This document shows, one piece after another, positions 1 through 64,000 of a stretch of 64,000 nucleotides of DNA (position 1 is the first letter of the stretch; each line of letters starts with the position of its first letter). The notes beneath the pieces were generated by a model that saw only the letters and a list, made by a program, of their open reading frames with translations, was not told where the DNA came from and ran no database searches. A program made the translations under genes and the position numbers. Source of the stretch: an uncultured Tateyamaria sp. (GTDB lineage Bacteria > Pseudomonadota > Alphaproteobacteria > Rhodobacterales > Rhodobacteraceae); NCBI RefSeq assembly GCF_947496075.1, contig NZ_CANMBJ010000006.1, positions 481,001 through 545,000 of the forward strand, given 5' to 3'.

Positions 1-251
1 TGATGCGCCCATCCATGAACGACCGGGATCAATTGCTTTCCATCCACACGTTCGGCCAGTTCAACAGCTGCATGGGCTGGTATGACCGCCAAATGGACGG
101 GCAATTCAGTGGCTTGGGCCAGCGCTGTCAGTTGATCCAGCTCGGTTGTCGGGGCAATGGCATCATCGTCCCGCCACCAGAATGGGACGGGTAATCCGTC
201 GCGACGGCATGCGGCCAGTTCCGCGCGCAGAGGTGTCCAGTCAATGTGCAT
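1..251 (-). CDS. Polysaccharide deacetylase family protein, N-terminal part (cut by window edge)
   Basis: Reading leftward from an ATG at 251, the frame stays open to base 1. It overlaps the end of the upstream glycosyltransferase by 11 bases (ATGCACATTGA). The visible 83 residues begin MHIDWTPLRAEL and contain FWWRDDDA near residue 25, where the NodB-type metal-binding aspartates of this family lie, and end at HGWAH, which resembles the family's conserved histidine motif. The protein would remove acetyl groups from a polysaccharide or be a catalytically altered relative. It is the most distal visible gene of a glycosyltransferase operon, which supports a role in glycan modification. The C-terminal part is outside the window, so activity cannot be judged. 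Confidence 0.75.
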   Translation of the reverse strand, partial: MHIDWTPLRAELAACRRDGLPVPFWWRDDDAIAPTTELDQLTALAQATELPVHLAVIPAHAAVELAERVDGKQLIPVVHGWAH

Positions 252-1377
252 GTGATGCCTCTGCCAATAGGCTACGCACGATGTCTACGCTTGCGCTGGC
301 GCCGTCCATCCCGGTTGTTCGAGGGTTGCGTCGGTCCTGTTGCGTCAACGTGTTGATGGCATTTGCCAAGGTCGGTCCGGACAGGTCGGCCTGTCGCAAC
401 ACGGACACCGCAGGCAAGGTGGTGAGGGCATCTGCGCGCAGCCCTTGTTCGACTTCACCGCCATCGTCAAACGGGACAAACACAGCCCGAACGCCAGTCT
501 GGAGGACATCGAGGGCCGTGTTGTACCCACACATCGACACCGACGCTGTCGCGCCCACAAGCAGGTTGCGAAAGTCGGGGCGTGGACCTTCGACCGTCAC
601 GTTGGCGGGGGCGCGGTTTGCCCAATGCGCGCGGCGAGCATCATCGCCACCAACGAGGAAACGCCACAGACGCGCGGCATCCAGTGTCGCTGCGTCGCAT
701 GCAGCCTCAAAGACTGTGTCTCCAACGGCGCCGCCACCTGCGCTGACAAGGATTTCGTTGTGACGAGGCGCGTTTACATCGGGTGCTTGGGGCGCAACAA
801 AACCAGTGTAGCGCAGTTTGGTCCGCAGCATGTCGGACACGGGCCAGCTTGTGTCCAGTGGCACAACTTCGGGGTCAGAGTGAACCAGAACGGCGTCATA
901 AAAGTGGTTCACAAGCTGGTCGGCAAAAGCGACTTTGGCTGGCTTGGACGGTGGCGCGAGGATGTCGCGAATGGATGACAGGACCAGGGGGCGCGACGGC
1001 AAGCCATCTGCAGTTTCAAGCAAAGCTTGGAACTCAGCCTTCAGTATGCGGCGGCCAAACGGGAACAGTTCGGTGATCAACACGTCGGGCTTCTGTTGCG
1101 CGACGTGATCAACAAGTGCCGACTGTCGCGCGACCAGATATGCGTCGCTGGCGATCTCACCTGTGTCGGTCAGAAGCGTCGAGAAATCAGTGCCGTTCGA
1201 CTGCAAAGGCGGCAATTGCACAAGGGTCAGGCCAGTGCTGTCGAAATGCGGGACGGGTTTACCCCCGCTGATGACTGTCACCGCATCACCCGCCGCGACA
1301 AAGGCCCGGCCAAGGGTGAGTGCACGTGCCAGATGCCCGGTGCCCAGCAAATGCGTGACAACAATCGTGACCTGCAT
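241..1377 (-). CDS. MurG-like GT-B glycosyltransferase (family 28 type C-terminal domain)
   Basis: 378 residues with a two-lobed GT-B pattern. The N-terminal lobe opens with a strand followed by GTGHLARA at residues 12-19, the glycine-rich turn of MurG/UGT-type enzymes. The C-terminal lobe has SMCGYNT at 281-287 and PFDDGGEVEQGLRA at 302-315, the nucleotide-sugar binding end of glycosyltransferase family 28. It probably transfers a sugar from a nucleotide donor at the cytoplasmic face of the membrane; donor and acceptor are unknown. Its start overlaps the phosphatase stop by one base. It resembles the 407-residue protein at 4254-5477 in architecture (both have a GHL.R.R-like loop and a GGYNT/CGYNT motif), so the two may be paralogues acting in one pathway. 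Confidence 0.8.
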   Translation of the reverse strand: MQVTIVVTHLLGTGHLARALTLGRAFVAAGDAVTVISGGKPVPHFDSTGLTLVQLPPLQSNGTDFSTLLTDTGEIASDAYLVARQSALVDHVAQQKPDVLITELFPFGRRILKAEFQALLETADGLPSRPLVLSSIRDILAPPSKPAKVAFADQLVNHFYDAVLVHSDPEVVPLDTSWPVSDMLRTKLRYTGFVAPQAPDVNAPRHNEILVSAGGGAVGDTVFEAACDAATLDAARLWRFLVGGDDARRAHWANRAPANVTVEGPRPDFRNLLVGATASVSMCGYNTALDVLQTGVRAVFVPFDDGGEVEQGLRADALTTLPAVSVLRQADLSGPTLANAINTLTQQDRRNPRTTGMDGASASVDIVRSLLAEASHAH

Positions 1378-1955
1378 CAGCGCGCCTCCAACCGTGGAGT
1401 GTCGGGCATCAGGGTCAGTGCGCCCTTGTCGACTTGGAGGATAAACAAGCGGTTGCGCTTGATCCGAAATGGGGCGGGTCCGTCAAAATCCCAGCCGGTG
1501 GCCATCGCCATCAATACGCGCATCGTGCCGATATGGCAGACGGCCACGGTGTCCCGGGTCAGTGTGTTCAGCCATGGCTGCAAACGTGCCCGCAGACTGT
1601 CCGGGCTTTCACCGCCCGATGGGCAATAGTGCCATCCCCAATCTTCGATATGGCGAAATCCGCTGGTCGCGTCGGCGGACAGCTCTGCGCCATAGCGCCC
1701 TTCCCAGTCGCCCCAGTTCATTTCGATCAAACAAGGTTCGACACGTGGCGCACGCCCTGCCACCAAAGCGGCGGTTTCCGTGGCGCGGGCCAGTGGGCTC
1801 GACACCAGATCGGCGTCCTTGAAATCATCGGGCAGTCGGAACCCGGCCAGGTCGCGGCGTGCCGTTTCATCAAGGGGAATGTCGCTGCGCCCCTGCAAGC
1901 GGCCCTCACGGTTCCATGCGGTGTGTCCGTGACGCAATAAGGCAAGAGTGATCAT
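1377..1955 (-). CDS. Histidine phosphatase family protein (phosphoglycerate mutase-like)
   Basis: 192 residues. The N-terminus carries RHGHT, the catalytic histidine motif of the histidine phosphatase clan. A central EMNWGDWEGR supplies the usual acidic residue, and VCHIGTMR near residue 140 supplies the second catalytic histidine. Such proteins remove phosphate from small molecules or sugars through a phosphohistidine intermediate. The gene overlaps the preceding glycosyltransferase by 4 bases and the next one by 1 base, so it is translated as part of the glycan operon. A sugar phosphate or lipid-linked sugar phosphate is a reasonable substrate guess; a cofactor such as alpha-ribazole phosphate is less likely because no cobalamin genes are nearby. 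Confidence 0.85.
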   Translation of the reverse strand: MITLALLRHGHTAWNREGRLQGRSDIPLDETARRDLAGFRLPDDFKDADLVSSPLARATETAALVAGRAPRVEPCLIEMNWGDWEGRYGAELSADATSGFRHIEDWGWHYCPSGGESPDSLRARLQPWLNTLTRDTVAVCHIGTMRVLMAMATGWDFDGPAPFRIKRNRLFILQVDKGALTLMPDTPRLEAR

Positions 1956-3019
1956 ATCATGCCCTCGATTGCTGTGCGCAGTGTTCCAGCGGCAGCGGGC
2001 AGCAGATGGTGTTGGGCAATTTGAGCGCGGGCCTGAGCGCCCAAGTCTTCGACCAGGGCGCGATTGGTCAGCATATCGGTCAAACGTGCGGCCATGGCAT
2101 GCGGCCCGTCGGCCACGGCAGGCTGCATCCCGGCGACAACGTCGCGCACCCCGGGGCGGTCCTGAGCCACAACGGGCAGACCAGCTGCCTGCGCCTCAAG
2201 ATAGGCGTAGCCAAATGCCTCGTTCACACCTGGCCAGAACAACAGGCATGCTCTTTCATAACAGTCCTGCAGTTCATCCGAGGGCAATGCACCCAGCATG
2301 CGGACCCGCGCTCCGAACGGGGCCAGCAGGTTTGTGACCTCGGCTTCTGCCGGGCCGCTGCCCGCGATGTCCAATTGCCACTCCACCGCAGGATCCAGTA
2401 GCGCCAGCGTGTCAGCAATCAGCTTGTACGACCCCAGCTTGTCCCTAGCGCGCATCATCCCGACACTCAGCATGGCGCCGGAATAGTCCGACTGTCTGGG
2501 CAACTCTGCGCGATCAAGGAACGGACGCAGATGGGTCAGAACCTGACCAGCGGGCGCATCGCGGCGCAGCGTTTCGGCATCACGCGCTGTCACGTAGAAG
2601 ATGGTGTGCGCCTGGTCACTGGCCGCCTCTGCGGCTTCGGCAAAGCGCGCCCACGGCCCGGACAGACGTTTGCGCGCGCGCGTGCTTTCGACCTGTACAT
2701 AGGGAATGCCCAAAGCGCGGGCGACCGGTGGCCCGACCAAATCTGGGGCTTTGTAGTAGTTGTGATAGGTCAGCCAGCATTGCCATGTTCCGGCCGCGGG
2801 CGCAGACAGAATGCGTGCAACTTCCTTCTTTGCCTGCCCGATCAGTTCGGTCTGCAATGCAGTGTCACCCGCGCGGTCATAAATGCGCAAGTCAGATGCG
2901 ACAGTCATGGCCAATCCGGCATGGCCCAGTGCCTTCATTAGCGCACGCGCCATGGTCCGGTCACCGGATGGCACCGGATGATCCGGTGCCTTGAGCGGAG
3001 CGTAGAAAGCGACGGTCAC
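1952..3019 (-). CDS. Glycosyltransferase family 4 protein
   Basis: 355 residues, starting at a GTG (3019) that overlaps the previous stop codon by 4 bases. The N-terminal segment begins TVAFYAPLKAPDHPVPSGDR, which resembles the acceptor-binding loop of GT4 enzymes. The C-terminal half has the retaining GT-B signature in NEAFGYAYLEAQAAGLPVVA, with the paired glutamates of the EX7E motif. It likely adds a sugar with retention of configuration to a growing glycan or lipid-linked acceptor in the cytoplasm. It is one of four glycosyltransferases in the operon. Donor and acceptor cannot be inferred. Confidence 0.85.
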   Translation of the reverse strand: MTVAFYAPLKAPDHPVPSGDRTMARALMKALGHAGLAMTVASDLRIYDRAGDTALQTELIGQAKKEVARILSAPAAGTWQCWLTYHNYYKAPDLVGPPVARALGIPYVQVESTRARKRLSGPWARFAEAAEAASDQAHTIFYVTARDAETLRRDAPAGQVLTHLRPFLDRAELPRQSDYSGAMLSVGMMRARDKLGSYKLIADTLALLDPAVEWQLDIAGSGPAEAEVTNLLAPFGARVRMLGALPSDELQDCYERACLLFWPGVNEAFGYAYLEAQAAGLPVVAQDRPGVRDVVAGMQPAVADGPHAMAARLTDMLTNRALVEDLGAQARAQIAQHHLLPAAAGTLRTAIEGMI

Positions 3020-4257
3020 GCAGCGCCCATGATGGCGCGCAACCGCCGCGCCAGATGTGCAATACCCGGTTGCATGGTGAAATCCGTATGCAGGCGGGTA
3101 TGGGCGGCATCAGCCATAGTCGCGCCCAGTGCGGGGTTGTGTGCGACACGCATCATTGCGTCGGCCAGTGCCGCCGGATCGTCGTCACTCAGGATACCGT
3201 GCACACCATTGTCGATGAACTCGGGTATGGCCGAGACGGCCGTGCTCAGTATTGGCAGTTTCTGACTGGCGGCTTCCATAAGGACATTGGGCAGGCCATC
3301 GCGGTCACCGTCGGCGGCCACCCGGCTGGGCAATACAAACAAATCAGCGGCTTGCATTGCTGCAATGACCTCTGGTTGGTCGCATGCACCGCGCCAGGTG
3401 ATGCGGTCCGAAAGGCCGGATTGCGCGGCTTGGTCCTGCAATGCCTGTTTCAGGGCACCACCTCCGATATGGGTCCAATGCCAATCAACGTCTGGTGGCA
3501 ACAGCGCGACCGCGTCCAGCAGGCGGGTAAACCCTTTTTTCTCGACCAGGCGGCCCACAGACAGCATATGAAACGGATCGGAAAGCTGGCGCACCGGTTG
3601 GTCGGGAGCAGGCGGAAAACGTGACAGGTCCAGACCATGATAGACAAGATCAATCGGCGTATCTGTGGACAGGCCGTTCAAGTGCTCGGCTCCGAATGCA
3701 GTGCAGGTGGCCCCAAAAGCGGCACCCGCCGTTGCAGTATTCAGCTTGTCCCGCAGTTCCCATTCCGGTGAGGTCCAGATGTCCTTGGCATGGGCTGAAA
3801 AAGACCATGGCACACCCCTGAGCATCGCAGTGTAACGTGCGACTGAAGATGGTGTGTGCAGAAAATGGGCATAGAGGGCGGAAGTGCCAGCGGGTAATTC
3901 TCGCGCCATAACGCAAGCTTGTCCAAATCGACGTATGCGGTTTCTGGTTCTGTCGCGCGTGAAATCGCGCAGAAACTGACGCAAAGCTGGCCAAAACGTA
4001 CGACGTCCCATGACTGAAAACAGACCGCGCAATACGCGGACAGGTTCATCGCCCAAGTATTCCGGCAGATAGTGAACCTCGGCTTTGAGCCGATCGTGCA
4101 ACGGGTGGGTTTTCGTGTCCGTCGGATGGCGCAGTGACCAAATGGCAAAATCAATCCCGGCCTCCTCCAACGCCACCAGTTCCTGCGCGATAAAGGTCTC
4201 GGACAGGCGCGGCCAGCCTTTGACGGCTATGGCCAAGCGGGGCGATCTGGATGTCAT
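3016..4257 (-). CDS. Glycosyltransferase family 4 protein (colanic acid type)
   Basis: 413 residues from an ATG at 4257 that forms an ATGA overlap with the upstream stop. A longer reading to 4476 exists but would add 73 low-complexity residues that overlap the previous gene, so it is rejected. The protein opens RLAIAVKGWPRLSETFIAQE, typical of GT4 enzymes related to WcaL or amylovoran/colanic acid transferases. SVGRLVEKKGFTRLL and GLPNVLMEAASQKLPIL mark the C-terminal nucleotide-sugar lobe with the EX7E glutamates. Function: retaining sugar transfer in assembly of an exopolysaccharide or glycolipid. The neighbours are further glycosyltransferases and a deacetylase. Confidence 0.87.
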   Translation of the reverse strand: MTSRSPRLAIAVKGWPRLSETFIAQELVALEEAGIDFAIWSLRHPTDTKTHPLHDRLKAEVHYLPEYLGDEPVRVLRGLFSVMGRRTFWPALRQFLRDFTRDRTRNRIRRFGQACVMARELPAGTSALYAHFLHTPSSVARYTAMLRGVPWSFSAHAKDIWTSPEWELRDKLNTATAGAAFGATCTAFGAEHLNGLSTDTPIDLVYHGLDLSRFPPAPDQPVRQLSDPFHMLSVGRLVEKKGFTRLLDAVALLPPDVDWHWTHIGGGALKQALQDQAAQSGLSDRITWRGACDQPEVIAAMQAADLFVLPSRVAADGDRDGLPNVLMEAASQKLPILSTAVSAIPEFIDNGVHGILSDDDPAALADAMMRVAHNPALGATMADAAHTRLHTDFTMQPGIAHLARRLRAIMGAA

Positions 4258-5477
4258 TCTGCGGCGTCGGTCAACGAATGCTGCATAAGGGCCTGCGCGC
4301 GTGCATTGACCACGTCCAAACCATCCAGAAGGCCATCGGCCCCCGCCTCGGACGGGCGTTTCTGGTGAGGCAGGGCGCGGATGGCCGCAACCATCGCATC
4401 TGTGGTCAGCCCTTCGCGGAACCGATCCAGGTTGCGCACCAGCCCAAGTTCTTCGGCCCGATGGGCGCGGATCCACTGTTCAAGACGTGGTTTCGTACGG
4501 GGTACGATGACGGCGCGTTGATCAAAGGACAGAAGTTCGCAGAACGTGTTGTAGCCGCCCATGCTAATCACGCCTTCGGCCCCTGCAAAGAGCGGTTCGA
4601 TCTTGCTGTCGAACCCGGTTGAGGTGACCCGACCGCCAAGCGCCTCCACGCGCGTTTCGAACCGTTCGCGCACCTCGCCGGACAAGAACGGACCATAGAC
4701 CAGAACCGCGTGGGGATGCAGATCGGGGTCCTGTTCGTATGCCGACAGGACAAGATCAACCATGGCCGCCCCATCGCCACCACCACCGGGTGTGATAAGG
4801 ATATATGGCGTATCTGGCACCTCAGCGGCATCCACGATGCTGCGCCGCAAGTAGCCGGTCCAGACCGTCCTATTGCGGACATCGGGCGACAAAGGCAGAC
4901 CTTGGGTCGGGTCATAGACCGAGCGCACGCCGTAGACCCATACTTCATCATAGAAGGACTCAGTGGCCTCGACGGCGCCCTTGCGGGCCCATTCGGCGGC
5001 CAGCACGTCGGGCTCGTCCAGCACGTCACGCAGACCCAAAACGATGCGGGTCTTGCTGCCTTCACGCAGACGCTTGAGGGTGTCGAGCAGTTCACCCCGA
5101 AAGCCGGTCGGCTCTTTGTCGACGATCAGCAGGTCAGGTTCGTATTGGTCAATGGTTGAATCGATCAATGCAGATCGCAGCGCCGTCGTCGCCTCAATAT
5201 CCATGCCTTCGTTCTGGCTGATATAGTTGCCATCGGCCAGTTTCTTCACACCGGGCAGGCGGACGTGATCCACGGCAGGAGGGAATGTGAAACGTCCGGC
5301 AACAGGGCTGCCAGTGAGAATGATGGCGCTTTCGGCAACACCGGACTCGGTCAGCGCCGATGCAAGCGCACGGCTGCGCCGCAGATGGCCCAAGCCAAAC
5401 GTATCGTGGCTGTACAGCACAACGCGACCCGGACGGGCACCAACCGCAGTTGGCGAAACAGGAGTGGAATGGGTCAT
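4254..5477 (-). CDS. MurG-like GT-B glycosyltransferase, first gene of the glycan operon
   Basis: 407 residues. After a short N-terminal tail the sequence reads RVVLYSHDTFGLGHLRRSRA (residues 18-37), with the GLGHLRRS loop typical of the N-lobe of family 28/UGT-like enzymes. VISMGGYNTFCE near residue 310 and PRTKPRLEQWIRA further on form the nucleotide-sugar pocket. It heads a run of at least six overlapping minus-strand genes, so its promoter should lie in the 273-base gap before mscS. The product probably acts on a cytoplasmic lipid- or protein-linked acceptor. It resembles the 378-residue enzyme three genes downstream. Confidence 0.82.
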   Translation of the reverse strand: MTHSTPVSPTAVGARPGRVVLYSHDTFGLGHLRRSRALASALTESGVAESAIILTGSPVAGRFTFPPAVDHVRLPGVKKLADGNYISQNEGMDIEATTALRSALIDSTIDQYEPDLLIVDKEPTGFRGELLDTLKRLREGSKTRIVLGLRDVLDEPDVLAAEWARKGAVEATESFYDEVWVYGVRSVYDPTQGLPLSPDVRNRTVWTGYLRRSIVDAAEVPDTPYILITPGGGGDGAAMVDLVLSAYEQDPDLHPHAVLVYGPFLSGEVRERFETRVEALGGRVTSTGFDSKIEPLFAGAEGVISMGGYNTFCELLSFDQRAVIVPRTKPRLEQWIRAHRAEELGLVRNLDRFREGLTTDAMVAAIRALPHQKRPSEAGADGLLDGLDVVNARAQALMQHSLTDAAE

Positions 5478-5545
5478 CGTCGTCTTCTTTTCCCCGTCTC
5501 CTCACGGACGTCACCATCCTTGACGCTCAGAGAATCCCTCTGGCG

Positions 5546-5573
5546 CGTATAGCACAGAGTTTGCGTTCCCCAA
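5546..5573 (-). promoter_or_regulatory. Possible sigma-70-like promoter for the glycan operon
   Basis: On the minus strand, TTGGGG (5573-5568) and TATACG (5551-5546) are separated by 16 bases and lie about 70 bases upstream of the first glycosyltransferase start. The -10 box fits reasonably and the -35 box poorly. This is a weak call made mainly because the gap must hold the operon promoter. Confidence 0.3.
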
Positions 5574-5750
5574 GATAGCAACAGCCGGTCTGGATAACAC
5601 CTCTGCCCGCGCTATCGCAAAAATGGAACGCTTTGTAAAATCAGCGCTTACCGGACAGATCGCGGAAGTTCACGTCCTGGTAGACGCAATTGTCATTGCA
5701 CCTGCGGTCGCGTAGCGTCGTTGAAATCTGAAAGTTCTGCGACATCGCAT

Positions 5751-8087
5751 ATGACACACTCCCTTTTCCGCCTCTTGCTGCCCATCCTGATCGGCATGGC
5801 GCTCCTGTTTCCAGCTTTTTCGCATGCCCAAGGTTTGGGCAGTCTGTTGCCCGGCGCTGGCACTGCCGAAACTGCCCCGGGTGACATCACAGATATAATG
5901 GAAAGCGCCGCGCAGAATGGCGTCAACGTTATTGTCATCGACAGCGATGGCCGCGTGATCACCCAGACCGGAACCCCATCCACAGACAGCGATGCGCCCG
6001 GCAGCGGCACCACGCTCATGGCGATTCAGGATGAAGCGGTTGCCTTCCGCACGGCGCTGGTGGACCGGCTTTTGAACCTGCCCGTGGCGTTTAACGAGGT
6101 CGCGTACATCCTGCGCGCAACCAGCCCGGATGGCACGATTTTTGCCTATGTGCAGGCCCTTCTGATCAGCATGGCGCTGTTCGCCGTGGGCATGGTGTTC
6201 GAGGCACAAGTGTTCGGGAAACGCATCGCGAAACGCTTTGTGGTGAACCGCATCCATGACGCGCCGGATGGCTATGTCGAAAAAATGCCCTTCCTCGTGT
6301 TTCGCTTCTTCATGGGGGTGGTTGGCACGCTCGTCTCCATGGCTGTGGCCTATCTGCTTGGCGCCATCATCTTTGGCCCCCTGGAAGATCCGGCCATGCA
6401 GTTCACGGTGACCTTGATCAATATCGGGTACTTCCTTGCCCGTGTTGTGGCCGGGCTGTGGCGGATGATCCTGTCGCCATACCTGCCGCAATATCGCATC
6501 CCGCTGTTCAGCGACGGCGATGCGCGCAAACTGCATCTTTGGCTGTCCGGGGTCGCGGCCTTCGGCTTCTTTGCCATCCTCTTTGGCGTCTGGATCGAGG
6601 AGTTGGGCCTGAACAACGAGGTCTACGTTTTCCTCTTCTCTCTGCTCAGCCTGTTGGTGATGTTCCTGAACACTATATTGGTGATCGCAAACGGTCGCGC
6701 GATCACCGGGGCGATCCTGAACGGCAAGGCACCGTCGGATTCGACATGGGTTCTGCGTACACTCGCACGGGCATGGGCACCGCTGGCCGTATTCTATTTC
6801 CTGTTTGCGTGGGGGGAACAGACCTATCACCTGGTCATTGGCGACCCGCTGGGCGTGCCATTGCTTGCGGCGGCCTGGGGCATCCTGACGACAATCATCG
6901 TGGTCTACGGGGTCATCAATTTCTTTATCGAACGCAGCTTTGCCCGCGCACGCCTTGTCAGAGAGCACAACGTGACAGCAGAGACCGATCTGGACCCCGA
7001 TCCGGCGCTCCCGCCTGTTGTGACGGGTCCTCGGATCAGCACATTCGAAGATCTGGCGCAAAGGATTGCAGGTATCCTCGCTTTTGTCGCCGGCATCTAT
7101 GCCTTCGTCACGATCTGGAGCCCCGAAGCGCCCATGATGGGCGACAGCTGGACCGATCGGCTGCTCGACATCATCGTGATCCTGTTCATTGGCTACATTG
7201 CTTACAACGCATTCCGCATCTGGATCGACAACAAGATCCGGGAAGAACAGGGCGATGTGCAAGAGGTCGAACTGGGGGACGAGGGCGGCGGCTCGTCCGC
7301 CTCGCGTCTGGCTACGCTCCTACCGCTGTTCCGCAACTTTGTCCTGATTGTCATTGTCCTGACCGGTCTGCTGATCATGTTGATGGAGATGGGGGTGAAT
7401 GTCGGCCCGCTCTTTGCCGGTGCCGGTATCGTGGGTGTGGCCGTTGGCTTTGGCTCGCAATCGCTGGTGCGCGACATTTTCTCTGGTGCGTTTTTCCTGT
7501 TCGACGATGCCTTCCGCAAGGGCGAATACATCGACGTGGGTGGGGTCAAGGGGACGGTTGAAAGCATCAGTGTCCGCAGCTTCCAACTGCGCCATCACCT
7601 GGGCGCACTGCACACCATCCCCTTTGGCGAAATTCAAGTGCTGACGAACTATTCCCGTGACTGGGTGATTATGAAGCTGCCTTTGCGCGTGACCTATGAC
7701 ACTGATGTGGAAAAGGTGCGCAAACTGATCAAGAACTTGGGTGTCGCGCTACTGGATGATCCGGTCATCGGCGATAACTTCATCCAACCCCTGAAGTCTC
7801 AGGGTGTGATCGAGATGCAGGACAGCGCCATGATCATCCGCGTCAAGTTCATGACCAAACCGGGGGATCAGTGGCTTGTGCGCAAAAAGGTCTATGAAGA
7901 CATCCGCGCGCTGTTTGAACGCGAGGGTATCAAGTTTGCCCACCGCGAAGTGACGGTGCGACTGGCGGACGGGCAGAAGGCCGATGAACTTGGCGAAGAA
8001 GACCGCAAGGCGATTACCGCTGCTGCGCAGGCGTCTCTGGAAGAAGAGTTGCTTGAGGATGCGGCTGACTTTGCCGACGACCGGTAA
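5751..8087 (+). CDS. Large MscS-family mechanosensitive ion channel
   Basis: 778 residues from the ATG at 5751, followed by a clear signal peptide (hydrophobic stretch ending in AFSHAQG). A TTG 30 bases upstream would place charged residues before the signal and is less likely. A periplasmic segment of about 120 residues is followed by about ten membrane segments. The conserved MscS pore helix and beta domain lie at about residues 545-640 (GPLFAGAGIVGVAVGFGSQS, then DDAFRKGEYIDVGGVKGTV). The protein would open on membrane tension to release solutes during osmotic downshock. The large N-terminal region places it with MscK/MscM-like or YbdG-like channels rather than the minimal MscS. The last 74 bases overlap the convergent acyltransferase gene. 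Confidence 0.92.
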   Translation: MTHSLFRLLLPILIGMALLFPAFSHAQGLGSLLPGAGTAETAPGDITDIMESAAQNGVNVIVIDSDGRVITQTGTPSTDSDAPGSGTTLMAIQDEAVAFRTALVDRLLNLPVAFNEVAYILRATSPDGTIFAYVQALLISMALFAVGMVFEAQVFGKRIAKRFVVNRIHDAPDGYVEKMPFLVFRFFMGVVGTLVSMAVAYLLGAIIFGPLEDPAMQFTVTLINIGYFLARVVAGLWRMILSPYLPQYRIPLFSDGDARKLHLWLSGVAAFGFFAILFGVWIEELGLNNEVYVFLFSLLSLLVMFLNTILVIANGRAITGAILNGKAPSDSTWVLRTLARAWAPLAVFYFLFAWGEQTYHLVIGDPLGVPLLAAAWGILTTIIVVYGVINFFIERSFARARLVREHNVTAETDLDPDPALPPVVTGPRISTFEDLAQRIAGILAFVAGIYAFVTIWSPEAPMMGDSWTDRLLDIIVILFIGYIAYNAFRIWIDNKIREEQGDVQEVELGDEGGGSSASRLATLLPLFRNFVLIVIVLTGLLIMLMEMGVNVGPLFAGAGIVGVAVGFGSQSLVRDIFSGAFFLFDDAFRKGEYIDVGGVKGTVESISVRSFQLRHHLGALHTIPFGEIQVLTNYSRDWVIMKLPLRVTYDTDVEKVRKLIKNLGVALLDDPVIGDNFIQPLKSQGVIEMQDSAMIIRVKFMTKPGDQWLVRKKVYEDIRALFEREGIKFAHREVTVRLADGQKADELGEEDRKAITAAAQASLEEELLEDAADFADDR

Positions 8088-9168
8088 TTTGTGACCGCGC
8101 TGCAATGCCGCGCACCGCGTTGCGGATCGCCCCAATTGGGCGTTCAAAGACCTGCGCAAACACCAGACCGGCGGCAACGGACCCAAAGAACAACAGCGCA
8201 TCGCGCGACACTGTCTCGGCTGGGAATGCGGCGTCGATCAGGTGCAGCACGGGATAGTGCACCACATAGATCGAAAAGCTTGCCCCGGCCCACCAGCGCA
8301 GATGCGGGTGCGCGCCGCGGTAATTCTGTGCCAGACGCGCCATTCCAATGACGTGGAGTGCAGTCATCAAGCCGATCATGCCATTCCAGACGAACTCGTC
8401 CGAGAAGACCAGAATGTAGCGATAGTGCGCGGGTGCAAATGCCTCTGCCGTGGCTTGCGCCAGCATATCCGGGACGTTGAAGGCCTGACACAAGACATAT
8501 GCCAAGGGGCCGCCCCACGCGAGACTGCGCGCAACACCCTCTGTCATCTGTGCCGCACGACCGGATTTGACGTAGTGCCAGACGGCAACGCCCATCAACC
8601 ACGCGGGCATCAGCAGCAGGATGCGCGGGCCAAAGACAACGCCAAGCGCGGCCAGCAACACAAGCCGCCGCGCGCCCGTGCAAAACACCGCGACGCCAAA
8701 CAGCACGTAATACGCCGCCTCATAGCTCAGCGACCACAACGGGCCGTTCGTGCCCAGCCGGACCCGCTCGAACAGGCCCCATTCGTTCGACATAGTGAGA
8801 CCGCGCACCAGCATCTCCCACAGGGGCAGGTGCTGGTAAAAGCTGTTGGGGTAGGCCGACACGTCTATGGGCCGGCCCATCCGGTCCAGCACAAAGGTCA
8901 AAAGGATGGCTGGCAGCAGCACGGACAGCAGCCGTGTCATTCGGTTGAACGCATAGGTGCCAAACGTCTTGTCCCGTTCGGCAGCAAAGGCAATCACCAG
9001 GCCAGAAATGACAAAGAAGACGATGACGGCATCACTGCCGACATTCAACTCGCGGACAAACTCGTAGTCCCCGCGCGTGAAACGCGCATAGGCCACATGG
9101 GAAAACACCACGATCAGGGTGGCGGCCACTCGCAGCGCATCTAACCAAAGGGACAGACCACGTGTCAC
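8014..9168 (-). CDS. Acyltransferase family 3 membrane protein
   Basis: 384 residues from a GTG at 9168 that overlaps the stop of the sterol desaturase gene in a GTGA junction. A reading that begins at 9234 is possible but would overlap the neighbour by 70 bases. The protein starts LWLDALRVAATLIVVFSHVA, the first helix of acyltransferase-3 proteins with its conserved R..A...V..SH pattern, and has about ten hydrophobic helices. Such proteins O-acetylate or O-acylate sugars or lipids at the inner membrane. The 3' end runs 74 bases into mscS on the opposite strand. Coupling to a sterol desaturase-like protein suggests a shared lipid or glycolipid substrate; this is inference. Confidence 0.85.
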   Translation of the reverse strand: MTRGLSLWLDALRVAATLIVVFSHVAYARFTRGDYEFVRELNVGSDAVIVFFVISGLVIAFAAERDKTFGTYAFNRMTRLLSVLLPAILLTFVLDRMGRPIDVSAYPNSFYQHLPLWEMLVRGLTMSNEWGLFERVRLGTNGPLWSLSYEAAYYVLFGVAVFCTGARRLVLLAALGVVFGPRILLLMPAWLMGVAVWHYVKSGRAAQMTEGVARSLAWGGPLAYVLCQAFNVPDMLAQATAEAFAPAHYRYILVFSDEFVWNGMIGLMTALHVIGMARLAQNYRGAHPHLRWWAGASFSIYVVHYPVLHLIDAAFPAETVSRDALLFFGSVAAGLVFAQVFERPIGAIRNAVRGIAARSQITGRRQSQPHPQATLLPETPAQQR

Positions 9169-10166
9169 TGCGCAGTCTCGCGGTTCTGGGGCGATGCAGG
9201 ATCGTCGGTCGTGCCCTTGGTCAGTGTCTGCCATGCCTCGGCAAATGGGTGCAGCAAGGCGGCGCGCAGGGTCGGGTGTGGTTGTTCGATGGAAACGCCG
9301 TTTTCGTCCGACAGGCCAAAGCTCAGGATCTCATGCTCCTTGGGTACATAAAGCGAACCAAACATCAGATCCCAGAAGGCGAACACCTCGCCATAGTTCT
9401 TGTTGTAATGCTTTGGGTCGTTGGAATGGTGCACTTGGTGCTGTGCCGGTGAGATCAGGATATGCTCCATCACGCACCCATAGCTCAGCCAGACATGGCT
9501 ATGGCGCAAGTTGGCCCCGAAGGCGTTGAACAGGAAGTAGCCCGCATTCACGCTGCCAATGGTCAGCACGTCGATCTTACCCATCAGCAGGAACAGCATC
9601 AGCGCTTGAACAGCCCCGATAATCAGAGCGTAAATCAGCAGACGGATCACCACGAAAACAGGGTGATTGCGGTTCGCGGTTAGGGGCGTCAGCACCTCTG
9701 CCGAATGGTGAAGGGCATGAAACGGCCAAAGCAGCGCGTTTTCATGGTGCAGGCGATGCGCCCAGTATTTGCAGAAATCCAGCGTCAGGATCATGATCAG
9801 CGTGGCCAGGGCCAGCTTGCCCCATTCCCCTTCACCCACTGCCGGGGCGAGGTCCCCGCCGGTGGCGTCCAGCATCATGGTCAAGAGGCCCGATGTGACA
9901 ACGGGCGTTAGCGTCACGGCGGCAAAGAAACCCGAGACCGTCAGCAGTTTGTTGAACAGGAAAATCTGGATGTCGACCAGATTGGATTTGTGCGTGTAGA
10001 CATCGCGGGGCAACAGGAATGCGGTGAAGGATGTGGGGCGCCCACGCACCCTCCAGATCACATAGACCAGTGCGACGGTCAGGCAGAGATAGAGCAATGC
10101 CAGACGCGAATTCCAGTCAAACAGGAACCCGGTAAACCCGTCCAGAAGTTCATAAAAAGCGTCCAT
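9165..10166 (-). CDS. Sterol desaturase / fatty acid hydroxylase superfamily protein
   Basis: 333 residues with several membrane helices and the histidine clusters that bind the di-iron centre: HRLHH at 137-141, HALHH at 150-154, and a later HQVHH followed by a conserved NDPKHYNKNYGE segment. The superfamily uses oxygen to hydroxylate or desaturate lipids; bacterial members modify hopanoids, carotenoids, ornithine lipids or alkylglycerols. No squalene or hopanoid gene is visible here, so the substrate is open. It overlaps the downstream acyltransferase by 4 bases. The roughly 100-base AT-rich gap upstream probably contains its promoter. Confidence 0.88.
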   Translation of the reverse strand: MDAFYELLDGFTGFLFDWNSRLALLYLCLTVALVYVIWRVRGRPTSFTAFLLPRDVYTHKSNLVDIQIFLFNKLLTVSGFFAAVTLTPVVTSGLLTMMLDATGGDLAPAVGEGEWGKLALATLIMILTLDFCKYWAHRLHHENALLWPFHALHHSAEVLTPLTANRNHPVFVVIRLLIYALIIGAVQALMLFLLMGKIDVLTIGSVNAGYFLFNAFGANLRHSHVWLSYGCVMEHILISPAQHQVHHSNDPKHYNKNYGEVFAFWDLMFGSLYVPKEHEILSFGLSDENGVSIEQPHPTLRAALLHPFAEAWQTLTKGTTDDPASPQNRETAQ

Positions 10167-10273
10167 TTCGCCCTCTCACGCCTTGTGTTGGGCACAGCGA
10201 TAGGGGGCAAATTTGTTGAGAGTATGGCGACTTTAGGCAGTAATTTAATCGATTGTTTCAGGTGTGCGCGGAG

Positions 10274-11344
10274 TCAGTGCACCAGATGTCGGGCGATCTT
10301 GTCGTCGTCCCAGGTGATGCCAAGGCCGGGACCGCGGGCCGTCACGCAGCCATCCTCGATCGCATAGGGTTCGGTCATCACCCCGCCCGCCACATCCAGC
10401 CATTCCAGCAGATGCGCGTTGGTCGTCGCGGCCAAGGCATGGGCCGACGCTTCGACAAAAAGATGGCTTGAGACGGGCACACCCGCGGCTTCTGCGATGG
10501 CAGCGGCGCGGAACCAGCCGCTCAGCCCCCCGATCTTGATTATGTCGGGCATTGCATAGTCCGTGGCCGCAATCATGCGTGCCGCATCCGCCGGATGCCA
10601 CCAGTTCTCTCCCGATTGAATGGCCGTGGACACAGCAGTGCGGACCGATCGGTAGCCCGCCAGATCTTCGGCTGGCACGGGTTCCTCCACCCATGTCAGG
10701 TCCAACCCGGCCTCTTCAAGAACGCGGATGCGTGCAATCGCCTCGGGCGCATCAAACGCCTGGTTGTAGTCCAGCATCAATTGCCGTTCCGGCCCGATCA
10801 TGTCGCGCACAACGCGCAACGCGGCCACATCCTCCGCCACTGTCGGAAAACCCAGCTTGACCTTGATGGCCTTGAACCCACGCGCCAGCGATGCTTCGAT
10901 CAGCCTTTCATCCCGACCGGGTACAAACAGGCCCTGACTGTCGTAGCACGGCAAGGGGCGCGGCGCGGTCCCGAACAGGGCGCAGACCGGCTGACCCACC
11001 GCCTTGCCGTGTGCATCCCACAGCGCAAGGTCCAAACCGGCTAGCGCCATGCCCACCATTCCCTGCCGCCCCAGCAGCCTGAACTGCGATGCGGTCTGTC
11101 GATCCACATCCGCCGGATGGGCCGGGGACCCCACCAGCGCCTCCGATAAATCCGTGAGAAAGGTCACCAGCGGCTTCAGCATCGGCGGCGTGTAGCCAAA
11201 AATGTATGCGCTTCCGCTGACACCCTCATCCGTCTCTACATCGACCAGTACCAGGGGTGCCGCTGGGATCGACGCCTGCGCCGTCGTGATCGGCACGGCC
11301 AGCGGTGCCATCACCGCCCGCGCCTTGATCCGTTCAATCCGCAT
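10274..11344 (-). CDS. Mandelate racemase-like enolase superfamily enzyme
   Basis: 356 residues. The fold and catalytic set are those of the mandelate racemase subgroup: KVK at 161-163, metal ligands Asp192 (LDYNQ), Glu220 (WVEEP) and Glu246 (GENWW), Asp267 (AMPD) paired with His294 (SSHLF), and Glu314 (LLEW). From memory, many segments match Pseudomonas mandelate racemase closely (PLVLVD, CYDS, GENW, MPD..KIGG, SSHLF.E.SAH). It should abstract the alpha proton of a carboxylate using Mg2+, racemising or dehydrating it. It is the last gene of a peptide-type ABC transporter operon and overlaps the permease stop by one base, so the transported compound is probably its substrate or precursor. It could be a dehydratase of the same subgroup rather than a true racemase. 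Confidence 0.85.
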   Translation of the reverse strand: MRIERIKARAVMAPLAVPITTAQASIPAAPLVLVDVETDEGVSGSAYIFGYTPPMLKPLVTFLTDLSEALVGSPAHPADVDRQTASQFRLLGRQGMVGMALAGLDLALWDAHGKAVGQPVCALFGTAPRPLPCYDSQGLFVPGRDERLIEASLARGFKAIKVKLGFPTVAEDVAALRVVRDMIGPERQLMLDYNQAFDAPEAIARIRVLEEAGLDLTWVEEPVPAEDLAGYRSVRTAVSTAIQSGENWWHPADAARMIAATDYAMPDIIKIGGLSGWFRAAAIAEAAGVPVSSHLFVEASAHALAATTNAHLLEWLDVAGGVMTEPYAIEDGCVTARGPGLGITWDDDKIARHLVH

Positions 11345-12498
11345 CAGCTGGTGTAGGGGTCCAGACTGTCGCGCAGCCCGTCACCAAGGAAGTTGAAGGC
11401 CAGAACGACAATGATGATCGGCAGCATCGGAATGGCCGTCCACGGGTAGATCTCAATGCTCGCCAGGTTCTGCGCATCGTTCAGCATCACACCCCAGGAC
11501 ACAGCAGGTGCCCGCAGGCCAAGACCAAGGAATGACAGCGCCGTCTCACCCAAAATCATCGCCGGGATCGACAAGGTGGCCGAGGCAATCAGGTGCGACA
11601 TGAAGTTGGGCAACAAATGCCGCCGGATGACGCGCGAGGGTTTCGCCCCCATCATCTCTGCCGCCCGTACATATTCCTCCTCTCTCAACGAGAGGAACTT
11701 ACTTCGGACCGCCCGCGCCAGCCCCGGCCAATCCAGTAACCCAAGGATGATACTGATGATGAAGAAGACGGACACCGGCCCCCAATTCGATGGCACGGCT
11801 GCGGACAAGGCCAGCCACAAGGGCAACTCCGGCAAGGACCGCAAAATTTCGATGGCGCGGTTCACAACCCAGTCGATCCAACCGCCGAAATAACCCGCGA
11901 TGGCCCCGAACCCGATGCCCAGGATAAAGGACACGGTGATGCCAATCAGGCCCACGGTCAGCGACAGCTGCGCGCCATAGGAAATCCGGGAAAACACGTC
12001 ACGTCCCAGCCGGTCCGAGCCAAAGATAAACACCGTCGCCCCCTCGGGCGCGCAGAACAGGTGGCGGTCCGCAGGGATCAGGAAGAACAGCTTGTATTCT
12101 GTCCGCTCACAAAAGAACTGCAGCGGCATCGGGCGCGAGGTGTCCGTCTCGTACACCCATTGGAAGTTCTCAAGGTCGGCAGAACCGATGGTGGGATAGA
12201 CAAAAGGCCCAACAAACTGCCCCTCATGCCAGAACTTGATGGCTTGCGGCGGGTGATACAGGTGATCGGCGCTGCGCTCGTTGGGCGTATAGGGCGAGAT
12301 GAACCCGGCAAAGGGGATTGCCATGTAAGCCAGCAGCAGGAAGATGCCAGAAATCAGGCCCAGCCGGTGCTTGCGGAACTTGCGCCAGACCAGCACCCAG
12401 TTCGGGGCGTCCATGTCTGACCGTTCGGGCGCGGACAGGTCCACGTTCGGATCGTATGGGGCATCGTCAATGAAACGGCCGTCGGGCAGGGTGCTCAT
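11344..12498 (-). CDS. ABC transporter permease, OppC/DppC type
   Basis: 384 residues from an ATG at 12498 with AAGGA eight bases upstream; an earlier in-frame ATG at 12540 overlaps oppB and is not preferred. The N-terminal cytoplasmic tail is followed by one helix (HRLGLISGIFLLLAYMAIPF), a periplasmic insert of roughly 120 residues, and a five-helix permease domain with the EAA loop around AAEMMGAKPSRVIRRHLLP. The large insert is the arrangement seen in YejE-like permeases. It forms the channel with the upstream OppB-like subunit. It sits 4 bases from oppB and overlaps the mandelate racemase-like gene. Confidence 0.92.
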   Translation of the reverse strand: MSTLPDGRFIDDAPYDPNVDLSAPERSDMDAPNWVLVWRKFRKHRLGLISGIFLLLAYMAIPFAGFISPYTPNERSADHLYHPPQAIKFWHEGQFVGPFVYPTIGSADLENFQWVYETDTSRPMPLQFFCERTEYKLFFLIPADRHLFCAPEGATVFIFGSDRLGRDVFSRISYGAQLSLTVGLIGITVSFILGIGFGAIAGYFGGWIDWVVNRAIEILRSLPELPLWLALSAAVPSNWGPVSVFFIISIILGLLDWPGLARAVRSKFLSLREEEYVRAAEMMGAKPSRVIRRHLLPNFMSHLIASATLSIPAMILGETALSFLGLGLRAPAVSWGVMLNDAQNLASIEIYPWTAIPMLPIIIVVLAFNFLGDGLRDSLDPYTS

Positions 12499-12502
12499 GG
12501 TT

Positions 12503-13531
12503 TTATCCTTCCCGTGCGCCGTAGCGGATGCGTGGATCAAGCAGCACCAGCAACAGGTCTGAAATCATCGTGCCGATGAGGGTGAGTAGCGCCACAAACA
12601 TCAGCACAAAAGCGGCCAGAAACTGGTCTTGCGACTTCAGCGCGGTCAGCAAGGCGGGTCCGATGGTCTGCAGTCCCAGCACCACGGACACCAGAACCGA
12701 TCCCGACACCATGGCGGGCAGCAGGTTGCCAATGTCGGCCACAAACGGGTTGAAGGCCATGCGCAGCGGATACTTGGTTAGCAACTTGGCCGGGGCCAAA
12801 CCCTTTGCCATCCCCGTTTCGACATAGGGTTTCGACAGCTCGTCCAGCATGTTGGCCCGCAGGCGTTGCATCATCGCAGCAGCACCTGATGTCCCAATGA
12901 CAAAGGTCGGCACGATCAGATGCACAAGCACGCTTTGCACCTTGGCAAGCGACATCGGCTCGCCCTCGAATTCGGGCGCCATCAAACCGCCGATGGGCAG
13001 GCCCAGGTATTTGTGGCCGTAGTAGAACAGGATCAGCGCAAGCAGGAAATTCGGCGTCGCGAGGCCCAAGTACCCGACAAATGCGGTGGTGTAGTCGACC
13101 CACGTGGCCGAACGGGCAGCGGCCAGAACGCCCAGGGGCAGGGCCACAAGGTAAACAAACAGGACGGCGGCAAGGTTCACCAGAACGGTCAGCCAAAGCG
13201 CATCCCCGACAATGTCAGCCACGGGTGCATCGAATTCGAATGACCAGCCAAAATCGCCCTGTAACAGCCCCGAAAATCCCTGCGGGCCCGGCGCCACGCC
13301 CGCCCAGATCAGATATTGCTCCCACAAGGGACGGTCGAGCGCGTATTCGGTGCGCAGAAATTCGGCCTTGGCGACGCCTTCGGCCTGACCGGTGGCGCGC
13401 AGTTCTGCAATCTGGTTCGACAGGTAGTCGCCGGGGGGCAGGTTGATGATGATGAAGATCAGGATGGAAACGACGATCAACGTCAGCACCATCGTCAGCA
13501 GCCGGTAGGCCGCGTAACGGATGAACATCAT
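12503..13531 (-). CDS. ABC transporter permease, OppB/DppB type
   Basis: 342 residues. An N-terminal helix (YAAYRLLTMVLTLIVVSILI) is followed by a periplasmic loop and five more helices, as in OppB/YejB. The coupling loop lies near METGMAKGLAPAKLLTKYPL. It pairs with the OppC-like subunit to form the inner-membrane channel for peptides or similar solutes delivered by the binding protein. The start overlaps the end of the binding-protein gene by 4 bases. Confidence 0.92.
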   Translation of the reverse strand: MMFIRYAAYRLLTMVLTLIVVSILIFIIINLPPGDYLSNQIAELRATGQAEGVAKAEFLRTEYALDRPLWEQYLIWAGVAPGPQGFSGLLQGDFGWSFEFDAPVADIVGDALWLTVLVNLAAVLFVYLVALPLGVLAAARSATWVDYTTAFVGYLGLATPNFLLALILFYYGHKYLGLPIGGLMAPEFEGEPMSLAKVQSVLVHLIVPTFVIGTSGAAAMMQRLRANMLDELSKPYVETGMAKGLAPAKLLTKYPLRMAFNPFVADIGNLLPAMVSGSVLVSVVLGLQTIGPALLTALKSQDQFLAAFVLMFVALLTLIGTMISDLLLVLLDPRIRYGAREG

Positions 13532-15453
13532 TCGCTCACCTGCGCGATCTGCTCGGCATCAGAGAAAAAGAATTCATCAATCCGGTGCACGCCGAAATGC
13601 GCGCCGGGGTCCCAGGCCCATTTGCCTTGTTCAGGCACGTTCCGCAGGCGGTCAGAGACGATAACCGGTTGTGGGGCCTCGCTCAGGATACCGATGCCGA
13701 ACTGGTTGTCAGCGTGGATTTTCAGCATCTCGCGCCAAATCGATCGGTGTTCCTCGGGGTCATCGGTGTTTTGCCACGCCTTGCTGAGCGCCATCAGGCG
13801 CTTGGCTGGCTCAAGGTCCACCGGCTCACCCGCCGCGCCATGGGTCTGATAATATTGACCCCATTTAGGCCAGGCAAAGAATACCTGATCTGTTGGCGCA
13901 AGGTAGGAGGGCGGCGTGTTTGGCTGGGGCAACCCATTGTCCCAGCCAAACCAGACCGACGCCATGGTCACACCGGAAAAGACACGATTGCGCAGAATGT
14001 CCCGGTCGAGCGGGCGCATGATCAGCTTGATGCCAATGTCGCGCCATGTGTCAGTGATGATGGCCAGCGCGTTCTCGACCTCCTGCCGCTCTCCGGCGGT
14101 TTCGATCACAAACTCCATCGGGCGGCCGTCCGGCAGCAAGCGAATGCCTGCCGGTGTGCGCTGGTTCAGGCCCATCTGGTCCAGCATCACGTTGGCCGTG
14201 TCCGGGTCGTAGATGGCCCATTGGGTCAGCAGCGCCGGATCAAACAGCGGGCTTTTGGCCAGTGCCGTCATGCCCCCTTCCTTGCCCAGCCCGAAATACA
14301 GGGCGCGGTTGATCATCCGTCGGTCGATGCCCAGCGACAGGGCGCGCCGGAACCGCGCATCTCGCATGACCTCGCGCCACACCGGGTCAGCGAAATTCAG
14401 GTTGGGATAGATGGCGATCTGGCTGGCTGCACCATTGGACCACAGATAGGTGCGGTAGGGCGCGCCATCTGCCTCGCCTTTCTTCAGGATGGACACATCG
14501 CGGAAATCCAGCCCCCGGGCCTGCAAATCAGATTCGCCCGCATTGGTCTTGGCCGCCACAAGACCCGAGCCCACGATGTCCATCTCGACAACGTCGATAT
14601 AGGGCAACTGCACGCCGCGCGCGTCGATGCGGTGGAAATAGGGGTTGCGCACGAACAGGTGCCGCATGGCCGCCCCGGTCGAGGCGGGTTTCCACGGCTG
14701 CAAAGTCGGCAATTCGTGATTGTCGAACTTGTACATGTTGTCGAGCTTGTTGTGCAGCGGGGCCCAGCTGCGCACGCGCTTGGCGTCGATCATCTCCTCC
14801 ATCGCTTCCTTGGTGTTGAACGCGACGTGGAATTGCTTGAGGTAATGCGCGGGTCGGTAGATGAACGGCGGACTGGCCTGTGCCAGCATCTGCAGGAAGT
14901 TCGGGTTCGCCTCGGGAAACTCGACCACCACCGTTGTTTCATCGGGGAAGGTCATCGTGGCGATGTCTTCGCCTATGCGCATGATTTCGGGCGGACCGTT
15001 CGGGCTCAGTTCCGCGTTTTGGGCCACGTGTTTCCACCAGTACTCGAAATCGGCCGAGGTAAAAGGCGCGCCATCCGACCAGCGATGACCGGGCCGCAGA
15101 TGCAGCGTGAAAATGCGGCCCTCTTCCACCTCGACATCGCGCAGGATATCGGGCTTCAGCTGGTAATCGTGGTCATAGCCCACCAGCCGGGCATAGCCAT
15201 AGACAACCATCTGGCGCACGTCCTTGGTGCGCGTGACCATGGTGCGCAACGTGCCACCCTGCGTCCCGAATTTCCGACCCTTGGCCTCAAGATCGACAAC
15301 AAGGGGCACGTCCGGAATGCGGTTTACCGCCGGGTCCATCTGCCCCTTCTTCACCTCCGGCGCCCAGAACGTGCTCTCTTGCACGACGGGCTGGGCCAGG
15401 GCGGGCAGGGCGAAAACCCCAGCAAGAACAACAGCTGTCAAACGTTTAAACAT
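13528..15453 (-). CDS. Family 5 extracellular solute-binding protein of a peptide-type ABC importer
   Basis: 641 residues from an ATG at 15453, overlapping the ATPase stop by 8 bases. A signal peptide (MFKRLTAVVLAGVFALPALA) directs export. The mature protein has family 5 hallmarks such as TLHLRPGHRWSDGAPFTSAD and RALSLGIDRRMINRALYFGL. It is about 100 residues longer than typical OppA/DppA, which fits the YejA-like subgroup. It would bind a peptide, opine, nickel complex or other amphipathic solute in the periplasm; the terminal mandelate racemase-like gene hints at a hydroxy- or sugar-acid derivative. A long antisense open frame across it is not a gene. Confidence 0.9.
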   Translation of the reverse strand: MFKRLTAVVLAGVFALPALAQPVVQESTFWAPEVKKGQMDPAVNRIPDVPLVVDLEAKGRKFGTQGGTLRTMVTRTKDVRQMVVYGYARLVGYDHDYQLKPDILRDVEVEEGRIFTLHLRPGHRWSDGAPFTSADFEYWWKHVAQNAELSPNGPPEIMRIGEDIATMTFPDETTVVVEFPEANPNFLQMLAQASPPFIYRPAHYLKQFHVAFNTKEAMEEMIDAKRVRSWAPLHNKLDNMYKFDNHELPTLQPWKPASTGAAMRHLFVRNPYFHRIDARGVQLPYIDVVEMDIVGSGLVAAKTNAGESDLQARGLDFRDVSILKKGEADGAPYRTYLWSNGAASQIAIYPNLNFADPVWREVMRDARFRRALSLGIDRRMINRALYFGLGKEGGMTALAKSPLFDPALLTQWAIYDPDTANVMLDQMGLNQRTPAGIRLLPDGRPMEFVIETAGERQEVENALAIITDTWRDIGIKLIMRPLDRDILRNRVFSGVTMASVWFGWDNGLPQPNTPPSYLAPTDQVFFAWPKWGQYYQTHGAAGEPVDLEPAKRLMALSKAWQNTDDPEEHRSIWREMLKIHADNQFGIGILSEAPQPVIVSDRLRNVPEQGKWAWDPGAHFGVHRIDEFFFSDAEQIAQVSE

Positions 15454-17215
15454 GGCAGCGCACCTTGTGTCCGGGTTCGATCTGGATGAGGTCGGGGGCC
15501 GCAAGCCCTTCGAAGCGGAACATATCCGGCCAGCTTGCAGGCGATCCGGCGCCACGCGACACCTCGGCCAAGTCAATGGGACGTTGCACATCCGGCTCGG
15601 GCTGCGCGGCGATCAAGGCCTTGGTGTAGGGATGCCGCGGGTTGTAAAACAGCGTCTCCGGCGGGGCCTGCTCAACCACGACCCCCTGACGCATCACGGC
15701 CACCTCGTCAGCGATGCGGGCGACAACGGCCAGATCGTGGCTGATGAACAGATAGCTCAACCCCATCCCGTCCCGTATGCGCTCCAGCAAGATCAAAATC
15801 TGCTCTTGCACCGACACATCGAGGGCCGAGGTCGGCTCGTCACAGACGAGCAGCACAGGATCAAGGGTCAGCGCCCGGGCAATCGACAACCGTTGGCGCT
15901 GTCCGCCTGAAAAGGCATGCGGGTAGCGCATGAGCATATCGGGGTTCAGACCTACCCAGCGCAGCATCTCTGCAGCCTTGTCGCGGCGGGCCATCCTGTT
16001 GCCGATGCGATGGATCTCCATCGGTTCGGTCAGGGCCTCCTGCACGCGCATGCGCGGGGACAGGGATGAATAGGGATCCTGAAACACCATCTGTGCCTGC
16101 CGCTGAAAGGCCACCTTGTCGGAACGGCTCAGTGCGTTGATGCAGATGGGATCGGCATCCAGCTCGGGACGAAACAGCACTTCCGACCCTTCATCCGGCA
16201 CCTCGGCGCCAAGCGCGATGCGGGCGCAGGTCGTCTTGCCCGACCCACTTTCGCCAACGACAGCCAATGTCTTGCCTCGGGGCAGCTTCAGGTTCACGTC
16301 GATGCAGGCATGAACCTTCTTTTTCTCGCGCCAGCCACCGGCACGCACCGTGTATGTCTTGCACACATTGTTCAACTCAAGGATCAGATCCTCCGCCGGC
16401 AACGGCTCTGCCGGTTTGGGGTCCTTTGGGATCATTGGGGCGGCGGCAAACAGCTTCTGGGTATATCCATGCCCCGGATCACCCAGAACAACGTGGGCCG
16501 GACCGCTTTCCATCACGTGGCCCTTGTTCATCACGACCACGCTGTCGGCCATGTTGGCGACGACACCCAGATCGTGGGTGACAAGGATCATCGCCATACC
16601 CGTGTCGCGCTGCAAATCCTTCATCAGACCCAGAACCTGCGCCTGCGTGGTCACGTCCAGGGCGGTGGTTGGTTCATCGGCGATCAGCACGTCCGGCTTG
16701 GCCACCATCGCCATGGCAATCATGGCGCGTTGCCGCATCCCGCCTGACATCTCGAACGGATAGGCCCGGAAGGCGCGCTCGGGGTCCGCGAACCCGACGC
16801 GTTCGAATGTTGCCAACACATCCTGCTTGGCCTCTGCCGCCGACATGTTGCGGTGCAGGGTCAGAACCTCGGACACTTGGTCGCCGATGCGGTGCAGGGG
16901 CGACAGGGATCGCATGGGTTCCTGAAAGATCATCGAAATGCGGTCGCCGCGAATGCCCCGGATCAGGCGGGGCGGCAGGGTCAGCAGATCAGTACGCGCG
17001 TCACCCTCACCGAACATCACTGATCCCTGACGCAATTGCGCCGTTTTGGGCAATATGCGGAGGACAGATCGACAGGTCAGCGTCTTGCCGGACCCACTCT
17101 CGCCAACCAGCGCCAGCGTTTCCCCGCATGCGACCGAAAAATTGACCCCCGCCACGACCGGAGGGGCCGAGCCAAAACCGATCGACAGATTTTTCACTTC
17201 CAGAAGCGGGGCCAT
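15446..17215 (-). CDS. Fused two-domain ABC transporter ATPase (DppD-DppF type)
   Basis: 589 residues with two complete nucleotide-binding domains. Domain 1 has Walker A GESGSGKT near residue 38, signature SGGMRQRAMIA and Walker B VLIADEPTTALD. Domain 2 repeats GESGSGKTT, SGGQRQRLSIAR and LLVCDEPTSALD. Each domain ends in the oligopeptide-type extension (for example PRHPYTKALIAAQPEP). The protein energises both permeases. It is the first gene of the operon, so the promoter should be in the 142-base gap shared with the divergent methyltransferase gene. Confidence 0.95.
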   Translation of the reverse strand: MAPLLEVKNLSIGFGSAPPVVAGVNFSVACGETLALVGESGSGKTLTCRSVLRILPKTAQLRQGSVMFGEGDARTDLLTLPPRLIRGIRGDRISMIFQEPMRSLSPLHRIGDQVSEVLTLHRNMSAAEAKQDVLATFERVGFADPERAFRAYPFEMSGGMRQRAMIAMAMVAKPDVLIADEPTTALDVTTQAQVLGLMKDLQRDTGMAMILVTHDLGVVANMADSVVVMNKGHVMESGPAHVVLGDPGHGYTQKLFAAAPMIPKDPKPAEPLPAEDLILELNNVCKTYTVRAGGWREKKKVHACIDVNLKLPRGKTLAVVGESGSGKTTCARIALGAEVPDEGSEVLFRPELDADPICINALSRSDKVAFQRQAQMVFQDPYSSLSPRMRVQEALTEPMEIHRIGNRMARRDKAAEMLRWVGLNPDMLMRYPHAFSGGQRQRLSIARALTLDPVLLVCDEPTSALDVSVQEQILILLERIRDGMGLSYLFISHDLAVVARIADEVAVMRQGVVVEQAPPETLFYNPRHPYTKALIAAQPEPDVQRPIDLAEVSRGAGSPASWPDMFRFEGLAAPDLIQIEPGHKVRCHV

Positions 17216-17357
17216 TCATGGTCCTTTTTTCGCGCGCAGGTCTTGAAATCAGTGAACCCGATTCCATCCAACACGTCCATACACGGGAAAGTCGCGCAAA
17301 TGTGCTACCGCTTGATCACTTTTTGCCCCATCTAGAGCGAAAGCAAAGGAAATGATC

Positions 17358-17855
17358 ATGCAACAAAGCCGTCTTGACCTTTTTGTCGACCGTATGGTGT
17401 CCCAACGGGCCTGTCTGGATCACGCAGCGAAAGTCATCGCGGACATGGAGGGGCCGGTGTTCGAACTTGGTTTGGGCAACGGGCGGACCTACCATCACAT
17501 GCGGCACATTATGCCGGACCGTGACATCTATGTGTTCGAACGGGCGGTGGCCTCGCACCCTGACAGCACGCCGCCCGAGGACATGGTTCTGCTGGGCGAC
17601 GTCTTTGAAACCTTACCGCAGGCCCATGCCCGCTTTGGTGCAACAGCGGTTTTGATCCACGCTGATCTGGGCGGCCACAATGCGCAAAAGAACGACCTCT
17701 TTGCTCAGAAAGTCTCACCTGCCATCGCCCCGCTGCTGGCGGTTGGCGGCTTGATGGTGTCGTCCGACCGGATGTATTTCGACGATCTGGTCGAACAGCC
17801 GCTGCCGGATGGCGCGGTTCAGGGGCGTTGTTTCATCTACCGACGCGAGAGCTAG
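17358..17855 (+). CDS. Small class I SAM-dependent methyltransferase-like protein
   Basis: About 165 residues. AAGGA at 17346-17350 is 7 bases from the ATG at 17358; an ATG at 17352 is only one base away, so 17358 is preferred. Residues FELGLGNGRTYHH resemble the glycine-rich SAM-binding motif I of Rossmann-fold methyltransferases, followed by YVFERA with an acidic residue ending strand 2 and AVLIHADLGGH near strand 4. The product is shorter than most methyltransferases and lacks an obvious substrate domain. It stands alone, divergent from the peptide transporter operon. The substrate is unknown. Confidence 0.7.
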   Translation: MQQSRLDLFVDRMVSQRACLDHAAKVIADMEGPVFELGLGNGRTYHHMRHIMPDRDIYVFERAVASHPDSTPPEDMVLLGDVFETLPQAHARFGATAVLIHADLGGHNAQKNDLFAQKVSPAIAPLLAVGGLMVSSDRMYFDDLVEQPLPDGAVQGRCFIYRRES

Positions 17856-17879
17856 GGAACCGGCAACCTGGTCGATAGC

Positions 17880-17914
17880 GGCCCTTCGGGGAAAGTTTAC
17901 CTGGCAAGATGAAG
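17880..17914. repeat. Recurrent intergenic element: GC hairpin followed by T-rich spacer and GAAGAG tail
   Basis: The string GCCCTTCGGGG is followed by AAGTTT and then AAGATGAAGAG. A similar layout occurs at 25062-25096 and, more loosely, at 40553-40583. It lies between the methyltransferase and the beta-oxidation operon and could act as a transcript end or be a small dispersed repeat. Confidence 0.4.
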
Positions 17915-18042
17915 AGGCGGATCAGCGCCAAGTGACGTTGCGGCGTGTTTTGAATCGCTTGCCCTTTTTCTGTGCACGCCTAGGCTGAAACATGCGCAAG
18001 GTGGAGGATCCATGCGCGTGTTTCAGAACCAGCGGAGGACGC

Positions 18043-20133
18043 ATGAGCGACAAGATTGCCTATTCCAGAGAAGGCGACATCGCCATCCTGACGGTCCAGA
18101 ACCCGCCCGTGAACGCGCTCAGCCACGCTGTGCGCCAAGGCCTGTGGGACCGGATGGAGCAGGCCGAGGCAGATGATGGTGTGCGCGCCGTTCTTATCGT
18201 GGGCGAGGGACGTGCCTTCTTTGCCGGTGCCGACATCACCGAATTTGGCAAACCCCCGCTTGAGCCGCACCTGCCTGACCTGATCAACCGGATCGAAGCA
18301 TCGCCGCTTCTCGTTGTGGCCTCCATGCACGGCGTCAGTCTGGGTGGCGGGCTCGAGGTGGCGCTGGGATGCCACTACCGCATCGCCGTCCCCTCGGCCA
18401 AGGTGGGTTTGCCCGAAGTGCATCTGGGTTTGATCCCCGGCGCAGGAGGGACACAGCGTTTGCCGCGCCTGACGGGTGTTGAGGCGGCACTGGACGTGAT
18501 GACCACTGGTCGGCATATCGGAGCTGGCAAGGCCCATGAATTGGGCATCATCGATGTTATCGAAGATGGTGATCCGAAGGCCAACGGTATCGCTTATGCC
18601 CAGCAGCTGCTGGATGGAGGTGCCAACCGCCGTCCGGTGTCTGAAATGGACCCGCCCGCCGCAATCGATTGGGACAGGGCGTTCGAAACCATTCTTGCCA
18701 AGGGTCGGGGCCAAATTTCGCCAGCCTGGTGCGTGCGTGCCGTGCAGGCCGCAGTCGAAAAACCCTTTGCCGAAGGGCTGAAGGCCGAGCGTCAGATTTT
18801 CTATGATCTCATGCAAACGGATCAGCGGCAGGGCATGATCCACTCGTTCTTTTCCGAGCGCGCGGTGGGCAACCTGCCCGAGTTGAAAGCGGTCAAACCG
18901 AGGGCAATCCAGCACATTGGTGTGATCGGTGGCGGCACGATGGGGGCCGGCATTGCCACCGCAGCTCTGTTGTCCGGGTTGGAAGTGACGCTGCTGGAAA
19001 TGAGCGCGGAGGCAGGCCAAGCCGCCCGCGACCGGATCGAACGCAACCTGTCGGGGGCCGTGAAGCGGGGCAAGATCACCCCCAACCAGCACGATCAGAT
19101 CCTGACACATACCCTCGTGGTTGTGACCAACTACGACAAATTACAGGACGTCGATCTGGTGATCGAAGCCGTATTCGAAGACATGGAGGTCAAGAAAAAG
19201 GTCTTTGCCGAGTTGGACCGCGTCTGCAAACCCGGCGCCATCCTCGCCTCCAACACGTCGTATCTGAACATCGATGAAATCGCCGCCACCACTTCGCGGC
19301 CCGCTGACGTGCTGGGCCTGCACTTCTTCTCGCCGGCGCATGTGATGAAGCTGCTTGAGGTTGTTGTGGGCGACGCCACCGCGCCCGATGTGACAGCCAC
19401 CGGCTTCGCGTTGGGTAAGATGCTGGGTAAAATCAGCGTGCGCGCAGGTGTCTGCGATGGGTTCATCGGCAACCGCATCCTCGCCACCTATCGCACCGCT
19501 GCCGACCAGATGATCCTGGACGGTGCCTCGCCCTACGAGATCGACACGGCCCTTGAGGACTTTGGCTTTGCCATGGGCCCCTTCGCTGTCGCTGACCTTG
19601 CGGGCCTCGACATCGGCTGGGCCGTGCGTAAACGCAAACGGGCTGAGGGACACGCCCCCAAGCGCGATGCCACCTATGCTGACACGCTCTGTGAGCAGGG
19701 CCATTTCGGTCAGAAGACGGGTAAGGGCTATTACGATTACGCCGCTGGCCCCAAGGCGCGCGTGCCCAACCCCGACGTGCTGCCGATGATCGAAGCTGAC
19801 CGCGCACGGCTGGGCATCACGCCCCGGAACTTCACGCATGAGGAAATCGTGCGCCGCTACATGGCCGCCATGGTCAACGAAAGCGCCAAGGTCGTGGGAG
19901 AGGGCATCGCCCGCCGTCCCCTCGACGTCGATATGACGCTGCTCTTTGGCTACGGCTTCCCGCGCTACCGGGGCGGGCCGCTTAAATGGGCGGACATCAT
20001 GGGGCTCGGACCCCTGCTGAACGACATCAAATCCTATGCCACAGAAGATCCTGACTTCTGGGCACCGGCGCCGCTGCTCGAACAGCTGGTGGCCGAAAAC
20101 AAAACCTTCGATGACCTGAACAAAAAGGGCTGA
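18043..20133 (+). CDS. Bifunctional enoyl-CoA hydratase / 3-hydroxyacyl-CoA dehydrogenase (FadB/FadJ-like)
   Basis: 696 residues from an ATG at 18043 preceded by GGAGG at 18034-18038; an in-frame start at 17992 lacks such a site. The N-terminal crotonase domain has the CoA oxyanion-hole segments FFAGADITEF and GVSLGGGLEVALG. The NAD-binding domain starts IGVIGGGTMGAGIATAALLS near residue 290, and the catalytic histidine lies in HFFSPAHVMKLLEVV. C-terminal 3HCDH domains end with GYGFPRYRGGPL. The enzyme hydrates enoyl-CoA and oxidises the 3-hydroxyacyl-CoA in beta-oxidation. It leads an operon with two acyl-CoA dehydrogenases, a thioesterase and an acyl-CoA ligase. No thiolase gene is adjacent. 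Confidence 0.95.
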   Translation: MSDKIAYSREGDIAILTVQNPPVNALSHAVRQGLWDRMEQAEADDGVRAVLIVGEGRAFFAGADITEFGKPPLEPHLPDLINRIEASPLLVVASMHGVSLGGGLEVALGCHYRIAVPSAKVGLPEVHLGLIPGAGGTQRLPRLTGVEAALDVMTTGRHIGAGKAHELGIIDVIEDGDPKANGIAYAQQLLDGGANRRPVSEMDPPAAIDWDRAFETILAKGRGQISPAWCVRAVQAAVEKPFAEGLKAERQIFYDLMQTDQRQGMIHSFFSERAVGNLPELKAVKPRAIQHIGVIGGGTMGAGIATAALLSGLEVTLLEMSAEAGQAARDRIERNLSGAVKRGKITPNQHDQILTHTLVVVTNYDKLQDVDLVIEAVFEDMEVKKKVFAELDRVCKPGAILASNTSYLNIDEIAATTSRPADVLGLHFFSPAHVMKLLEVVVGDATAPDVTATGFALGKMLGKISVRAGVCDGFIGNRILATYRTAADQMILDGASPYEIDTALEDFGFAMGPFAVADLAGLDIGWAVRKRKRAEGHAPKRDATYADTLCEQGHFGQKTGKGYYDYAAGPKARVPNPDVLPMIEADRARLGITPRNFTHEEIVRRYMAAMVNESAKVVGEGIARRPLDVDMTLLFGYGFPRYRGGPLKWADIMGLGPLLNDIKSYATEDPDFWAPAPLLEQLVAENKTFDDLNKKG

Positions 20134-20136
20134 GAT

Positions 20137-21336
20137 ATGGACCTGAGCTATTCCTCCGAAGAACTGGCTTTCCAGGAAGAGATACGCACATTCCTGCAGA
20201 ACGATCTTCCAAAAGACATCGCCGAAAAGGTCCGGCTTGATGGAGACCTGACTAAGGACGATATGGAACGCTGGCACGCGATCCTGAACGCGCGCGGCTG
20301 GCTGGCGCAGAACTGGCCCAAGGAATTTGGCGGCGCTGAATGGTCCGCGGTGCAACGGCACATCTACGACACCGAAGCCGCTGATGCCCACGCCCCCCGC
20401 ATCGTCCCCTTTGGCTTCTCGATGCTTGGCCCGGTCCTGCAGAAATTCGGGTCCAAGGAACAGCAAGACCACTGGCTGCCGCGCATGCTCGACGGCACCG
20501 ACTGGTGGTGTCAGGGCTATTCGGAACCCGGCGCAGGCTCTGACCTTGCTTCACTGAAAACCAAGGCGGTGCGGGACGGCGACCACTACATCGTCAACGG
20601 CCAGAAAACGTGGACGACGCTGGGCCAGTTCGCCAACATGATCTTCTGCCTTGTCCGTACAGACTCGGATGCCAAACAGCAGGAAGGCATAAGCTTCCTG
20701 CTGATCGACATGGACACGCCCGGTGTCGAGGTGCGGCCCATCATCCTGCTGGATGGCTGCCATGAGGTGAACGAGGTCTGGTTCACGGACGTCAAAGTGC
20801 CGGTCGAAAACCTCGTAGGCGAGGAGAACAAGGGCTGGACCTATGCCAAGTACCTGCTCACGCACGAACGTACTGGCTTGGGCGGCGTCGGCTCAAGCGA
20901 GGCAGGGCTGAAGGCCGTCAAGCGCATCGCCAAGGCCGCCAATCACAACGGCAAGCCGCTGATCGAAAACCCGCACTTCGCGGCCCGCGTCGCACAGGTG
21001 GAGATTGACCTGCGCGCCATGGCCACGACCAACTTGCGGATCATCTCCAAGGCCGCTGCCGGCGAGGCGCCCGGGCTCGAAGCCTCCATGCTCAAGGTCA
21101 AAGGTTCCATTCTACGCCAGGAAATCAACGACCTCGCACGTCGCGCCGTTGGTCCTTATGCCATGCCCTTTGCATCCGAAGCGGTCGAAGGGGCCAATGA
21201 CCGTATCCCGGACCCGCTCGATGCAGGGCCGGTGGCAGGCCAGTATTTCAATAATCGCAAGCTTTCGATCTTCGGCGGCTCCAACGAAATTCAACGCGGC
21301 ATCATCGCCAAAGTAACTATGAGCGGAGGCGCGTAA
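20137..21336 (+). CDS. Acyl-CoA dehydrogenase family protein (large subunit-like)
   Basis: 399 residues. N-terminal helical domain begins DLSYSSEELAFQEEIRTFLQ. WCQGYSEPGAGSDLASLKTK is the FAD and substrate-binding loop of the middle domain, and the C-terminal domain ends in FGGSNEIQRGIIAK. It would introduce an alpha-beta double bond into an acyl-CoA with electrons passed to ETF. It is 3 bases after fadB and its last base is the first base of the next dehydrogenase gene. The pairing with a shorter, diverged dehydrogenase resembles the heteromeric enzymes used for steroid side chains or other bulky acyl-CoAs, so the substrate may not be a simple fatty acid. Confidence 0.93.
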   Translation: MDLSYSSEELAFQEEIRTFLQNDLPKDIAEKVRLDGDLTKDDMERWHAILNARGWLAQNWPKEFGGAEWSAVQRHIYDTEAADAHAPRIVPFGFSMLGPVLQKFGSKEQQDHWLPRMLDGTDWWCQGYSEPGAGSDLASLKTKAVRDGDHYIVNGQKTWTTLGQFANMIFCLVRTDSDAKQQEGISFLLIDMDTPGVEVRPIILLDGCHEVNEVWFTDVKVPVENLVGEENKGWTYAKYLLTHERTGLGGVGSSEAGLKAVKRIAKAANHNGKPLIENPHFAARVAQVEIDLRAMATTNLRIISKAAAGEAPGLEASMLKVKGSILRQEINDLARRAVGPYAMPFASEAVEGANDRIPDPLDAGPVAGQYFNNRKLSIFGGSNEIQRGIIAKVTMSGGA

Positions 21337-22406
21337 TGGACTTCAACCTGACCGAAGAACGGCAGATGCTGCAGGACACGCTGCGGCGCTACCTGCGTGA
21401 ACAGTACGGTACCGAACGACGGAACGAGATCCTGGCCTCCGACACCGGCTTCTCGTCCGACATCTGGGCCGAACTGGCCGAACTTGGTGTCCTTGGTGCA
21501 CTTTTCACCGAGGATCAGGGCGGCTTTGGCGGCGCGGGATTCGACATCGCCGTGGTGTTCGAGGAACTGGGCCGCGCAGGCGTGGTCGAGCCGGTGCTGG
21601 ACTCCGCCTTGGTAGGGGGGCGGCTTCTGGCAGCTGCAGGCAAGGCGGATATGGTCGAACAGGTTATCGGCGGCGCGATCCATCTCGCCGTCGCGCATGG
21701 CGAACCCGACAGCCGCTATGATCTGGACCACGTCAACACGACGGCTACAGACAACAAACTGACGGGCCGCAAGGCCGTGGTGATGAATGCCGAGGCGGCA
21801 GATCACCTGATTATCTCAGCCAAGGATGGCGACACAATCGCGCTCTACCTCGTGGACAAGGGCGCACAGGGCCTCGACATCCAAGGATACCCGCTTCTGG
21901 CAGGCGGCCGCGCCGCCGAAGTCACCCTCGACAACACGCCCGGTGCGCCGCTCGATCTGACGCTCACCGACTTTGAGGCCGCCAACCGCCTCGCAATTAT
22001 CGCGCAATGCGCCGAAGCGCTTGGCGCCATGGAAACCGCCACCGCGCTCACCAAGGACTACCTGATGACGCGCAAGCAATTCGGGCGACCCATCGGCACG
22101 TTCCAGGCGCTGGCCCACCGCATGTCCGACCTGTTGATCGAGATGGAACAGGCACGCTCTGCCGTCATCAACGCCGCAGGCTACGCCGACGATAAGGACG
22201 CCGACCTGCATCTGTCGGCTTCCAAAAACCTGATCGGGCGCATTGGCCGTCTGGTGGCCGAGGAAGCGATCCAGATGCATGGCGGTATTGCCATGACGCA
22301 GGAATACGAGCTTGCCCACATCGCCAAGCGGATCGTGATGGCGGACCACCGCTTCGGCGACACGGACTACCATTTGGAGCGGTTCATTGCCCTCTCTGCC
22401 GCCTGA
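21336..22406 (+). CDS. Acyl-CoA dehydrogenase family protein (short, diverged partner)
   Basis: 356 residues, about 40 shorter than the neighbour. It has the family's helical N-terminus (DFNLTEERQMLQDTLRRYLR) and a C-terminal domain with TRKQFGRPIGTFQALAHRMS and QMHGGIAMTQEYELAHIAKR. The middle FAD loop is diverged: the GAGSD signature of the partner is not visible. This pattern fits the smaller subunit of an alpha2-beta2 acyl-CoA dehydrogenase that relies on its partner for part of the active site. It begins on the last base of the upstream gene and runs 20 bases into the thioesterase gene. Confidence 0.9.
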   Translation: MDFNLTEERQMLQDTLRRYLREQYGTERRNEILASDTGFSSDIWAELAELGVLGALFTEDQGGFGGAGFDIAVVFEELGRAGVVEPVLDSALVGGRLLAAAGKADMVEQVIGGAIHLAVAHGEPDSRYDLDHVNTTATDNKLTGRKAVVMNAEAADHLIISAKDGDTIALYLVDKGAQGLDIQGYPLLAGGRAAEVTLDNTPGAPLDLTLTDFEAANRLAIIAQCAEALGAMETATALTKDYLMTRKQFGRPIGTFQALAHRMSDLLIEMEQARSAVINAAGYADDKDADLHLSASKNLIGRIGRLVAEEAIQMHGGIAMTQEYELAHIAKRIVMADHRFGDTDYHLERFIALSAA

Positions 22407-22809
22407 CGGACCAGGCATCATCCGCGACGAGACGGGTGCGCAAACGCTGCTCGGCTACGTCGTGGACATCCGCGAGGCGGACGGCGTATCACGCTGCTGG
22501 CTCGACATCGGCGCGCAGCATGGCAACCGCCATGGCGGTCTGCACGGGGGCATTATGTCTGCCATGCTCGACAATGCGATGGGTTTTGCAGCAGCCCGCA
22601 CAGGTGACGACAACGGCGATACAAAAGTGGCGACGTTGACGATGACAACCAACTACCTCGCTCCTGCCCGGAAGGGGGTGGTGGTCGCGACGGGTGAAGT
22701 GTCCGGCGGTGGACGTAGCACGATCTTTACCGAAGGCCGGTTGGAGGATGAAAGCGGCACCGTCCTTGCCACATCCACGGGCGTTTACAAGCGGGTGCGG
22801 GGTGGATAG
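22387..22809 (+). CDS. PaaI-type hotdog-fold thioesterase
   Basis: 140 residues from a TTG at 22387 with GGAG seven bases upstream inside the previous gene. No ATG in frame would keep the whole domain. The hotdog core has HGNRHGGLHGGIMSAMLDNA, which carries the HGG..(M/L)DNA pattern of PaaI-like thioesterases, and a later TTNYLAPARKG strand. It would hydrolyse an acyl-CoA from the adjacent beta-oxidation enzymes, perhaps to relieve CoA sequestration. The final 8 bases overlap the ligase gene. Confidence 0.85.
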   Translation: MPSLPPDGPGIIRDETGAQTLLGYVVDIREADGVSRCWLDIGAQHGNRHGGLHGGIMSAMLDNAMGFAAARTGDDNGDTKVATLTMTTNYLAPARKGVVVATGEVSGGGRSTIFTEGRLEDESGTVLATSTGVYKRVRGG

Positions 22810-24298
22810 CGTCTATAGTCTTCTCGCTCATCAGGTTGCAACACGGCCTGATGCACTGGCTGTAGAGGATTCAACCGGCGCTCACCTGACCTACGCTCAG
22901 CTGAGCGCTGCCGCTGACGAGATTGCCGAGGTTCTCAAGACCAATGGCATCGCCTCCGGCGATCGCGTGATGATCGTCTCCGAAAACTGCGCTGCCAAGG
23001 TCGCCGCTCTCTTCGCCACTTGGCGCTTGGGCGCGACCGCCGTCCCGATCAACGCCCGCCAAACCCCGGCTGAACTGGCCCGTGTGGACGCCCATGCAGA
23101 ACCAAAGGCAGTGTTCTTCACCACACAGGTATCCGCGGATGCAATCAACCACGACAAAAACGCACAAAACCCCGAAGCACATATAGAACCCGGCACAGTA
23201 TCCGGCGTATGGGGCCAGTTGTCGCTACACTGTCCCCGCGGGGACAGCTTTCCCGGGGACAAGGATGTCGCCGTCCTCCTCTATACCACCGGAACGACAG
23301 GCGATCCCAAGGGCGTCATGCTCACCCATTCCAACGTCCGCTTCGGTGGCAGGACCAGCGCCGAGCTGCGAGGTATGACGCATGACGATCTGATCTACGG
23401 CGTGCTGCCCACCACCCACGTCTTCGGCCTTTGCTCGGTTGTCGTCGCCGCCATCCATGCCGGTGCCCCGGTGCGGTTGGTGCCCCGTTTTGTCGTGGCC
23501 GACGTGTTCGACGCTCTGCGCGATGGCATCACTCTTTTCTCGGCCGTGCCGCAGATGCACGCCCTTCTGATGGCCCACGCCAAGTCACTTGGGGAAACGG
23601 CACTCGGGTCAGACACGCTCCGTTATGTCTCTTCGGGCGCGGCGCCGCTTGATCCCACGTGGAAGCGTGAGGCCGAGGCGTTCTATGGCGTGGCGATCCA
23701 GAATGGTTACGGCATGACGGAAAGCACTGCTGGGACGGCAGCGACCCGCAACAGGATTGGCGACCCCGATACCTCCGTTGGTCCCGCTTTGCCGGGCATC
23801 GAAATCGCGATTGACGACACCGTGCCGGGCGGCGAAGTGCTGACCCGCGGATCCCACGTGATGAAGGGCTACTTCCGCAATCCCGATGAGACGGCCAAGG
23901 TGTTGGATGACGATGGATGGTTGCGAACAGGAGACCTTGGGCAGATCGATGCAGAGGGCAAGTTGCACATTCTGGGCCGGGCCAAGGAGTTGATCATCCA
24001 CGGCGGGTTCAATGTCTTTCCGCCCGAGGTCGAGGCGGCGTTGAACGATCATCCAGATGTCGTTCAGGCAGCTGTTGTCGGACGGACAAAAAGCGGCGAC
24101 GAAGAAGTGCTGGCCTTTGTGCAGGTGCCGGTTGGCAGCGCCCTTTCCGAAGAGGATCTGCGGACCTTCGTCAAGGATAGGCTTGCGGGGTACAAACGAC
24201 CGGCACGCTATATACTGGCGACCGAGCTACCGGCCGCTCCAACGGGCAAGATTCTCAAGCACAAGCTGATCGAGACCTTTGCGAACCAGCTGATCTGA
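22802..24298 (+). CDS. AMP-dependent acyl-CoA synthetase/ligase
   Basis: 498 residues from a GTG at 22802 that overlaps the thioesterase stop by 8 bases. The upstream open extension to 22694 duplicates thioesterase coding sequence and is rejected. The AMP-binding P-loop is at LLYTTGTTGDPKGVMLTHSN, NGYGMTES lies in the adenylate pocket, and WLRTGDLGQID followed by GRAKELIIHGGFNVFPPEVE marks the hinge to the C-terminal domain; the catalytic lysine lies in APTGKILKH near the end. It activates a carboxylic acid to its CoA thioester for the upstream beta-oxidation enzymes. Chain length or ring nature of the acid is unknown. Confidence 0.92.
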   Translation: MDSVYSLLAHQVATRPDALAVEDSTGAHLTYAQLSAAADEIAEVLKTNGIASGDRVMIVSENCAAKVAALFATWRLGATAVPINARQTPAELARVDAHAEPKAVFFTTQVSADAINHDKNAQNPEAHIEPGTVSGVWGQLSLHCPRGDSFPGDKDVAVLLYTTGTTGDPKGVMLTHSNVRFGGRTSAELRGMTHDDLIYGVLPTTHVFGLCSVVVAAIHAGAPVRLVPRFVVADVFDALRDGITLFSAVPQMHALLMAHAKSLGETALGSDTLRYVSSGAAPLDPTWKREAEAFYGVAIQNGYGMTESTAGTAATRNRIGDPDTSVGPALPGIEIAIDDTVPGGEVLTRGSHVMKGYFRNPDETAKVLDDDGWLRTGDLGQIDAEGKLHILGRAKELIIHGGFNVFPPEVEAALNDHPDVVQAAVVGRTKSGDEEVLAFVQVPVGSALSEEDLRTFVKDRLAGYKRPARYILATELPAAPTGKILKHKLIETFANQLI

Positions 24299-24313
24299 CG
24301 CGCCGAAAAGCGG

Positions 24314-25003
24314 CTACGTCCAGACTCCTTCCGCAGCCGCGCGGATGCTGCGGATGTTCTCTCCGTAGGGACCCGGATTGTCGACGGAACCACCCCGGAA
24401 CACGGCAGAGCCTGCGACAAGCACGTCCGCCCCTGCCTTTGCCACCAGCGGAGCCGTGGTCGGATCAACGCCGCCGTCGATTTCGATGTGCACCGAGCGG
24501 TCGCCGATCATAGTGCGCAGGGCTTTGATCTTGGACGTCATGTCGATGAACTTTTGCCCGCCAAATCCGGGGTTCACGGTCATCACACAGATCAAATCGA
24601 CCATGCCGATCACCTCTTCGACCGCGGCGGCGGGGGTGCCGGGGTTGAGGGCGACACCGGCCTTCATGCCCGCCCCACGGATCGCCTGCAGTGTGCGGTG
24701 GATGTGGGGGCCAGCTTCCACATGGGCCGTCAGAACGTCAGCGCCTGCATCTGCAAAGGCCTGAATGTAAGGATCTACGGGCGCGATCATCAGGTGAACG
24801 TCCATCACACCCTTGATATGCGGGCGGATCGCCGCGCAGGTCGCGGGGCCGAAGGTGATGTTGGGCACGAAATGCCCGTCCATCACATCGACATGGATCC
24901 AATCTGCGCCCTGCGCTTCGACGGCGGCGCATTCCGCGCCGAAATTGGCGAAATCGGCGGCGAGGATAGAGGGGGCGATCTTGATCGAGCGGTCGAAGGT
25001 CAT
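24314..25003 (-). CDS. rpe: Ribulose-phosphate 3-epimerase
   Basis: 229 residues, the normal size. IAPSILAADFANFG, HVDVMDGHFVPNITFGP and MTVNPGFGGQKFI carry the conserved active-site serine, aspartates, histidine and the phosphate-binding loop of this TIM barrel. It interconverts ribulose 5-phosphate and xylulose 5-phosphate in the pentose phosphate and Calvin pathways. It is divergent from xylB, whose product is xylulose 5-phosphate, so the pair handles the same metabolite. It is convergent with the acyl-CoA ligase operon, 15 bases away. Confidence 0.96.
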   Translation of the reverse strand: MTFDRSIKIAPSILAADFANFGAECAAVEAQGADWIHVDVMDGHFVPNITFGPATCAAIRPHIKGVMDVHLMIAPVDPYIQAFADAGADVLTAHVEAGPHIHRTLQAIRGAGMKAGVALNPGTPAAAVEEVIGMVDLICVMTVNPGFGGQKFIDMTSKIKALRTMIGDRSVHIEIDGGVDPTTAPLVAKAGADVLVAGSAVFRGGSVDNPGPYGENIRSIRAAAEGVWT

Positions 25004-25061
25004 GCCAGGCTCCTTGCATGTTTGGGTGCGATATATCGGTCCGGCGGCCCAGTGGGAAGGG

Positions 25062-25096
25062 GCCCTTCGGGGAGGATTTTTTTGAAACAGGGAAGG
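25062..25096. repeat. Recurrent intergenic element: GC hairpin plus T-run plus GGGAAG tail
   Basis: GCCCTTCGGGG is followed by AGGATTTTTTT and GAAACAGGGAAG, between the divergent rpe and xylB genes. It resembles 17880-17914. Because it lies upstream of both genes it is unlikely to be an ordinary terminator for either one and looks more like a dispersed element. Confidence 0.4.
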
Positions 25097-25185
25097 TGGA
25101 CCGGGTGGGGGTACACCGCCTTGGATGATTCGCGATTTGGGGGTGTATTTCCGTGTTAATTAGAAACTGAGGGGCGTACATCATA

Positions 25186-25208
25186 ATTAGTTTGACAATC
25201 GAATTAAA
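25186..25208. promoter_or_regulatory. Putative XylR (ROK) operator upstream of xylB
   Basis: A 23-bp imperfect palindrome with arms ATTAGTTTG and CGAATTAAA around a 5-base spacer. It covers TTGACA (25192-25197), a good -35 box, so a bound repressor would block the xylB promoter. Its geometry matches the site at 32184-32206 before xylF (consensus about TTWAWTTYG-N5-CGAATTWAA). Assignment to the ROK protein at 30895-32097 is by context. Confidence 0.65.
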
Positions 25209-25240
25209 TGGCACGAATGTACGTTTAAGGGAGGACTTCG

Positions 25241-26689
25241 ATGTATCTCGGACTTGATCTGGGCACGTCGGGCGTGAAGGCATTGTTGGTGGATGGCGAT
25301 GGCCACGCCGTTGGCAGTGCTGATGCGACCTATGACGTGTCAAACCCGCATGCGGGGTGGAGCGAACAGGACCCGGCCGATTGGGTCGCGGGTATAAGCG
25401 CTGTTCTGGCGTCGTTGCGGCAAGAGCATCCGTCAGCGTATGGCGCCATCAGGGCGCTCTCCTTTTCCGGTCATATGCATGGCGCGGTCATGGTTGATGG
25501 CGCGGGCGTCGTGCTGCGCCCCTGCATCCTGTGGAATGACACGCGCAGCCACGTCGAGGCGGCGGCCATGGATGCCGACCCGGTGGCCCGTGCTGTCAGT
25601 GGAAATATCGTATTCCCCGGCTTCACTGCACCCAAGCTGGCGTGGATGGCAAAGAATGAACCGGATGTCTTTGCCCACGTGGCGCGGGTCATGCTGCCCA
25701 AGGACTACCTGCTGTGGTGGCTGACGGGCCGCTATGCGACCGAGATGTCGGATGCGGCGGGCACGGCGTGGCTGGATGTCGGTGCGAGGGCTTGGTCGGA
25801 CGACCTGCTGGCCCTTGGGGGCATGTCCCGTGACCAGATGCCGGACTTGCTGGAAGGCACGGATGTTGTCGGTGAGGTGCAGGCCGCGCGGGCTGATCTG
25901 GGTCTGCCTGCAGGATGCAAGGTTGTTGCGGGCGGAGCGGATAATGCGGTGGCCGCCTGTGGTGTTGGTGCATTAGGTGAGGGCGATGGCTTTGTGTCGC
26001 TGGGCACCTCGGGTGTCGTGTTGGCTGGTCGGGGCAGTTACGCGCCGGATGCGGGCAGTGCCGTGCATACATTCTGTCATGCGGTGCCGCAGCGTTGGTA
26101 TCAGATGGGCGTGGTTCTGGCTGCAACTGACAGTCTGAACTGGCTGAGCCGTATCACCGGGCAGGGGGCAGGTGAGTTGTCATCTGCTTTGGGCAATTCG
26201 CTCGCTTCACCAAGTGACGTGAAATTTTATCCCTACTTGTCGGGGGAACGCACACCGCACAATGACGCGCAGGTGCGGGGCGGGTTTACCGGCCTCGACG
26301 TTGCCTCCGGCGCCGAGGACCTGACCCACGCTGTGATGACCGGGGTCAGTTTTGCCCTGCGTGACAGTTTTGAAGCGTTGAAGGCAACGGGGGCGCAACT
26401 GCCCTTGGCCCTCGCTATCGGGGGTGGCAGCCGGTCCGACTATTGGACACGGATGCTGGCGACGACCCTGAACATTCCGCTGGAGCGGCCCGACGAGGGC
26501 GCGTTTGGCGCGGCCCTTGGTGCTGCACGGATTGCCATGTGCGGTGACACCGGTGCCGACCCGGCCAGCGTGATGACCAAGCCGCCCGTCGCTGATGTGA
26601 TACACCCACAGGCCGACCTTGTCGCTGCCTATGACGATGCTTACTCTGCCTTTTCTGGCGCTTACCCCAAACTGAAAGCCATGCCATGA
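25241..26689 (+). CDS. xylB: Xylulokinase
   Basis: 482 residues, normal for the family. The FGGY-kinase fold opens with [20 protein letters not shown] and has [14 protein letters not shown], with the substrate-binding MHG, and later [16 protein letters not shown] in the C-terminal ATP domain. It phosphorylates D-xylulose to xylulose 5-phosphate. GGGAGG at 25229-25234 is well placed for the ATG. It is the first gene of xylB-xylA-peroxidase and overlaps xylA by 4 bases. Confidence 0.96.
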
Positions 26690-27993
26690 CCACTGGATTC
26701 TTTGACGCCGTCCCGCCCACCACATTCGGAGGCCCGGACAGCACCAACCCGATGGCCTTCCGCCACTACAACCCGGACGAAATGGTCATGGGCAAGCGGA
26801 TGGAAGATCACCTGCGCTTTGCTGTGGCATACTGGCATTCCTTTGCATGGGAAGGTGGCGACCCGTTTGGCGGACAGACCTTCATCCGTCCGTGGCATCC
26901 GCAGGACGATATGGGCCGCGCCAAGATGAAGGCCGATGTTGCGTTCGAGATGTTCGCGCGTCTCGGCGTACCCTATTTCTGCTGGCATGACGCGGATGTT
27001 CGGCCAGAAGGTGCGACCTTTGCCGAAAGCCTGGACCGGCTGAACGAGATCACGGATTACTTTGGCCCCAAGATGGAAGAGACGGGCGTGGGCCTGCTCT
27101 GGGGCACCGCCAACATGTTCTCGCACCGTCGTTGGATGTCTGGTGCGTCGACCAACCCGGACCCGGATGTGTTTGCCTATGCAGCCGCCACGGTGAAGGG
27201 CTGCATGGATGCCACCCTGAAGCTGGGTGGGCAGAACTACGTGCTGTGGGGCGGTCGTGAAGGCTACGAGACCCTGCTGAACACCGACATGGGGCAGGAA
27301 CTGGACCATATGGGCCGCTTTCTGTCGATGGTCGTCGAATACAAGCACAAGATTGGGTTCAAGGGCCAGATCCTGGTCGAGCCGAAGCCGCAAGAGCCGT
27401 CGAAGCACCAGTATGATTTCGATGCGGCCACCTGCATGGGGTTCCTGCGCAAGTATGGACTTGAGGATGAGGTGAAGCTGAACCTTGAACAGGGGCATGC
27501 CATCCTGGCTGGTCATTCGTTCGAGCATGAGATTGCCGTCGCCGCGTCCGACGGGATGCTGGGGTCCATCGACATGAACCGCAACGACTACCAATCGGGC
27601 TGGGACACCGATCAGTTCCCCAACAATGTGCCCGAGGTGGCGCTGTGCTACTACCACATTCTGAAAGCCGGTGGTCTGGGCAATGGTGGCACGAATTTCG
27701 ACGCCAAGCTGCGTCGTCAGAGCCTCGATGCCGAGGATTTGATTGCTGCCCATGTCGGTGCCATGGACATTTGTGCCCGGGGTCTGAAATCTGCGGCTGC
27801 GATGATCGAGGATGGTGGTTTGGACGATGTGTTGAAGGCGCGTTATGCGGGGTGGGAGACAGCGGAGGCGCAAGCGATGCTGGGCAGCGATCTGGCGTCG
27901 ATTTCCGACCGGGTGATTGCCGACGGGATCGAACCGCAGCCCCATTCGGGCCGGCAGGAGATATTGGAGAACTATGTCTCGCGTTTCGTATAA
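26686..27993 (+). CDS. xylA: Xylose isomerase
   Basis: 435 residues, the class II length. Conserved segments include [30 protein letters not shown] with the catalytic histidine and aspartate, [20 protein letters not shown], and the metal site [15 protein letters not shown]. It converts D-xylose to D-xylulose with divalent metals in the cytoplasm. It overlaps xylB by 4 bases and its final 20 bases contain the start of the di-heme peroxidase gene. Confidence 0.97.
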
Positions 27994-29278
27994 GGCGTTT
28001 GTTTTTGGCGTGATGGCGGCCCCGGTGTGGGCCGCCGATTTGCCGTTTGACGAGCCAGTGTTTCCGGAGGTTGACAGCGCGCAGGTCGAGTTGGGCCGTT
28101 TGCTGTTCTACGATCCGATCCTGTCTGGGTCGAAAACGGTCAGCTGCGCCACCTGCCACCATCCGAAATTTGCCACCGGCGATGGCGTTTCGCTTGGCCT
28201 TGGTGACGGGGCCAAGGGGCTTGGTCCGGATCGCGTGGCCGATCCGGAGAACCTGCCGGAGCAACGCATTCCGCGGAATGCGCCGCCGCTGTTCAATCTC
28301 GGCGCAACCGAGTTCACGGTGTTTTTCCATGATGGACGGTTGGAAGAGGATGCCAGTCGGCCCTCGGGTATCCGAACGCCGTTGGGATCGGAGATGGAGA
28401 TGGGCTTTGCCTCGGCCCTGTCCGCGCAATCCATGTTCCCGGTGCTGTCCGCGGATGAGATGGCGGGGCATTATAGTGAAAACGAGATTTCTCAGGCGGT
28501 CCGTCAGGGTCTGATCACCGGACCAGGTGGGGCGTGGGATTTGCTGTCGCAACGGGTGGAGGGTATCCCGGAGTACCGTGTACGCTTTGATGAGGTGATC
28601 GGTGTCGCTCCGGTCCACTTCACCGATATCTCGGACGCGGTGGCCGCGTTTCTCGACTTTGAATGGCGCGGAGTGGCGAGCCCGTTCGACTTGTACTTGC
28701 GCAACGGCACCGAAATGGAGCCTGCTGCCATGCGTGGCATGAACCTGTTCAATGGCAAGGCGCAGTGTTCAACATGTCATTCCGGCCGCTTTCAGACGGA
28801 TCATGATTTCCACGCCATCGCTATGCCCCAGATCGGGCCCGGCAAGGCTGCGCGGTTTGAAAGCCACGCCCAGGATACAGGCCGGATGCGGGTGACGGGG
28901 GATGCCGAGGACGCGTATGCCTTCCGCACCCCACCTTTGCGCAATGTGGCGCAGACCGCTCCGTACGGACACAGCGGCGCCTATGCGACGCTCGAAGGTG
29001 TGGTGCGTCACCATCTTGACCCGGTGAGCAGCTTGCGCAGTTACGACATTGCCCAATCGATCATGCCGGGATTTGACGCTGACGATATGCGTGTGTTGTC
29101 CGACCCGGCCGAGGTGGAGCGGATCGCAGCGGCCAATGATCTGGCGCCAATCACGCTTCGGGATGACGAGGTGGATGACATCCTCGCCTTCCTGAACGCA
29201 CTCACCGACCCACAAAGCGTCCGTGGTGCGCTGGGCGTACCTGCATCGGTGCCAAGTGGACTACCGGTGGATCAGTAG
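27974..29278 (+). CDS. Di-heme cytochrome c peroxidase / MauG family protein, coupled to xylA
   Basis: 434 residues from an ATG at 27974 that lies inside the 3' end of xylA, with GGAGA just upstream. A signal peptide ends near PVWAAD, so it is periplasmic. Two heme-binding motifs are visible: CATCH at 58-62 and CSTCH at 265-269. [20 protein letters not shown] is the conserved C-terminal motif with a distal heme ligand. Bacterial family members reduce peroxide or, as MauG, oxidise a protein partner. It is longer than classical peroxidases (about 330). Its place in a xylose operon is unexpected; the neighbouring beta-propeller gene may encode a partner. Confidence 0.88.
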
Positions 29279-29331
29279 CCACAGTCCTGATTTCTTCTGA
29301 CTGCAAATACGACGGGGTGAGGCCGCAGGCC

Positions 29332-29348
29332 GAGGGGCAGAGCCCCTT
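29332..29348. terminator. Bidirectional hairpin between convergent genes
   Basis: AGGGGC and GCCCCT (29333-29347) pair across an AGA loop, preceded by a smaller GGCC-GCA-GGCC stem. It lies in the 73-base gap between the convergent peroxidase and CRTAC1 genes. No long T-run follows, so termination is presumed from position. Confidence 0.5.
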
Positions 29349-29351
29349 AGT

Positions 29352-30902
29352 TCACTGGGCGATCAAGATCGGCGCGTTGACCTGCACATCCCGCCAATCG
29401 TTCCAGCTCTGATGCGGCCATCGCACCCGTAGTCGCACCGCTTCAGCATCACCCAACCCGAAGTGCTGTGGCCCGGCCACACCGCCTGCATGGCCGCCAC
29501 CAACGGTGATCTCGCGCGCTTGAACGGTTTTGCCGTCATCGACCTCAATCCACGCGCCAACGGCCTGGGTGTTTGTCCCATCTTGGGTCACAGACACCGA
29601 GAGCCAGTTGCCAGTTATCTCTGTTACGTTCTGCCACACCTCTAGCGGTGCACGTCGGTTGACGACGGCAAGGTCCAGCAATCCGTCCCCGTTGAAGTCG
29701 ACGAGGGCCGCGCCGCGCCCCCGGTGCATGGAGGCGACGCCGGCCGCATCTCCGGCTTCGACAAAGCTGCCATCCGCCTGACCGATCAGCAGGTTATTGG
29801 GGTCTTCCATGGCACTGCCCGGCATCTGTTGCACATTGCCCTTGGCGATGAAGGCATCGTCAAGACCATCGTTGTTCACGTCCCCAAAGGCGATGTGCCA
29901 GCCGGTTGAAGGGCGTCCGTCACCGCCCGTGTAAGGACGGTGGGCTGCGGTGCCCATGTCAAAGGGCACATCCTGAAAACCCGGGCCGTCACCCACCTGT
30001 TTCATTAGCCTTTGGTCGCCCATCGAGGACAGATACACCTCGTCCCGGCCATCGCGGTCCAAATCGCGCGCGGCAATGCCCATGCCCCAAAGCATGTGAC
30101 GCACCCAACCCTCGTCGTCAGTGTACAGTCGGGGTGTATCCTCCATCGCCCAAAGCTGTTCTTCGCCATCACGAATGTAGTAGTGGCGGTCATTCGACAC
30201 GCGCAGGTCTGCGCGGCCTGTGCGGGACCAGTCCGTGAACAAGATCGACAGGGCGCAAAACCCGGGGCCTAGGTCGGTGACTGCATAGGTTGCCCCATCC
30301 GGCCGCCAAAGGTGGTTTATGTCACAGGCTTCGAACGGCCCGTCGGGATCGCTACGGTCTACATAGTGACCGAAAGCAAGGGTCGGGGCGGTTTGGCCTG
30401 CCTCCCACGTGGCCGAAAAGGCCGTGCTCCAGCGATCATCGAAGTGAAACGGCATCGGTTCAAAGCTGCAATCACCGCGCCCGCGCAGAACAGCGTCGGG
30501 TCCAACGCGTAGCATCACCAGATCAAGATGGCCGTCATTGTCGATGTCCAACGGATAGGCTCCGGTCGTCCCGGTCAGGTTGAACGCCGGATCTTCTATG
30601 GGTTCGAAGGAAATCGCGCCGTCGGATGTGTTCTTGAGCAACAAGGATCGGTTCGAACCGCCCGCTGCAACCAGATCGGGCCGCGTATCACCATTGCAGT
30701 CCAGAACGGCCAGTCCGCCACCGACAAAATGCTCCCATCCTCCATCATAGATATGGTTTGGAACATCGACCGGGGCAAAGCGCACGTCCGCAGCAAGTGG
30801 CTGGACGGCGCAGAGCAAAAGGGCGGTGAGTGCCCCGCGCTGTGCGGTAGTGCGCCCTGGTCCGGTATCATGTTTGGTGAGACGTCCAAGCCCCTTAGGC
30901 AT
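29352..30902 (-). CDS. FG-GAP/VCBS repeat protein with ASPIC/UnbV C-terminus (CRTAC1 family)
   Basis: 516 residues from an ATG at 30902 that overlaps the ROK regulator stop by 8 bases. A hydrophobic signal (ALTALLLCAVQPLAA) precedes the mature protein. Repeats with D.NGD..PDL and DFNGDGLLDLAVVN patterns are FG-GAP/VCBS blades that bind calcium and form a beta-propeller. The C-terminus (WLSVSVTQDG, then VGAWIEVDDG, HFGLG, VRWPH) is an ASPIC/UnbV module. The protein should be periplasmic or secreted. Family function is not well defined. It is translated from the regulator's transcript and is convergent with the peroxidase gene. Confidence 0.83.
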   Translation of the reverse strand: MPKGLGRLTKHDTGPGRTTAQRGALTALLLCAVQPLAADVRFAPVDVPNHIYDGGWEHFVGGGLAVLDCNGDTRPDLVAAGGSNRSLLLKNTSDGAISFEPIEDPAFNLTGTTGAYPLDIDNDGHLDLVMLRVGPDAVLRGRGDCSFEPMPFHFDDRWSTAFSATWEAGQTAPTLAFGHYVDRSDPDGPFEACDINHLWRPDGATYAVTDLGPGFCALSILFTDWSRTGRADLRVSNDRHYYIRDGEEQLWAMEDTPRLYTDDEGWVRHMLWGMGIAARDLDRDGRDEVYLSSMGDQRLMKQVGDGPGFQDVPFDMGTAAHRPYTGGDGRPSTGWHIAFGDVNNDGLDDAFIAKGNVQQMPGSAMEDPNNLLIGQADGSFVEAGDAAGVASMHRGRGAALVDFNGDGLLDLAVVNRRAPLEVWQNVTEITGNWLSVSVTQDGTNTQAVGAWIEVDDGKTVQAREITVGGGHAGGVAGPQHFGLGDAEAVRLRVRWPHQSWNDWRDVQVNAPILIAQ

Positions 30903-32097
30903 CTTCCAACGCCCCCACCGCTGTATCCTGTACAAACTCAAGCGCGTAGGCCGCGGCCCCCTGCGCCCACATCAGGTTGCCCCATTTATGGACAACAACC
31001 TCGGGCGCGGGTTTGTCGATTTCCACGATGCTCTTGCGCATTTCCTCGATCACCGTGTCTGCATACAGGTGGTCGAACTGCATTTGCTCGCCTGCAAGGA
31101 TCACCAGTTCGGGATCAAAGATGTTCACCAGATTGGCAAGGCCCATCGCAAACATCTTGCCCGCCCGTTCCACAACTGTGCGTGCGGTTGGGTCACCGTC
31201 TTTGGCCGCTTTCAGCACGGTGCTGACGGCTTGGCTGGTCGGCGTCGTCAGGCTCATCCCGCCCACGCTGGAGGCCTCGCGCACGAGGGCGTAGTCCGCC
31301 ACGTAAGCTTCGAGGCAGCCGCGTTGCCCACACCGGCAGAGCGCGCCGTCCAGATGCACCTTGGTATGTCCGAATTCGGCCCCGCAGCCGCGCGTGCCGC
31401 GATAGAGTTGGCCGCCCAGCACCATGCCCATGCCCACACCGCTTTCGATGGTGATCACGATGAAATCCGAGTGCGACTTGCCCAGTCCGAAGGTCAGTTC
31501 GGCCATGGCGACGAGGTTCGCGTCGTTGTCGAGGTAGACGGCCACACCAAGCGTGTCGCTCAGCACTTCACCGAACGGGACGTTGCGTTGATCCAGCGAT
31601 GGCGACCAGTAGACCAGCCCATGATCCGCATCCACAACGCCCGCCAGCCCGACGCCTACGCCCGAGATATCGCTGAGATCATGGCCCGCCTTTTCAGCCA
31701 GCGCCCTTAGCCCATCGCGGATATGTGTGGCCAGGTCGATTGGCGTCAGACGTCCTGTCGGGATGGGGCATTCGTGGTCCGCGACATGGGTGCCGTCAAA
31801 CCGCATCAGAACCAGTGAAATGGACCTGTCCGACACCTTGAGGCCGGCAATCAGATGGGCGTCGCCAGCGATCTTCAGATCGACCCGGGGCCGTCCGCGT
31901 GCCGATTCGTCACTACGTGATTCGCGGGGTACTTCCTCGATCAATCTGCCGCGCAAAAGGTCGGCTGTGACGGACGTGACAGTGGCTCGGCTGATGCCGG
32001 TATGTTCCGCAAGATCGATACGCGGTACGGGTCCGCGTTGCGCAATCTCACGCAAAAGCAGCCGTCTGCTTTCGATCTTCTGATGGCCGAATACCAT
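30895..32097 (-). CDS. xylR: ROK family transcriptional regulator, probable XylR
   Basis: 400 residues. An N-terminal winged helix-turn-helix (IDLAEHTGISRATVTSVTAD at about 27-46) is followed by a ROK sugar-kinase-like domain with the zinc motif CRCGQRGC and the conserved glycine-rich loop. Members repress sugar genes and release DNA when the sugar binds. It is divergent from xylF and the intergenic region holds a 23-bp palindrome that recurs at xylB, which supports xylose control. No catalytic kinase role is expected. The symbol is given by function, not homology to the E. coli AraC-type XylR. Confidence 0.85.
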   Translation of the reverse strand: MVFGHQKIESRRLLLREIAQRGPVPRIDLAEHTGISRATVTSVTADLLRGRLIEEVPRESRSDESARGRPRVDLKIAGDAHLIAGLKVSDRSISLVLMRFDGTHVADHECPIPTGRLTPIDLATHIRDGLRALAEKAGHDLSDISGVGVGLAGVVDADHGLVYWSPSLDQRNVPFGEVLSDTLGVAVYLDNDANLVAMAELTFGLGKSHSDFIVITIESGVGMGMVLGGQLYRGTRGCGAEFGHTKVHLDGALCRCGQRGCLEAYVADYALVREASSVGGMSLTTPTSQAVSTVLKAAKDGDPTARTVVERAGKMFAMGLANLVNIFDPELVILAGEQMQFDHLYADTVIEEMRKSIVEIDKPAPEVVVHKWGNLMWAQGAAAYALEFVQDTAVGALEDA

Positions 32098-32183
32098 GAT
32101 TTTATTCTCTTTTTTCCTCCCGCCGCGGGCAATGCCTACGACCCTTAAGGATGATGATGCCGGTTTTTTTGAAAGCTGTCCAA

Positions 32184-32206
32184 TTTAATTTGCTTTTCGA
32201 ATTTAA
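32184..32206. promoter_or_regulatory. Putative XylR (ROK) operator upstream of xylF
   Basis: Arms TTTAATTTG and CGAATTTAA flank CTTTT, the same 9-5-9 geometry as the xylB site. The palindrome overlaps a possible -35 (TTGCTT, 32190-32195) with TAACAA 16 bases downstream. The gap also contains the promoter for the divergent regulator, so the site could be autoregulatory. Confidence 0.65.
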
Positions 32207-32271
32207 GTTGCTAACAATGGGTCACCCGCCGCAAAATCGTGACGGACGGGCATGTCTTTGGGAGGACACCT

Positions 32272-33291
32272 ATGAAACGACGCACGCTACTTGGCGCCCT
32301 GGCGGCTGCCACAATGCTTACTTCGCCAGTTCTGGCTGACGGTCATGCAGTGACCGTGGGCGTGAGCTGGTCGAACTTCCAGGAAGAGCGCTGGAAAACT
32401 GACGAGGCCGCGATCAAGGCCGCGCTGGATGCCGCTGGTGCAAACTATATTTCCGCTGATGCGCAATCGTCGTCGGCCAAGCAGTTGGCAGATATCGAAA
32501 GCCTGATTGCACAGGGCGCAAACGCGCTGATCATCCTGGCGCAGGACGCATCTTCCATTGGCCCAGCCGTGCAAGCCGCTGCCGACGAAGATATCCCGGT
32601 CGTTGCCTATGACCGTCTGATCGAAGACGCCCGCGCCTTCTACCTGACCTTTGACAACGTCGAAGTTGGCCGCATGCAGGCCCGTGCCGTTCTGGCCGCG
32701 CAGCCCAAGGGCAACTACGTCATGATCAAGGGCTCGCCCACCGACCCGAACGCAGACTTCCTGCGTGGCGGTCAGCAAGAGGTGCTGCAAGCGGCCATCG
32801 ACGCCGGTGACATCACCATCGTTGGCGAAGCCTACACCGATGGCTGGGTGCCTGCGAACGCGCAGCGCAACATGGAACAGATCCTGACCGCAGCTGACAA
32901 CAAAGTTGACGCCGTTGTCGCGTCCAACGACGGCACCGCGGGTGGTGTTGTGGCGGCCCTGACCGCGCAAGGCATGGAAGGTATTCCAGTGTCCGGCCAG
33001 GACGGTGACCATGCCGCTCTGAACCGTGTCGCAACCGGCACGCAGACAGTGTCCGTGTGGAAAGACGCACGTGCGCTTGGAAAGGCAGCAGGCGAGATCG
33101 CCGTGTCCCTGGCCAAGGGTGAAGATGTTGCAGGCGCAGCTGACTGGACATCGCCCGGTGGCACCACAATGACCTCGATCTTCCTTGAGCCCGTTCCGGT
33201 GACAGCCGACAACCTGGACGTTGTTCTGGACGCAGGCTGGATCGAAAAAGACGCGCTGTGCGCGGGCTCCTCGCTGGCCGCCTGCGAATAA
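32272..33291 (+). CDS. xylF: D-xylose ABC transporter substrate-binding protein
   Basis: 339 residues from an ATG at 32272, seven bases after GGAGG (32261-32265). The signal peptide (RRTLLGALAAATMLTSPVLA) is followed by a type I periplasmic sugar-binding fold: VTVGVSWSNFQEERWKTDEA, VVAYDRLIEDARAFYLTFDN and MIKGSPTDPNADFLRGGQQ match XylF closely. It delivers D-xylose to XylH. The 148-base gap to xylH contains an 8-bp hairpin. Confidence 0.94.
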   Translation: MKRRTLLGALAAATMLTSPVLADGHAVTVGVSWSNFQEERWKTDEAAIKAALDAAGANYISADAQSSSAKQLADIESLIAQGANALIILAQDASSIGPAVQAAADEDIPVVAYDRLIEDARAFYLTFDNVEVGRMQARAVLAAQPKGNYVMIKGSPTDPNADFLRGGQQEVLQAAIDAGDITIVGEAYTDGWVPANAQRNMEQILTAADNKVDAVVASNDGTAGGVVAALTAQGMEGIPVSGQDGDHAALNRVATGTQTVSVWKDARALGKAAGEIAVSLAKGEDVAGAADWTSPGGTTMTSIFLEPVPVTADNLDVVLDAGWIEKDALCAGSSLAACE

Positions 33292-33309
33292 AAGCGCACC
33301 AAGTTACGT

Positions 33310-33332
33310 CCCGGCGCCTGTTGCGCGCCGGG
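33310..33332 (+). promoter_or_regulatory. Intercistronic hairpin between xylF and xylH
   Basis: CCCGGCGC and GCGCCGGG form a perfect 8-bp stem with a 7-base loop, without a T-run. Stems in this position commonly stabilise the 3' end of a binding-protein message or attenuate read-through, giving more binding protein than permease. Confidence 0.5.
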
Positions 33333-33439
33333 GCGGCACATGACCACACTCACCACACATTTCGGCACATCGTGACGGCAGGCTTGCCTGTCGACGGAGA
33401 CATTGTGCCACCGCAACCGGGTAACAAAGGGCAGGGCGC

Positions 33440-34705
33440 ATGGAAGACCAGGCCAAATCAATGATGGACAAGCTGGGCCTTGATGCCCGGCTTTTGGGGA
33501 TGATCGGGGCGCTTGTCGTCATCTGGCTCGTGTTCGGTTTCTTTACCGACTGGCGCTTTCTGTCCCCGCGCAACTTTTTCAACGTGAGCGTTCAAACAGC
33601 ATCCGTTGCCGTGATGGCAACGGGCATGGTGTTCGTGATCGTCACACGCAACATCGACCTGTCCGTAGGCTCGCTTTTGGGCTTTATCGGTATGACCGTG
33701 GCGGCGCTGCAGGTCCAGTGGCTGCCATCTATGCTGGGTCTGGGTCATCCTATGATCTGGGTCATCGCTGTGATTGCCGCAGTCTTGATGGGCGCGTTCT
33801 TGGGCGCGATACAAGGGTGGGTCATCGGCTATCTGACAGTACCCGCCTTCATAGTGACGCTGGGCGGCTTCCTCGTCTATCGTGGGGCGATGTGGTGGGT
33901 CACCAAGGGCCAAACCCAAGCGCCGCTCGACCCTGTCTTCCGCCTACTGGGCGGTGGTGCAGAGGGGACGCTGGGTGAAACGCTGAGCTGGGTGTTCGGC
34001 ACCATAGCCGCGCTAGTTGCTGTTGGCATCATGCTGCTGAGCCGGCGTCGCAAGGCGACCCACGGCTTTACCGTCAAACCGGTCTGGGCCGAAGGGATCC
34101 TGATGGCCATGGCCGCCGGTCTGATCATTGCCTTTGTCTGGATCATGAACAGCTATCCGATCCCGCGGGGCGCCATGCGCCGCATGACCGAAGCGCGCGG
34201 TATCGAGTATACTGACGGCATGGTCTGGAACCATGGTATCGCTATTCCGGTTGTGATCCTGCTGGCCGTCACGATCGTGATGACCATCATCGCCACGCGC
34301 ACCCGCTTTGGCCGCTATGTCTATGCCACCGGTGGTAATCCGGAAGCGGCATCGCTGTCGGGCATCGATACGCGCCTTCTGACGGTCAAGGTCTTTGCCC
34401 TGATGGGGGCCCTGACCGGCATCGCGTCGATCATCGCATCGGCCCGTCTGAACGCCGTAGACGTGGGTCTGGGCACACTGGACGAGCTGCGCGTGATTGC
34501 CGCTGCTGTCATCGGGGGCACTGCCCTGTCGGGTGGCGCGGGTACGATCTACGGTGCTGTCATTGGTGCGCTGATCATGCAGTCGCTGCAATCGGGCATG
34601 GCCTCGGTCGGCGTGGACGCTCCGCTGCAGAACATCGTCGTGGGCTTTGTGCTCGTGCTCGCGGTGTGGATCGACATCGTTTATCGCCGCCGTGCGGGCG
34701 TCTGA
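33440..34705 (+). CDS. xylH: D-xylose ABC transporter permease
   Basis: 421 residues with about ten to twelve hydrophobic helices. [22 protein letters not shown] is the conserved helix-loop of the XylH/RbsC family, and [20 protein letters not shown] is the characteristic cytoplasmic segment before the last helices. It forms the membrane channel for xylose with XylG. The next gene starts 14 bases after its stop. Confidence 0.94.
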
Positions 34706-34719
34706 GGGAGGACTTTGAT

Positions 34720-35466
34720 ATGACAACACCTCTTGTCGAAATGAAGGACATCTCGATCAGCTTTGGCGGGATCAAGGCGGTAGACCACGTGTCGGTCGAC
34801 CTGAAGCCGGGCGAAGTTGTGGGCCTCCTGGGTCACAACGGTGCAGGCAAATCGACGCTGATCAAGATATTGTCGGGCGCCTATGCCATGGACACGGGTG
34901 AAATCCGTATCAACGGCGAAAAGGCGACCATCAACAACCCGCGTGACGCGCGGACCTACAATATCGAGACGATCTACCAGACGCTTGCGCTGGCCGATAA
35001 CCTTGATGCCGCGTCGAACCTGTTTCTGGGACGCGAATTGGTGTCGTCAATGGGCTTTGTCGATGATGACGCGATGGAGGCCGAGACCCGCAAGATCATG
35101 GCGCGGCTGAACCCGAACTTCAAAAAGTTCAAGGATCCGGTCAGTGCCTTGTCGGGTGGTCAGCGTCAGTCGGTGGCGATTGCCCGTGCGGTGTATTTCA
35201 ATGCGCGCATTCTGATCATGGATGAACCCACCGCCGCCCTTGGTCCACACGAGACGCAGATGGTTTCGGAACTGATCCAGCAGTTGAAGGCTGAAGGCAT
35301 CGGCATCTTCCTGATCAGTCACGACATCCATGATGTGATGGAGCTGTGTGACCGCGCGTCCGTGATGAAAAACGGAAAGCTGGTTGGGACTGTTGACGTT
35401 GCCGACGTGACGGACGATGACCTGCTCGGAATGATCATCTTGGGTAAGAAGCCGGGCGAATCGTAA
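34720..35466 (+). CDS. xylG: D-xylose ABC transporter ATPase, single-domain (half-size XylG)
   Basis: 248 residues from an ATG at 34720, with GGGAGG at 34706-34711. A longer start inside xylH is not supported. Walker A is [12 protein letters not shown], the signature is [13 protein letters not shown] and Walker [14 protein letters not shown]. coli XylG has two such domains in about 510 residues; this protein has one and probably works as a homodimer, as in FrcA-type systems. The last base of its stop is the first base of the glucokinase gene. Confidence 0.9.
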
Positions 35467-36401
35467 TGCAGGATGCGGGTGTGCAGGATCGGGCTATTGG
35501 CCTTGTTGCTGATGTTGGCGGGACGAATACGCGTATGGCCTTTGTTGGTCGCGATGGGGTCATCGCGGACACGGTGGTGAAGTGTCCCAATGCCGATTTT
35601 GGCAGCTTTCTTGATCTTGCGACCAACTACCTGGATGGGCGTTCAGTGCCATCTCATGTCGTTATCGCGGTGGCTGGTCCTGTGGCAGGCGATCGCGCTC
35701 GTCTGACGAACCGGAATTGGGATTTCGATGCGGGTGCCCTTGCTGCCGCTTTCGGTGCTGACGAGGTGGTTTTGATCAACGACCTTGAGGCGTTGGGACA
35801 GGCGGTGCCCACCGTTGCACCCGATGCGGTTGAGCCATTGCACGACGGCGCTGCTCTTGGCGGCGCCGGGCAGGCGCTGGTGGTTGGTCTTGGCACGGGG
35901 TTCAACGTGTCGGCCGTCAACATGGAGAGTGGCACCGTTTTCACGTCAGAGCAGGGCCATGCCAGCCTACCGTCCAGCGTGATGTCCATCCTGCAGGCGC
36001 ATATGCCTGACACGGCGCGTTTCGACAGTGTCGAGAACCTGTTTTCCGGCGTTGGCCTGTTGCGTCTGGCCCATGTCATTGGTGTGGATGTCGATAGCGC
36101 CGAGCAATTGGCCAAGTCCGATGACCCCCGTGCCCGCGAAGCGCTTGAGGTTTGTACCGAGGCCTTTGGCCTTATGGTGCGTGAATTGGCCTATTCCTAT
36201 TTCCCGCGGGCGGGGCTGTACTTTAACGGGTCGTTGGCGAAGTTCCTGATGGCGCCGGAACGGCGGGAGCGCGTGCTAGCCCCATTGCGTGCTGACAGCA
36301 GCTTTGACGGGCAGTTCGCCCGTATTCCGGCGTTTCTGTTCGTGTCGGACACCGTCGCTTTGGGCGGCTGCGCTGCGCGGTTGTTGGCGCGCGTCAGCTA
36401 A
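35466..36401 (+). CDS. glk: Glucokinase (Glk family)
   Basis: 311 residues. GLVADVGGTNTRMAFVGRDG is the phosphate-binding loop of bacterial glucokinases; VAGPVAGDRARLTNRNWDFD and INDLEALGQAVP carry the sugar-binding residues. It phosphorylates glucose with ATP, and the start overlaps the xylG stop (TAATG). Its location suggests that glucose, or a hexose taken up by the same importer, is also processed. The 3' end overlaps the convergent hydratase gene by 8 bases. Confidence 0.88.
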   Translation: MQDAGVQDRAIGLVADVGGTNTRMAFVGRDGVIADTVVKCPNADFGSFLDLATNYLDGRSVPSHVVIAVAGPVAGDRARLTNRNWDFDAGALAAAFGADEVVLINDLEALGQAVPTVAPDAVEPLHDGAALGGAGQALVVGLGTGFNVSAVNMESGTVFTSEQGHASLPSSVMSILQAHMPDTARFDSVENLFSGVGLLRLAHVIGVDVDSAEQLAKSDDPRAREALEVCTEAFGLMVRELAYSYFPRAGLYFNGSLAKFLMAPERRERVLAPLRADSSFDGQFARIPAFLFVSDTVALGGCAARLLARVS

Positions 36402-37188
36402 AGCTTAGATCAACGCGTCCAAAGCTGCCGAAATCGGCTTCTATATTGGTGCCCGGCGGGCATTCTATTGGACGGATAAAGCTGCCTGACAAGATCACCT
36501 GGCCTGCCTTGATCGTGTTGCCGTAGAGCGCCATGCGCCGCGCGAGCCAAACCACGCTTTCCACCGGATCGTTCAGGACACCCGCACCAAGCCCCGTTTC
36601 CTCGACCGTGTTGCCCATTTTCACGATTACCCCGACCCAGCGTAGGTTTTCCGGTGCGTTGCGTTGGGTACCAACGACAATGCCCGCATTTGCCGCATTA
36701 TCGGCGATGGTATCGAAAACCTTGCGCGGCTGACCTGTGTCCGGGTCCGCGCGCAGGATGCGGGTGTCGAGGATTTCAAGGGCTGGCACCACGTAGTCTG
36801 TCGCGGCCAGCACGTCGTCGCGGGTCACGTCTGCGCCGCCGATATCTGATTTCATGACAAAGGCGATCTCGGCCTCGATCCGCGGTTGGATGAAGTGGCC
36901 CGCGGGGATCGTGGCGCCTGTGTCGAATTGCATGGACTGCGTCAGAACCCCGCTATCGGGAATGTCGATGTTCAGTGCCATCTGCATCGCGCGGCTGGTC
37001 AGCCCGATTTTCCAACCGATCACTGGATCGCCTGCAGCGACCTTGGCCGCGACGACCTGTTCCTGAATTGCATAGGCATCGTCCATGTCGATGTCCGGAT
37101 GCGCGACTGACAGCAGGCCGATCTGTTGGCCTGTTCGCTCCGCCTCGACAAGCGCAAGGGCCGCGGTCTTGTGGTCCTCAGGTGTCAT
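36394..37188 (-). CDS. hpaH: 2-oxo-hepta-4-ene-1,7-dioate hydratase (HpaH type)
   Basis: 264 residues. GWKIGLTSRAMQMALNIDIP and QPRIEAEIAFVMKSDI carry the metal-binding acidic residues of the hydratase/decarboxylase branch of the FAH superfamily; the LTSRAMQMALNI segment is typical of HpaH. It adds water to 2-oxohept-4-ene-1,7-dioate in homoprotocatechuate breakdown. It follows the FAH-type gene with an 11-base overlap and ends convergently over glk. The related MhpD/2-oxopent-4-enoate hydratase is the alternative, but neighbouring hpaD and hpaE favour HpaH. Confidence 0.8.
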   Translation of the reverse strand: MTPEDHKTAALALVEAERTGQQIGLLSVAHPDIDMDDAYAIQEQVVAAKVAAGDPVIGWKIGLTSRAMQMALNIDIPDSGVLTQSMQFDTGATIPAGHFIQPRIEAEIAFVMKSDIGGADVTRDDVLAATDYVVPALEILDTRILRADPDTGQPRKVFDTIADNAANAGIVVGTQRNAPENLRWVGVIVKMGNTVEETGLGAGVLNDPVESVVWLARRMALYGNTIKAGQVILSGSFIRPIECPPGTNIEADFGSFGRVDLSFS

Positions 37189-38029
37189 CGATAACCTCGC
37201 TGCGCAGTGTGCCGATGCCTTCTGCGGCTACTTCGACGACGTCGCCGGGTTTGAGGAATTTCGGCGGATCGAACCGTGCACCTGCGCCGGTAGGCGTGCC
37301 GGTCACGATGATGTCGCCGGGCACCAGGGTGGTGAAGGTCGAGATGTAGGCGATCTGGCGGCGGATTGGGAAAAGCATGCGAGAGGTCCGGTCGTCTTGC
37401 CGCAACTCACTGTTCACATGGGTTGTCAGGCGGATATCGTCCAGTTGCGCTGCATGGGTGAACGGCACGATCCATGGGCCCATTGCCCCCGAGGCGTCCC
37501 AGTTCTTACCCTGCGTGACGTTGAACTTGGCATGGCGAACCCAGTCGCGAATGGTGCCCTCGTTGCAGAGGGTCAGGGCCGCGATGTGGTCGTAAGCATC
37601 CGCCTCGGCAATCCGCCGCCCGCCCTTGCCTATGACGATGGCGATCTCGCCTTCGTAGTCCAGTTTCTCGCTTTCCGGGGGACGGATGACCGGCTGGTTG
37701 TGACCCGTGAAGCTGCGTGGGAAGCGGGGGAAGAGCGACATGTTCGGCGGCGCCTCGTGCCCGTCTTTGTACTCGGCATTGCGGTCGGGGAAATTTACGC
37801 CGACGCAGATGATCTTTTCCGGGTTGGGGACGGGGATATCATAGGTGACATCGTGATGCGTGGCCGTGCGCCCTTGGGCAGCTTTCGCAAGCGCGTGCAG
37901 GCCGTCGTTTTCGATAACGTTGCGCAGGGTGGTCCATTGAGGAAAGTTGGGGGACAGGGGGATCATCCCGTTATCTGCCACCGCGCCGTAATATTGGTTT
38001 CCGGCGGTGGTGTAGGTGGCGAATTTCAT
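37178..38029 (-). CDS. Fumarylacetoacetate hydrolase family protein, probable HHDD isomerase / OPET decarboxylase step
   Basis: 283 residues from an ATG at 38029, overlapping the decarboxylase stop by 4 bases. IICVGVNFPDRNAEYKDGHE and LDYEGEIAIVIGKGGRRI carry the catalytic and metal-binding residues of the FAH C-terminal fold, and GDIIVTGTPTGAGARFDPPK closes the site. In a homoprotocatechuate operon the fitting role is decarboxylation of 5-oxopent-3-ene-1,2,5-tricarboxylate and isomerisation to the HpaH substrate. E. coli HpaG is a two-domain protein of about 430 residues; this one has a single domain and may act as a homodimer. Another FAH-type hydrolase activity cannot be excluded. Confidence 0.78.
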   Translation of the reverse strand: MKFATYTTAGNQYYGAVADNGMIPLSPNFPQWTTLRNVIENDGLHALAKAAQGRTATHHDVTYDIPVPNPEKIICVGVNFPDRNAEYKDGHEAPPNMSLFPRFPRSFTGHNQPVIRPPESEKLDYEGEIAIVIGKGGRRIAEADAYDHIAALTLCNEGTIRDWVRHAKFNVTQGKNWDASGAMGPWIVPFTHAAQLDDIRLTTHVNSELRQDDRTSRMLFPIRRQIAYISTFTTLVPGDIIVTGTPTGAGARFDPPKFLKPGDVVEVAAEGIGTLRSEVIDDT

Positions 38030-39423
38030 AGGCCTCTCGCAATCTCGGTGATTGTGTCGAAGGCGGTGTTGAAATCCCGTTCTTCGCAATCAAACTGCCC
38101 GGCCTGGAAGCGGATCACCTTTTGCCCGTCGACCAGCGTTTGGGTCAGGTAGATGCGGCCATCGTCATTGATGGAATCCACAAGGCGTTGGGTGTCGTCG
38201 TTCGACGCGCCCGCAGCCTTGAAGGTCCACAGCGACAGGATCGGTTCGGTCACGATCTCGAAATCATCTTCGGCCCGGAGCCGCTCGCACAGGGCCTGAC
38301 TCCAGGCAACATGGTTGCGAATACGACTGCGCAACCCTTCCATGCCGTAGTGCCGCATCAGGAACCACAGTTTGAGCGCGCGGAACCTGCGGCCCAGCGG
38401 GATCGTCCATTCTGAATAGTCGATGACGTCCTCGGCCCCGTGCGTCTTGAGGTATTCGGGGCGGATCGCGAGCGTCTGACGGAGTTGGTCGGGATCGCGC
38501 AAGAAATGCGCTGCACAGTCGAATTGTGCCCCCAGCCATTTGTGCGGGTTGAAGACAATACTGTCGAAGCGATCGGCCCCGGTCCAGAGCGTGCGGAATT
38601 CCGGGCAGATCATGGCTGTGCCGGCCCATGCCGCGTCGAGATGGGTGTAGATGCCATGTTCTTCGGCCACTGCAGCGACCGCTTCAAGGTCGTCGCTGGC
38701 GCCCATGCCGGTGGCGCCGGTCGCAGCGATGATCCCGGCCGGGATGCGCCCCGCCTGCTTGTCCTCGGCAATGGCGGCTTCCAGATCCAGCGGGTCCATG
38801 TGACGCAGATCGCCGGTGGTGCGGATCTTGACCAGATTGTCCTGTCCGATGCCCGCGACCCAGATGGCGCGGTCGATGGAGGTGTGTACCTGATCTGAAC
38901 AGTAGATACGCAGCTGCGGTTGTCCGTGCAGCCCTTCGATATTGCCGCGGAATTCCAACGCGCGTTCGCGCATGGTAAGGACGGCGGCGAGCGTGGCTGA
39001 CGAGGCGCTATCCTGAATGACGCCCTGATACCCTTCGGGCAGGCCAAGGCCCTGACGCAGCCAGTCCATCATCCGCGTCTCCATCTCGGTCGCGGCGGGC
39101 GAGGTTTGCCAGAGCATGCATTGCGGCGCGATAATGGATGTCAGAAATTCGGCCAGAACCGACGCGGGCGCGGCGTTCGAGTTGAAGTAAGCGAAGAAGC
39201 GCGGGTGCTGCCAATGGGTGATGCCCGGCATCACGATGCGTTCGAAGTCTTCCAGGATCGCCGCCAGATCAGTTCCATCTTCTGGCGGTGCGTCTGCAAG
39301 TTGCGCGGCGATCTCTCCCGGCTTGGTTTGCGCGCGTACCGGGCGATCGCGGAGGGTGTTGTGGTAGTTTACCCCCCAATCGGCAGCATCCTTGGCGTGT
39401 TTGGCGAAATCGTCCCAGCTCAT
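38026..39423 (-). CDS. PLP-dependent aromatic-L-amino-acid decarboxylase family protein
   Basis: 465 residues from an ATG at 39423. The group II decarboxylase fold has HPRFFAYFNSNAAPASVLAE, an essential aspartate at THLDAAWAG (Asp263) and the cofactor lysine in FNPHKWLGAQFDC (Lys295). Family members decarboxylate DOPA, tyrosine, tryptophan or phenylalanine to amines; some plant and insect members form aldehydes instead. Sitting between hpaD and the FAH/HpaH genes, it may feed DOPA or tyrosine into homoprotocatechuate via dopamine or tyramine. This is not a standard member of the hpa operon of E. coli. The substrate is inferred from context. Confidence 0.85.
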   Translation of the reverse strand: MSWDDFAKHAKDAADWGVNYHNTLRDRPVRAQTKPGEIAAQLADAPPEDGTDLAAILEDFERIVMPGITHWQHPRFFAYFNSNAAPASVLAEFLTSIIAPQCMLWQTSPAATEMETRMMDWLRQGLGLPEGYQGVIQDSASSATLAAVLTMRERALEFRGNIEGLHGQPQLRIYCSDQVHTSIDRAIWVAGIGQDNLVKIRTTGDLRHMDPLDLEAAIAEDKQAGRIPAGIIAATGATGMGASDDLEAVAAVAEEHGIYTHLDAAWAGTAMICPEFRTLWTGADRFDSIVFNPHKWLGAQFDCAAHFLRDPDQLRQTLAIRPEYLKTHGAEDVIDYSEWTIPLGRRFRALKLWFLMRHYGMEGLRSRIRNHVAWSQALCERLRAEDDFEIVTEPILSLWTFKAAGASNDDTQRLVDSINDDGRIYLTQTLVDGQKVIRFQAGQFDCEERDFNTAFDTITEIARGL

Positions 39424-39443
39424 GGTCTCGTCCTTTCGGGCGG

Positions 39444-39493
39444 GGCGCACGGGCACGTGCGCCTTACGGGGGTGAAGCGGAGGTGTCCTCCGC
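39444..39493. repeat. REP-like paired hairpins upstream of the decarboxylase gene
   Basis: GGCGCAC and GTGCGCC (39444-39463) pair across 6 bases, followed by CTTACG and then GCGGAGG-TGT-CCTCCGC (39477-39493). The same components (GCGCCTTACG and GGCGGAGG...CCTCCGCC) occur at 50829-50914. Together they look like copies of a small palindromic repeat family. Confidence 0.5.
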
Positions 39494-39498
39494 CAATA

Positions 39499-40479
39499 TC
39501 AGGGTGCCACGATGGGCTGTGCTTTGAGAAGGGGGGCGGACGTGTCCACGCCATCGAACAGGCTGCCTTCCTCGAACCAGCTGCGCGGAGCGGGAGCGCC
39601 CCAAAGGGTTTGGCGTTGTGGGTCCTTGAGGTCCCATTTGATCGGTTCGTGGTCGGGATCGACGGTTTGGTAGTCCGAGCAGTAGATCTCGATCCGGTGG
39701 CCATCGGGGTCGCGGATATAAAGGAAGAAGGCGTTCGAGATGCCGTGCCGCCCGGGGCCGCGCTCGATGTTCTCGCGGTAGCCCGTCGTACTCATCAGAT
39801 CGAGCAGGTCAATGATGTTGAGCGGGGTAGGGACCCAGAAAGCCGAATGGTGCAGGCGCGGCCCTGTGCCGTTGGTGAAGGCGATGTCATGCACGCCGCC
39901 CTTTCGGTGCATCCATGCGGCCCAGGTTTTGCCTGTCTCTGCGTCTTCGGTGTATTCTGTCGTGCGGAACCCCATCTGTGTGTAGAACGCAACCGCCCCG
40001 TCCACGTCGGATGAGAACAGGTTGAAATGGTCGATGCGCAGCGGTTTGACGCCCCGATAGAGCGCGTATTTCTGCGCGATGGTCGGCAGGCGGTCCATCT
40101 GAACATAGAATTCGAGAGGCACACCCCATGGATCGGTGGTTTGCAGGACGCGGCCCATGAAGGGGCGGTCGATCCATGCAGTGGGTTGACCTTGGGTGCG
40201 GAACCACGCCTCAGCCTTGTCGAGATCGGGGTGGTCGTAGAGCTTGAAGCCGAGCCTTGCGACACTGGCGCTGCCCGATCGGGTCAGGATGATGCAGTGG
40301 TGACCACGCTCCTCCATCGCGCGCAGGTAGATCGTTTGATCGTCTTGATGTGTAATCTGCAGGCCGAGTGTATCCACGTAGAAGGCGCGCGAGGCTGCAA
40401 GGTCCGCCACCCGGTATTCCACGTGGCTGAGCCGCACGATGTTGAACGGCGGGTAAAGCTCGGGCGGAGGGATCGGCAT
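39499..40479 (-). CDS. hpaD: Homoprotocatechuate 2,3-dioxygenase (extradiol, type I)
   Basis: 326 residues with two vicinal-oxygen-chelate domains. Likely metal ligands are His151 (RIDHFN), His211 (LHHSAFW) and Glu264 (HRIEIY); His197 (GGVHDIA) matches the second-sphere acid-base histidine. These correspond to His155, His214, Glu267 and His200 of the well-studied Brevibacterium enzyme. It cleaves 3,4-dihydroxyphenylacetate next to the diol, giving 5-carboxymethyl-2-hydroxymuconate semialdehyde, the substrate of the adjacent dehydrogenase. This is the VOC-fold type, unlike the LigB-type HpaD of E. coli. Substrate assignment rests on similarity and neighbours. Confidence 0.9.
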   Translation of the reverse strand: MPIPPPELYPPFNIVRLSHVEYRVADLAASRAFYVDTLGLQITHQDDQTIYLRAMEERGHHCIILTRSGSASVARLGFKLYDHPDLDKAEAWFRTQGQPTAWIDRPFMGRVLQTTDPWGVPLEFYVQMDRLPTIAQKYALYRGVKPLRIDHFNLFSSDVDGAVAFYTQMGFRTTEYTEDAETGKTWAAWMHRKGGVHDIAFTNGTGPRLHHSAFWVPTPLNIIDLLDLMSTTGYRENIERGPGRHGISNAFFLYIRDPDGHRIEIYCSDYQTVDPDHEPIKWDLKDPQRQTLWGAPAPRSWFEEGSLFDGVDTSAPLLKAQPIVAP

Positions 40480-40531
40480 CGGCTGTTCCTAAATAGGGCG
40501 GCTGCGCCGCGCGCGATTCATATTTGGGGAA

Positions 40532-40550
40532 TGAGGGACGCTGTCCCTCA
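40532..40550. promoter_or_regulatory. Hairpin in the hpaE-hpaD gap
   Basis: TGAGGGAC and GTCCCTCA form a perfect 8-bp stem with a GCT loop in the 104-base gap between hpaE and hpaD on the minus strand. It could attenuate or stabilise the message. It is followed on the plus strand at 40553-40583 by a CCCTGAGG-ATTT-GAAGAAGG string resembling the dispersed elements at 17880 and 25062. Confidence 0.45.
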
Positions 40551-40552
40551 AA

Positions 40553-40583
40553 CTCCCTGAGGTATTTCCGGCCAGAAGAAGGG
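40553..40583. repeat. Third, looser copy of the intergenic hairpin-ATTT-GAAGAAG element
   Basis: CTCCCTGAGG is followed by TATTTCC and GGCCAGAAGAAGGG, ending immediately before the hpaE stop codon. The order of parts matches 17880-17914 and 25062-25096, but the sequence is less similar. Kinship is inferred. Confidence 0.3.
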
Positions 40584-42095
40584 TCATGTGCCGAGCCGGG
40601 GGATTTTCGGGTCACCGGTGGCGATGCCGATATGTTTCTGTTCCATGTAGAATTCGAACGACCAATCGCCGCCGTCGCGTCCGATGCCGCTGGCTTTCAT
40701 ACCGCCAAACGGCGTGGGCAGGTGCCGGACATTGGCGGAGTTGACCCAGATCATACCGGCTTCGAGCCCATCGGTGAACCGCATGGCGCGGGTGACGTCC
40801 GCGGTCCAGACATAGCCGGTCAGGCCGTAGGCTGTATCGTTGGCGATGTGCAGGGCCTGTTCTTCTGTTTCAAAGCGGATGGAGGTGAGGACCGGGCCGA
40901 AGATTTCCTCTTGGGCGATTTTCATGTCGTTTGTCGCGTTGGTGAAGAGGGTTGGGGCCACGAATTGGCCTGTGTCTCCAACGCGTGTGCCGCCTGCTGC
41001 GATTGTGGCCCCTTCGGCTTTGGCCGTGTCGAAGCTGGCCATGACCTTGGCCCTGTGTCCTGCGTGGATGAGAGGACCAACCTCGGTTGCGGGGTCCAGT
41101 GGGTGGCCCACGTTGATTGCTTTCGCGCGGGCTGCGAGTTTTGCCTCGAAGTCATCGGCGATCGTGTCCTGCACCAGCAGGCGTGAGGAGGACGTACAGC
41201 GTTCGCCGTTGAGCGAGTAGATCATGAAGATGGCGGCATCGAGCGCATTGTCGAGGTCGGCGTCATCAAAGACCACCACGGGATTTTTGCCGCCCAGTTC
41301 GAAGTGTACACGTTTCAGGGTGGGCGCACCCTGGGCCATGATGGCGGACCCGGTTTTCGACTCGCCCACGAAGGCGATTGCCTTGATGTCCGGGTGTTCG
41401 GTCAAGACGCGCCCTGCGTCCTCGCCCATCCCGTTGACCAGGTTCCAGACGCCCGGGGGCAAGCCTGCTTCTTCGGCGATCTCGATCAGGATGCGAGCGG
41501 TCCAGGGGCTGAGTTCGGCGGGTTTGTGAACGACCGTGCAGCCAGCAGCGAGTGCTGGGGCGATCTTCCAAGTGGACAACATGAAGGGCGTGTTCCACGG
41601 GGTAATGACGCCCACAGGACCAATTGGCACGCGGGTTGTGATGTTCATCAGGGTGGGCGAGGGAAGCGCCTGCCCGTCGCGGGCCGCTGGTGCACGGTCG
41701 GCGAAGAAGCGGAAATTGGCGGCGCCGCGCAGGGCGGCTTTGGACATGAAGCGCAGGGCTTGGCCTGTGTCCCAGCATTCACACAGCGCGATTTCTTCGG
41801 CGCGCGCTTCGATCCCGTCGGCAATGGCGTGCAGGATGCGCTTGCGGTCGGCGGCAGGCATGTCGCGCCATGCGGGAAAAGCGGCTTTGGCCGCTTGGGC
41901 GGCTGCGTCGATGTCTTGCGCATCACTGCGGGCAACACGGGCGATCATGCTGTCATCCACGGGTGATGTCGTGTCGAACCATGCTCCGGATGCGGCGGGA
42001 ACAGCCTGTCCGTTGATATGGTTCAGGATGCCCGTTTCCCCGATCCGGGTCAGGTGTGGGGCCAGATTTGCGATGTTGTCGTGCAGCGCTGACAT
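40584..42095 (-). CDS. hpaE: 5-carboxymethyl-2-hydroxymuconate semialdehyde dehydrogenase
   Basis: 503 residues of the aldehyde dehydrogenase superfamily. Asn168 (PWNTP), Glu266 (FELGGKNP) and Cys300 (NGERCTS) form the catalytic set, and SLNGERCTSSSRLLVQ is characteristic of HpaE. It oxidises the ring-cleavage semialdehyde with NAD to the dicarboxylate. It is the promoter-proximal gene of the leftward hpa operon and its start is 19 bases from the IclR operator palindrome. An isomerase (HpaF) for the next step is not seen in the window. Confidence 0.88.
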   Translation of the reverse strand: MSALHDNIANLAPHLTRIGETGILNHINGQAVPAASGAWFDTTSPVDDSMIARVARSDAQDIDAAAQAAKAAFPAWRDMPAADRKRILHAIADGIEARAEEIALCECWDTGQALRFMSKAALRGAANFRFFADRAPAARDGQALPSPTLMNITTRVPIGPVGVITPWNTPFMLSTWKIAPALAAGCTVVHKPAELSPWTARILIEIAEEAGLPPGVWNLVNGMGEDAGRVLTEHPDIKAIAFVGESKTGSAIMAQGAPTLKRVHFELGGKNPVVVFDDADLDNALDAAIFMIYSLNGERCTSSSRLLVQDTIADDFEAKLAARAKAINVGHPLDPATEVGPLIHAGHRAKVMASFDTAKAEGATIAAGGTRVGDTGQFVAPTLFTNATNDMKIAQEEIFGPVLTSIRFETEEQALHIANDTAYGLTGYVWTADVTRAMRFTDGLEAGMIWVNSANVRHLPTPFGGMKASGIGRDGGDWSFEFYMEQKHIGIATGDPKIPRLGT

Positions 42096-42113
42096 GCTTT
42101 CTTTCTTCTTGTT

Positions 42114-42130
42114 GGTTCACATAGTGAACC
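42114..42130. promoter_or_regulatory. Perfect IclR-type operator between the hpa operon and iclR
   Basis: GGTTCAC and GTGAACC are separated by ATA, a perfect 17-bp palindrome in the 89-base divergent gap. The GGTTCA...TGAACC pattern is typical of IclR-family sites. TATATT (42145-42150) downstream could be the -10 box for iclR, with the operator covering its -35 region. One site could control both directions. Confidence 0.75.
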
Positions 42131-42184
42131 GATGGATGCAAAAATATATTGCAAGGGGATGGCAGGTGGGTCAAGCTTCATCCT

Positions 42185-42985
42185 ATGTCGACCATCGCCA
42201 AGGCCTTGGGTCTGTTGGACCTGTTCAGTGATGCCCGGCCCCGTTTGGGGTTGTCCGACGTGCAGCGCCTGACCGGGCGGGACAAGGCGACGGTGCATCG
42301 TCACCTTGTAGCGCTTGAGCAGGCGGGGTTTCTTGAGCAGGACACAAGCACGCGGGCCTACCGCCTTGGAGCTGCTTTGACCCGGCTGGCGGGGATGCGC
42401 GTGCGCACCGTGCCCGAGGTCGAGATGCTGCGCAGCGTCATTGACGATCTCAGCCGCGATGCAGGTGAGTTGGTGCATGTCAGTCGTTTGCAGGGCTTTG
42501 ACCTAGTCCATGTGCACCACGCCGAGGAACACAATCATCCAGTGCGGGTCAGTTTCGATGCCTATGGCCTGCCACCCCTGTTTGCGACCGCGTCAGGCAA
42601 GGCGTATCTGGCCTTTGCCCCGGGCGGGCTGTTGGACCTTGCCCTGGCTGACCCACGCACGCAGTTGCCAGGCGCGCCGGCGCCGAACCGGATGGAGGTC
42701 GAGGGGGAATTGAAGCAGATCGCGCAGCGTGGATATGCCCGCAATCGCGATGCCTTGCGCCTCGGCGTGTCGTCGGTTGCCATCCCGTTGTTTGACGCTG
42801 CCAGCAGGGCTTTTGCCACCTGTTCCATTGCCTATCCCACGGGTCGCGGCGGCAAGGCGACCGAGGCGCATTTGGCGCGTCTGCTCATGGCGCGCGGGGA
42901 AGAGATCAGTCAGGCCCTGGGCGGCTCCGTGCCATCCCATATCGTCCAGCTTTGGACACCGGCACAGGAAAGGGCCGCGTCATGA
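42185..42985 (+). CDS. IclR family transcriptional regulator
   Basis: 266 residues from the ATG at 42185; a TTG at 42149 would add 12 residues ahead of the domain and is less likely. The N-terminal winged helix-turn-helix includes LGLSDVQRLTGRDKATVHRH, and the C-terminal ligand domain includes VRVSFDAYGLPPLFATASGK, with the family's LP...TA.GKA segment. IclR proteins repress or activate catabolic operons on binding aromatic or small carboxylate effectors. It overlaps the aminotransferase gene by 4 bases and is divergent from hpaE across a perfect palindrome, so it probably governs both operons. Confidence 0.9.
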   Translation: MSTIAKALGLLDLFSDARPRLGLSDVQRLTGRDKATVHRHLVALEQAGFLEQDTSTRAYRLGAALTRLAGMRVRTVPEVEMLRSVIDDLSRDAGELVHVSRLQGFDLVHVHHAEEHNHPVRVSFDAYGLPPLFATASGKAYLAFAPGGLLDLALADPRTQLPGAPAPNRMEVEGELKQIAQRGYARNRDALRLGVSSVAIPLFDAASRAFATCSIAYPTGRGGKATEAHLARLLMARGEEISQALGGSVPSHIVQLWTPAQERAAS

Positions 42986-44343
42986 AGGACAGCAACTTTC
43001 TGAAGGAACACAACGCCCGCCAGTTCTGGCATCCCATGGCGCACCCCGCCGACAGCATGGCGAACCCGCCCACGATCCTGACAGGGGGTGAGGGGGTGTT
43101 CATCACCGACGTGGACGGTCACCGCAGCATTGATGCCGTTGGCGGCCTCTGGAACGTCAATCTGGGCTATTCCTGCCAACCGGTGAAGGACGCGATTGCA
43201 GGGCAACTAGATGCGCTGCCCTACTATTCGACGTTCCGAGGTACGTCGAACGACAAGGCGATTGAGTTGGCGTATTTACTGGCCGACTTCTTTGGCTCCG
43301 ATGGCATGACGCGCAGCTTTTTCACCAGTGGTGGGTCGGACAGTATCGAGATCGCGCTGAAGCTGGCCCGCCAGTACCACCGCATCCGGGGCGAGGGTGC
43401 GCGGACCAAGTTCATCAGCCTCGACAAAGGGTATCACGGCACGCATTTTGGTGGGGCATCGGTCAATGGGAATGCAAAGTTCCGCAATTCCTATGAGCCG
43501 CTCATGGCAGGGTGCTACCACATCCCCGGACCTTACCTGTATCGCAATCCGTTTGGCACGGACGATCCCGAGGAACTCGCGCACCTGAGTGCGGGGATGT
43601 TGGAGCGTGAGATCGCCTTTCAGGGTGCCAACACCATTGCTGCCTTCATCATGGAGCCGGTGCAGGGCGCGGGCGGTGTGATCCCGCCGCACCCCAGTTT
43701 CATGCCCATGGTGCGCGACATCTGCGAGAAGCACGGCGTGCTGCTGATCGCGGATGAAGTGATCACTGCCTTTGGGCGCACAGGGGATGAGACAGGATCG
43801 CGCCATTGGGGCGTGCAGCCGGACCTGATGTGCACGGCCAAGGCCATCACAAATGGCTACTTTCCCTTCGGGGCCGTGATGATCGCTGATCATGTCGCGG
43901 CTGTGTTTGAAGATGATGAAAGCGGGGTCGGGTCCGTCGATTCCGGCTATACCTATTCAGGTCACCCGGTCGGGGCGGCTGCTGCCGTGGCAGCGGTGGA
44001 AGAGACGATGCGTATCCGACCGTGGGAGAATGCGCGGGCCCGTGGGCCAGAGCTAAAGGCCGGATTGAACGCTTTGTCGGAACGGTATGATCACATCGGG
44101 GATGTGCGGGGCGAAGGTTTGATGTGCGCCATCGAGCTGGTGAGCGACCGAGGCAACAAGACCCCGATTGGCAAGGCGCTGCCTTTGGTGTTTCAGAAGG
44201 CGGCCTATGAGGACGGTGTGATGATCCGGGTGTCAGGCAACAACGCCATCTTCTCACCGCCCTTGGTCATCGATGCGGGGCACGTACAGAAAATACTGTC
44301 TGCCACCGAAACCGGCCTGAAGGCCATGGCCGAGGTGGCGTGA
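42982..44343 (+). CDS. Class III (omega) aminotransferase
   Basis: 453 residues from an ATG at 42982 forming an ATGA overlap with iclR. PLP-binding features are TSGGSDSIEIALKLARQYH, Asp258 in LLIADEVITAFGRTG and the Schiff-base Lys287 in CTAKAITNGYFPFGA. It resembles omega-amino acid:pyruvate or putrescine/SpuC-type transaminases, which move terminal amino groups from amines or beta-alanine-like compounds to pyruvate. Its place with an amide ligase, amidase and aromatic decarboxylase suggests an arylalkylamine or diamine substrate; this is inferred. Confidence 0.87.
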   Translation: MKDSNFLKEHNARQFWHPMAHPADSMANPPTILTGGEGVFITDVDGHRSIDAVGGLWNVNLGYSCQPVKDAIAGQLDALPYYSTFRGTSNDKAIELAYLLADFFGSDGMTRSFFTSGGSDSIEIALKLARQYHRIRGEGARTKFISLDKGYHGTHFGGASVNGNAKFRNSYEPLMAGCYHIPGPYLYRNPFGTDDPEELAHLSAGMLEREIAFQGANTIAAFIMEPVQGAGGVIPPHPSFMPMVRDICEKHGVLLIADEVITAFGRTGDETGSRHWGVQPDLMCTAKAITNGYFPFGAVMIADHVAAVFEDDESGVGSVDSGYTYSGHPVGAAAAVAAVEETMRIRPWENARARGPELKAGLNALSERYDHIGDVRGEGLMCAIELVSDRGNKTPIGKALPLVFQKAAYEDGVMIRVSGNNAIFSPPLVIDAGHVQKILSATETGLKAMAEVA

Positions 44344-45080
44344 AGTCAAGGTCAGCATCCCCAGCGCCGCGCAGCGCAACGGCGGTGCGGCCCATCCGGT
44401 CAGACACCACGGGGCGCGCTTTTGCCAGTGCCTGCCCGCCAGACAGCAAGATCAATGTCACCGACATCACCGATTTCCGGCGCGGGCGGGGGGATCTGAT
44501 CTTTTCCATGTTCATGGCCGGTTTGGCCCTGTTCTTTCTTGTCTTCTTCTTCACTCAAACGGGGTGGGAGGACCGCAAACTGCCGCAGAACATGGCGCGC
44601 TATTGGATGGACCAGTTTGGGGTAACCGCACCCGAAGGGCGCACTGCCCGCCTGGGCCGCATCCTCAAGCAAAGCTGGGTGGCGCCGTTGATCTGTCTGG
44701 GGGTTTTGGTGCCTGCCGCCCTTTGGAACCTGCGCGGGGCATGGCGGGCGCAGGCGTGGCGACAGCGGTTCAAGCAGCCAACCGGCATTGCCCATGAGCT
44801 GGGGCAGTGGTTGCGCGCGCTGGAATATGTCGTTTGGTTCGTGGCCTACACTCTGCTTGTGCCAGTGCTTGGTTATCTAGTGTCGACAGTGTTGTTGGGG
44901 ACGCTCTTGCCATGGTGTCTAGGTTATCGCGGCTGGCGGTGGATGGGCATTTGTCTGGCGGCGAGTTTAGCCATCGTTCTGGTCTTTCGCACCGGGCTAC
45001 AGATCAAGACTCCAGTGAATATCTGGCTTTATGACCAACTGCCGCAGCGCATGGAAACCTTCATGCAGGTGTGGTTCTGA
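44340..45080 (+). CDS. tctB: Tripartite tricarboxylate transporter small membrane subunit, TctB family
   Basis: 246 residues from a GTG at 44340 overlapping the aminotransferase stop. About four hydrophobic helices are visible (LIFSMFMAGLALFFLVFFFT, then APLICLGVLVPAALW and two more). The cytoplasmic N-terminus of about 50 residues is longer than in many TctB proteins. It is the small membrane partner of TctA in a secondary, binding protein-dependent importer. The TctA gene starts on the last base of its stop. Confidence 0.8.
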   Translation: MKSRSASPAPRSATAVRPIRSDTTGRAFASACPPDSKINVTDITDFRRGRGDLIFSMFMAGLALFFLVFFFTQTGWEDRKLPQNMARYWMDQFGVTAPEGRTARLGRILKQSWVAPLICLGVLVPAALWNLRGAWRAQAWRQRFKQPTGIAHELGQWLRALEYVVWFVAYTLLVPVLGYLVSTVLLGTLLPWCLGYRGWRWMGICLAASLAIVLVFRTGLQIKTPVNIWLYDQLPQRMETFMQVWF

Positions 45081-46570
45081 TGGAGGCGTTTTGGACCGGC
45101 CTCGACAACCTCGCCAGCGTGCCTGTTCTGGTGGCGATCCTCATTGGCTCTGTGGGTGGGTTGGCGATTGGGGCCGTGCCGGGGATCGGGCCGGCCATTG
45201 CCATTGCGATCCTGCTGCCCGCGACCGTTTTTTTGGATGACCTTGTGTCTCTGGTGCTGCTGTTGGGGGTCTATGGATCCAGCATGTACGGCGGTGCCAT
45301 CCCCGCCATTCTGATCAATACGCCGGGCACGCCGGTGAATGCGCTGACCACCTATGACGGTTATGCTATGACCCGGCGGGGTGAGGCGGCTCGGGGGTTA
45401 TCGCTGGCCTACTCTGCGTCCTTTTTCGGGGGCTGCTTTTCCATCCTGCTCGGGCTTGGGGCGCTGATGCTGTTCGGCCCATACCTGCGCGATCTGGGCG
45501 CGCTGTTCGGACAGCGGGATATTTTCATGGCCGCAGCCCTCGGTGCAGTTCTGCTGATCGCGGCGCATCGCAAGACGATGGGGATTGCGGCGCTGCTTTT
45601 CGGACTTGGGTTTCTCATTGCACTGGTCGGGCGGCAATCGCTCAAGCAGATCGACCGCTATACGTTCGGCATCGAATACCTTTACCCCGGCTTCAACCTG
45701 ATCGTCGTCATCTTGGGTATCTTCGCCATTTCACAAGCGCTGTTCCTGCTGACCGGTAAGGATGCCGACCCACCCGAGGCGCGGCTCAAAGGCGGTCTGT
45801 TGCGCGGGTTCGGGGAACTGCGCAAACACCCAGCCGTGGCGACCATCAGCGCGGGCTACGGAACTATCATGGGGATCATCCCGGGGGTGGGTGAGTTCGT
45901 GGCACAGTTCTTCAGCTACTCCACTGCGCGCGCCATGTCGAAAGAGCCCGGCAAGTTTGGGCGTGGCGCGCCCGACGGTTTGATTGCGTCCGAGGCAAGC
46001 AACAACGCAGTGCCAGCTGCCGCTATGGTGCCCCTTCTAGCGCTGGGCGTGCCGGGCGAAGCGTTGACGGCCATGATGATGGTCGTGTTCTTTGATGCAG
46101 GCATCAAACCCGGCCCCGACATATTCGAGAATAACCCGGATTTCCTGTTCTCTCTTTTTATCGCGCTTTTGATCATCAACGTGCTGGTCATCATCACGCT
46201 GCTGATGTCCACGAAATGGATTGCGCGCATCATTTATGTCCCCAACCGTCTCTTGGGCGCGTTCATCCTGATCCTGGCCTTTGTTGGCGTCTTTTCGATC
46301 CGCAACTCGTTTGCGGATTGCATGTTCGCCGCTGGCTTCGGTTACCTGGGCTTTATCCTGCGCCGTCTCGACTGGCCACTTGTACCCATCGTGCTGGGCC
46401 TCGTCCTCGGTTCGATCATGATCGAGAAGCTGACGGCGGGGGCAGGTCAGATCAAAACCGTCTTCGATCTGGTGAACCGGCCTGTGTCGGGCACACTTTT
46501 TGTTGTCATCCTGATCGTGATTGGTGTCACGATCGCCCAAAGCCTCCGGACGAAGAGGTTTGAACATTAA
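45080..46570 (+). CDS. tctA: Tripartite tricarboxylate transporter large membrane subunit, TctA family
   Basis: 496 residues with about eleven membrane segments. GAVPGIGPAIAIAILLPATV and SMYGGAIPAILINTPGTPVN are the conserved TctA glycine- and proline-rich loops, repeated in the second half as GIIPGVGEFVAQFFSYSTAR and ASNNAVPAAAMVPLLALGVP. The start at 45080 is coupled to the TctB stop (TGATG). It carries the solute delivered by TctC using an ion gradient. TTT substrates are commonly carboxylates, but aromatic carboxylates are also known. Confidence 0.95.
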   Translation: MEAFWTGLDNLASVPVLVAILIGSVGGLAIGAVPGIGPAIAIAILLPATVFLDDLVSLVLLLGVYGSSMYGGAIPAILINTPGTPVNALTTYDGYAMTRRGEAARGLSLAYSASFFGGCFSILLGLGALMLFGPYLRDLGALFGQRDIFMAAALGAVLLIAAHRKTMGIAALLFGLGFLIALVGRQSLKQIDRYTFGIEYLYPGFNLIVVILGIFAISQALFLLTGKDADPPEARLKGGLLRGFGELRKHPAVATISAGYGTIMGIIPGVGEFVAQFFSYSTARAMSKEPGKFGRGAPDGLIASEASNNAVPAAAMVPLLALGVPGEALTAMMMVVFFDAGIKPGPDIFENNPDFLFSLFIALLIINVLVIITLLMSTKWIARIIYVPNRLLGAFILILAFVGVFSIRNSFADCMFAAGFGYLGFILRRLDWPLVPIVLGLVLGSIMIEKLTAGAGQIKTVFDLVNRPVSGTLFVVILIVIGVTIAQSLRTKRFEH

Positions 46571-46607
46571 CCACCAAAAGCAAAAAACAATCTCAGGGAG
46601 AGTACAT

Positions 46608-47540
46608 ATGAAAAAGCTTTTGACCTCAGCGGCCTTTGCCTTGGCCGCCCTGACCGGCCCCGCGTTGGCCGAATATCCCACCGGTCCGGTGCAGTTCATC
46701 GTGCCGTGGCCTCCTGGCGATTTCGAGGACATTCTGACGCGCATGATCGCCGCCGATATGGCCGAAGCGACGGGGCAACCGGCTTCGGTCGTGAACCGTC
46801 CCGGCGGCGGGGATGGCCCATTCCCCGGCGCTTTGGAGGTGCTGAATGCGCCCAATGACGGATCGGTCATCGGGTCCTTTGTGATCGGTGTGCCAATTGT
46901 TGGCCCGAAGATCGATATTGGCATCGAAGAGGACAGCTTTGTTCCCGTCGGGATATTCCTGACCTACCCGTTCGTGCTGGCTGCTTCGGGCGATGCGCCC
47001 TATTCCAACATGGCCGAACTGGCCGCCCATGCGCAAGACAATGACGTCGTTCTGGGTCACTTTGGTGCGGGCCTGACGCCCACGGCGGTGTCCATGGCGG
47101 CAGCGGCCAAGATGGGGTTCGAGTTTGCCGATGACAGCGCCTTTGACCTGCTGGACTGCAATACGCTGTTGTCGGGCGATGCCGATGTGATCAATACGAC
47201 GCTCGCGCTGATCGAACCCTGCCTGGATGACATCAACGTGCTGGGCAACATTGGCGCTCAGCCCATTGCGAAGCTCGATGGAGTAGAGACCATCGCAGCT
47301 CAATCGGGTGTGAATGATGTTGAATTGTGGAACGGCCTGTTCGTGACCAAGGGCACGCCACAGGAGGTCATCGATACCATTGCCGAAGTGGCAGCCAAAA
47401 CCATGGCATCGGATGAAGCGCAGGCATTGATGGCCGAGACCGGGGCCGCTGTCTACTGGCAAGGCCAGGAGGAGGCACAGGCGCGCATCGAAGCGGACCG
47501 CGCCAAGTCAGCCGAGATCAACGAGATCCTGGGTCGCTGA
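46608..47540 (+). CDS. tctC: Tripartite tricarboxylate transporter periplasmic binding protein, TctC (Bug) family
   Basis: 310 residues from an ATG at 46608 with GGGAG at 46596-46600. The signal peptide (KKLLTSAAFALAALTGPALA) precedes YPTGPVQFIVPWPPGDFEDI, the ligand-binding start of Bug proteins, and VVNRPGGGDGPFPGALEVLN. Typical members have GG.xD in the first loop; here the segment is PPGDFED, with GD retained. It should capture a carboxylate in the periplasm for TctAB. A hairpin follows its stop. Confidence 0.9.
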   Translation: MKKLLTSAAFALAALTGPALAEYPTGPVQFIVPWPPGDFEDILTRMIAADMAEATGQPASVVNRPGGGDGPFPGALEVLNAPNDGSVIGSFVIGVPIVGPKIDIGIEEDSFVPVGIFLTYPFVLAASGDAPYSNMAELAAHAQDNDVVLGHFGAGLTPTAVSMAAAAKMGFEFADDSAFDLLDCNTLLSGDADVINTTLALIEPCLDDINVLGNIGAQPIAKLDGVETIAAQSGVNDVELWNGLFVTKGTPQEVIDTIAEVAAKTMASDEAQALMAETGAAVYWQGQEEAQARIEADRAKSAEINEILGR

Positions 47541-47547
47541 AACAGCC

Positions 47548-47569
47548 GGGGGCGGTTCGCGCCGTCCCC
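47548..47569 (+). promoter_or_regulatory. Hairpin after tctC
   Basis: GGGGGCGG pairs with CCGTCCCC (one G-T pair) around a 6-base loop, in the 48-base gap between tctC and the GATase gene. With no T-run it may be a partial terminator or message stabiliser that separates the transporter from the downstream enzymes. Confidence 0.45.
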
Positions 47570-47588
47570 GCCTTTGGAAAGAAAGTAT

Positions 47589-48302
47589 ATGCCCCGCCTG
47601 AAGCTCGGTATCCTGCAAGTGAACCACGACCGGTCGGTCGAGGTTGGCGATGCCTTTCCTGACGATGCGCACCGCTTCCGCGATTTGTTCGATGCACAGG
47701 ATCAGCGGTTCACCTACCGTGTTTACATGACCATCGGGGGCGAGGTCCCGCAGGATGTGGACGAACAGGATGCGTACCTGATCACCGGTTCGCCGCTGAG
47801 CGTTCTGGATGATCTGGCCTTTCTACCACCGCTCTACGATTTCATCCGGTCTTGCGATGCCGCAAAGAAGCCCTTGCTGGGCGCGTGTTTCGGACATCAG
47901 GCGATTGCGGTGGCGTTGGGCGGAACGGTGGCCCGGCAGGATTGGAACATCGGGATCGATCAAATCGAGGTCTCGGAAACCTTGCCATGGATGCAGCCCG
48001 TCGTGCCGTCCATCGGTCTCTACCAGTTTCACCATGACGCGGTGACGGCCTTGCCTGATGGGTGCGCGCCCTGGGCCACATCGCCCAAATGTGCCGTCGC
48101 CGGGTTCACCAAAGGCGACCACATCTTCACCACCCAAGCGCACCCGGAGTTTTCCGATCCGTTCATGCGCTGCGTGCTCGACTACACCAAACCGCATCTG
48201 AGCCCGGAGGAGGTGGCCGACGCCGAAGCAACGCTGACCCGCACCAATGACGGCCCGCTGTTCGCGGATTGGGCCACCCGCTTTTTCGGAGGCACGCCAT
48301 GA
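47589..48302 (+). CDS. Class I glutamine amidotransferase-like protein
   Basis: 237 residues from the ATG at 47589. The catalytic triad is visible: Cys100 in LLGACFGHQAIA, and His185 and Glu187 in TTQAHPEF. It is a free-standing GATase domain with no synthetase partner fused. Such proteins either supply ammonia or, as with PuuD and the TdnT-type proteins of aniline pathways, act on gamma-glutamyl amides. It overlaps the P450 gene by 4 bases, and a glutamine synthetase-like gene follows, which supports handling of a gamma-glutamylated amine. Other neighbours agree with amine metabolism. Confidence 0.87.
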   Translation: MPRLKLGILQVNHDRSVEVGDAFPDDAHRFRDLFDAQDQRFTYRVYMTIGGEVPQDVDEQDAYLITGSPLSVLDDLAFLPPLYDFIRSCDAAKKPLLGACFGHQAIAVALGGTVARQDWNIGIDQIEVSETLPWMQPVVPSIGLYQFHHDAVTALPDGCAPWATSPKCAVAGFTKGDHIFTTQAHPEFSDPFMRCVLDYTKPHLSPEEVADAEATLTRTNDGPLFADWATRFFGGTP

Positions 48303-49519
48303 AAAATCTCGCTGATCACGACAGCTTTGTGGATGGTGTGCCACACGAGACGTTCGCGCAGATGCGGGCCGAAGCGCCTGCGCATTGGACGGAAGCGTTT
48401 GGTGGGCAAAGGGGGTTTTGGTCCCTCACCCGCTATGCTGACATCATAGCGGCCCAAAAGGACCCAAACACGTTTTCCAGCGCCCAAGGCATCCGGATCG
48501 AAGATCAGAGCCACGAGGAATACCTCGCCCGCCGCACGTTTCAGGAAACCGACCCGCCCGAGCACACTGTGACCCGGCGTGCGGTGAACCCGGCCTTTGC
48601 CAAGCCGGTCGTCGCGCAGTTCGAACCCCTGATCCGCGAGTTGGCACAGGACATCGTAGCAGAGGCATTGGATCACACCGAATTCGATGCTGTCGACAAG
48701 ATCGCCAAACGCCTGCCCATGCTGATGCTGGGCCGCATCCTCGGTGTGCCGGATGCCGATCTGGATTGGCTCGTGGAACGGGGCGACGCATTGATCGGGA
48801 ATACCGATCCTGACTTTACCAATACGGTTATCGATAAGGTGGATACCGATGCTTACCGCATGATGCCCTTCCGCTCACCTGCCGGGGTGGAATTGTATGA
48901 TTATGCCGATGATATCCTGAACGGTACACGTGACGTGGATGACAAGGGCATCCTCGCCCGTGTGCTGCGCAGCGAAGACGGCGCAATCACCGGGCAGGAC
49001 TTCAAGAACTTCTTTTGTCTGCTGGTCGCGGCGGGCAATGACACGACCCGTTATTCGATCGCAATGGCGCTGCATCTGCTGACACAGCAAAAGGACCTGC
49101 TTGGAGCATTGCAGAGCGGGCAGGTGTGGGAGACCTGCGCAGATGAGTTCATTCGCCTCGCCTCGCCCACATTGCATTTTCGACGCACCGCGACACGGGA
49201 TATCGAGATGCACGGTCGGACCATTCGTGAAGGTGACAAGGTGTTGATGTGGTTCGTATCGGGCAGCCGCGACGAGGCGATGTTCGACAATCCCCATGTT
49301 GCGCAACTGGATCGCAGTCCGAACCGCCACGTCGCCTTCGGGCAGGGCGGACCGCATGTCTGTCTGGGCATGTGGCTTGCCAAGTTGGAACTGAAATGCG
49401 TGCTGCAGGAACTTGCGGGCCGGATCTACGCGCTAGACGCTGTGGGGCTGCCCACCTGGACACGCTCGAATTTTATCTGCGGGGTCAAATCGTTGACTGT
49501 CCGCTCAACGCTGAAGTGA
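48299..49519 (+). CDS. Cytochrome P450, class I bacterial type
   Basis: 406 residues from an ATG at 48299 overlapping the GATase stop. The oxygen-binding I-helix is AAGNDTT (244-250), the EXXR is EFIR at 283-286, and the heme loop AFGQGGPHVCLG places the heme ligand at Cys355. FQETDPPEHTVTRR is the conserved C-helix region. It is soluble and would hydroxylate, or N- or O-dealkylate, a small molecule with electrons from ferredoxin. No ferredoxin or reductase gene is adjacent, so partners must be encoded elsewhere. It lies between a GATase and a GS-like ligase, an arrangement pointing to a glutamylated amine as substrate. Confidence 0.94.
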   Translation: MKNLADHDSFVDGVPHETFAQMRAEAPAHWTEAFGGQRGFWSLTRYADIIAAQKDPNTFSSAQGIRIEDQSHEEYLARRTFQETDPPEHTVTRRAVNPAFAKPVVAQFEPLIRELAQDIVAEALDHTEFDAVDKIAKRLPMLMLGRILGVPDADLDWLVERGDALIGNTDPDFTNTVIDKVDTDAYRMMPFRSPAGVELYDYADDILNGTRDVDDKGILARVLRSEDGAITGQDFKNFFCLLVAAGNDTTRYSIAMALHLLTQQKDLLGALQSGQVWETCADEFIRLASPTLHFRRTATRDIEMHGRTIREGDKVLMWFVSGSRDEAMFDNPHVAQLDRSPNRHVAFGQGGPHVCLGMWLAKLELKCVLQELAGRIYALDAVGLPTWTRSNFICGVKSLTVRSTLK

Positions 49520-49524
49520 CGACC

Positions 49525-50793
49525 ATGACGAACCGCACCCGCACCCTTTTCTGTGATCTGCTCAACCTGCCACGGGGCAAGTTCGTGCCACCGGACGTGG
49601 CTGCGGGGGGCAAGATCGGTTTTGCCCGTGGTGTCTTTGGTACGACCTTTGACCGCGACCTGATCCCGGTCCCCGGGGCAGGGGTGTTCGACGGCATTCC
49701 GGACATGGAACTGGTGCTGGATGGTGACCGCCGCCCTGACTGGCAGCAGGACAGCGAAATCGCGCTGGGCACATTGCACGTGGATGGCGCGCCCTTTGGC
49801 CTTTGCGCTCGTGGGCGGTTGCAAGCCGCAGTCGCGGCGTGGGAGATGAAGGGGCTGACCCCGATGGTTGGCTTGGAGATGGAAGCCTATGTCTTCCAGC
49901 AGGATGCAGACGGGGTGTGGACACCCTACGACACCCCAGGTGCGTTCGTGTACGGCACGGGTCCGCAGAATGATCCTGCGGGGTTGATGGATGCGTTGTG
50001 GTCTACGGCAGATGCGGCTGGCCTGCCCATCGAGTCGATGAATGGCGAGTATGACAATGGCCAATTCGAACTGACAATGAAGTTCGAGACGGCCGTGGCG
50101 GCCTGTGACAACGCGTTTTTGTTCCGCACGATGGCACGAGAGGTCGCTGCAGAGATGGGGCTGTTGCTGACCTTCCTGCCCAAGCCCATTCCAGACCGGG
50201 GCGGGTCCGGTCTGCATGTGAATTTCAGTTTTGCGGACGCGCAAGGGGCCAATGTGATCGCGCCTGACGGTGCGCTGTCTGATATTGCCAAGGGATGCAT
50301 GGCGGGGCTCATCCACCATCACGAGGGGTTGGCAGGTTTGCTTGCTGCGACGGTCAACAGTTATGACCGTCTCGGCCCAGCATCCATGGCCGGGTATTGG
50401 GCCAATTGGGCCGATGACCACCGGCTTGTGACAACGCGGTCTTGCGTGAGCTCACCGCGCTCCGCCCGGTTGGAGCATCGCATGGCGGACTGCGCGACGA
50501 ACCCGTATCTTGCCGTTGCATCCGTTCTGCAGGCATCGCTTCTGGGTGTGAGTGGTGGCTATGCGCTGGAGCCGGCCGAGGACCTTGATGGCTTGGACAA
50601 CATCCGGGCGACCCGCCATGTACCATCGGCGCTGGACAAGGCGTTAGATGCGCTGGATGCGGACAAGCCCCTGCGCATGGCTGTGGGGGAAGCGATCTGC
50701 GATGCGTTGATCTTTCTCAAGCAAGACGAATGGAAGCGGCTCAAGGACAAGTCCGTGGATCAGGTGCGCGACTACTACCTGCCCTTCGTCTAG
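49525..50793 (+). CDS. Glutamine synthetase-like ligase (probable gamma-glutamyl amide synthetase)
   Basis: 422 residues starting 5 bases after the P450 stop. GS catalytic-domain motifs are present: VGLEMEAYVF with metal ligands Glu118 and Glu120, NGEYDNGQFELTM, PDRGGSGLHVNFSF and a C-terminal DCATNPYLAVA. The N-terminal domain is short and no regulatory Tyr adenylylation site is obvious. It is too diverged for housekeeping GlnA; the PuuA/GlnA3/TdnQ-like group joins glutamate to amines such as putrescine, isopropylamine or aniline at the expense of ATP. A P450 and a GATase in the same operon give the later steps of such a route. The amine is unknown. Confidence 0.87.
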   Translation: MTNRTRTLFCDLLNLPRGKFVPPDVAAGGKIGFARGVFGTTFDRDLIPVPGAGVFDGIPDMELVLDGDRRPDWQQDSEIALGTLHVDGAPFGLCARGRLQAAVAAWEMKGLTPMVGLEMEAYVFQQDADGVWTPYDTPGAFVYGTGPQNDPAGLMDALWSTADAAGLPIESMNGEYDNGQFELTMKFETAVAACDNAFLFRTMAREVAAEMGLLLTFLPKPIPDRGGSGLHVNFSFADAQGANVIAPDGALSDIAKGCMAGLIHHHEGLAGLLAATVNSYDRLGPASMAGYWANWADDHRLVTTRSCVSSPRSARLEHRMADCATNPYLAVASVLQASLLGVSGGYALEPAEDLDGLDNIRATRHVPSALDKALDALDADKPLRMAVGEAICDALIFLKQDEWKRLKDKSVDQVRDYYLPFV

Positions 50794-50813
50794 GGCGCAC
50801 CAACAGGTGCGCC
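50794..50813. terminator. Perfect GC hairpin directly after the GS-like gene
   Basis: GGCGCACC-AACA-GGTGCGCC begins on the last base of the stop codon. It is a strong 8-bp stem without a following T-run. It may end the operon transcript or be part of the adjacent REP-like cluster. Confidence 0.5.
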
Positions 50814-50828
50814 TGACAGGTGGATCAT

Positions 50829-50914
50829 CGTAAGGCGGAGGTCACCTCCGCCGCGCGGACGCAGCAAGCTGCGCCTTACGCACCAGAACCTGTAAGGCGG
50901 ACGTGTCGTCCGCC
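50829..50914. repeat. Nested palindromic (REP-like) cluster
   Basis: Outer arms CGTAAGGCG (50829-50837) and CGCCTTACG (50872-50880) enclose two hairpins: GGCGGAGGT/ACCTCCGCC (50834-50852) and CGCAGC-AA-GCTGCG (50860-50873). A separate unit GTAAGGCGGACG-TGT-CGTCCGCC follows (50892-50914). The TAAGGCGGA start repeats in both units, and related parts occur at 39444-39493. The cluster sits between convergent genes, a typical place for such repeats. Confidence 0.6.
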
Positions 50915-50920
50915 CCGACC

Positions 50921-51661
50921 TCAAAGCGGGGGCAGCCCGACGATGTTGCGCCCAGCCTCCGTCTTGAGCGAGAAGTCCTGACCACACCACGCATTGCCTT
51001 CAGGCCCCATCAAAACGGCAATGGCCTGCCCAACCCAATCGGGTGGGATGTGGGCGTCCCACGACAATTGGCTAACCGGGTTGATGCCGGACGCGGCGAT
51101 CTCGCGTTGCATGTCTGTTGCGACCGTGCCCGGAGACAGGCCCATAACGCGCACGCCTGACCCGCGCACCTCTTTATCCGCCACGCGCGTCAGGGACAGA
51201 ACGGCGGCCTTGGTTGCACAGTAGTGGCTCCACCCCTCAAGCGCGCTTGTGGACGCGCCGGAGGAGATGTTGATAACCGTCCCCGACCCGCGCGCCACCA
51301 TGTCGGGCAAGACCGCACGCAGGCCGTGATAAACCCCTTTGACGTTCACATCGACGACCCGCCCCCAAGCGGTGGCATCACTGTCCGCCAGCAGCGCAAT
51401 CGGATCGATCAACCCGGCATTGTTGACCAGCACATCCACATCACCCGCTTGTTCGATCACGCCTTGCACTTGGGCAAAGTCGCTCACATCACAGGGCACC
51501 GCAATGCCGCTGGTTTCCTTTGCCAACTCCAGCAGCGCATCACCGGTTCGTGCTGCGAGCACAACATGGGCGCCAAGGCGGGCGAGGACCCGGGCGCTGG
51601 CCGCCCCGATCCCCTTGCTGGTCCCGGTGATGACAACGGTTTTGCCTTTGACATGCTCCAT
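50921..51661 (-). CDS. SDR family NAD(P)-dependent oxidoreductase
   Basis: 246 residues. The classical SDR fold has TGTSKGIGAAS for cofactor binding, NNAG near residue 88, a catalytic serine in INISSGAS and YCATK as the Tyr-Lys pair. SPGTVATDM follows as usual. It interconverts an alcohol and a ketone; the cofactor residue (AARTG) leaves NADP or NAD open. It is transcribed toward the GS-like operon and shares a gap of 3 bases with the YceI gene behind it, so it may be co-transcribed with yceI. Whether it participates in the neighbouring aromatic amine pathway is unclear. Confidence 0.9.
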   Translation of the reverse strand: MEHVKGKTVVITGTSKGIGAASARVLARLGAHVVLAARTGDALLELAKETSGIAVPCDVSDFAQVQGVIEQAGDVDVLVNNAGLIDPIALLADSDATAWGRVVDVNVKGVYHGLRAVLPDMVARGSGTVINISSGASTSALEGWSHYCATKAAVLSLTRVADKEVRGSGVRVMGLSPGTVATDMQREIAASGINPVSQLSWDAHIPPDWVGQAIAVLMGPEGNAWCGQDFSLKTEAGRNIVGLPPL

Positions 51662-51664
51662 GGT

Positions 51665-52300
51665 TCAACGACCCCATGTGCAGGGGGTGTTGTCTTCAGT
51701 CGCACCCTCGCATTGCACCAGATCAAAATGCAGATCGACATCGACGCTCAGGCCCGTCGGGCTGTCGAGGAACGCTATGAAATCCATCCCGTGATCGAGG
51801 CGTAGGATTTCACCCGTGGCCTCGAACCCGACAACACGTACCTCATCGTAGTTTGGGATGAAGTCGGGATAGACTCGGTCCCGCACCATGGTGAAGTCCA
51901 GCGTCACCGGCGCAGTCTGGCCACGCATTGTCAGGTCACCTGTCAACTTTCCGCTGGAGGGCGTCAGCATCAGAATGTCTGTGGATATGAAGGTGATCTG
52001 CTGGTTGTTGTCCGCATCCAGATAATCCGCGTGCCGCAGATGCGCGTCGCGCGCCTCGTGATTGCTGTCGATGCTGGCCGCATCGACGGTGAAGGTAATC
52101 TGAGAATTGGCCGGGTTCTCTTCGTCAATCAGAAAGGTGCCGTCGTAGCTGTTGAAGCGGCCCACCGTGCGGCTCAACCCCATGTGATTGATTTCCCAAC
52201 CAATATGAGCGTGGCCAAGGTCAAGTGTCCATTCGGTTGGCGCGGCACCGGCGGGCATGGTGCCAAGCAAAAAGGCGGCAAGTGGTAGTGTGCGGAACAT
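51665..52300 (-). CDS. YceI family periplasmic protein
   Basis: 211 residues with a signal peptide (FRTLPLAAFLLGTMPAGAA). WTLDLGHAHIGWEINHMGLS and EARDAHLRHADYLDADNNQQ match the YceI lipocalin-like barrel, which binds polyisoprenoid or other hydrophobic molecules in the periplasm. Physiological roles are mixed (isoprenoid quinone binding, stress or acid response). It is divergent from a LysR gene with an inverted repeat in the shared gap, so it is a likely target of that regulator, together with the SDR gene 3 bases downstream. Confidence 0.87.
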   Translation of the reverse strand: MFRTLPLAAFLLGTMPAGAAPTEWTLDLGHAHIGWEINHMGLSRTVGRFNSYDGTFLIDEENPANSQITFTVDAASIDSNHEARDAHLRHADYLDADNNQQITFISTDILMLTPSSGKLTGDLTMRGQTAPVTLDFTMVRDRVYPDFIPNYDEVRVVGFEATGEILRLDHGMDFIAFLDSPTGLSVDVDLHFDLVQCEGATEDNTPCTWGR

Positions 52301-52378
52301 GTCATATCTCCTTGTGGGATCAGATGCCCCTCACCTATCTGTTGCGGAACATGCAAAAAATTGGTTTGAGTGCATCGT

Positions 52379-52401
52379 ATTCATGCGTAAATTGCATGAA
52401 T
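52379..52401. promoter_or_regulatory. LysR-type binding site overlapping the lysR start codon
   Basis: ATTCATGC and GCATGAAT form an 8-bp inverted repeat around 7 bases; it contains a T-N11-A core. A second looser ATGCA-N15-TGCAT pair lies at 52351-52375. Both occupy the 99-base gap between yceI and the LysR gene, as expected for control of yceI with autorepression. Confidence 0.6.
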
Positions 52402-53290
52402 GGACATCACCGCCCTTCGCACTGTGCAACTTGTCGCCCACCATCAAAGCTTTGCCGCCGTGGCGCGTGTGCTCGATGTTGATCCCAGCTCAGTCAGCCG
52501 GACAGTGGCAGGGATTGAGGGGCAGTTGGGATTGCGGCTGTTTCAACGCTCAACCCGGCAACTCACGCTGACCGAAGCCGGTTCGGTGTATCTGGCGCGG
52601 ATCGGCCCCTTGCTGGACGATATGGACCTTGCGCGAGACGCGGCGGCCGAGGTCAGCACACAGCCGTCTGGCCGCGTGCGGCTCACGGCGTCGGTCGCGT
52701 TCGGGCAAGAGGTGATCGTGCCACATCTCGCCGACATGCGTATGGCACTGCCCGAAATCGAGCTTGAACTGATCCTGAACGACCAGACGATCGACCTGGT
52801 TGCGGGCCAGATCGACATCGCCATCCGCCTTGCCCCTGCACCCAAGGGCGATCTGATCAGCACACGGCTCATGTCCACGCGTTATCGCGTGGTGGCGTCC
52901 CCGGACTATCTGGATCAACACGGCAGACCGCGGAAGCCGGAGGCACTGACAGACCATGCGTGCCTGCGCATGACCTTGCCGGACTACCGGACCGAATGGC
53001 GGTTTCGAAAAAACCAGACCGAGACGATCGTCGGGGTCACAGGCCCGATCCTGATCTCAAACGCCCTGGCCCTGCGCACAGCCGCGCGGAACGGGTTGGG
53101 TCCTGCGCTGTTGGCAAACTGGATGACCGAAACCGATCTGGCGCAGGGCACTCTGGTCGATCTGTTTCCGGACCACGACGTAACGGCGACCACCTTCGAT
53201 ACGGGGGCGTGGCTGCTGTACCCTAGCCGTACCTATCTGCCGACCAAGGTCCGAGCCGTCATTGATTTCCTGCGCGCCCGGTTGCGCTAG
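52400..53290 (+). CDS. LysR family transcriptional regulator
   Basis: 296 residues. The N-terminal helix-turn-helix (SFAAVARVLDVDPSSVSRTV at about 19-38) is followed by a periplasmic-binding-like effector domain with VRLTASVAFGQEVIVPHLAD. It is of the CrgA/AaeR-like branch often adjacent to oxidoreductases. It probably regulates the divergent yceI-SDR pair. The effector is unknown. Its last 4 bases overlap the convergent Lrp gene. Confidence 0.9.
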   Translation: MDITALRTVQLVAHHQSFAAVARVLDVDPSSVSRTVAGIEGQLGLRLFQRSTRQLTLTEAGSVYLARIGPLLDDMDLARDAAAEVSTQPSGRVRLTASVAFGQEVIVPHLADMRMALPEIELELILNDQTIDLVAGQIDIAIRLAPAPKGDLISTRLMSTRYRVVASPDYLDQHGRPRKPEALTDHACLRMTLPDYRTEWRFRKNQTETIVGVTGPILISNALALRTAARNGLGPALLANWMTETDLAQGTLVDLFPDHDVTATTFDTGAWLLYPSRTYLPTKVRAVIDFLRARLR

Positions 53291-53745
53291 AACCCGATGC
53301 CGGTGTTGCGCTTGATTTCACGCAAGACAACGTTGGTCTGTGCACTGGCAACCGCGGATAGGCGGAACAGGAACGTCTCAAGAAAGGCGTTGTAGGCTTC
53401 CAGATCGCGGCACAGCACGCGCATCTGGTAGTCGGATTGGCCTGTGGTGGCATAGCATTCCACAACTTCGCGCCGTGTCGACACCGCCTGGATAAAGGCG
53501 TTCAACTCGTCCTCGGAATGGCGGGCCAGTTGCACATGTACGATGGCCTGAAAGGTCAGGCCCGCCGCTGTAGCGTTCACGACCGCGCCATAGCGGTCGA
53601 TGATACCTGCCTCCTCCAGCGCTTTCACCCGCCGCCAGCACGCGGACGGCGACATGCCTGCCGCATCCGCGAGGTCAGCGTTGGAGATGCGGCTGTCCGC
53701 TTGAAGATGCTTCAAAAGGATGTGGTCGCGGTGATCCATCTTCAT
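53287..53745 (-). CDS. Lrp/AsnC family transcriptional regulator
   Basis: 152 residues. The helix-turn-helix is ISNADLADAAGMSPSACWRR and is followed by a RAM/ACT-like ligand domain with YATTGQSDYQMRVLCRDLEA. The start at 53745 (MKMDHRD) or 53739 (MDHRD) is uncertain by two residues. Members sense amino acids and control their catabolism. It is divergent from the indolepyruvate ferredoxin oxidoreductase gene, a common partnership, so it likely responds to an aromatic or branched amino acid and controls that gene. Confidence 0.92.
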   Translation of the reverse strand: MKMDHRDHILLKHLQADSRISNADLADAAGMSPSACWRRVKALEEAGIIDRYGAVVNATAAGLTFQAIVHVQLARHSEDELNAFIQAVSTRREVVECYATTGQSDYQMRVLCRDLEAYNAFLETFLFRLSAVASAQTNVVLREIKRNTGIGF

Positions 53746-53869
53746 GTGGGTAATTTATCCATCTTGTAGACTGAAATCGGTATGGCTTTTCACACATTAG
53801 GCCATTCGCAGAGAAACTGAAATCCTTTCCCACCCAAGAACCGCGATACTATTGGAAAGGAGGCCGCAC

Positions 53870-56800
53870 ATGTCGGACCCACGCCACCGCTTTGACACCT
53901 ACGCTCTCCACGACCGCTATGACCGAACGGAAGGACGCGTGTTCCTGACCGGAACGCAAGCGCTGGTGCGCATCATGCTGGACCAGGCGCGACGAGATCG
54001 GGCGGCCGGGCGCAACACGGCTGGTTTTATCTCGGGCTATCGCGGGTCGCCGCTTGGTGGGTTCGATCTGGAGCTGTGGCGGGCACAGCAGCGGACCGAT
54101 GCTGCAGGCATCACGTTCATGCCCGCAGTCAACGAAGACCTTGGGGCGACCGCAGTCCTTGGCGCGCAACAGGCTGTGTTGGACCCTGGTTGTCAGCACG
54201 ACGGTATCTTTTCCATGTGGTACGGCAAGGGACCGGGGGTGGACCGGTCCGGCGATGCATTGAAACACGGCAACGCCTATGGATCGTCACCCCTGGGTGG
54301 CGTCTTGGTCGTAGCGGGGGACGATCATGGCTGTGTGTCATCCTCAATGCCGCACCAATCCGATGTTGCATTCATGACGTGGTTCATGCCCACGCTGAAC
54401 CCGGCCTCGGTGGCCGAATATCTGACCTTTGGCGCATGGGGCTTCGCGCTCAGCCGGTTTTCGGGAACATGGGTGGGGTTCAAGGCCATTTCGGAAACCG
54501 TGGAAAGCGGGGCGTCGGTGATCCTGCCGCCCGGTCCAGTCTTTGCCCAACCGGATTACGTCGCCCCACCCGGTGGTCTGCATATCCGCCCATCGGATTT
54601 GCCCAGTCCCGAGATCGAGGTGCGCATCGGGCACAAGCTGGACGCGGTACAGGCCTTTGCGCAGGCCAACCCGATTGATTGGCGCATCTATGATGTGCCT
54701 GACGCGCATTTCGGCTTTGTGACGACCGGCAAGGCGCATTTGGACTTGATGGAGGCGCTGCGCCTTCTTGGCCTCGATGAAGCCACGTGCCGCGCCCACG
54801 GTATCGACATCTACAAGGTCGGCATGGTCTGGCCGCTGGCCTTGCGCGACGCGCGCGCCTTTGTGCGGGGCAAGCGCGAGGTCATGGTGATCGAGGAAAA
54901 GCGCGGGATCATCGAAAGCCAGTTCAAAGAGGCGTTTTACGATCTGCCGCGTGACATACCAGAGCGCATGGTGGGCAAGCATGACGAAACCGGCGCCCCC
55001 TTGGTCCCGTGGACCGGAGAGCTGAGCCCCAAGCTGCTCGCTCCCCTGATCGCCAAACGATTGCACGCCTTCGTTCCCGATCTGGACCTTCCTGCACGGG
55101 CCAAAGCGCAGCAAACACCGCCAAAGCTACTGAATGTCGAAGGCGCGACGCGCACCCCGTATTTTTGCTCGGGTTGTCCGCACAATACTTCGACCAAGGT
55201 GCCTGAAGGGTCCAAGGCGGCGTCAGGCATAGGTTGCCATGTCATGGCCTCGTGGATGGACCGGGACACAGGTGGTTATGCGCAGATGGGCGGCGAGGGT
55301 GTGCCCTGGGTCGCGGCCTCGAAATTCAACGGCGGTAAGCATATCTTCCAGAACCTTGGCGAAGGCACATGGTATCACTCCGGGTCTCTGGCGATCCGAC
55401 AAGCCGTCGCCGCAGGGACGAACATCACCTATAAAGTGCTCTACAACGATGCGGTCGCGATGACGGGCGGGCAGCCTGTTGACGGCCCGGTCAGTGCCGC
55501 CGGCATTGCGTGGTCCAGTCGGGCAGAAGGTGTAGACCGGATCGCTCTGGTGTCCGACGACATTGCCAAGTTTTCACGGCCCGACTTTCCCCCGGGCACC
55601 AGCTTCCATGCCCGACAGGCGCTGGACGCTGTGCAGCGTGAGCTGCGCGAGGTGCCGGGTGTGACGGTTCTGATCTACGAACAGACCTGCGCCACAGAAA
55701 AGCGCCGCCGCCGCAAGCGGGCGGAATTGCCGCCTGTCTCGACCTCTGCCGTGATCAACCCCGAGGTGTGCGAAGGCTGCGGCGATTGTTCAGTCGAAAG
55801 CAATTGTCTGAGCGTGGAGCCTTTGGAAACGCCCTTGGGGCGCAAGCGGCGCATCAACCAATCGACCTGCAACGCCGATATGTCCTGCCTCAACGGCTTC
55901 TGCCCCAGCTTTGTCACGGTCGAGGGTGCGACGCGGAAGACACCCAAAGCCATGGAGTTTGATATAGAAGCCGCGTTTGGCGGCCTCCCCGAACCAACCC
56001 TTCCAAAACTGGGCACACCCTTTGACTTGCTGGTCACCGGCGTGGGCGGAACGGGCGTCGTGACCGTCGGCGCACTCATCACCATGGCGGCACATCTTGA
56101 GGGGCGTGGGGCTTCCGTTCTCGACTTCACCGGCTTTGCCCAGAAATTCGGGACGGTTCTCAGCTACATTCGGTTGGGGCAGACACCGGACGACCTGCAT
56201 CAGGTGCGGATCGAAGAGGCTGCGGCGGATGCGGTTATCGCCTGTGACATTGTGGTGTCGTCAGCGCCCAAGGCGTCGGCCCATTATCATCCCGGCACCC
56301 GCATGGTGCTGAACCGGGCAGAGATGCCCACCGGTGATCTGGTCCTGCACCGCGACGCAAGCCTGCGCGTCGATGATCGCGAGGCGGCCATCGCTGGTGT
56401 GATCGGCGTGAATAACTTGACCACGTGTGATGCGAATGCGCTAGCGGAACGCATGCTAGGGGATAGCGTGTTTGCAAATGTCATGCTGCTGGGGATGGCA
56501 TGGCAAAAGGGTCTCGTTCCTGTCAGTGAGATGGCCTTGAAGCAGGCCATTCACCTCAATGGCGTGGCAGTCGATAAGAACGCCCGCGCCTTCGAGATCG
56601 GGCGCATCTGGGCGTATGATCCGGCGGCCTTTGCTGCTCCCAGCCGTTCACAGGCACCCCAAACCGTGGACAAGATCATCGCGCATCGCGCGGCCTTGCT
56701 GGTAGACTATCAGGGTGAAACCTATGCGCAGCGCTACCGCGACACGTTGGCCCGCTACACCGCAGGGTTTGACGATGAAAGCCAGCGCCTCGCGGCCAAG

Positions 56801-57274
56801 TCGCTGTACAAGCTGATGGCCTACAAGGACGAGTACGAGGTGGCCCGTCTGCATACCGAAACAGGGTTTGCCGAAAGCCTCTCAGAGCAATTCGACGGTG
56901 ATTTCATGGTCCATCACCATCTCGCGCCGCCAATTCTGTCATGGAAAACTGATGCACGCGGCCGCCCGCTAAAGCGTCGCTTTGGGCCATGGATGACCCG
57001 CGCAATGACAGCGTTGGCCAAGGGCAAATGCCTGCGTGGGACCGCGTTCGATCCGTTTGGCCACACGGCGGAACGGCGCGAAGAACGGGCGCTGATCGAC
57101 TGGTATGTTTCGGGTCTCGACCGTCTCAGCCACGGCATCACAGACCACGAAGCGGCCCGCGCATTCCTTGGTGCACCGCTGGAGTTTCGCGGCTTCGGCC
57201 CTGTCAAAGCCGACGCCGTCGCGCGGCTGAAACCGGAGGCTGATGTCGCTCTGGAGAAAGCTAGTAGTCGCTGA
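53870..57274 (+). CDS. Indolepyruvate ferredoxin oxidoreductase, fused IorA-IorB type
   Basis: 1134 residues from the ATG at 53870 with GGAAAGGAGG just upstream. The N-terminal pyruvate ferredoxin oxidoreductase-like and TPP domains include SGYRGSPLGGFDLELWRAQQ, and a conserved CSGCPHNTS. Around residue 635 a cysteine-rich segment (EGCGDCSVESNC, later MSCLNGFCPSF) would bind a 4Fe-4S cluster. The IorB-like part begins GVGGTGVVTVGALIT. The enzyme oxidatively decarboxylates aryl pyruvates such as indolepyruvate or phenylpyruvate to aryl-acetyl-CoA, passing electrons to ferredoxin. It is the aerobic fused form common in proteobacteria. Its 3' end overlaps the convergent isomerase gene by 14 bases. 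Confidence 0.93.
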   Translation: MSDPRHRFDTYALHDRYDRTEGRVFLTGTQALVRIMLDQARRDRAAGRNTAGFISGYRGSPLGGFDLELWRAQQRTDAAGITFMPAVNEDLGATAVLGAQQAVLDPGCQHDGIFSMWYGKGPGVDRSGDALKHGNAYGSSPLGGVLVVAGDDHGCVSSSMPHQSDVAFMTWFMPTLNPASVAEYLTFGAWGFALSRFSGTWVGFKAISETVESGASVILPPGPVFAQPDYVAPPGGLHIRPSDLPSPEIEVRIGHKLDAVQAFAQANPIDWRIYDVPDAHFGFVTTGKAHLDLMEALRLLGLDEATCRAHGIDIYKVGMVWPLALRDARAFVRGKREVMVIEEKRGIIESQFKEAFYDLPRDIPERMVGKHDETGAPLVPWTGELSPKLLAPLIAKRLHAFVPDLDLPARAKAQQTPPKLLNVEGATRTPYFCSGCPHNTSTKVPEGSKAASGIGCHVMASWMDRDTGGYAQMGGEGVPWVAASKFNGGKHIFQNLGEGTWYHSGSLAIRQAVAAGTNITYKVLYNDAVAMTGGQPVDGPVSAAGIAWSSRAEGVDRIALVSDDIAKFSRPDFPPGTSFHARQALDAVQRELREVPGVTVLIYEQTCATEKRRRRKRAELPPVSTSAVINPEVCEGCGDCSVESNCLSVEPLETPLGRKRRINQSTCNADMSCLNGFCPSFVTVEGATRKTPKAMEFDIEAAFGGLPEPTLPKLGTPFDLLVTGVGGTGVVTVGALITMAAHLEGRGASVLDFTGFAQKFGTVLSYIRLGQTPDDLHQVRIEEAAADAVIACDIVVSSAPKASAHYHPGTRMVLNRAEMPTGDLVLHRDASLRVDDREAAIAGVIGVNNLTTCDANALAERMLGDSVFANVMLLGMAWQKGLVPVSEMALKQAIHLNGVAVDKNARAFEIGRIWAYDPAAFAAPSRSQAPQTVDKIIAHRAALLVDYQGETYAQRYRDTLARYTAGFDDESQRLAAKSLYKLMAYKDEYEVARLHTETGFAESLSEQFDGDFMVHHHLAPPILSWKTDARGRPLKRRFGPWMTRAMTALAKGKCLRGTAFDPFGHTAERREERALIDWYVSGLDRLSHGITDHEAARAFLGAPLEFRGFGPVKADAVARLKPEADVALEKASSR

Positions 57275-57926
57275 CCAGAAGGTGTGTCGGGGCCACGTCC
57301 TCTTCGATGTCGGAAAACCGCCCGATGGGCTCGGCAAAGATATTGTCGGTCAGATCGTCGTTTACGGTCGACACCTCGTGAATCAGGCAATCGCCGCCCT
57401 CACCCCAAAAGGCGTGCCAGGTGGTGGGTGTCAGCGTCACGGACGCGCCCACGGGCAGCTTTAAATGTCCCCCAGCAGGCAAGGTCACCGGAACGCCATC
57501 GGTCAGCACCTGAACGTCCGCCTTGCGATCCATCTGCCCCTCGGCATCGCAGGTGAACAGTTCCAGCACCAGCGTGGCCCCACCACGGTTGATGATATCC
57601 TCGGTCTTCAGCACATGGCGGTGCATTGGTGACAGCTGGTCCTGACGCGAGATCATAAGCTTCTCGGCATAGAGCATCGCACCCTGCTGCCCCATTTCGG
57701 TCAGATCGCCATTGCGCATGGTAAACAGGAACAAACCCATCTCATCAAAGCGACCCTGTCCGTAATCCGTAATGTCCCAGCCGAGGCCCCGGTCGCGGAT
57801 ATGGGCGGCCTTGTCGCTGCGCATCTCGTCCGGTGTCCAGCCGCCAAAGGGCGGCACGGTCCAGCCGTGCTTGATAAAGAACGCGGCCCCTTCGGCCAGG
57901 ATGTCATTCACGCGGGATCGTTTCAT
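57261..57926 (-). CDS. D-lyxose/D-mannose isomerase family protein
   Basis: 221 residues from an ATG at 57926, 4 bases after the kinase stop; a longer start at 57995 would overlap the kinase gene. It fits the small cupin-fold D-lyxose ketol-isomerase family. GWDITDYGQGRFDEMGLFLF and YAEKLMISRQDQLSPMHRHV are characteristic, the latter with lysine and histidines at the metal site; a later TPTTWHAFWGEGG supplies another histidine. Members isomerise D-lyxose/D-xylulose and D-mannose/D-fructose. At the end of a fructose/mannose importer operon beside a PfkB fructokinase it would convert mannose to fructose before phosphorylation. Confidence 0.83.
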   Translation of the reverse strand: MKRSRVNDILAEGAAFFIKHGWTVPPFGGWTPDEMRSDKAAHIRDRGLGWDITDYGQGRFDEMGLFLFTMRNGDLTEMGQQGAMLYAEKLMISRQDQLSPMHRHVLKTEDIINRGGATLVLELFTCDAEGQMDRKADVQVLTDGVPVTLPAGGHLKLPVGASVTLTPTTWHAFWGEGGDCLIHEVSTVNDDLTDNIFAEPIGRFSDIEEDVAPTHLLVSDY

Positions 57927-57930
57927 GGGA

Positions 57931-58845
57931 TCAGTCCAGTTCAGTTTGCCAAGGCGGGTTTGCCCCAGCGCGAGAGACGGTGATAGCGGCGGCACGGGCG
58001 GCCAGGGTCAGCATATCCGTCAGCGTGCCCTCGTCCAGCATTGCAACATCCGAAGGCGACAACGCGCCAGCGCGGCGCAGGGCTGCAAGGCAACCCGCAT
58101 TGAACGTGTCACCAGCGCCAACTGTGTCAACGACTGCCGCCTTTTCCGCAGCAACCCGCACCCGTGTGCCATTTGACAGATGCGCCGTCGCTCCGTCGCC
58201 CCCTTCGGTCAGCAGAAGCAACTTCGGCCCCATGTCCAGAACGGCCCGCGCCTTGGCGTCCAGATCGCCGTCGGGCACCAGCCAGCCGATGTCATCATCC
58301 GACAGCTTCACGATGTCCGCGCGCTCGATCAGCTTGGTCAAACGGGCGCGATACCCGTCGTGATCAGAGACAAAGCCGGGGCGGATGTTGGGGTCTGCCA
58401 TCACCAGCCGATCTGCGGGTTGGGACAGGGCCAAATCCAGCAGGCTGTCCGCCACCGGCGGGTTGCAGAGAGAGATACCGCCGAAGAACATTGCCTCTAT
58501 CCCCGCGGGGACAGCAGCAATATCAACAGGTTGGATGTTCCGCGTAGCGGTTTCGTCGTCATAGAACGTGTAGGTGGCATTGCCCTGATCCAGATGCACA
58601 AAGGCCAGCGTCGTGTTGCGGTTGCTGCGCACGGCATGGTCGGTAGAGACATGGCTGGCGGTCAGGTGATCCGCGATCATTGCACCAAACGGGTCCGAGG
58701 ACAGGCCGGTGATCAGCCCGACGGGTTCGCCCAAGCGGCCCAAGGCCACGGCGGTGTTCAGCACCGCGCCTCCGACATGTGGCACGTAAGCGCCGTGGGC
58801 ATTCGGGATCATGTCGATCAGGGCTTCGCCCGCGCAAAGTATCAT
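57931..58845 (-). CDS. PfkB family carbohydrate kinase, probable fructokinase
   Basis: 304 residues. ILCAGEALIDMIPNAHGAYV is the N-terminal start typical of fructokinase and 2-keto-3-deoxygluconate kinases, with HVGGAVLNTAVALGRLGEPV after it. DTVGAGDTFNAGCLAAL is the PfkB signature 2 with the catalytic aspartate. It likely phosphorylates fructose released by the FrcBCA importer. It overlaps frcK by 4 bases and is followed by the isomerase gene. Ribose or other sugars remain possible. Confidence 0.9.
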   Translation of the reverse strand: MILCAGEALIDMIPNAHGAYVPHVGGAVLNTAVALGRLGEPVGLITGLSSDPFGAMIADHLTASHVSTDHAVRSNRNTTLAFVHLDQGNATYTFYDDETATRNIQPVDIAAVPAGIEAMFFGGISLCNPPVADSLLDLALSQPADRLVMADPNIRPGFVSDHDGYRARLTKLIERADIVKLSDDDIGWLVPDGDLDAKARAVLDMGPKLLLLTEGGDGATAHLSNGTRVRVAAEKAAVVDTVGAGDTFNAGCLAALRRAGALSPSDVAMLDEGTLTDMLTLAARAAAITVSRAGANPPWQTELD

Positions 58846-59459
58846 TGGTCTATCTCGTTCAATGTGAGGTCGGCAGGTGCCGAGTGAGTCAGCACGGTGG
58901 TGATATTCGGCACATCGTTGGTGTCAATCCATGCCTGTGCATCAGGCTTGCCATGTTCGGCCCAGCGGGCCTTCAGCCGGTCGATCAACAGATCCATCGG
59001 GGGGTACAGCGCGATCGAGAATGTCCAGAGATCGTGCAGCTTGGTCCAGGGCGGTGTGTCGAGAAGCAGGTAGTTTCCCTCGACCAGCACCGTGCTGCAG
59101 CCCGCCTCGACCCGTCCCGCGCCTGCTACGGCGATTTCGCGGGTACGGTCAAAGACAGGAAACACAATCGGGTCGGGCGATTGCAGGGCGGTTATCAGCC
59201 GGCAAAAGCCATCGGCATCGAACGTGTGTGGTGCCCCCTTGCGGTTGTTCGTCCCGTCGCGTTCCAGCAGGCAGTCGTCAAGGTGAAACCCATCCATCGG
59301 CACCACGGCAACGTGCTCGCCTTGCTGTGACAGCCGCGCGGCAAGGGTTTCTGCCAGCGTGCTCTTTCCGCTCGCAGGTGGCCCCGCCACGGCCACAAGA
59401 CGCCTGTGTGGTGCAGCGGGCCGATCAAGGATCTGCGCACAGATCTGGTCGAGGGTCAT
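58842..59459 (-). CDS. frcK: FrcK-like P-loop kinase of the uridine kinase/pantothenate kinase family
   Basis: 205 residues. VAVAGPPASGKSTLAETLAA is the Walker A loop and VPMDGFHLDDCLLERDGTNN is the segment with the acidic substrate-side residues seen in uridine kinase-like and YggC proteins. FrcK is the fourth gene of the rhizobial frcBCAK locus, where its exact substrate has not been settled as far as I recall. Here the order frcB-frcC-frcA-frcK is conserved. It starts 1 base after the frcA stop region and ends in a 4-base overlap with the PfkB kinase gene. Confidence 0.82.
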   Translation of the reverse strand: MTLDQICAQILDRPAAPHRRLVAVAGPPASGKSTLAETLAARLSQQGEHVAVVPMDGFHLDDCLLERDGTNNRKGAPHTFDADGFCRLITALQSPDPIVFPVFDRTREIAVAGAGRVEAGCSTVLVEGNYLLLDTPPWTKLHDLWTFSIALYPPMDLLIDRLKARWAEHGKPDAQAWIDTNDVPNITTVLTHSAPADLTLNEIDQ

Positions 59460-59460
59460 C

Positions 59461-60231
59461 TTACGCCGCCATCTCCGGGACGGCCGCGCCGGTCATGTAA
59501 GCAACAGCGTCGGACATCGAATGATCCTTGGGGTCGATTACACATAGGCGCTTGCCCAACCGGTGCACGTGGATGCGGTCAGCCACTTCGAAGACGTGCG
59601 GCATGTTGTGGCTGATCAGGATAATTGGGATACCCCGCGACCGCACATCAAGGATCAACTCAAGTACCTTGCGGCTTTCCTTGACCCCGAGGGCTGCCGT
59701 CGGCTCGTCAAGGATCACGACCTTGGACCCAAAAGCTGCTGCGCGCGCCACGGCGACCCCCTGACGCTGACCGCCAGACAGGCTTTCGACCGCCTGATTG
59801 ATGTTCTGGATCGTCGCAAGCCCCAGCTCGCTCAGCTTTTCGCGGGCAAACTTCTCCATCGCCTGCTTGTCGAGACGGCGAAACACCTTGCCCATGATCC
59901 CGGGTTTGCGCAACTCGCGCCCCATGAACATGTTATCCGCAATGGACAGGGCAGGGGACATGGCAAGCTGCTGGTAGACGGTTTCGATCCCTTCCTCGCG
60001 CGCCTCGATGGGCGAGCGGAACTTGACCTCGCGCCCCTCCAACCACACCTGCCCTTCGTCCGGGACAACCGCGCCCGACACGGCCTTGATCATCGAAGAT
60101 TTGCCCGCCCCGTTGTCGCCGATCACGGCAAGGATTTCGCCAGGCATGAGGTCAAAGTCGGCATGGTCAAGCGCTGTGACCTTGCCATAGCGTTTGACGA
60201 GGTTGCGGGCTTTGAGAATGGGTTCGGTCAT
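59461..60231 (-). CDS. frcA: Fructose ABC transporter ATPase
   Basis: 256 residues from the ATG at 60231, overlapping the permease stop by 4 bases; an upstream start at 60306 lies inside frcC. Walker A is GDNGAGKSSMIK, the signature LSGGQRQGVAVARA and Walker [13 protein letters not shown]. It is a single-domain sugar ATPase like FrcA of Sinorhizobium, and resembles the half-size XylG of this window. It energises FrcC. Confidence 0.9.
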   Translation of the reverse strand: MTEPILKARNLVKRYGKVTALDHADFDLMPGEILAVIGDNGAGKSSMIKAVSGAVVPDEGQVWLEGREVKFRSPIEAREEGIETVYQQLAMSPALSIADNMFMGRELRKPGIMGKVFRRLDKQAMEKFAREKLSELGLATIQNINQAVESLSGGQRQGVAVARAAAFGSKVVILDEPTAALGVKESRKVLELILDVRSRGIPIILISHNMPHVFEVADRIHVHRLGKRLCVIDPKDHSMSDAVAYMTGAAVPEMAA

Positions 60232-61295
60232 GCCGCCACCTTCCGTATCCATTGATCTACTGCGACGGCTGCGATGATCAGCATGCCGATCAGCATGAAG
60301 GTCCATTGCGGGTCCGCCCCTGCCATGCGCAGGCCCAGTTCGAACACGCCCACGATGAGGGCACCGAAGAGTGCGCCTGCAATCGATCCACGGCCGCCAA
60401 AGAGAGAGATGCCGCCGATCACCACGGCGGTGATGGATTGAATGTTGCCAATCACTCCGGTCGTTGCGGAGGGAGAGATCGACCCGAACCGCCCGATCAT
60501 CACCCAGCCTGCCAGCGCGCAGATGAACCCGGCGGCCATGTAGACGGACATGTAGGTCTTGTGCACATCCACGCCGGACAGTTCCGCCGCCTCGGGGTCA
60601 TCCCCGACAGCGTAGACATGTCTGCCCCACGCGGTAGATCGCAAGGCATAGGCCAACGCGATGAACAGGGCGATCATGCCCAGGACGCCAAGGGTGAATG
60701 TCGCACCGCCAAACTGGATCTTGGTCCCGAGGAATTGGAGAAAGGAAGCCTCCGCCTCGATGTCCTGCGACCGGATGGTTTCGTTGGCGGAATAGAGATA
60801 ATTCGCGGCCAGCACGATCTGCCACATGCCTAGTGTCACGATGAAGGGTGGCAGCTTCATACGGCTGACAAGCCATCCACTGATGGCGCCCAAAGTCGTG
60901 CCAACCGCCAAGCCGATGGCAACAGAGACAGCGGGTGGAACACCATAGCTGAAGGTCGCCTTACCCATAACAACGGTGCACAAAACGGCGATGGCTCCAA
61001 CGCTTAGGTCAATACCAGCCGTCAAGATGATCAGGGTCTGTGCGGCGGCCAGCACGCCTACGATCTGTACCTGTTGCAGGATCAGCGTCAGCGCGAAGGG
61101 CGAGAAAAAGCGCTGTCCCAGCAGGATGCCAAAGAGCGCGATGGAAAAGATCAGCACGATCAGCGGCACCAGTGATGGCGTCTGGTGCAGCGTATGCTGC
61201 ACGCGCCCGACAAGGCCTCGACGATGATCCTCGAACTCTGCGACGGTTGCATCGGCTGAAGTGGCTGCGGCTTCGTAGTTGTCCGATTGGGTCAT
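60228..61295 (-). CDS. frcC: Fructose ABC transporter permease
   Basis: 355 residues of the RbsC/XylH type with about ten helices. AAAQTLIILTAGIDLSVGAI is the family's conserved helix and HVYAVGDDPEAAELSGVDVH the cytoplasmic coupling segment. It forms the channel for fructose and, by analogy with Sinorhizobium, mannose and ribose. The 128-base gap from frcB holds an imperfect hairpin. Confidence 0.92.
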   Translation of the reverse strand: MTQSDNYEAAATSADATVAEFEDHRRGLVGRVQHTLHQTPSLVPLIVLIFSIALFGILLGQRFFSPFALTLILQQVQIVGVLAAAQTLIILTAGIDLSVGAIAVLCTVVMGKATFSYGVPPAVSVAIGLAVGTTLGAISGWLVSRMKLPPFIVTLGMWQIVLAANYLYSANETIRSQDIEAEASFLQFLGTKIQFGGATFTLGVLGMIALFIALAYALRSTAWGRHVYAVGDDPEAAELSGVDVHKTYMSVYMAAGFICALAGWVMIGRFGSISPSATTGVIGNIQSITAVVIGGISLFGGRGSIAGALFGALIVGVFELGLRMAGADPQWTFMLIGMLIIAAVAVDQWIRKVAA

Positions 61296-61323
61296 GGGTG
61301 GTCCCGATGTCAGGCAATGAAAT

Positions 61324-61346
61324 GGGGCAGGCGACGTGCCCGCCCC
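61324..61346 (-). promoter_or_regulatory. Intercistronic hairpin between frcB and frcC
   Basis: GGGGCAGGC and GCCCGCCCC pair with one mismatch around GACGT. As in xylF-xylH, a GC stem follows the binding-protein gene and precedes the permease gene, consistent with unequal expression. Confidence 0.45.
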
Positions 61347-61423
61347 AAGTATAGCTTAGTTCTTGTTGGTATTGGGAGGCCGGTGAGGCACCGGCGCTCC
61401 GCAATTTGATCTGCTTTCGCTGA

Positions 61424-62443
61424 TCAGCCCCAGCACAGGTCCTTGCCTTCGGAGACCGAGATGCTCTCGACCCCGTCGGCAGGCTTGTCTGTCACCAACG
61501 CCACGCCCGTGTCAAAGAACGCCTTGCCATCGGTAGCTTCGGGCTTGGTCCCGTCAGCGGCCCAGGCAGCAATCGCCTCAATCCCCAAGGATGCCATCAG
61601 AAGCGGGTATTGCTGCGATGTCGCGCCAATCACGCCATCGGCCACGTTCTGTACGCCGGGGCAGCCACCGTCGACGGACACGATCAGCACATCGTTTTCA
61701 CGGCCAATGGCTTTCAGCGCCTCATAGGCACCGGCAGCGGCGGGTTCGTTGATGGTGTAGACCACGTTGATGAACGGGTCCTTGGCCAAAAGGTTCTCCA
61801 TCGCGCGGCGGCCACCTTCCTCGTTCCCAGCGGTGACGTCATTGCCGACGATGCGGGCGTCGGTTTCGTCGCCCCACTTGTTGGGATCACCGACGTCGAT
61901 GCCGAACCCGGTCAGGAAGCCCTGATCGCGCAGCACGCCAACGGTCGGCTGGCTGATCGCGAGGTCGAGCATGCCGATCTTGGCGTCTGCTGCTGCATCC
62001 CCAAGGCTCGCGGCGGCCCATGCGCCAATCAGCTCACCAGCCAGAAAATTGTCGGTGGCGAATGTCATGTCGGCGGCGTCAATGGGCTCAAGCGGGGTGT
62101 CGAGCGCAATGACCAAAAGGCCCGCGTCACGTGCCTGTTGGACGACAGGCACAATGCTGGCGGTGTCCGAGGCAGTCAGCAGGATGCCCTTGGCGCCGTT
62201 GGCGATGCAAGTTTCGATGGCCTGCACTTGCGTCTCGTGGTCGCCATCCACCTTGCCCGCGAACGAGCTGAGGTTGATGCCAAGCTCTTCCGCCTTTGCG
62301 GTGGCGCCTTCGCGCATCTTGACGAAGAACGGATTGGTGTCGGTTTTTGTGATCAGACAGGCCGAAATCGCGTGCCCATCTGCCAATGCAGCGCCCGCCA
62401 TCGTGGTCAAGGCACAGGCTGTGCCCAGCAAGAGTTTCTTCAT
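61424..62443 (-). CDS. frcB: Fructose ABC transporter substrate-binding protein
   Basis: 339 residues from the ATG at 62443 preceded by GGGAGGACACC, the same leader as xylF. The signal peptide ([20 protein letters not shown]) is followed by [20 protein letters not shown] and [20 protein letters not shown], close to FrcB. It binds fructose or a related sugar in the periplasm. It is the first gene of frcBCAK-pfkB-isomerase and is divergent from a ROK regulator across a long palindrome. Confidence 0.92.
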
Positions 62444-62521
62444 GGTGTCCTCCCAGTCGTTGTCGGATCGGGAAAATGCCCGACCCAAACTGACCCAAGG
62501 GAAACGCGATTCTGTGATCCT

Positions 62522-62556
62522 GTCAATTAATAATTCAACTTGATTTATTAATTGAC
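62522..62556. promoter_or_regulatory. Long AT-rich palindrome, probable FrcR (ROK) operator
   Basis: Arms GTCAATTAATAA (62522-62533) and TTATTAATTGAC (62545-62556) are perfectly inverted; the 11-base centre is itself symmetric (TCAA-C-TTGA) apart from one pair. The whole 35-bp site has one mismatched pair. It lies in the 148-base gap between frcB and the divergent ROK gene and stands out from the GC-rich surroundings. Confidence 0.8.
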
Positions 62557-62591
62557 GCGCGCAAAGATTGATGAAGGGAGGATACGGTCAG

Positions 62592-63794
62592 ATGACACTG
62601 GACCACGTGCGCACCCTGTCCGGAGGCATCAACCAGACCGGCGTGCGCGCTTACAATGAACGGCTGATCCTATCGATCCTGCAGCGCAATAGCGGACTGC
62701 CGGGCAGGGATCTTGCGCGACGGACCGGTCTATCGCCACAGACCGCATCCGTGATCCTGCGCAAGCTGGAACAGGACGGTCTGCTGCTGAAAGGCGATCC
62801 GGTCAAAGGCAAGGTGGGCAAGCCGTCAGTGCCGTACTTGCTGAACGCGGACGGCGTGTTTTCTATTGGGCTCAAGATCGGGCGACGGACCGCCGATCTG
62901 CTTGTGCTGGATGCGCTTGGACAGGTGCGCCATCAGCTACGCGACACCTATGACTATCCGCTGCCCAACGCTGTCTTTGCCTTTCTGCGTGACGGGTTTG
63001 CGCGGTTGATGGAGGAAATGGACCATAATACACGCACGCGCTTGTGTGGCGTTGGCATAGCCGCCCCATTTGAGCTGTGGAGCTGGCACGAATTGCTGGA
63101 TGCTCCGGCCGACGAGTTCGCCGCTTGGAAAGACGCTGATTTCGTCGCCGAGGTGGGGCGCATCACTGATCTGCCGGTGCGCATGGTCAATGACGCCACC
63201 GCTGCCTGCCGCGCCGAGCATGTGTTCGGCATAGGGCGGGAGTATCGGGATTACATCTACTTCTTCCTGGGGGCTTTTGTCGGCGGAGGCGTGGTGCTGG
63301 ATCATGCCGTGTTCGAGGGCAATCAGAAGAACGCAGGTGCCTTCGGAACGATGCCGGTGGCGGACTTGCGGGGCAGGCCCGCGCATTTGATTGACCTGGC
63401 GTCGATCCGAACGCTCGAGCTGCGTCTGATCGAGGCCAGGCAAGACCCCCGGCAACTGTGGGAACAACCGCAGGACTGGTCCCATCTGGAAGCCTTTGTT
63501 CAGCCGTGGTTGGAGCAGGCGGCCGACGCCTTGGCACTGGCCAGTGTGGCGTCATGCGCGGTGATCGACGTCGAGGCTATGGTAATCGATGGCGCCATGC
63601 CCAACGGTATACGCGAACGGTTGGTCGACATGACCCGCGCAGCACTTGCGACCAAGGACATGCGCGGTTTGATCCCCCCGGTGACGGTCGCCGGGCAGAT
63701 CGGTGGCAATGCACGCGGAATTGGGGCGGCTGCCGGACCGATCATCGGGCAATTGCTGCTGGATCGGTCCGCGGCCTTGTTCGATCAGGGGTAG
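62592..63794 (+). CDS. frcR: ROK family transcriptional regulator, probable FrcR
   Basis: 400 residues from an ATG at 62592 with GGGAGG at 62576-62581; an in-frame upstream start at 62568 precedes this site. N-terminal winged helix-turn-helix is GRDLARRTGLSPQTASVILR, followed by a ROK domain with IGLKIGRRTADLLVLDALGQ. The usual zinc cysteine cluster (CxCGxxGC) is not visible, unlike the xylose regulator; AHLIDLASIRTLELRLIEA occupies the equivalent region. It is divergent from frcB and should control it through the palindrome at 62522-62556. Confidence 0.85.
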   Translation: MTLDHVRTLSGGINQTGVRAYNERLILSILQRNSGLPGRDLARRTGLSPQTASVILRKLEQDGLLLKGDPVKGKVGKPSVPYLLNADGVFSIGLKIGRRTADLLVLDALGQVRHQLRDTYDYPLPNAVFAFLRDGFARLMEEMDHNTRTRLCGVGIAAPFELWSWHELLDAPADEFAAWKDADFVAEVGRITDLPVRMVNDATAACRAEHVFGIGREYRDYIYFFLGAFVGGGVVLDHAVFEGNQKNAGAFGTMPVADLRGRPAHLIDLASIRTLELRLIEARQDPRQLWEQPQDWSHLEAFVQPWLEQAADALALASVASCAVIDVEAMVIDGAMPNGIRERLVDMTRAALATKDMRGLIPPVTVAGQIGGNARGIGAAAGPIIGQLLLDRSAALFDQG

Positions 63795-63809
63795 GGCGCC
63801 GAGGCGCCC
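63794..63809. terminator. Bidirectional hairpin between frcR and the next operon
   Basis: GGGCGCC and GGCGCCC flank GA in the 21-base gap between the convergent frcR and ATPase genes. The inner pairs must open to form a loop. No T-run is seen. Confidence 0.5.
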
Positions 63810-63815
63810 AAATCC

Positions 63816-64000
63816 TTAGCGGTAGTACAGTGACTGTCCGTTTGAAAACAGCTGCACCTTCTCTGGCGCAGCCGTCACCTTGACGGATTTGCCGCGCAGA
63901 TCCTTGTGGATGCCGGGCATCTTGGCCAGTACGGCCTGTTCGCCCTCGGGGGCTTCGAAATACAGGATCGTGACTTCGCCCAAAGCTTCGGTGAAATCGA
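63816..64000 (-). CDS. MalK/UgpC-type sugar ABC transporter ATPase, C-terminal end (cut by window edge)
   Basis: The last 61 residues of a minus-strand frame ending at TAA (63818-63816). The visible tail reads EALGEVTILYFEAPEGEQ and later APEKVQLFSNGQSLYYR, which fits the TOBE/OB-fold regulatory end of MalK, UgpC or ThuK ATPases of CUT1 sugar importers. The nucleotide-binding domain is outside the window, so substrate and completeness cannot be assessed. It is convergent with frcR. Confidence 0.72.
   Translation of the reverse strand, partial: DFTEALGEVTILYFEAPEGEQAVLAKMPGIHKDLRGKSVKVTAAPEKVQLFSNGQSLYYR

Follow-up and report, generated by a model that had tools for sequence, protein, structure and literature searches.

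A conserved cytochrome P450 and glutamine synthetase-like gene module of an uncultured Tateyamaria sp. and its possible role in the glutamyl-tagged oxidation of an aromatic biogenic amine

What might a glutamine amidotransferase (GATase)-type protein, a cytochrome P450 and a glutamine synthetase (GS)-like protein do together, and on which substrate? Genes for these proteins lie in a row at positions 47589-50793 of the 64,000 nucleotide stretch of uncultured Tateyamaria sp. DNA analyzed here (the whole of which is referred to as the window). The first gene (47589-48302, forward strand) encodes a class-I GATase-type protein, proposed to be a gamma-glutamyl amide hydrolase (PF00117, 52.6 bits against a Pfam cut-off of 22.8); the second (48299-49519, forward strand) encodes a soluble P450 that is CYP125-like according to its nearest solved structure (PF00067, 75.2 bits against 22.8); and the third (49525-50793, forward strand) encodes a GS-like protein, proposed from its residue pattern to be a gamma-glutamyl amine ligase (PF00120, Gln-synt_C, 243 bits against 24). 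The open reading frames are present where the initial annotation had placed them and are as tightly packed as it had claimed: the P450 ATG (48299) overlaps the GATase stop codon (48302) by 4 bases and the ligase ATG (49525) follows the end of the P450 stop codon (49519) by 5 bases, with an in-frame GTG at 49516 as an alternative ligase start. The catalytic residues, also said to be intact, are conserved among homologues: the GATase triad (C100/H185/E187) in 69/69 aligned sequences, the P450 heme cysteine (C355) in 15/15 and the two ligase glutamates (E118/E120 from the ATG, also numbered E119/E121) in 79/79.

Locus layouts were drawn from tblastn results for 80 relatives, the best-scoring named loci of at least 530. 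In all 80 of these best-scoring loci, the P450 and ligase genes are adjacent on the same strand with a gap of 6-204 bp; the initial annotation had listed a P450 not conserved beside the ligase among the things that would count against its reading. The search that it suggested for conserved GATase-P450-GS triplets found a GATase gene beside the pair in 71 of the best 80, either directly upstream on the same strand (44 loci) or adjacent and divergent (27 loci). Neither tblastn nor a family profile detected a GATase in the other nine of these 80, in two of which (L099 and L113) fewer than 700 bp of contig precede the P450 gene. The trio is a conserved module, linked beyond chance.

If the third gene encoded an ammonia-using GS, its neighbours would be there by chance. 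Pfam recognizes the catalytic domain only, as such an enzyme would have it, and the two glutamates and residues corresponding to Glu129, Glu131, Glu212, Glu220, His269, Arg321, Arg339, Arg344, Glu357 and Arg359 are kept in 79/79 aligned ligases, so that the ATP, metal and glutamate residues are retained (the alignment comprises the window protein and 78 of the 80 loci, omitting L062, which is in two pieces, and L098, which is cut by a contig end). Nevertheless, we consider this reading highly improbable on three grounds. First, in contrast to ammonia-dependent GS, the column of Glu327, which we take to be the flap glutamate of the GS ammonium site, holds Met or Leu in 79/79 sequences; PuuA has Tyr there and IpuC has Trp. 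Second, the window protein scores far under the GlnA and type III cut-offs (and below that of the gamma-glutamylputrescine synthetase model). Third, the GS-P450 pair recurs in Streptomyces and Embleya, with P450s that are 38-39% identical. The Asp50 column of the ammonium site is poorly aligned and mixed (Pro in 33, Asp in 20, Thr in 10 and others). Because the flap glutamate is replaced in all 79 sequences, the GS-like protein is probably an amine ligase.

The heme cysteine of the P450 is among the positions that are at least 97% conserved in 81 aligned P450s, as are 20 of the 34 positions between residues 60 and 93, many of them charged. The closest solved structure is CYP125MRCA (E-value: 3e-80). 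A known function of the CYP125/126/124 type, some members of which are named as oxidizers of steroids or lipids, was rejected because such a role mismatches the neighbouring genes. No local redox partner was found in the window; the same genome has its best ferredoxin and reductase homologues (43% and 56%) on contigs other than this one. Among the best 80 of at least 530 loci, a 2Fe-2S ferredoxin gene directly follows the ligase gene in 32 and a reductase gene is present in ten.

For the GATase, the triad alignment comprised the window protein and 68 of the 71 loci (L058, L076 and L079 are partial), and the best solved relative is gamma-glutamyl peptidase 1 (E-value: 1.9e-18). A ligase and a GATase could also serve as a reversible tag, with the glutamyl amine being a detoxification or storage form and the P450 acting on something unrelated. 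This has been proposed for AtdA1/AtdA2 in aniline use, where a GATase-like enzyme hydrolyses gamma-glutamylanilide to aniline and thereby limits toxic build-up (PMC11335346). Here we think it improbable, since the most tightly linked pair is the P450 and the ligase (80/80 of the best-scoring loci) and this pair persists in the nine loci where no GATase was detected, all nine of them with a ferredoxin gene. Glutamylation by the ligase, oxidation by the P450 and hydrolysis by the GATase, the reading offered by the initial annotation, is a likely general mechanism in our judgment; gene linkage, the altered ammonium site, the adjoining ferredoxin gene in 32/80 of the best-scoring loci and the gamma-glutamyl peptidase likeness support it.

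The same reading had been presented as a new combination, which it is not. An isopropylamine (Ipu) pathway is reportedly used by Pseudomonas KIE171. Plasmid pTC1 of Arthrobacter aurescens TC1 carries in a row the genes for a GATase, a P450, a ferredoxin (Fdx), a reductase (FdR) and the GS-like IpuC. As described in PMC6776027, a P450 system oxidizes the gamma-glutamyl amide made by the GS-like ligase, and a GATase-type hydrolysis is postulated. The window trio resembles pTC1 in having a GS-like ligase beside a P450 and a GATase, and as the gene kinds are the same and their order is nearly so, it might encode an Ipu-type pathway that acts on a short alkyl amine and simply happens to lie near aromatic genes. 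The odds of this seem poor to us, as the identities are low, at about 28-30% (28.5% for the ligase, 30% for the P450 and 28% over 144 residues for the GATase, the last to the other pTC1 GATase), and in a tree with IpuC, PuuA and GlnA as its sole references, all three fall outside the clade of the 79 aligned ligases (support 0.96). The pTC1 P450 is without the conserved 60-93 region and the F-G stretch of the trio P450 family, and pTC1 has a ferredoxin and reductase in its cluster while the window cluster has neither. What would be new relative to Ipu is the likely substrate, an aromatic amine.

Other known systems share parts of this arrangement. The aniline and 1-naphthylamine systems (AtdA, TdnQ and NpaA) similarly combine a GS-like ligase, a GATase and an oxygenase to give a catechol-type ring that is then cleaved, but, compared by their description in PMC11335346, they use a Rieske dioxygenase in place of a P450 and act on an aryl amine rather than the arylethylamine proposed for the trio. 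E. coli Puu also has a GS-like ligase (28% identity to PuuA) and a GATase-type hydrolase; however, a P450 takes the place of the PuuB amine oxidase step and the similarity between the GATase and PuuD spans only 33 aligned residues. Neither a Rieske dioxygenase nor a PuuB-type flavin amine oxidase was identified among the twelve cluster genes scanned with Pfam, which were all but TctA.

The substrate class is indicated by the flanking genes, which the initial annotation did not consider: a decarboxylase, a transaminase, a Tct transporter and genes for meta-cleavage of homoprotocatechuate (HPC). Upstream of the trio on the forward strand are genes for a TctC solute receptor of a tripartite tricarboxylate-type transporter (46605-47540; PF03401), a TctA permease (45071-46570; an open reading frame whose homologues keep this position, named from the annotated Ruegeria sp. 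TM1040 copy, 57% identical), a TctB permease subunit (44400-45080; PF07331; start uncertain, with the frame opening at 44340), a class-III aminotransferase proposed to be an amine transaminase (42982-44343; start uncertain, with the frame opening at 42952) and an IclR-family regulator (42182-42985; PF01614, PF09339). The aminotransferase exceeds the NF005683 cut-off (692 bits against 575), and its closest solved structures are 6s54, named only as an aminotransferase family member, and then the omega transaminase 5lh9. Among the best 80 of at least 530 loci, the aminotransferase is present in 46 and TctC or TctA in 55. On the reverse strand are genes for HpaE, the 5-carboxymethyl-2-hydroxymuconate semialdehyde dehydrogenase (40584-42095; TIGR02299, 762.7 bits against a cut-off of 638.35), HpaD, the homoprotocatechuate 2,3-dioxygenase (39499-40479; TIGR02295, 414.1 against 321.4), a probable aromatic L-amino-acid decarboxylase (38026-39420), a FAH-family protein that is probably an HpaG-type isomerase/decarboxylase (37178-38047; PF01557; TIGR02303, 168 bits, below the cut-off of 276) and HpaH, the 2-oxo-hept-4-ene-1,7-dioate hydratase (36394-37188; TIGR02312, 357.7 against 351.5). 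HpaD, HpaE and HpaH, all above curated cut-offs, are shared with the Hpa pathway. The decarboxylase, named from its closest solved structures, is most similar to DOPA decarboxylase 7xin (E-value: 3e-105) and also matches tyrosine decarboxylase 6eei (9e-95) and histidine decarboxylase 4e1o (7e-84); no NCBIfam model scored over its cut-off.

The association with HPC ring cleavage and with a decarboxylase for aromatic amino acids, a further difference from Ipu, extends to other genomes. The P450 is carried by 44 of the 292 genomes sampled from the same order. HpaD is found in 40 of these 44 but in only 41 of the 248 without the P450 (Fisher's exact test, 5e-22, with related genomes treated as independent); by genus, the figures are 26/26 and 16/86. 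The decarboxylase is present in 43/44 as opposed to 90/248, while the control ring-cleavage gene PcaH (26/44 as opposed to 151/248) has no link to the P450. An Ipu-type pathway would leave this strong HpaD link, in the absence of a PcaH link, unexplained. HpaD is often on a different contig from the P450 in the order genomes, and is absent at the cut-off from 4/44 of these and from two of 23 relatives with the P450 (20 of the 23 were read for neighbourhood, the others being G028, G002 (split over contigs) and the source genome itself). Within the best 80 of at least 530 loci, 28 have at least one HPC-type gene in the surrounding stretch (HpaE being the only one in five of the 28) and 42 have an HPC or decarboxylase gene; these loci are found to either side of the root in a P450 tree rooted at its midpoint. 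The other 38 of the 80 have neither in this stretch, and they include 21 of the 57 loci that span 19 kb or more. In L120, L124 and L099, a decarboxylase gene (35-40% identity; only partly on its contig in L099) lies 60-111 bp upstream of P450-GS-Fdx-FdR, and a Streptomyces plasmid carries GS-P450-Fdx-FdR with a gene annotated as encoding 3,4-dihydroxyphenylacetate 2,3-dioxygenase.

The window genome differs from the Hpa pathway in having no match to HpaB (PF03241). In counts that cover the HpaB type of 4-hydroxyphenylacetate hydroxylase, most genomes with the P450 lack the usual ring 3-hydroxylase, as HpaB occurs in 2/44 P450 genomes of the order and in 1/23 relatives with the P450. A special lack of HpaB in trio genomes was rejected, because HpaB is rare throughout the order (16/292) and not depleted in P450 genomes (Fisher's exact test, p = 1.0, related genomes treated as independent); its absence is therefore weak support. 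Likewise, 39 of the 41 HpaD genomes without the P450 lack HpaB (33 of the 41 have the decarboxylase), so HPC degradation in genomes lacking HpaB is not peculiar to those with the trio. In four of the best 80 of at least 530 loci (L068, L083, L084 and L086), HpaB and HpaC are encoded beside the trio, and the P450 is thus not needed there for 4-hydroxyphenylacetate hydroxylation. These four loci would be easier to understand if the P450 were not a 3-hydroxylase. By the same glutamyl-P450-GATase mechanism, it might O-demethylate a compound such as gamma-glutamyl-3-methoxytyramine or act on another phenethylamine, with the catechol amine still entering the HPC pathway, and the HPC and decarboxylase linkage fits this equally well. 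We nonetheless regard this alternative as unlikely, given that common amino acids would supply the nearby decarboxylase with what it needs to yield tyramine or dopamine, so that a methoxy compound would be unneeded, and that no genes for handling formaldehyde came to notice among the identified neighbours.

We judge the chances to be about even that the trio tags an aromatic biogenic amine with glutamate for oxidation, tyramine being the likeliest such amine, and thereby feeds HPC degradation; tyramine as the exact substrate is a slightly more tentative proposal. We infer the reactions and the amine from features that were observed directly, namely gene content, conservation, active-site residues and genome co-occurrence with HpaD and the decarboxylase. 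Tyramine would be made by the nearby decarboxylase or taken up, and the ligase would use ATP to couple it to L-glutamate. The P450, working with a 2Fe-2S ferredoxin and a reductase whose genes lie elsewhere in the genome, would then ring-hydroxylate gamma-glutamyl-tyramine to gamma-glutamyl-dopamine, the glutamyl tag acting as a handle in the P450 pocket and a mask on the amine. The GATase would free dopamine and glutamate, the class-III aminotransferase and an aldehyde dehydrogenase would convert dopamine to homoprotocatechuate, and HpaD, HpaE and the FAH/HpaH proteins would open and degrade the ring. If so, many marine and soil bacteria would produce a catecholamine from a common biogenic amine by means of a glutamyl tag and a P450. 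This would explain how HPC ring cleavage is fed in genomes without HpaBC, give a function to an uncharacterized P450 family and make glutamyl tagging with a P450 a catabolic strategy that extends beyond isopropylamine. The genes are present in Ruegeria sp. TM1040, a laboratory roseobacter in which the idea could be tested.

Searches of open-licence PMC papers turned up no account of a tyramine or dopamine pathway that combines a P450, a GS-like protein and a GATase. More speculatively, this may be a widespread, undescribed pathway in which glutamylation lets the P450 turn tyramine into dopamine, and in which GATase-less clusters might keep the tag through ring cleavage, with an HpaD_Fe-type extradiol dioxygenase opening gamma-glutamyl-dopamine. 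Clusters with no detected GATase occur in Streptomyces, Novosphingobium and several proteobacterial MAGs. In L120, L124 and L099, a decarboxylase gene (35-40% identity; only partly on its contig in L099) lies 60-111 bp upstream of P450-GS-Fdx-FdR, and a Streptomyces plasmid carries GS-P450-Fdx-FdR with a gene annotated as encoding 3,4-dihydroxyphenylacetate 2,3-dioxygenase.

The initial annotation had placed a GATase, a P450 and a glutamine-synthetase (GS)-like ligase side by side, and these three genes were confirmed with Pfam: a class-I GATase (47589-48302, + strand) overlaps a soluble P450 (48299-49519, + strand) by 4 bases, and a gap of 5 bases separates the P450 from a glutamine-synthetase-like protein, here called the ligase (49525-50793, + strand). 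Genes for IclR, a class-III aminotransferase and then TctB-TctA-TctC are found 5' of the trio, and a divergent block upstream encodes HpaE, HpaD, a probable aromatic-amino-acid decarboxylase, an FAH-family protein and HpaH. HpaE, HpaD and HpaH all score above curated cut-offs, while the FAH-family protein falls below that of the HpaG model. The decarboxylase passed no NCBIfam model; its name comes from the nearest solved structures, which are DOPA, tyrosine and aromatic-amino-acid decarboxylases, histidine decarboxylase ranking slightly lower. The genome is near Tateyamaria (Rhodobacterales, Roseobacteraceae), and the closest named locus among the matches listed is that of T. omphalii (P450 identity 94%).

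The predicted mechanism class of the trio, gamma-glutamylation with a P450 as the oxidizing enzyme, is well supported by sequence comparison; the substrate is best inferred to be tyramine, converted to dopamine and feeding the homoprotocatechuate (HPC) route. This version of the pathway was not found described in the open PMC literature. What is new is the variant, as the kind of system is already known: the isopropylamine (Ipu) pathway, in which, according to PMC6776027, IpuC is joined by a P450 system that acts on gamma-glutamyl-isopropylamide and hydrolysis of the amidotransferase type is postulated, is the direct precedent for the trio. Five Ipu genes occur in a row on Arthrobacter aurescens TC1 plasmid pTC1. 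Because identities to the pTC1 proteins are low (28.5% for the ligase, 30% for the P450 and, for the GATase, 28% over 144 residues of AAur_pTC10062 and 23 residues only, E-value 0.17, of AAur_pTC10065, the GATase of the pTC1 row), the trio was not placed in Ipu and may be likened to it in its working only. According to PMC11335346, the aniline and naphthylamine systems have a ligase and a GATase in common with the trio, but Rieske dioxygenases where the trio has a P450.

Residues of the ATP, metal and glutamate sites are retained in all 79 ligases that were aligned with E. coli GlnA, PuuA and pTC1 IpuC. Since the Glu357 column is Glu in every one of them, the flap Glu was taken to be Glu327, and the Glu327 column contains Met or Leu in 79/79 ligases; PuuA has Tyr at this position and IpuC has Trp. 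Amine ligases of this type are reported in the 1-naphthylamine paper to have lost a flap Glu (printed as Glu357) and Asp50, which could explain why ammonium is not used by these enzymes (PMC11335346). In the present alignment the Asp50 column is poorly aligned and of mixed content (Pro in 33, Asp in 20, Thr in 10, and others). Scored with the curated models of GlnA, type III GS and gamma-glutamylputrescine synthetase, the ligase stays far under each cut-off; the solved structure closest to it is a glutamate-methylamine ligase, followed by a type III glutamate-ammonia ligase. PMC4103551 lists a putative "ipuC gamma-glutamylisopropylamide synthetase" in the Roseobacter litoralis proteome.

Among solved structures, the GATase comes closest to a gamma-glutamyl peptidase, a likeness that fits predicted hydrolysis of a gamma-glutamyl amide, and the GATase triad is retained in 69/69 aligned sequences. 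The nearest structures to the P450 are CYP125-type. In the B-C loop (positions 60-93), 20 of 34 residues are conserved at ≥97% in an alignment of 81 homologues, and many of these are charged (R66, E68, D69, E74, R78, R79). As the B-C loop is usually variable in P450s, this charged and conserved loop makes it reasonable to predict a single polar substrate throughout the family. A second stretch, NTDPD...PFxSPA, is shared by the family with the Streptomyces and Embleya homologues and is lacking in the Ipu P450; regular expressions matched it in 74/81 P450s and GIRxED in 80/81. A 2Fe-2S ferredoxin gene lies directly 3' of the ligase in 32 of the best-scoring 80 named loci (the best 80 loci) and nearby in one further, and a ferredoxin reductase gene was found in 10/80. 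The best homologues in the genome of the window (ferredoxin 43%, reductase 56%) are both on other contigs, and the P450 is therefore probably served by redox partners in trans.

Conservation of GATase-P450-GS triplets, a check proposed in the initial annotation, was borne out. The P450 was found in 23 of 101 relatives; in the 20 neighbourhoods read, P450 and ligase always occur together and the GATase is missing only at L039 (19/20). In a scan of species genomes, at least 530 of 591 candidate stretches encode relatives. In tblastn layouts of the best 80 loci, P450 and ligase are on the same strand, 6-204 bp apart, in 80/80, and the GATase adjoins the pair in 71/80 (44 same strand, 27 divergent). 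The GATase was undetected in the other 9, where the family profile likewise had no match; two of these contigs end <700 bp upstream. At L062 the ligase was matched in two pieces and may be broken. Judged from record titles, which may mislead for MAGs, more than half of the best 80 loci are from Rhodobacterales, and the remainder are from SAR116, Granulosicoccaceae, Rhizobiales, other Alphaproteobacteria and a few other proteobacterial MAGs.

In an order-wide sample of 292 genomes, every one ≥90% complete, the P450 was found in 44, HpaD over its cut-off in 81 and both in 40. By genus count, the sole means by which kinship was handled in these tests, HpaD occurs in all 26 P450 genera versus 16/86 others. 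The decarboxylase is found in 43/44 P450 genomes versus 90/248 without the P450, while the control PcaH is found in 26/44 versus 151/248. Similarly, HpaD is present in 21 and the decarboxylase in 22 of the 23 P450 genomes among the 101 relatives, and outside the own genus HpaD occurs in 8/10 P450 genomes versus 4/71 others. Three of the four P450 genomes lacking HpaD (4/44) belong to genus g92, another member of which has it. HpaD is thus linked to the P450 and PcaH is not, and the module goes with HPC catabolism rather than with the PcaH pathway, the one other ring-cleavage pathway compared. In one genus mate lacking the P450, the HpaD match is split into two neighbouring pieces (G003:C1:116958-117606; model 1-95 and 178-298), suggesting that the gene is broken and that ring cleavage may be decaying in the absence of the module.

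Most P450 genomes lack HpaB, the classical hydroxylase (present in 2/44 of the order and 1/23 among the relatives). However, HpaB is rare order-wide (16/292) and P450 genomes are not depleted in it, which counts against reading tyramine hydroxylation as the "missing step". Moreover, 39/41 HpaD genomes without the P450 also lack HpaB; the decarboxylase is present in 33/41, and in such genomes growth could be on dopamine or DOPA, with no hydroxylation step needed. On the "missing step" argument, tyramine hydroxylation is therefore plausible but not proven.

Genes near the trio were counted within the stretches examined, under set identity thresholds, in the best 80 loci and the 57 of these that are ≥19 kb. 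One or more HPC-type meta-cleavage genes were located in 28/80 (24/57 long loci), HpaE alone in 5 of the 28 and HpaD or a LigB-type dioxygenase in 23. The corresponding counts are 29/80 (27/57) for the decarboxylase, 42/80 (36/57) for an HPC gene or the decarboxylase, 46/80 (40/57) for the aminotransferase and 55/80 (41/57) for Tct genes. Some counts are evidence against the tyramine reading, as are the four P450 genomes lacking HpaD and the nine loci with no GATase detected: neither HPC genes nor decarboxylase were found in 21/57 long loci, and HpaB and HpaC adjoin the trio in 4/80. The placement of HPC genes varies, being upstream and divergent in Tateyamaria, downstream in L062, L065 and L085, upstream on the same strand in L064, L109 and L118, and upstream on the opposite strand in L111. 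HPC-linked loci fall on both sides of the P450 tree, which is midpoint-rooted with weakly supported deepest nodes. At L120, L124 and L099 the P450 is preceded, at a distance of 60-111 bp, by a decarboxylase with an identity of only 35-40%.

A Streptomyces canus plasmid carries the cluster GS-P450-ferredoxin-FAD reductase-ADC-ALDH-"3,4-dihydroxyphenylacetate 2,3-dioxygenase"-FAH, which is an Actinomycetota parallel to the trio; the best match of its dioxygenase is TIGR02298 (127 bits, cut-off 316). A comparable ADC/LigB set in which no GATase was detected occurs on a Novosphingobium plasmid and at L101, L105, L120 and L124. GS, P450 and ADC genes are also found on an Embleya plasmid, where the GATase profile matches weakly (22 bits) at the edge of the region examined. 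The version without a detected GATase (L137 1-8230, L126 9682-19102, L101, L105, L120 and L124) combines an ADC-family protein with a LigB-type extradiol dioxygenase that resembles HpaD_Fe (under cut-off), an HpaE-like dehydrogenase and an FAH protein; its hosts are Streptomyces, Novosphingobium, Dongia and MAGs.

Other genes were observed beside the trio. In several roseobacters (L089 293-1654, L117 1720-2976, L102 7745-8512, L115 4101-5912) these include hmgA and fumarylacetoacetase of homogentisate breakdown, both over cut-off, an HpaI-like aldolase just under its cut-off (357.6 versus 368.8 bits) and an FAD-dependent oxidoreductase. In Ruegeria sp. TM1040 (L125 7097-10895), the trio adjoins the phenylacetyl-CoA epoxidase genes paaABCD. 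A Tm-1-like UPF0261 protein is encoded nearby in 20/80 best loci (including L086 12591-13829) and an MBL-fold hydrolase in 8/80. Elsewhere in the window, inspection of ORFs indicated a xylose-type utilization block at 25241-36401 (kinase, isomerase, sugar ABC transporter and ROK-like proteins) and, at 53852-57274, a 1140 aa ORF resembling indolepyruvate ferredoxin oxidoreductase, with an adjoining Lrp-like regulator, that is perhaps also involved in aromatic amino acid breakdown.
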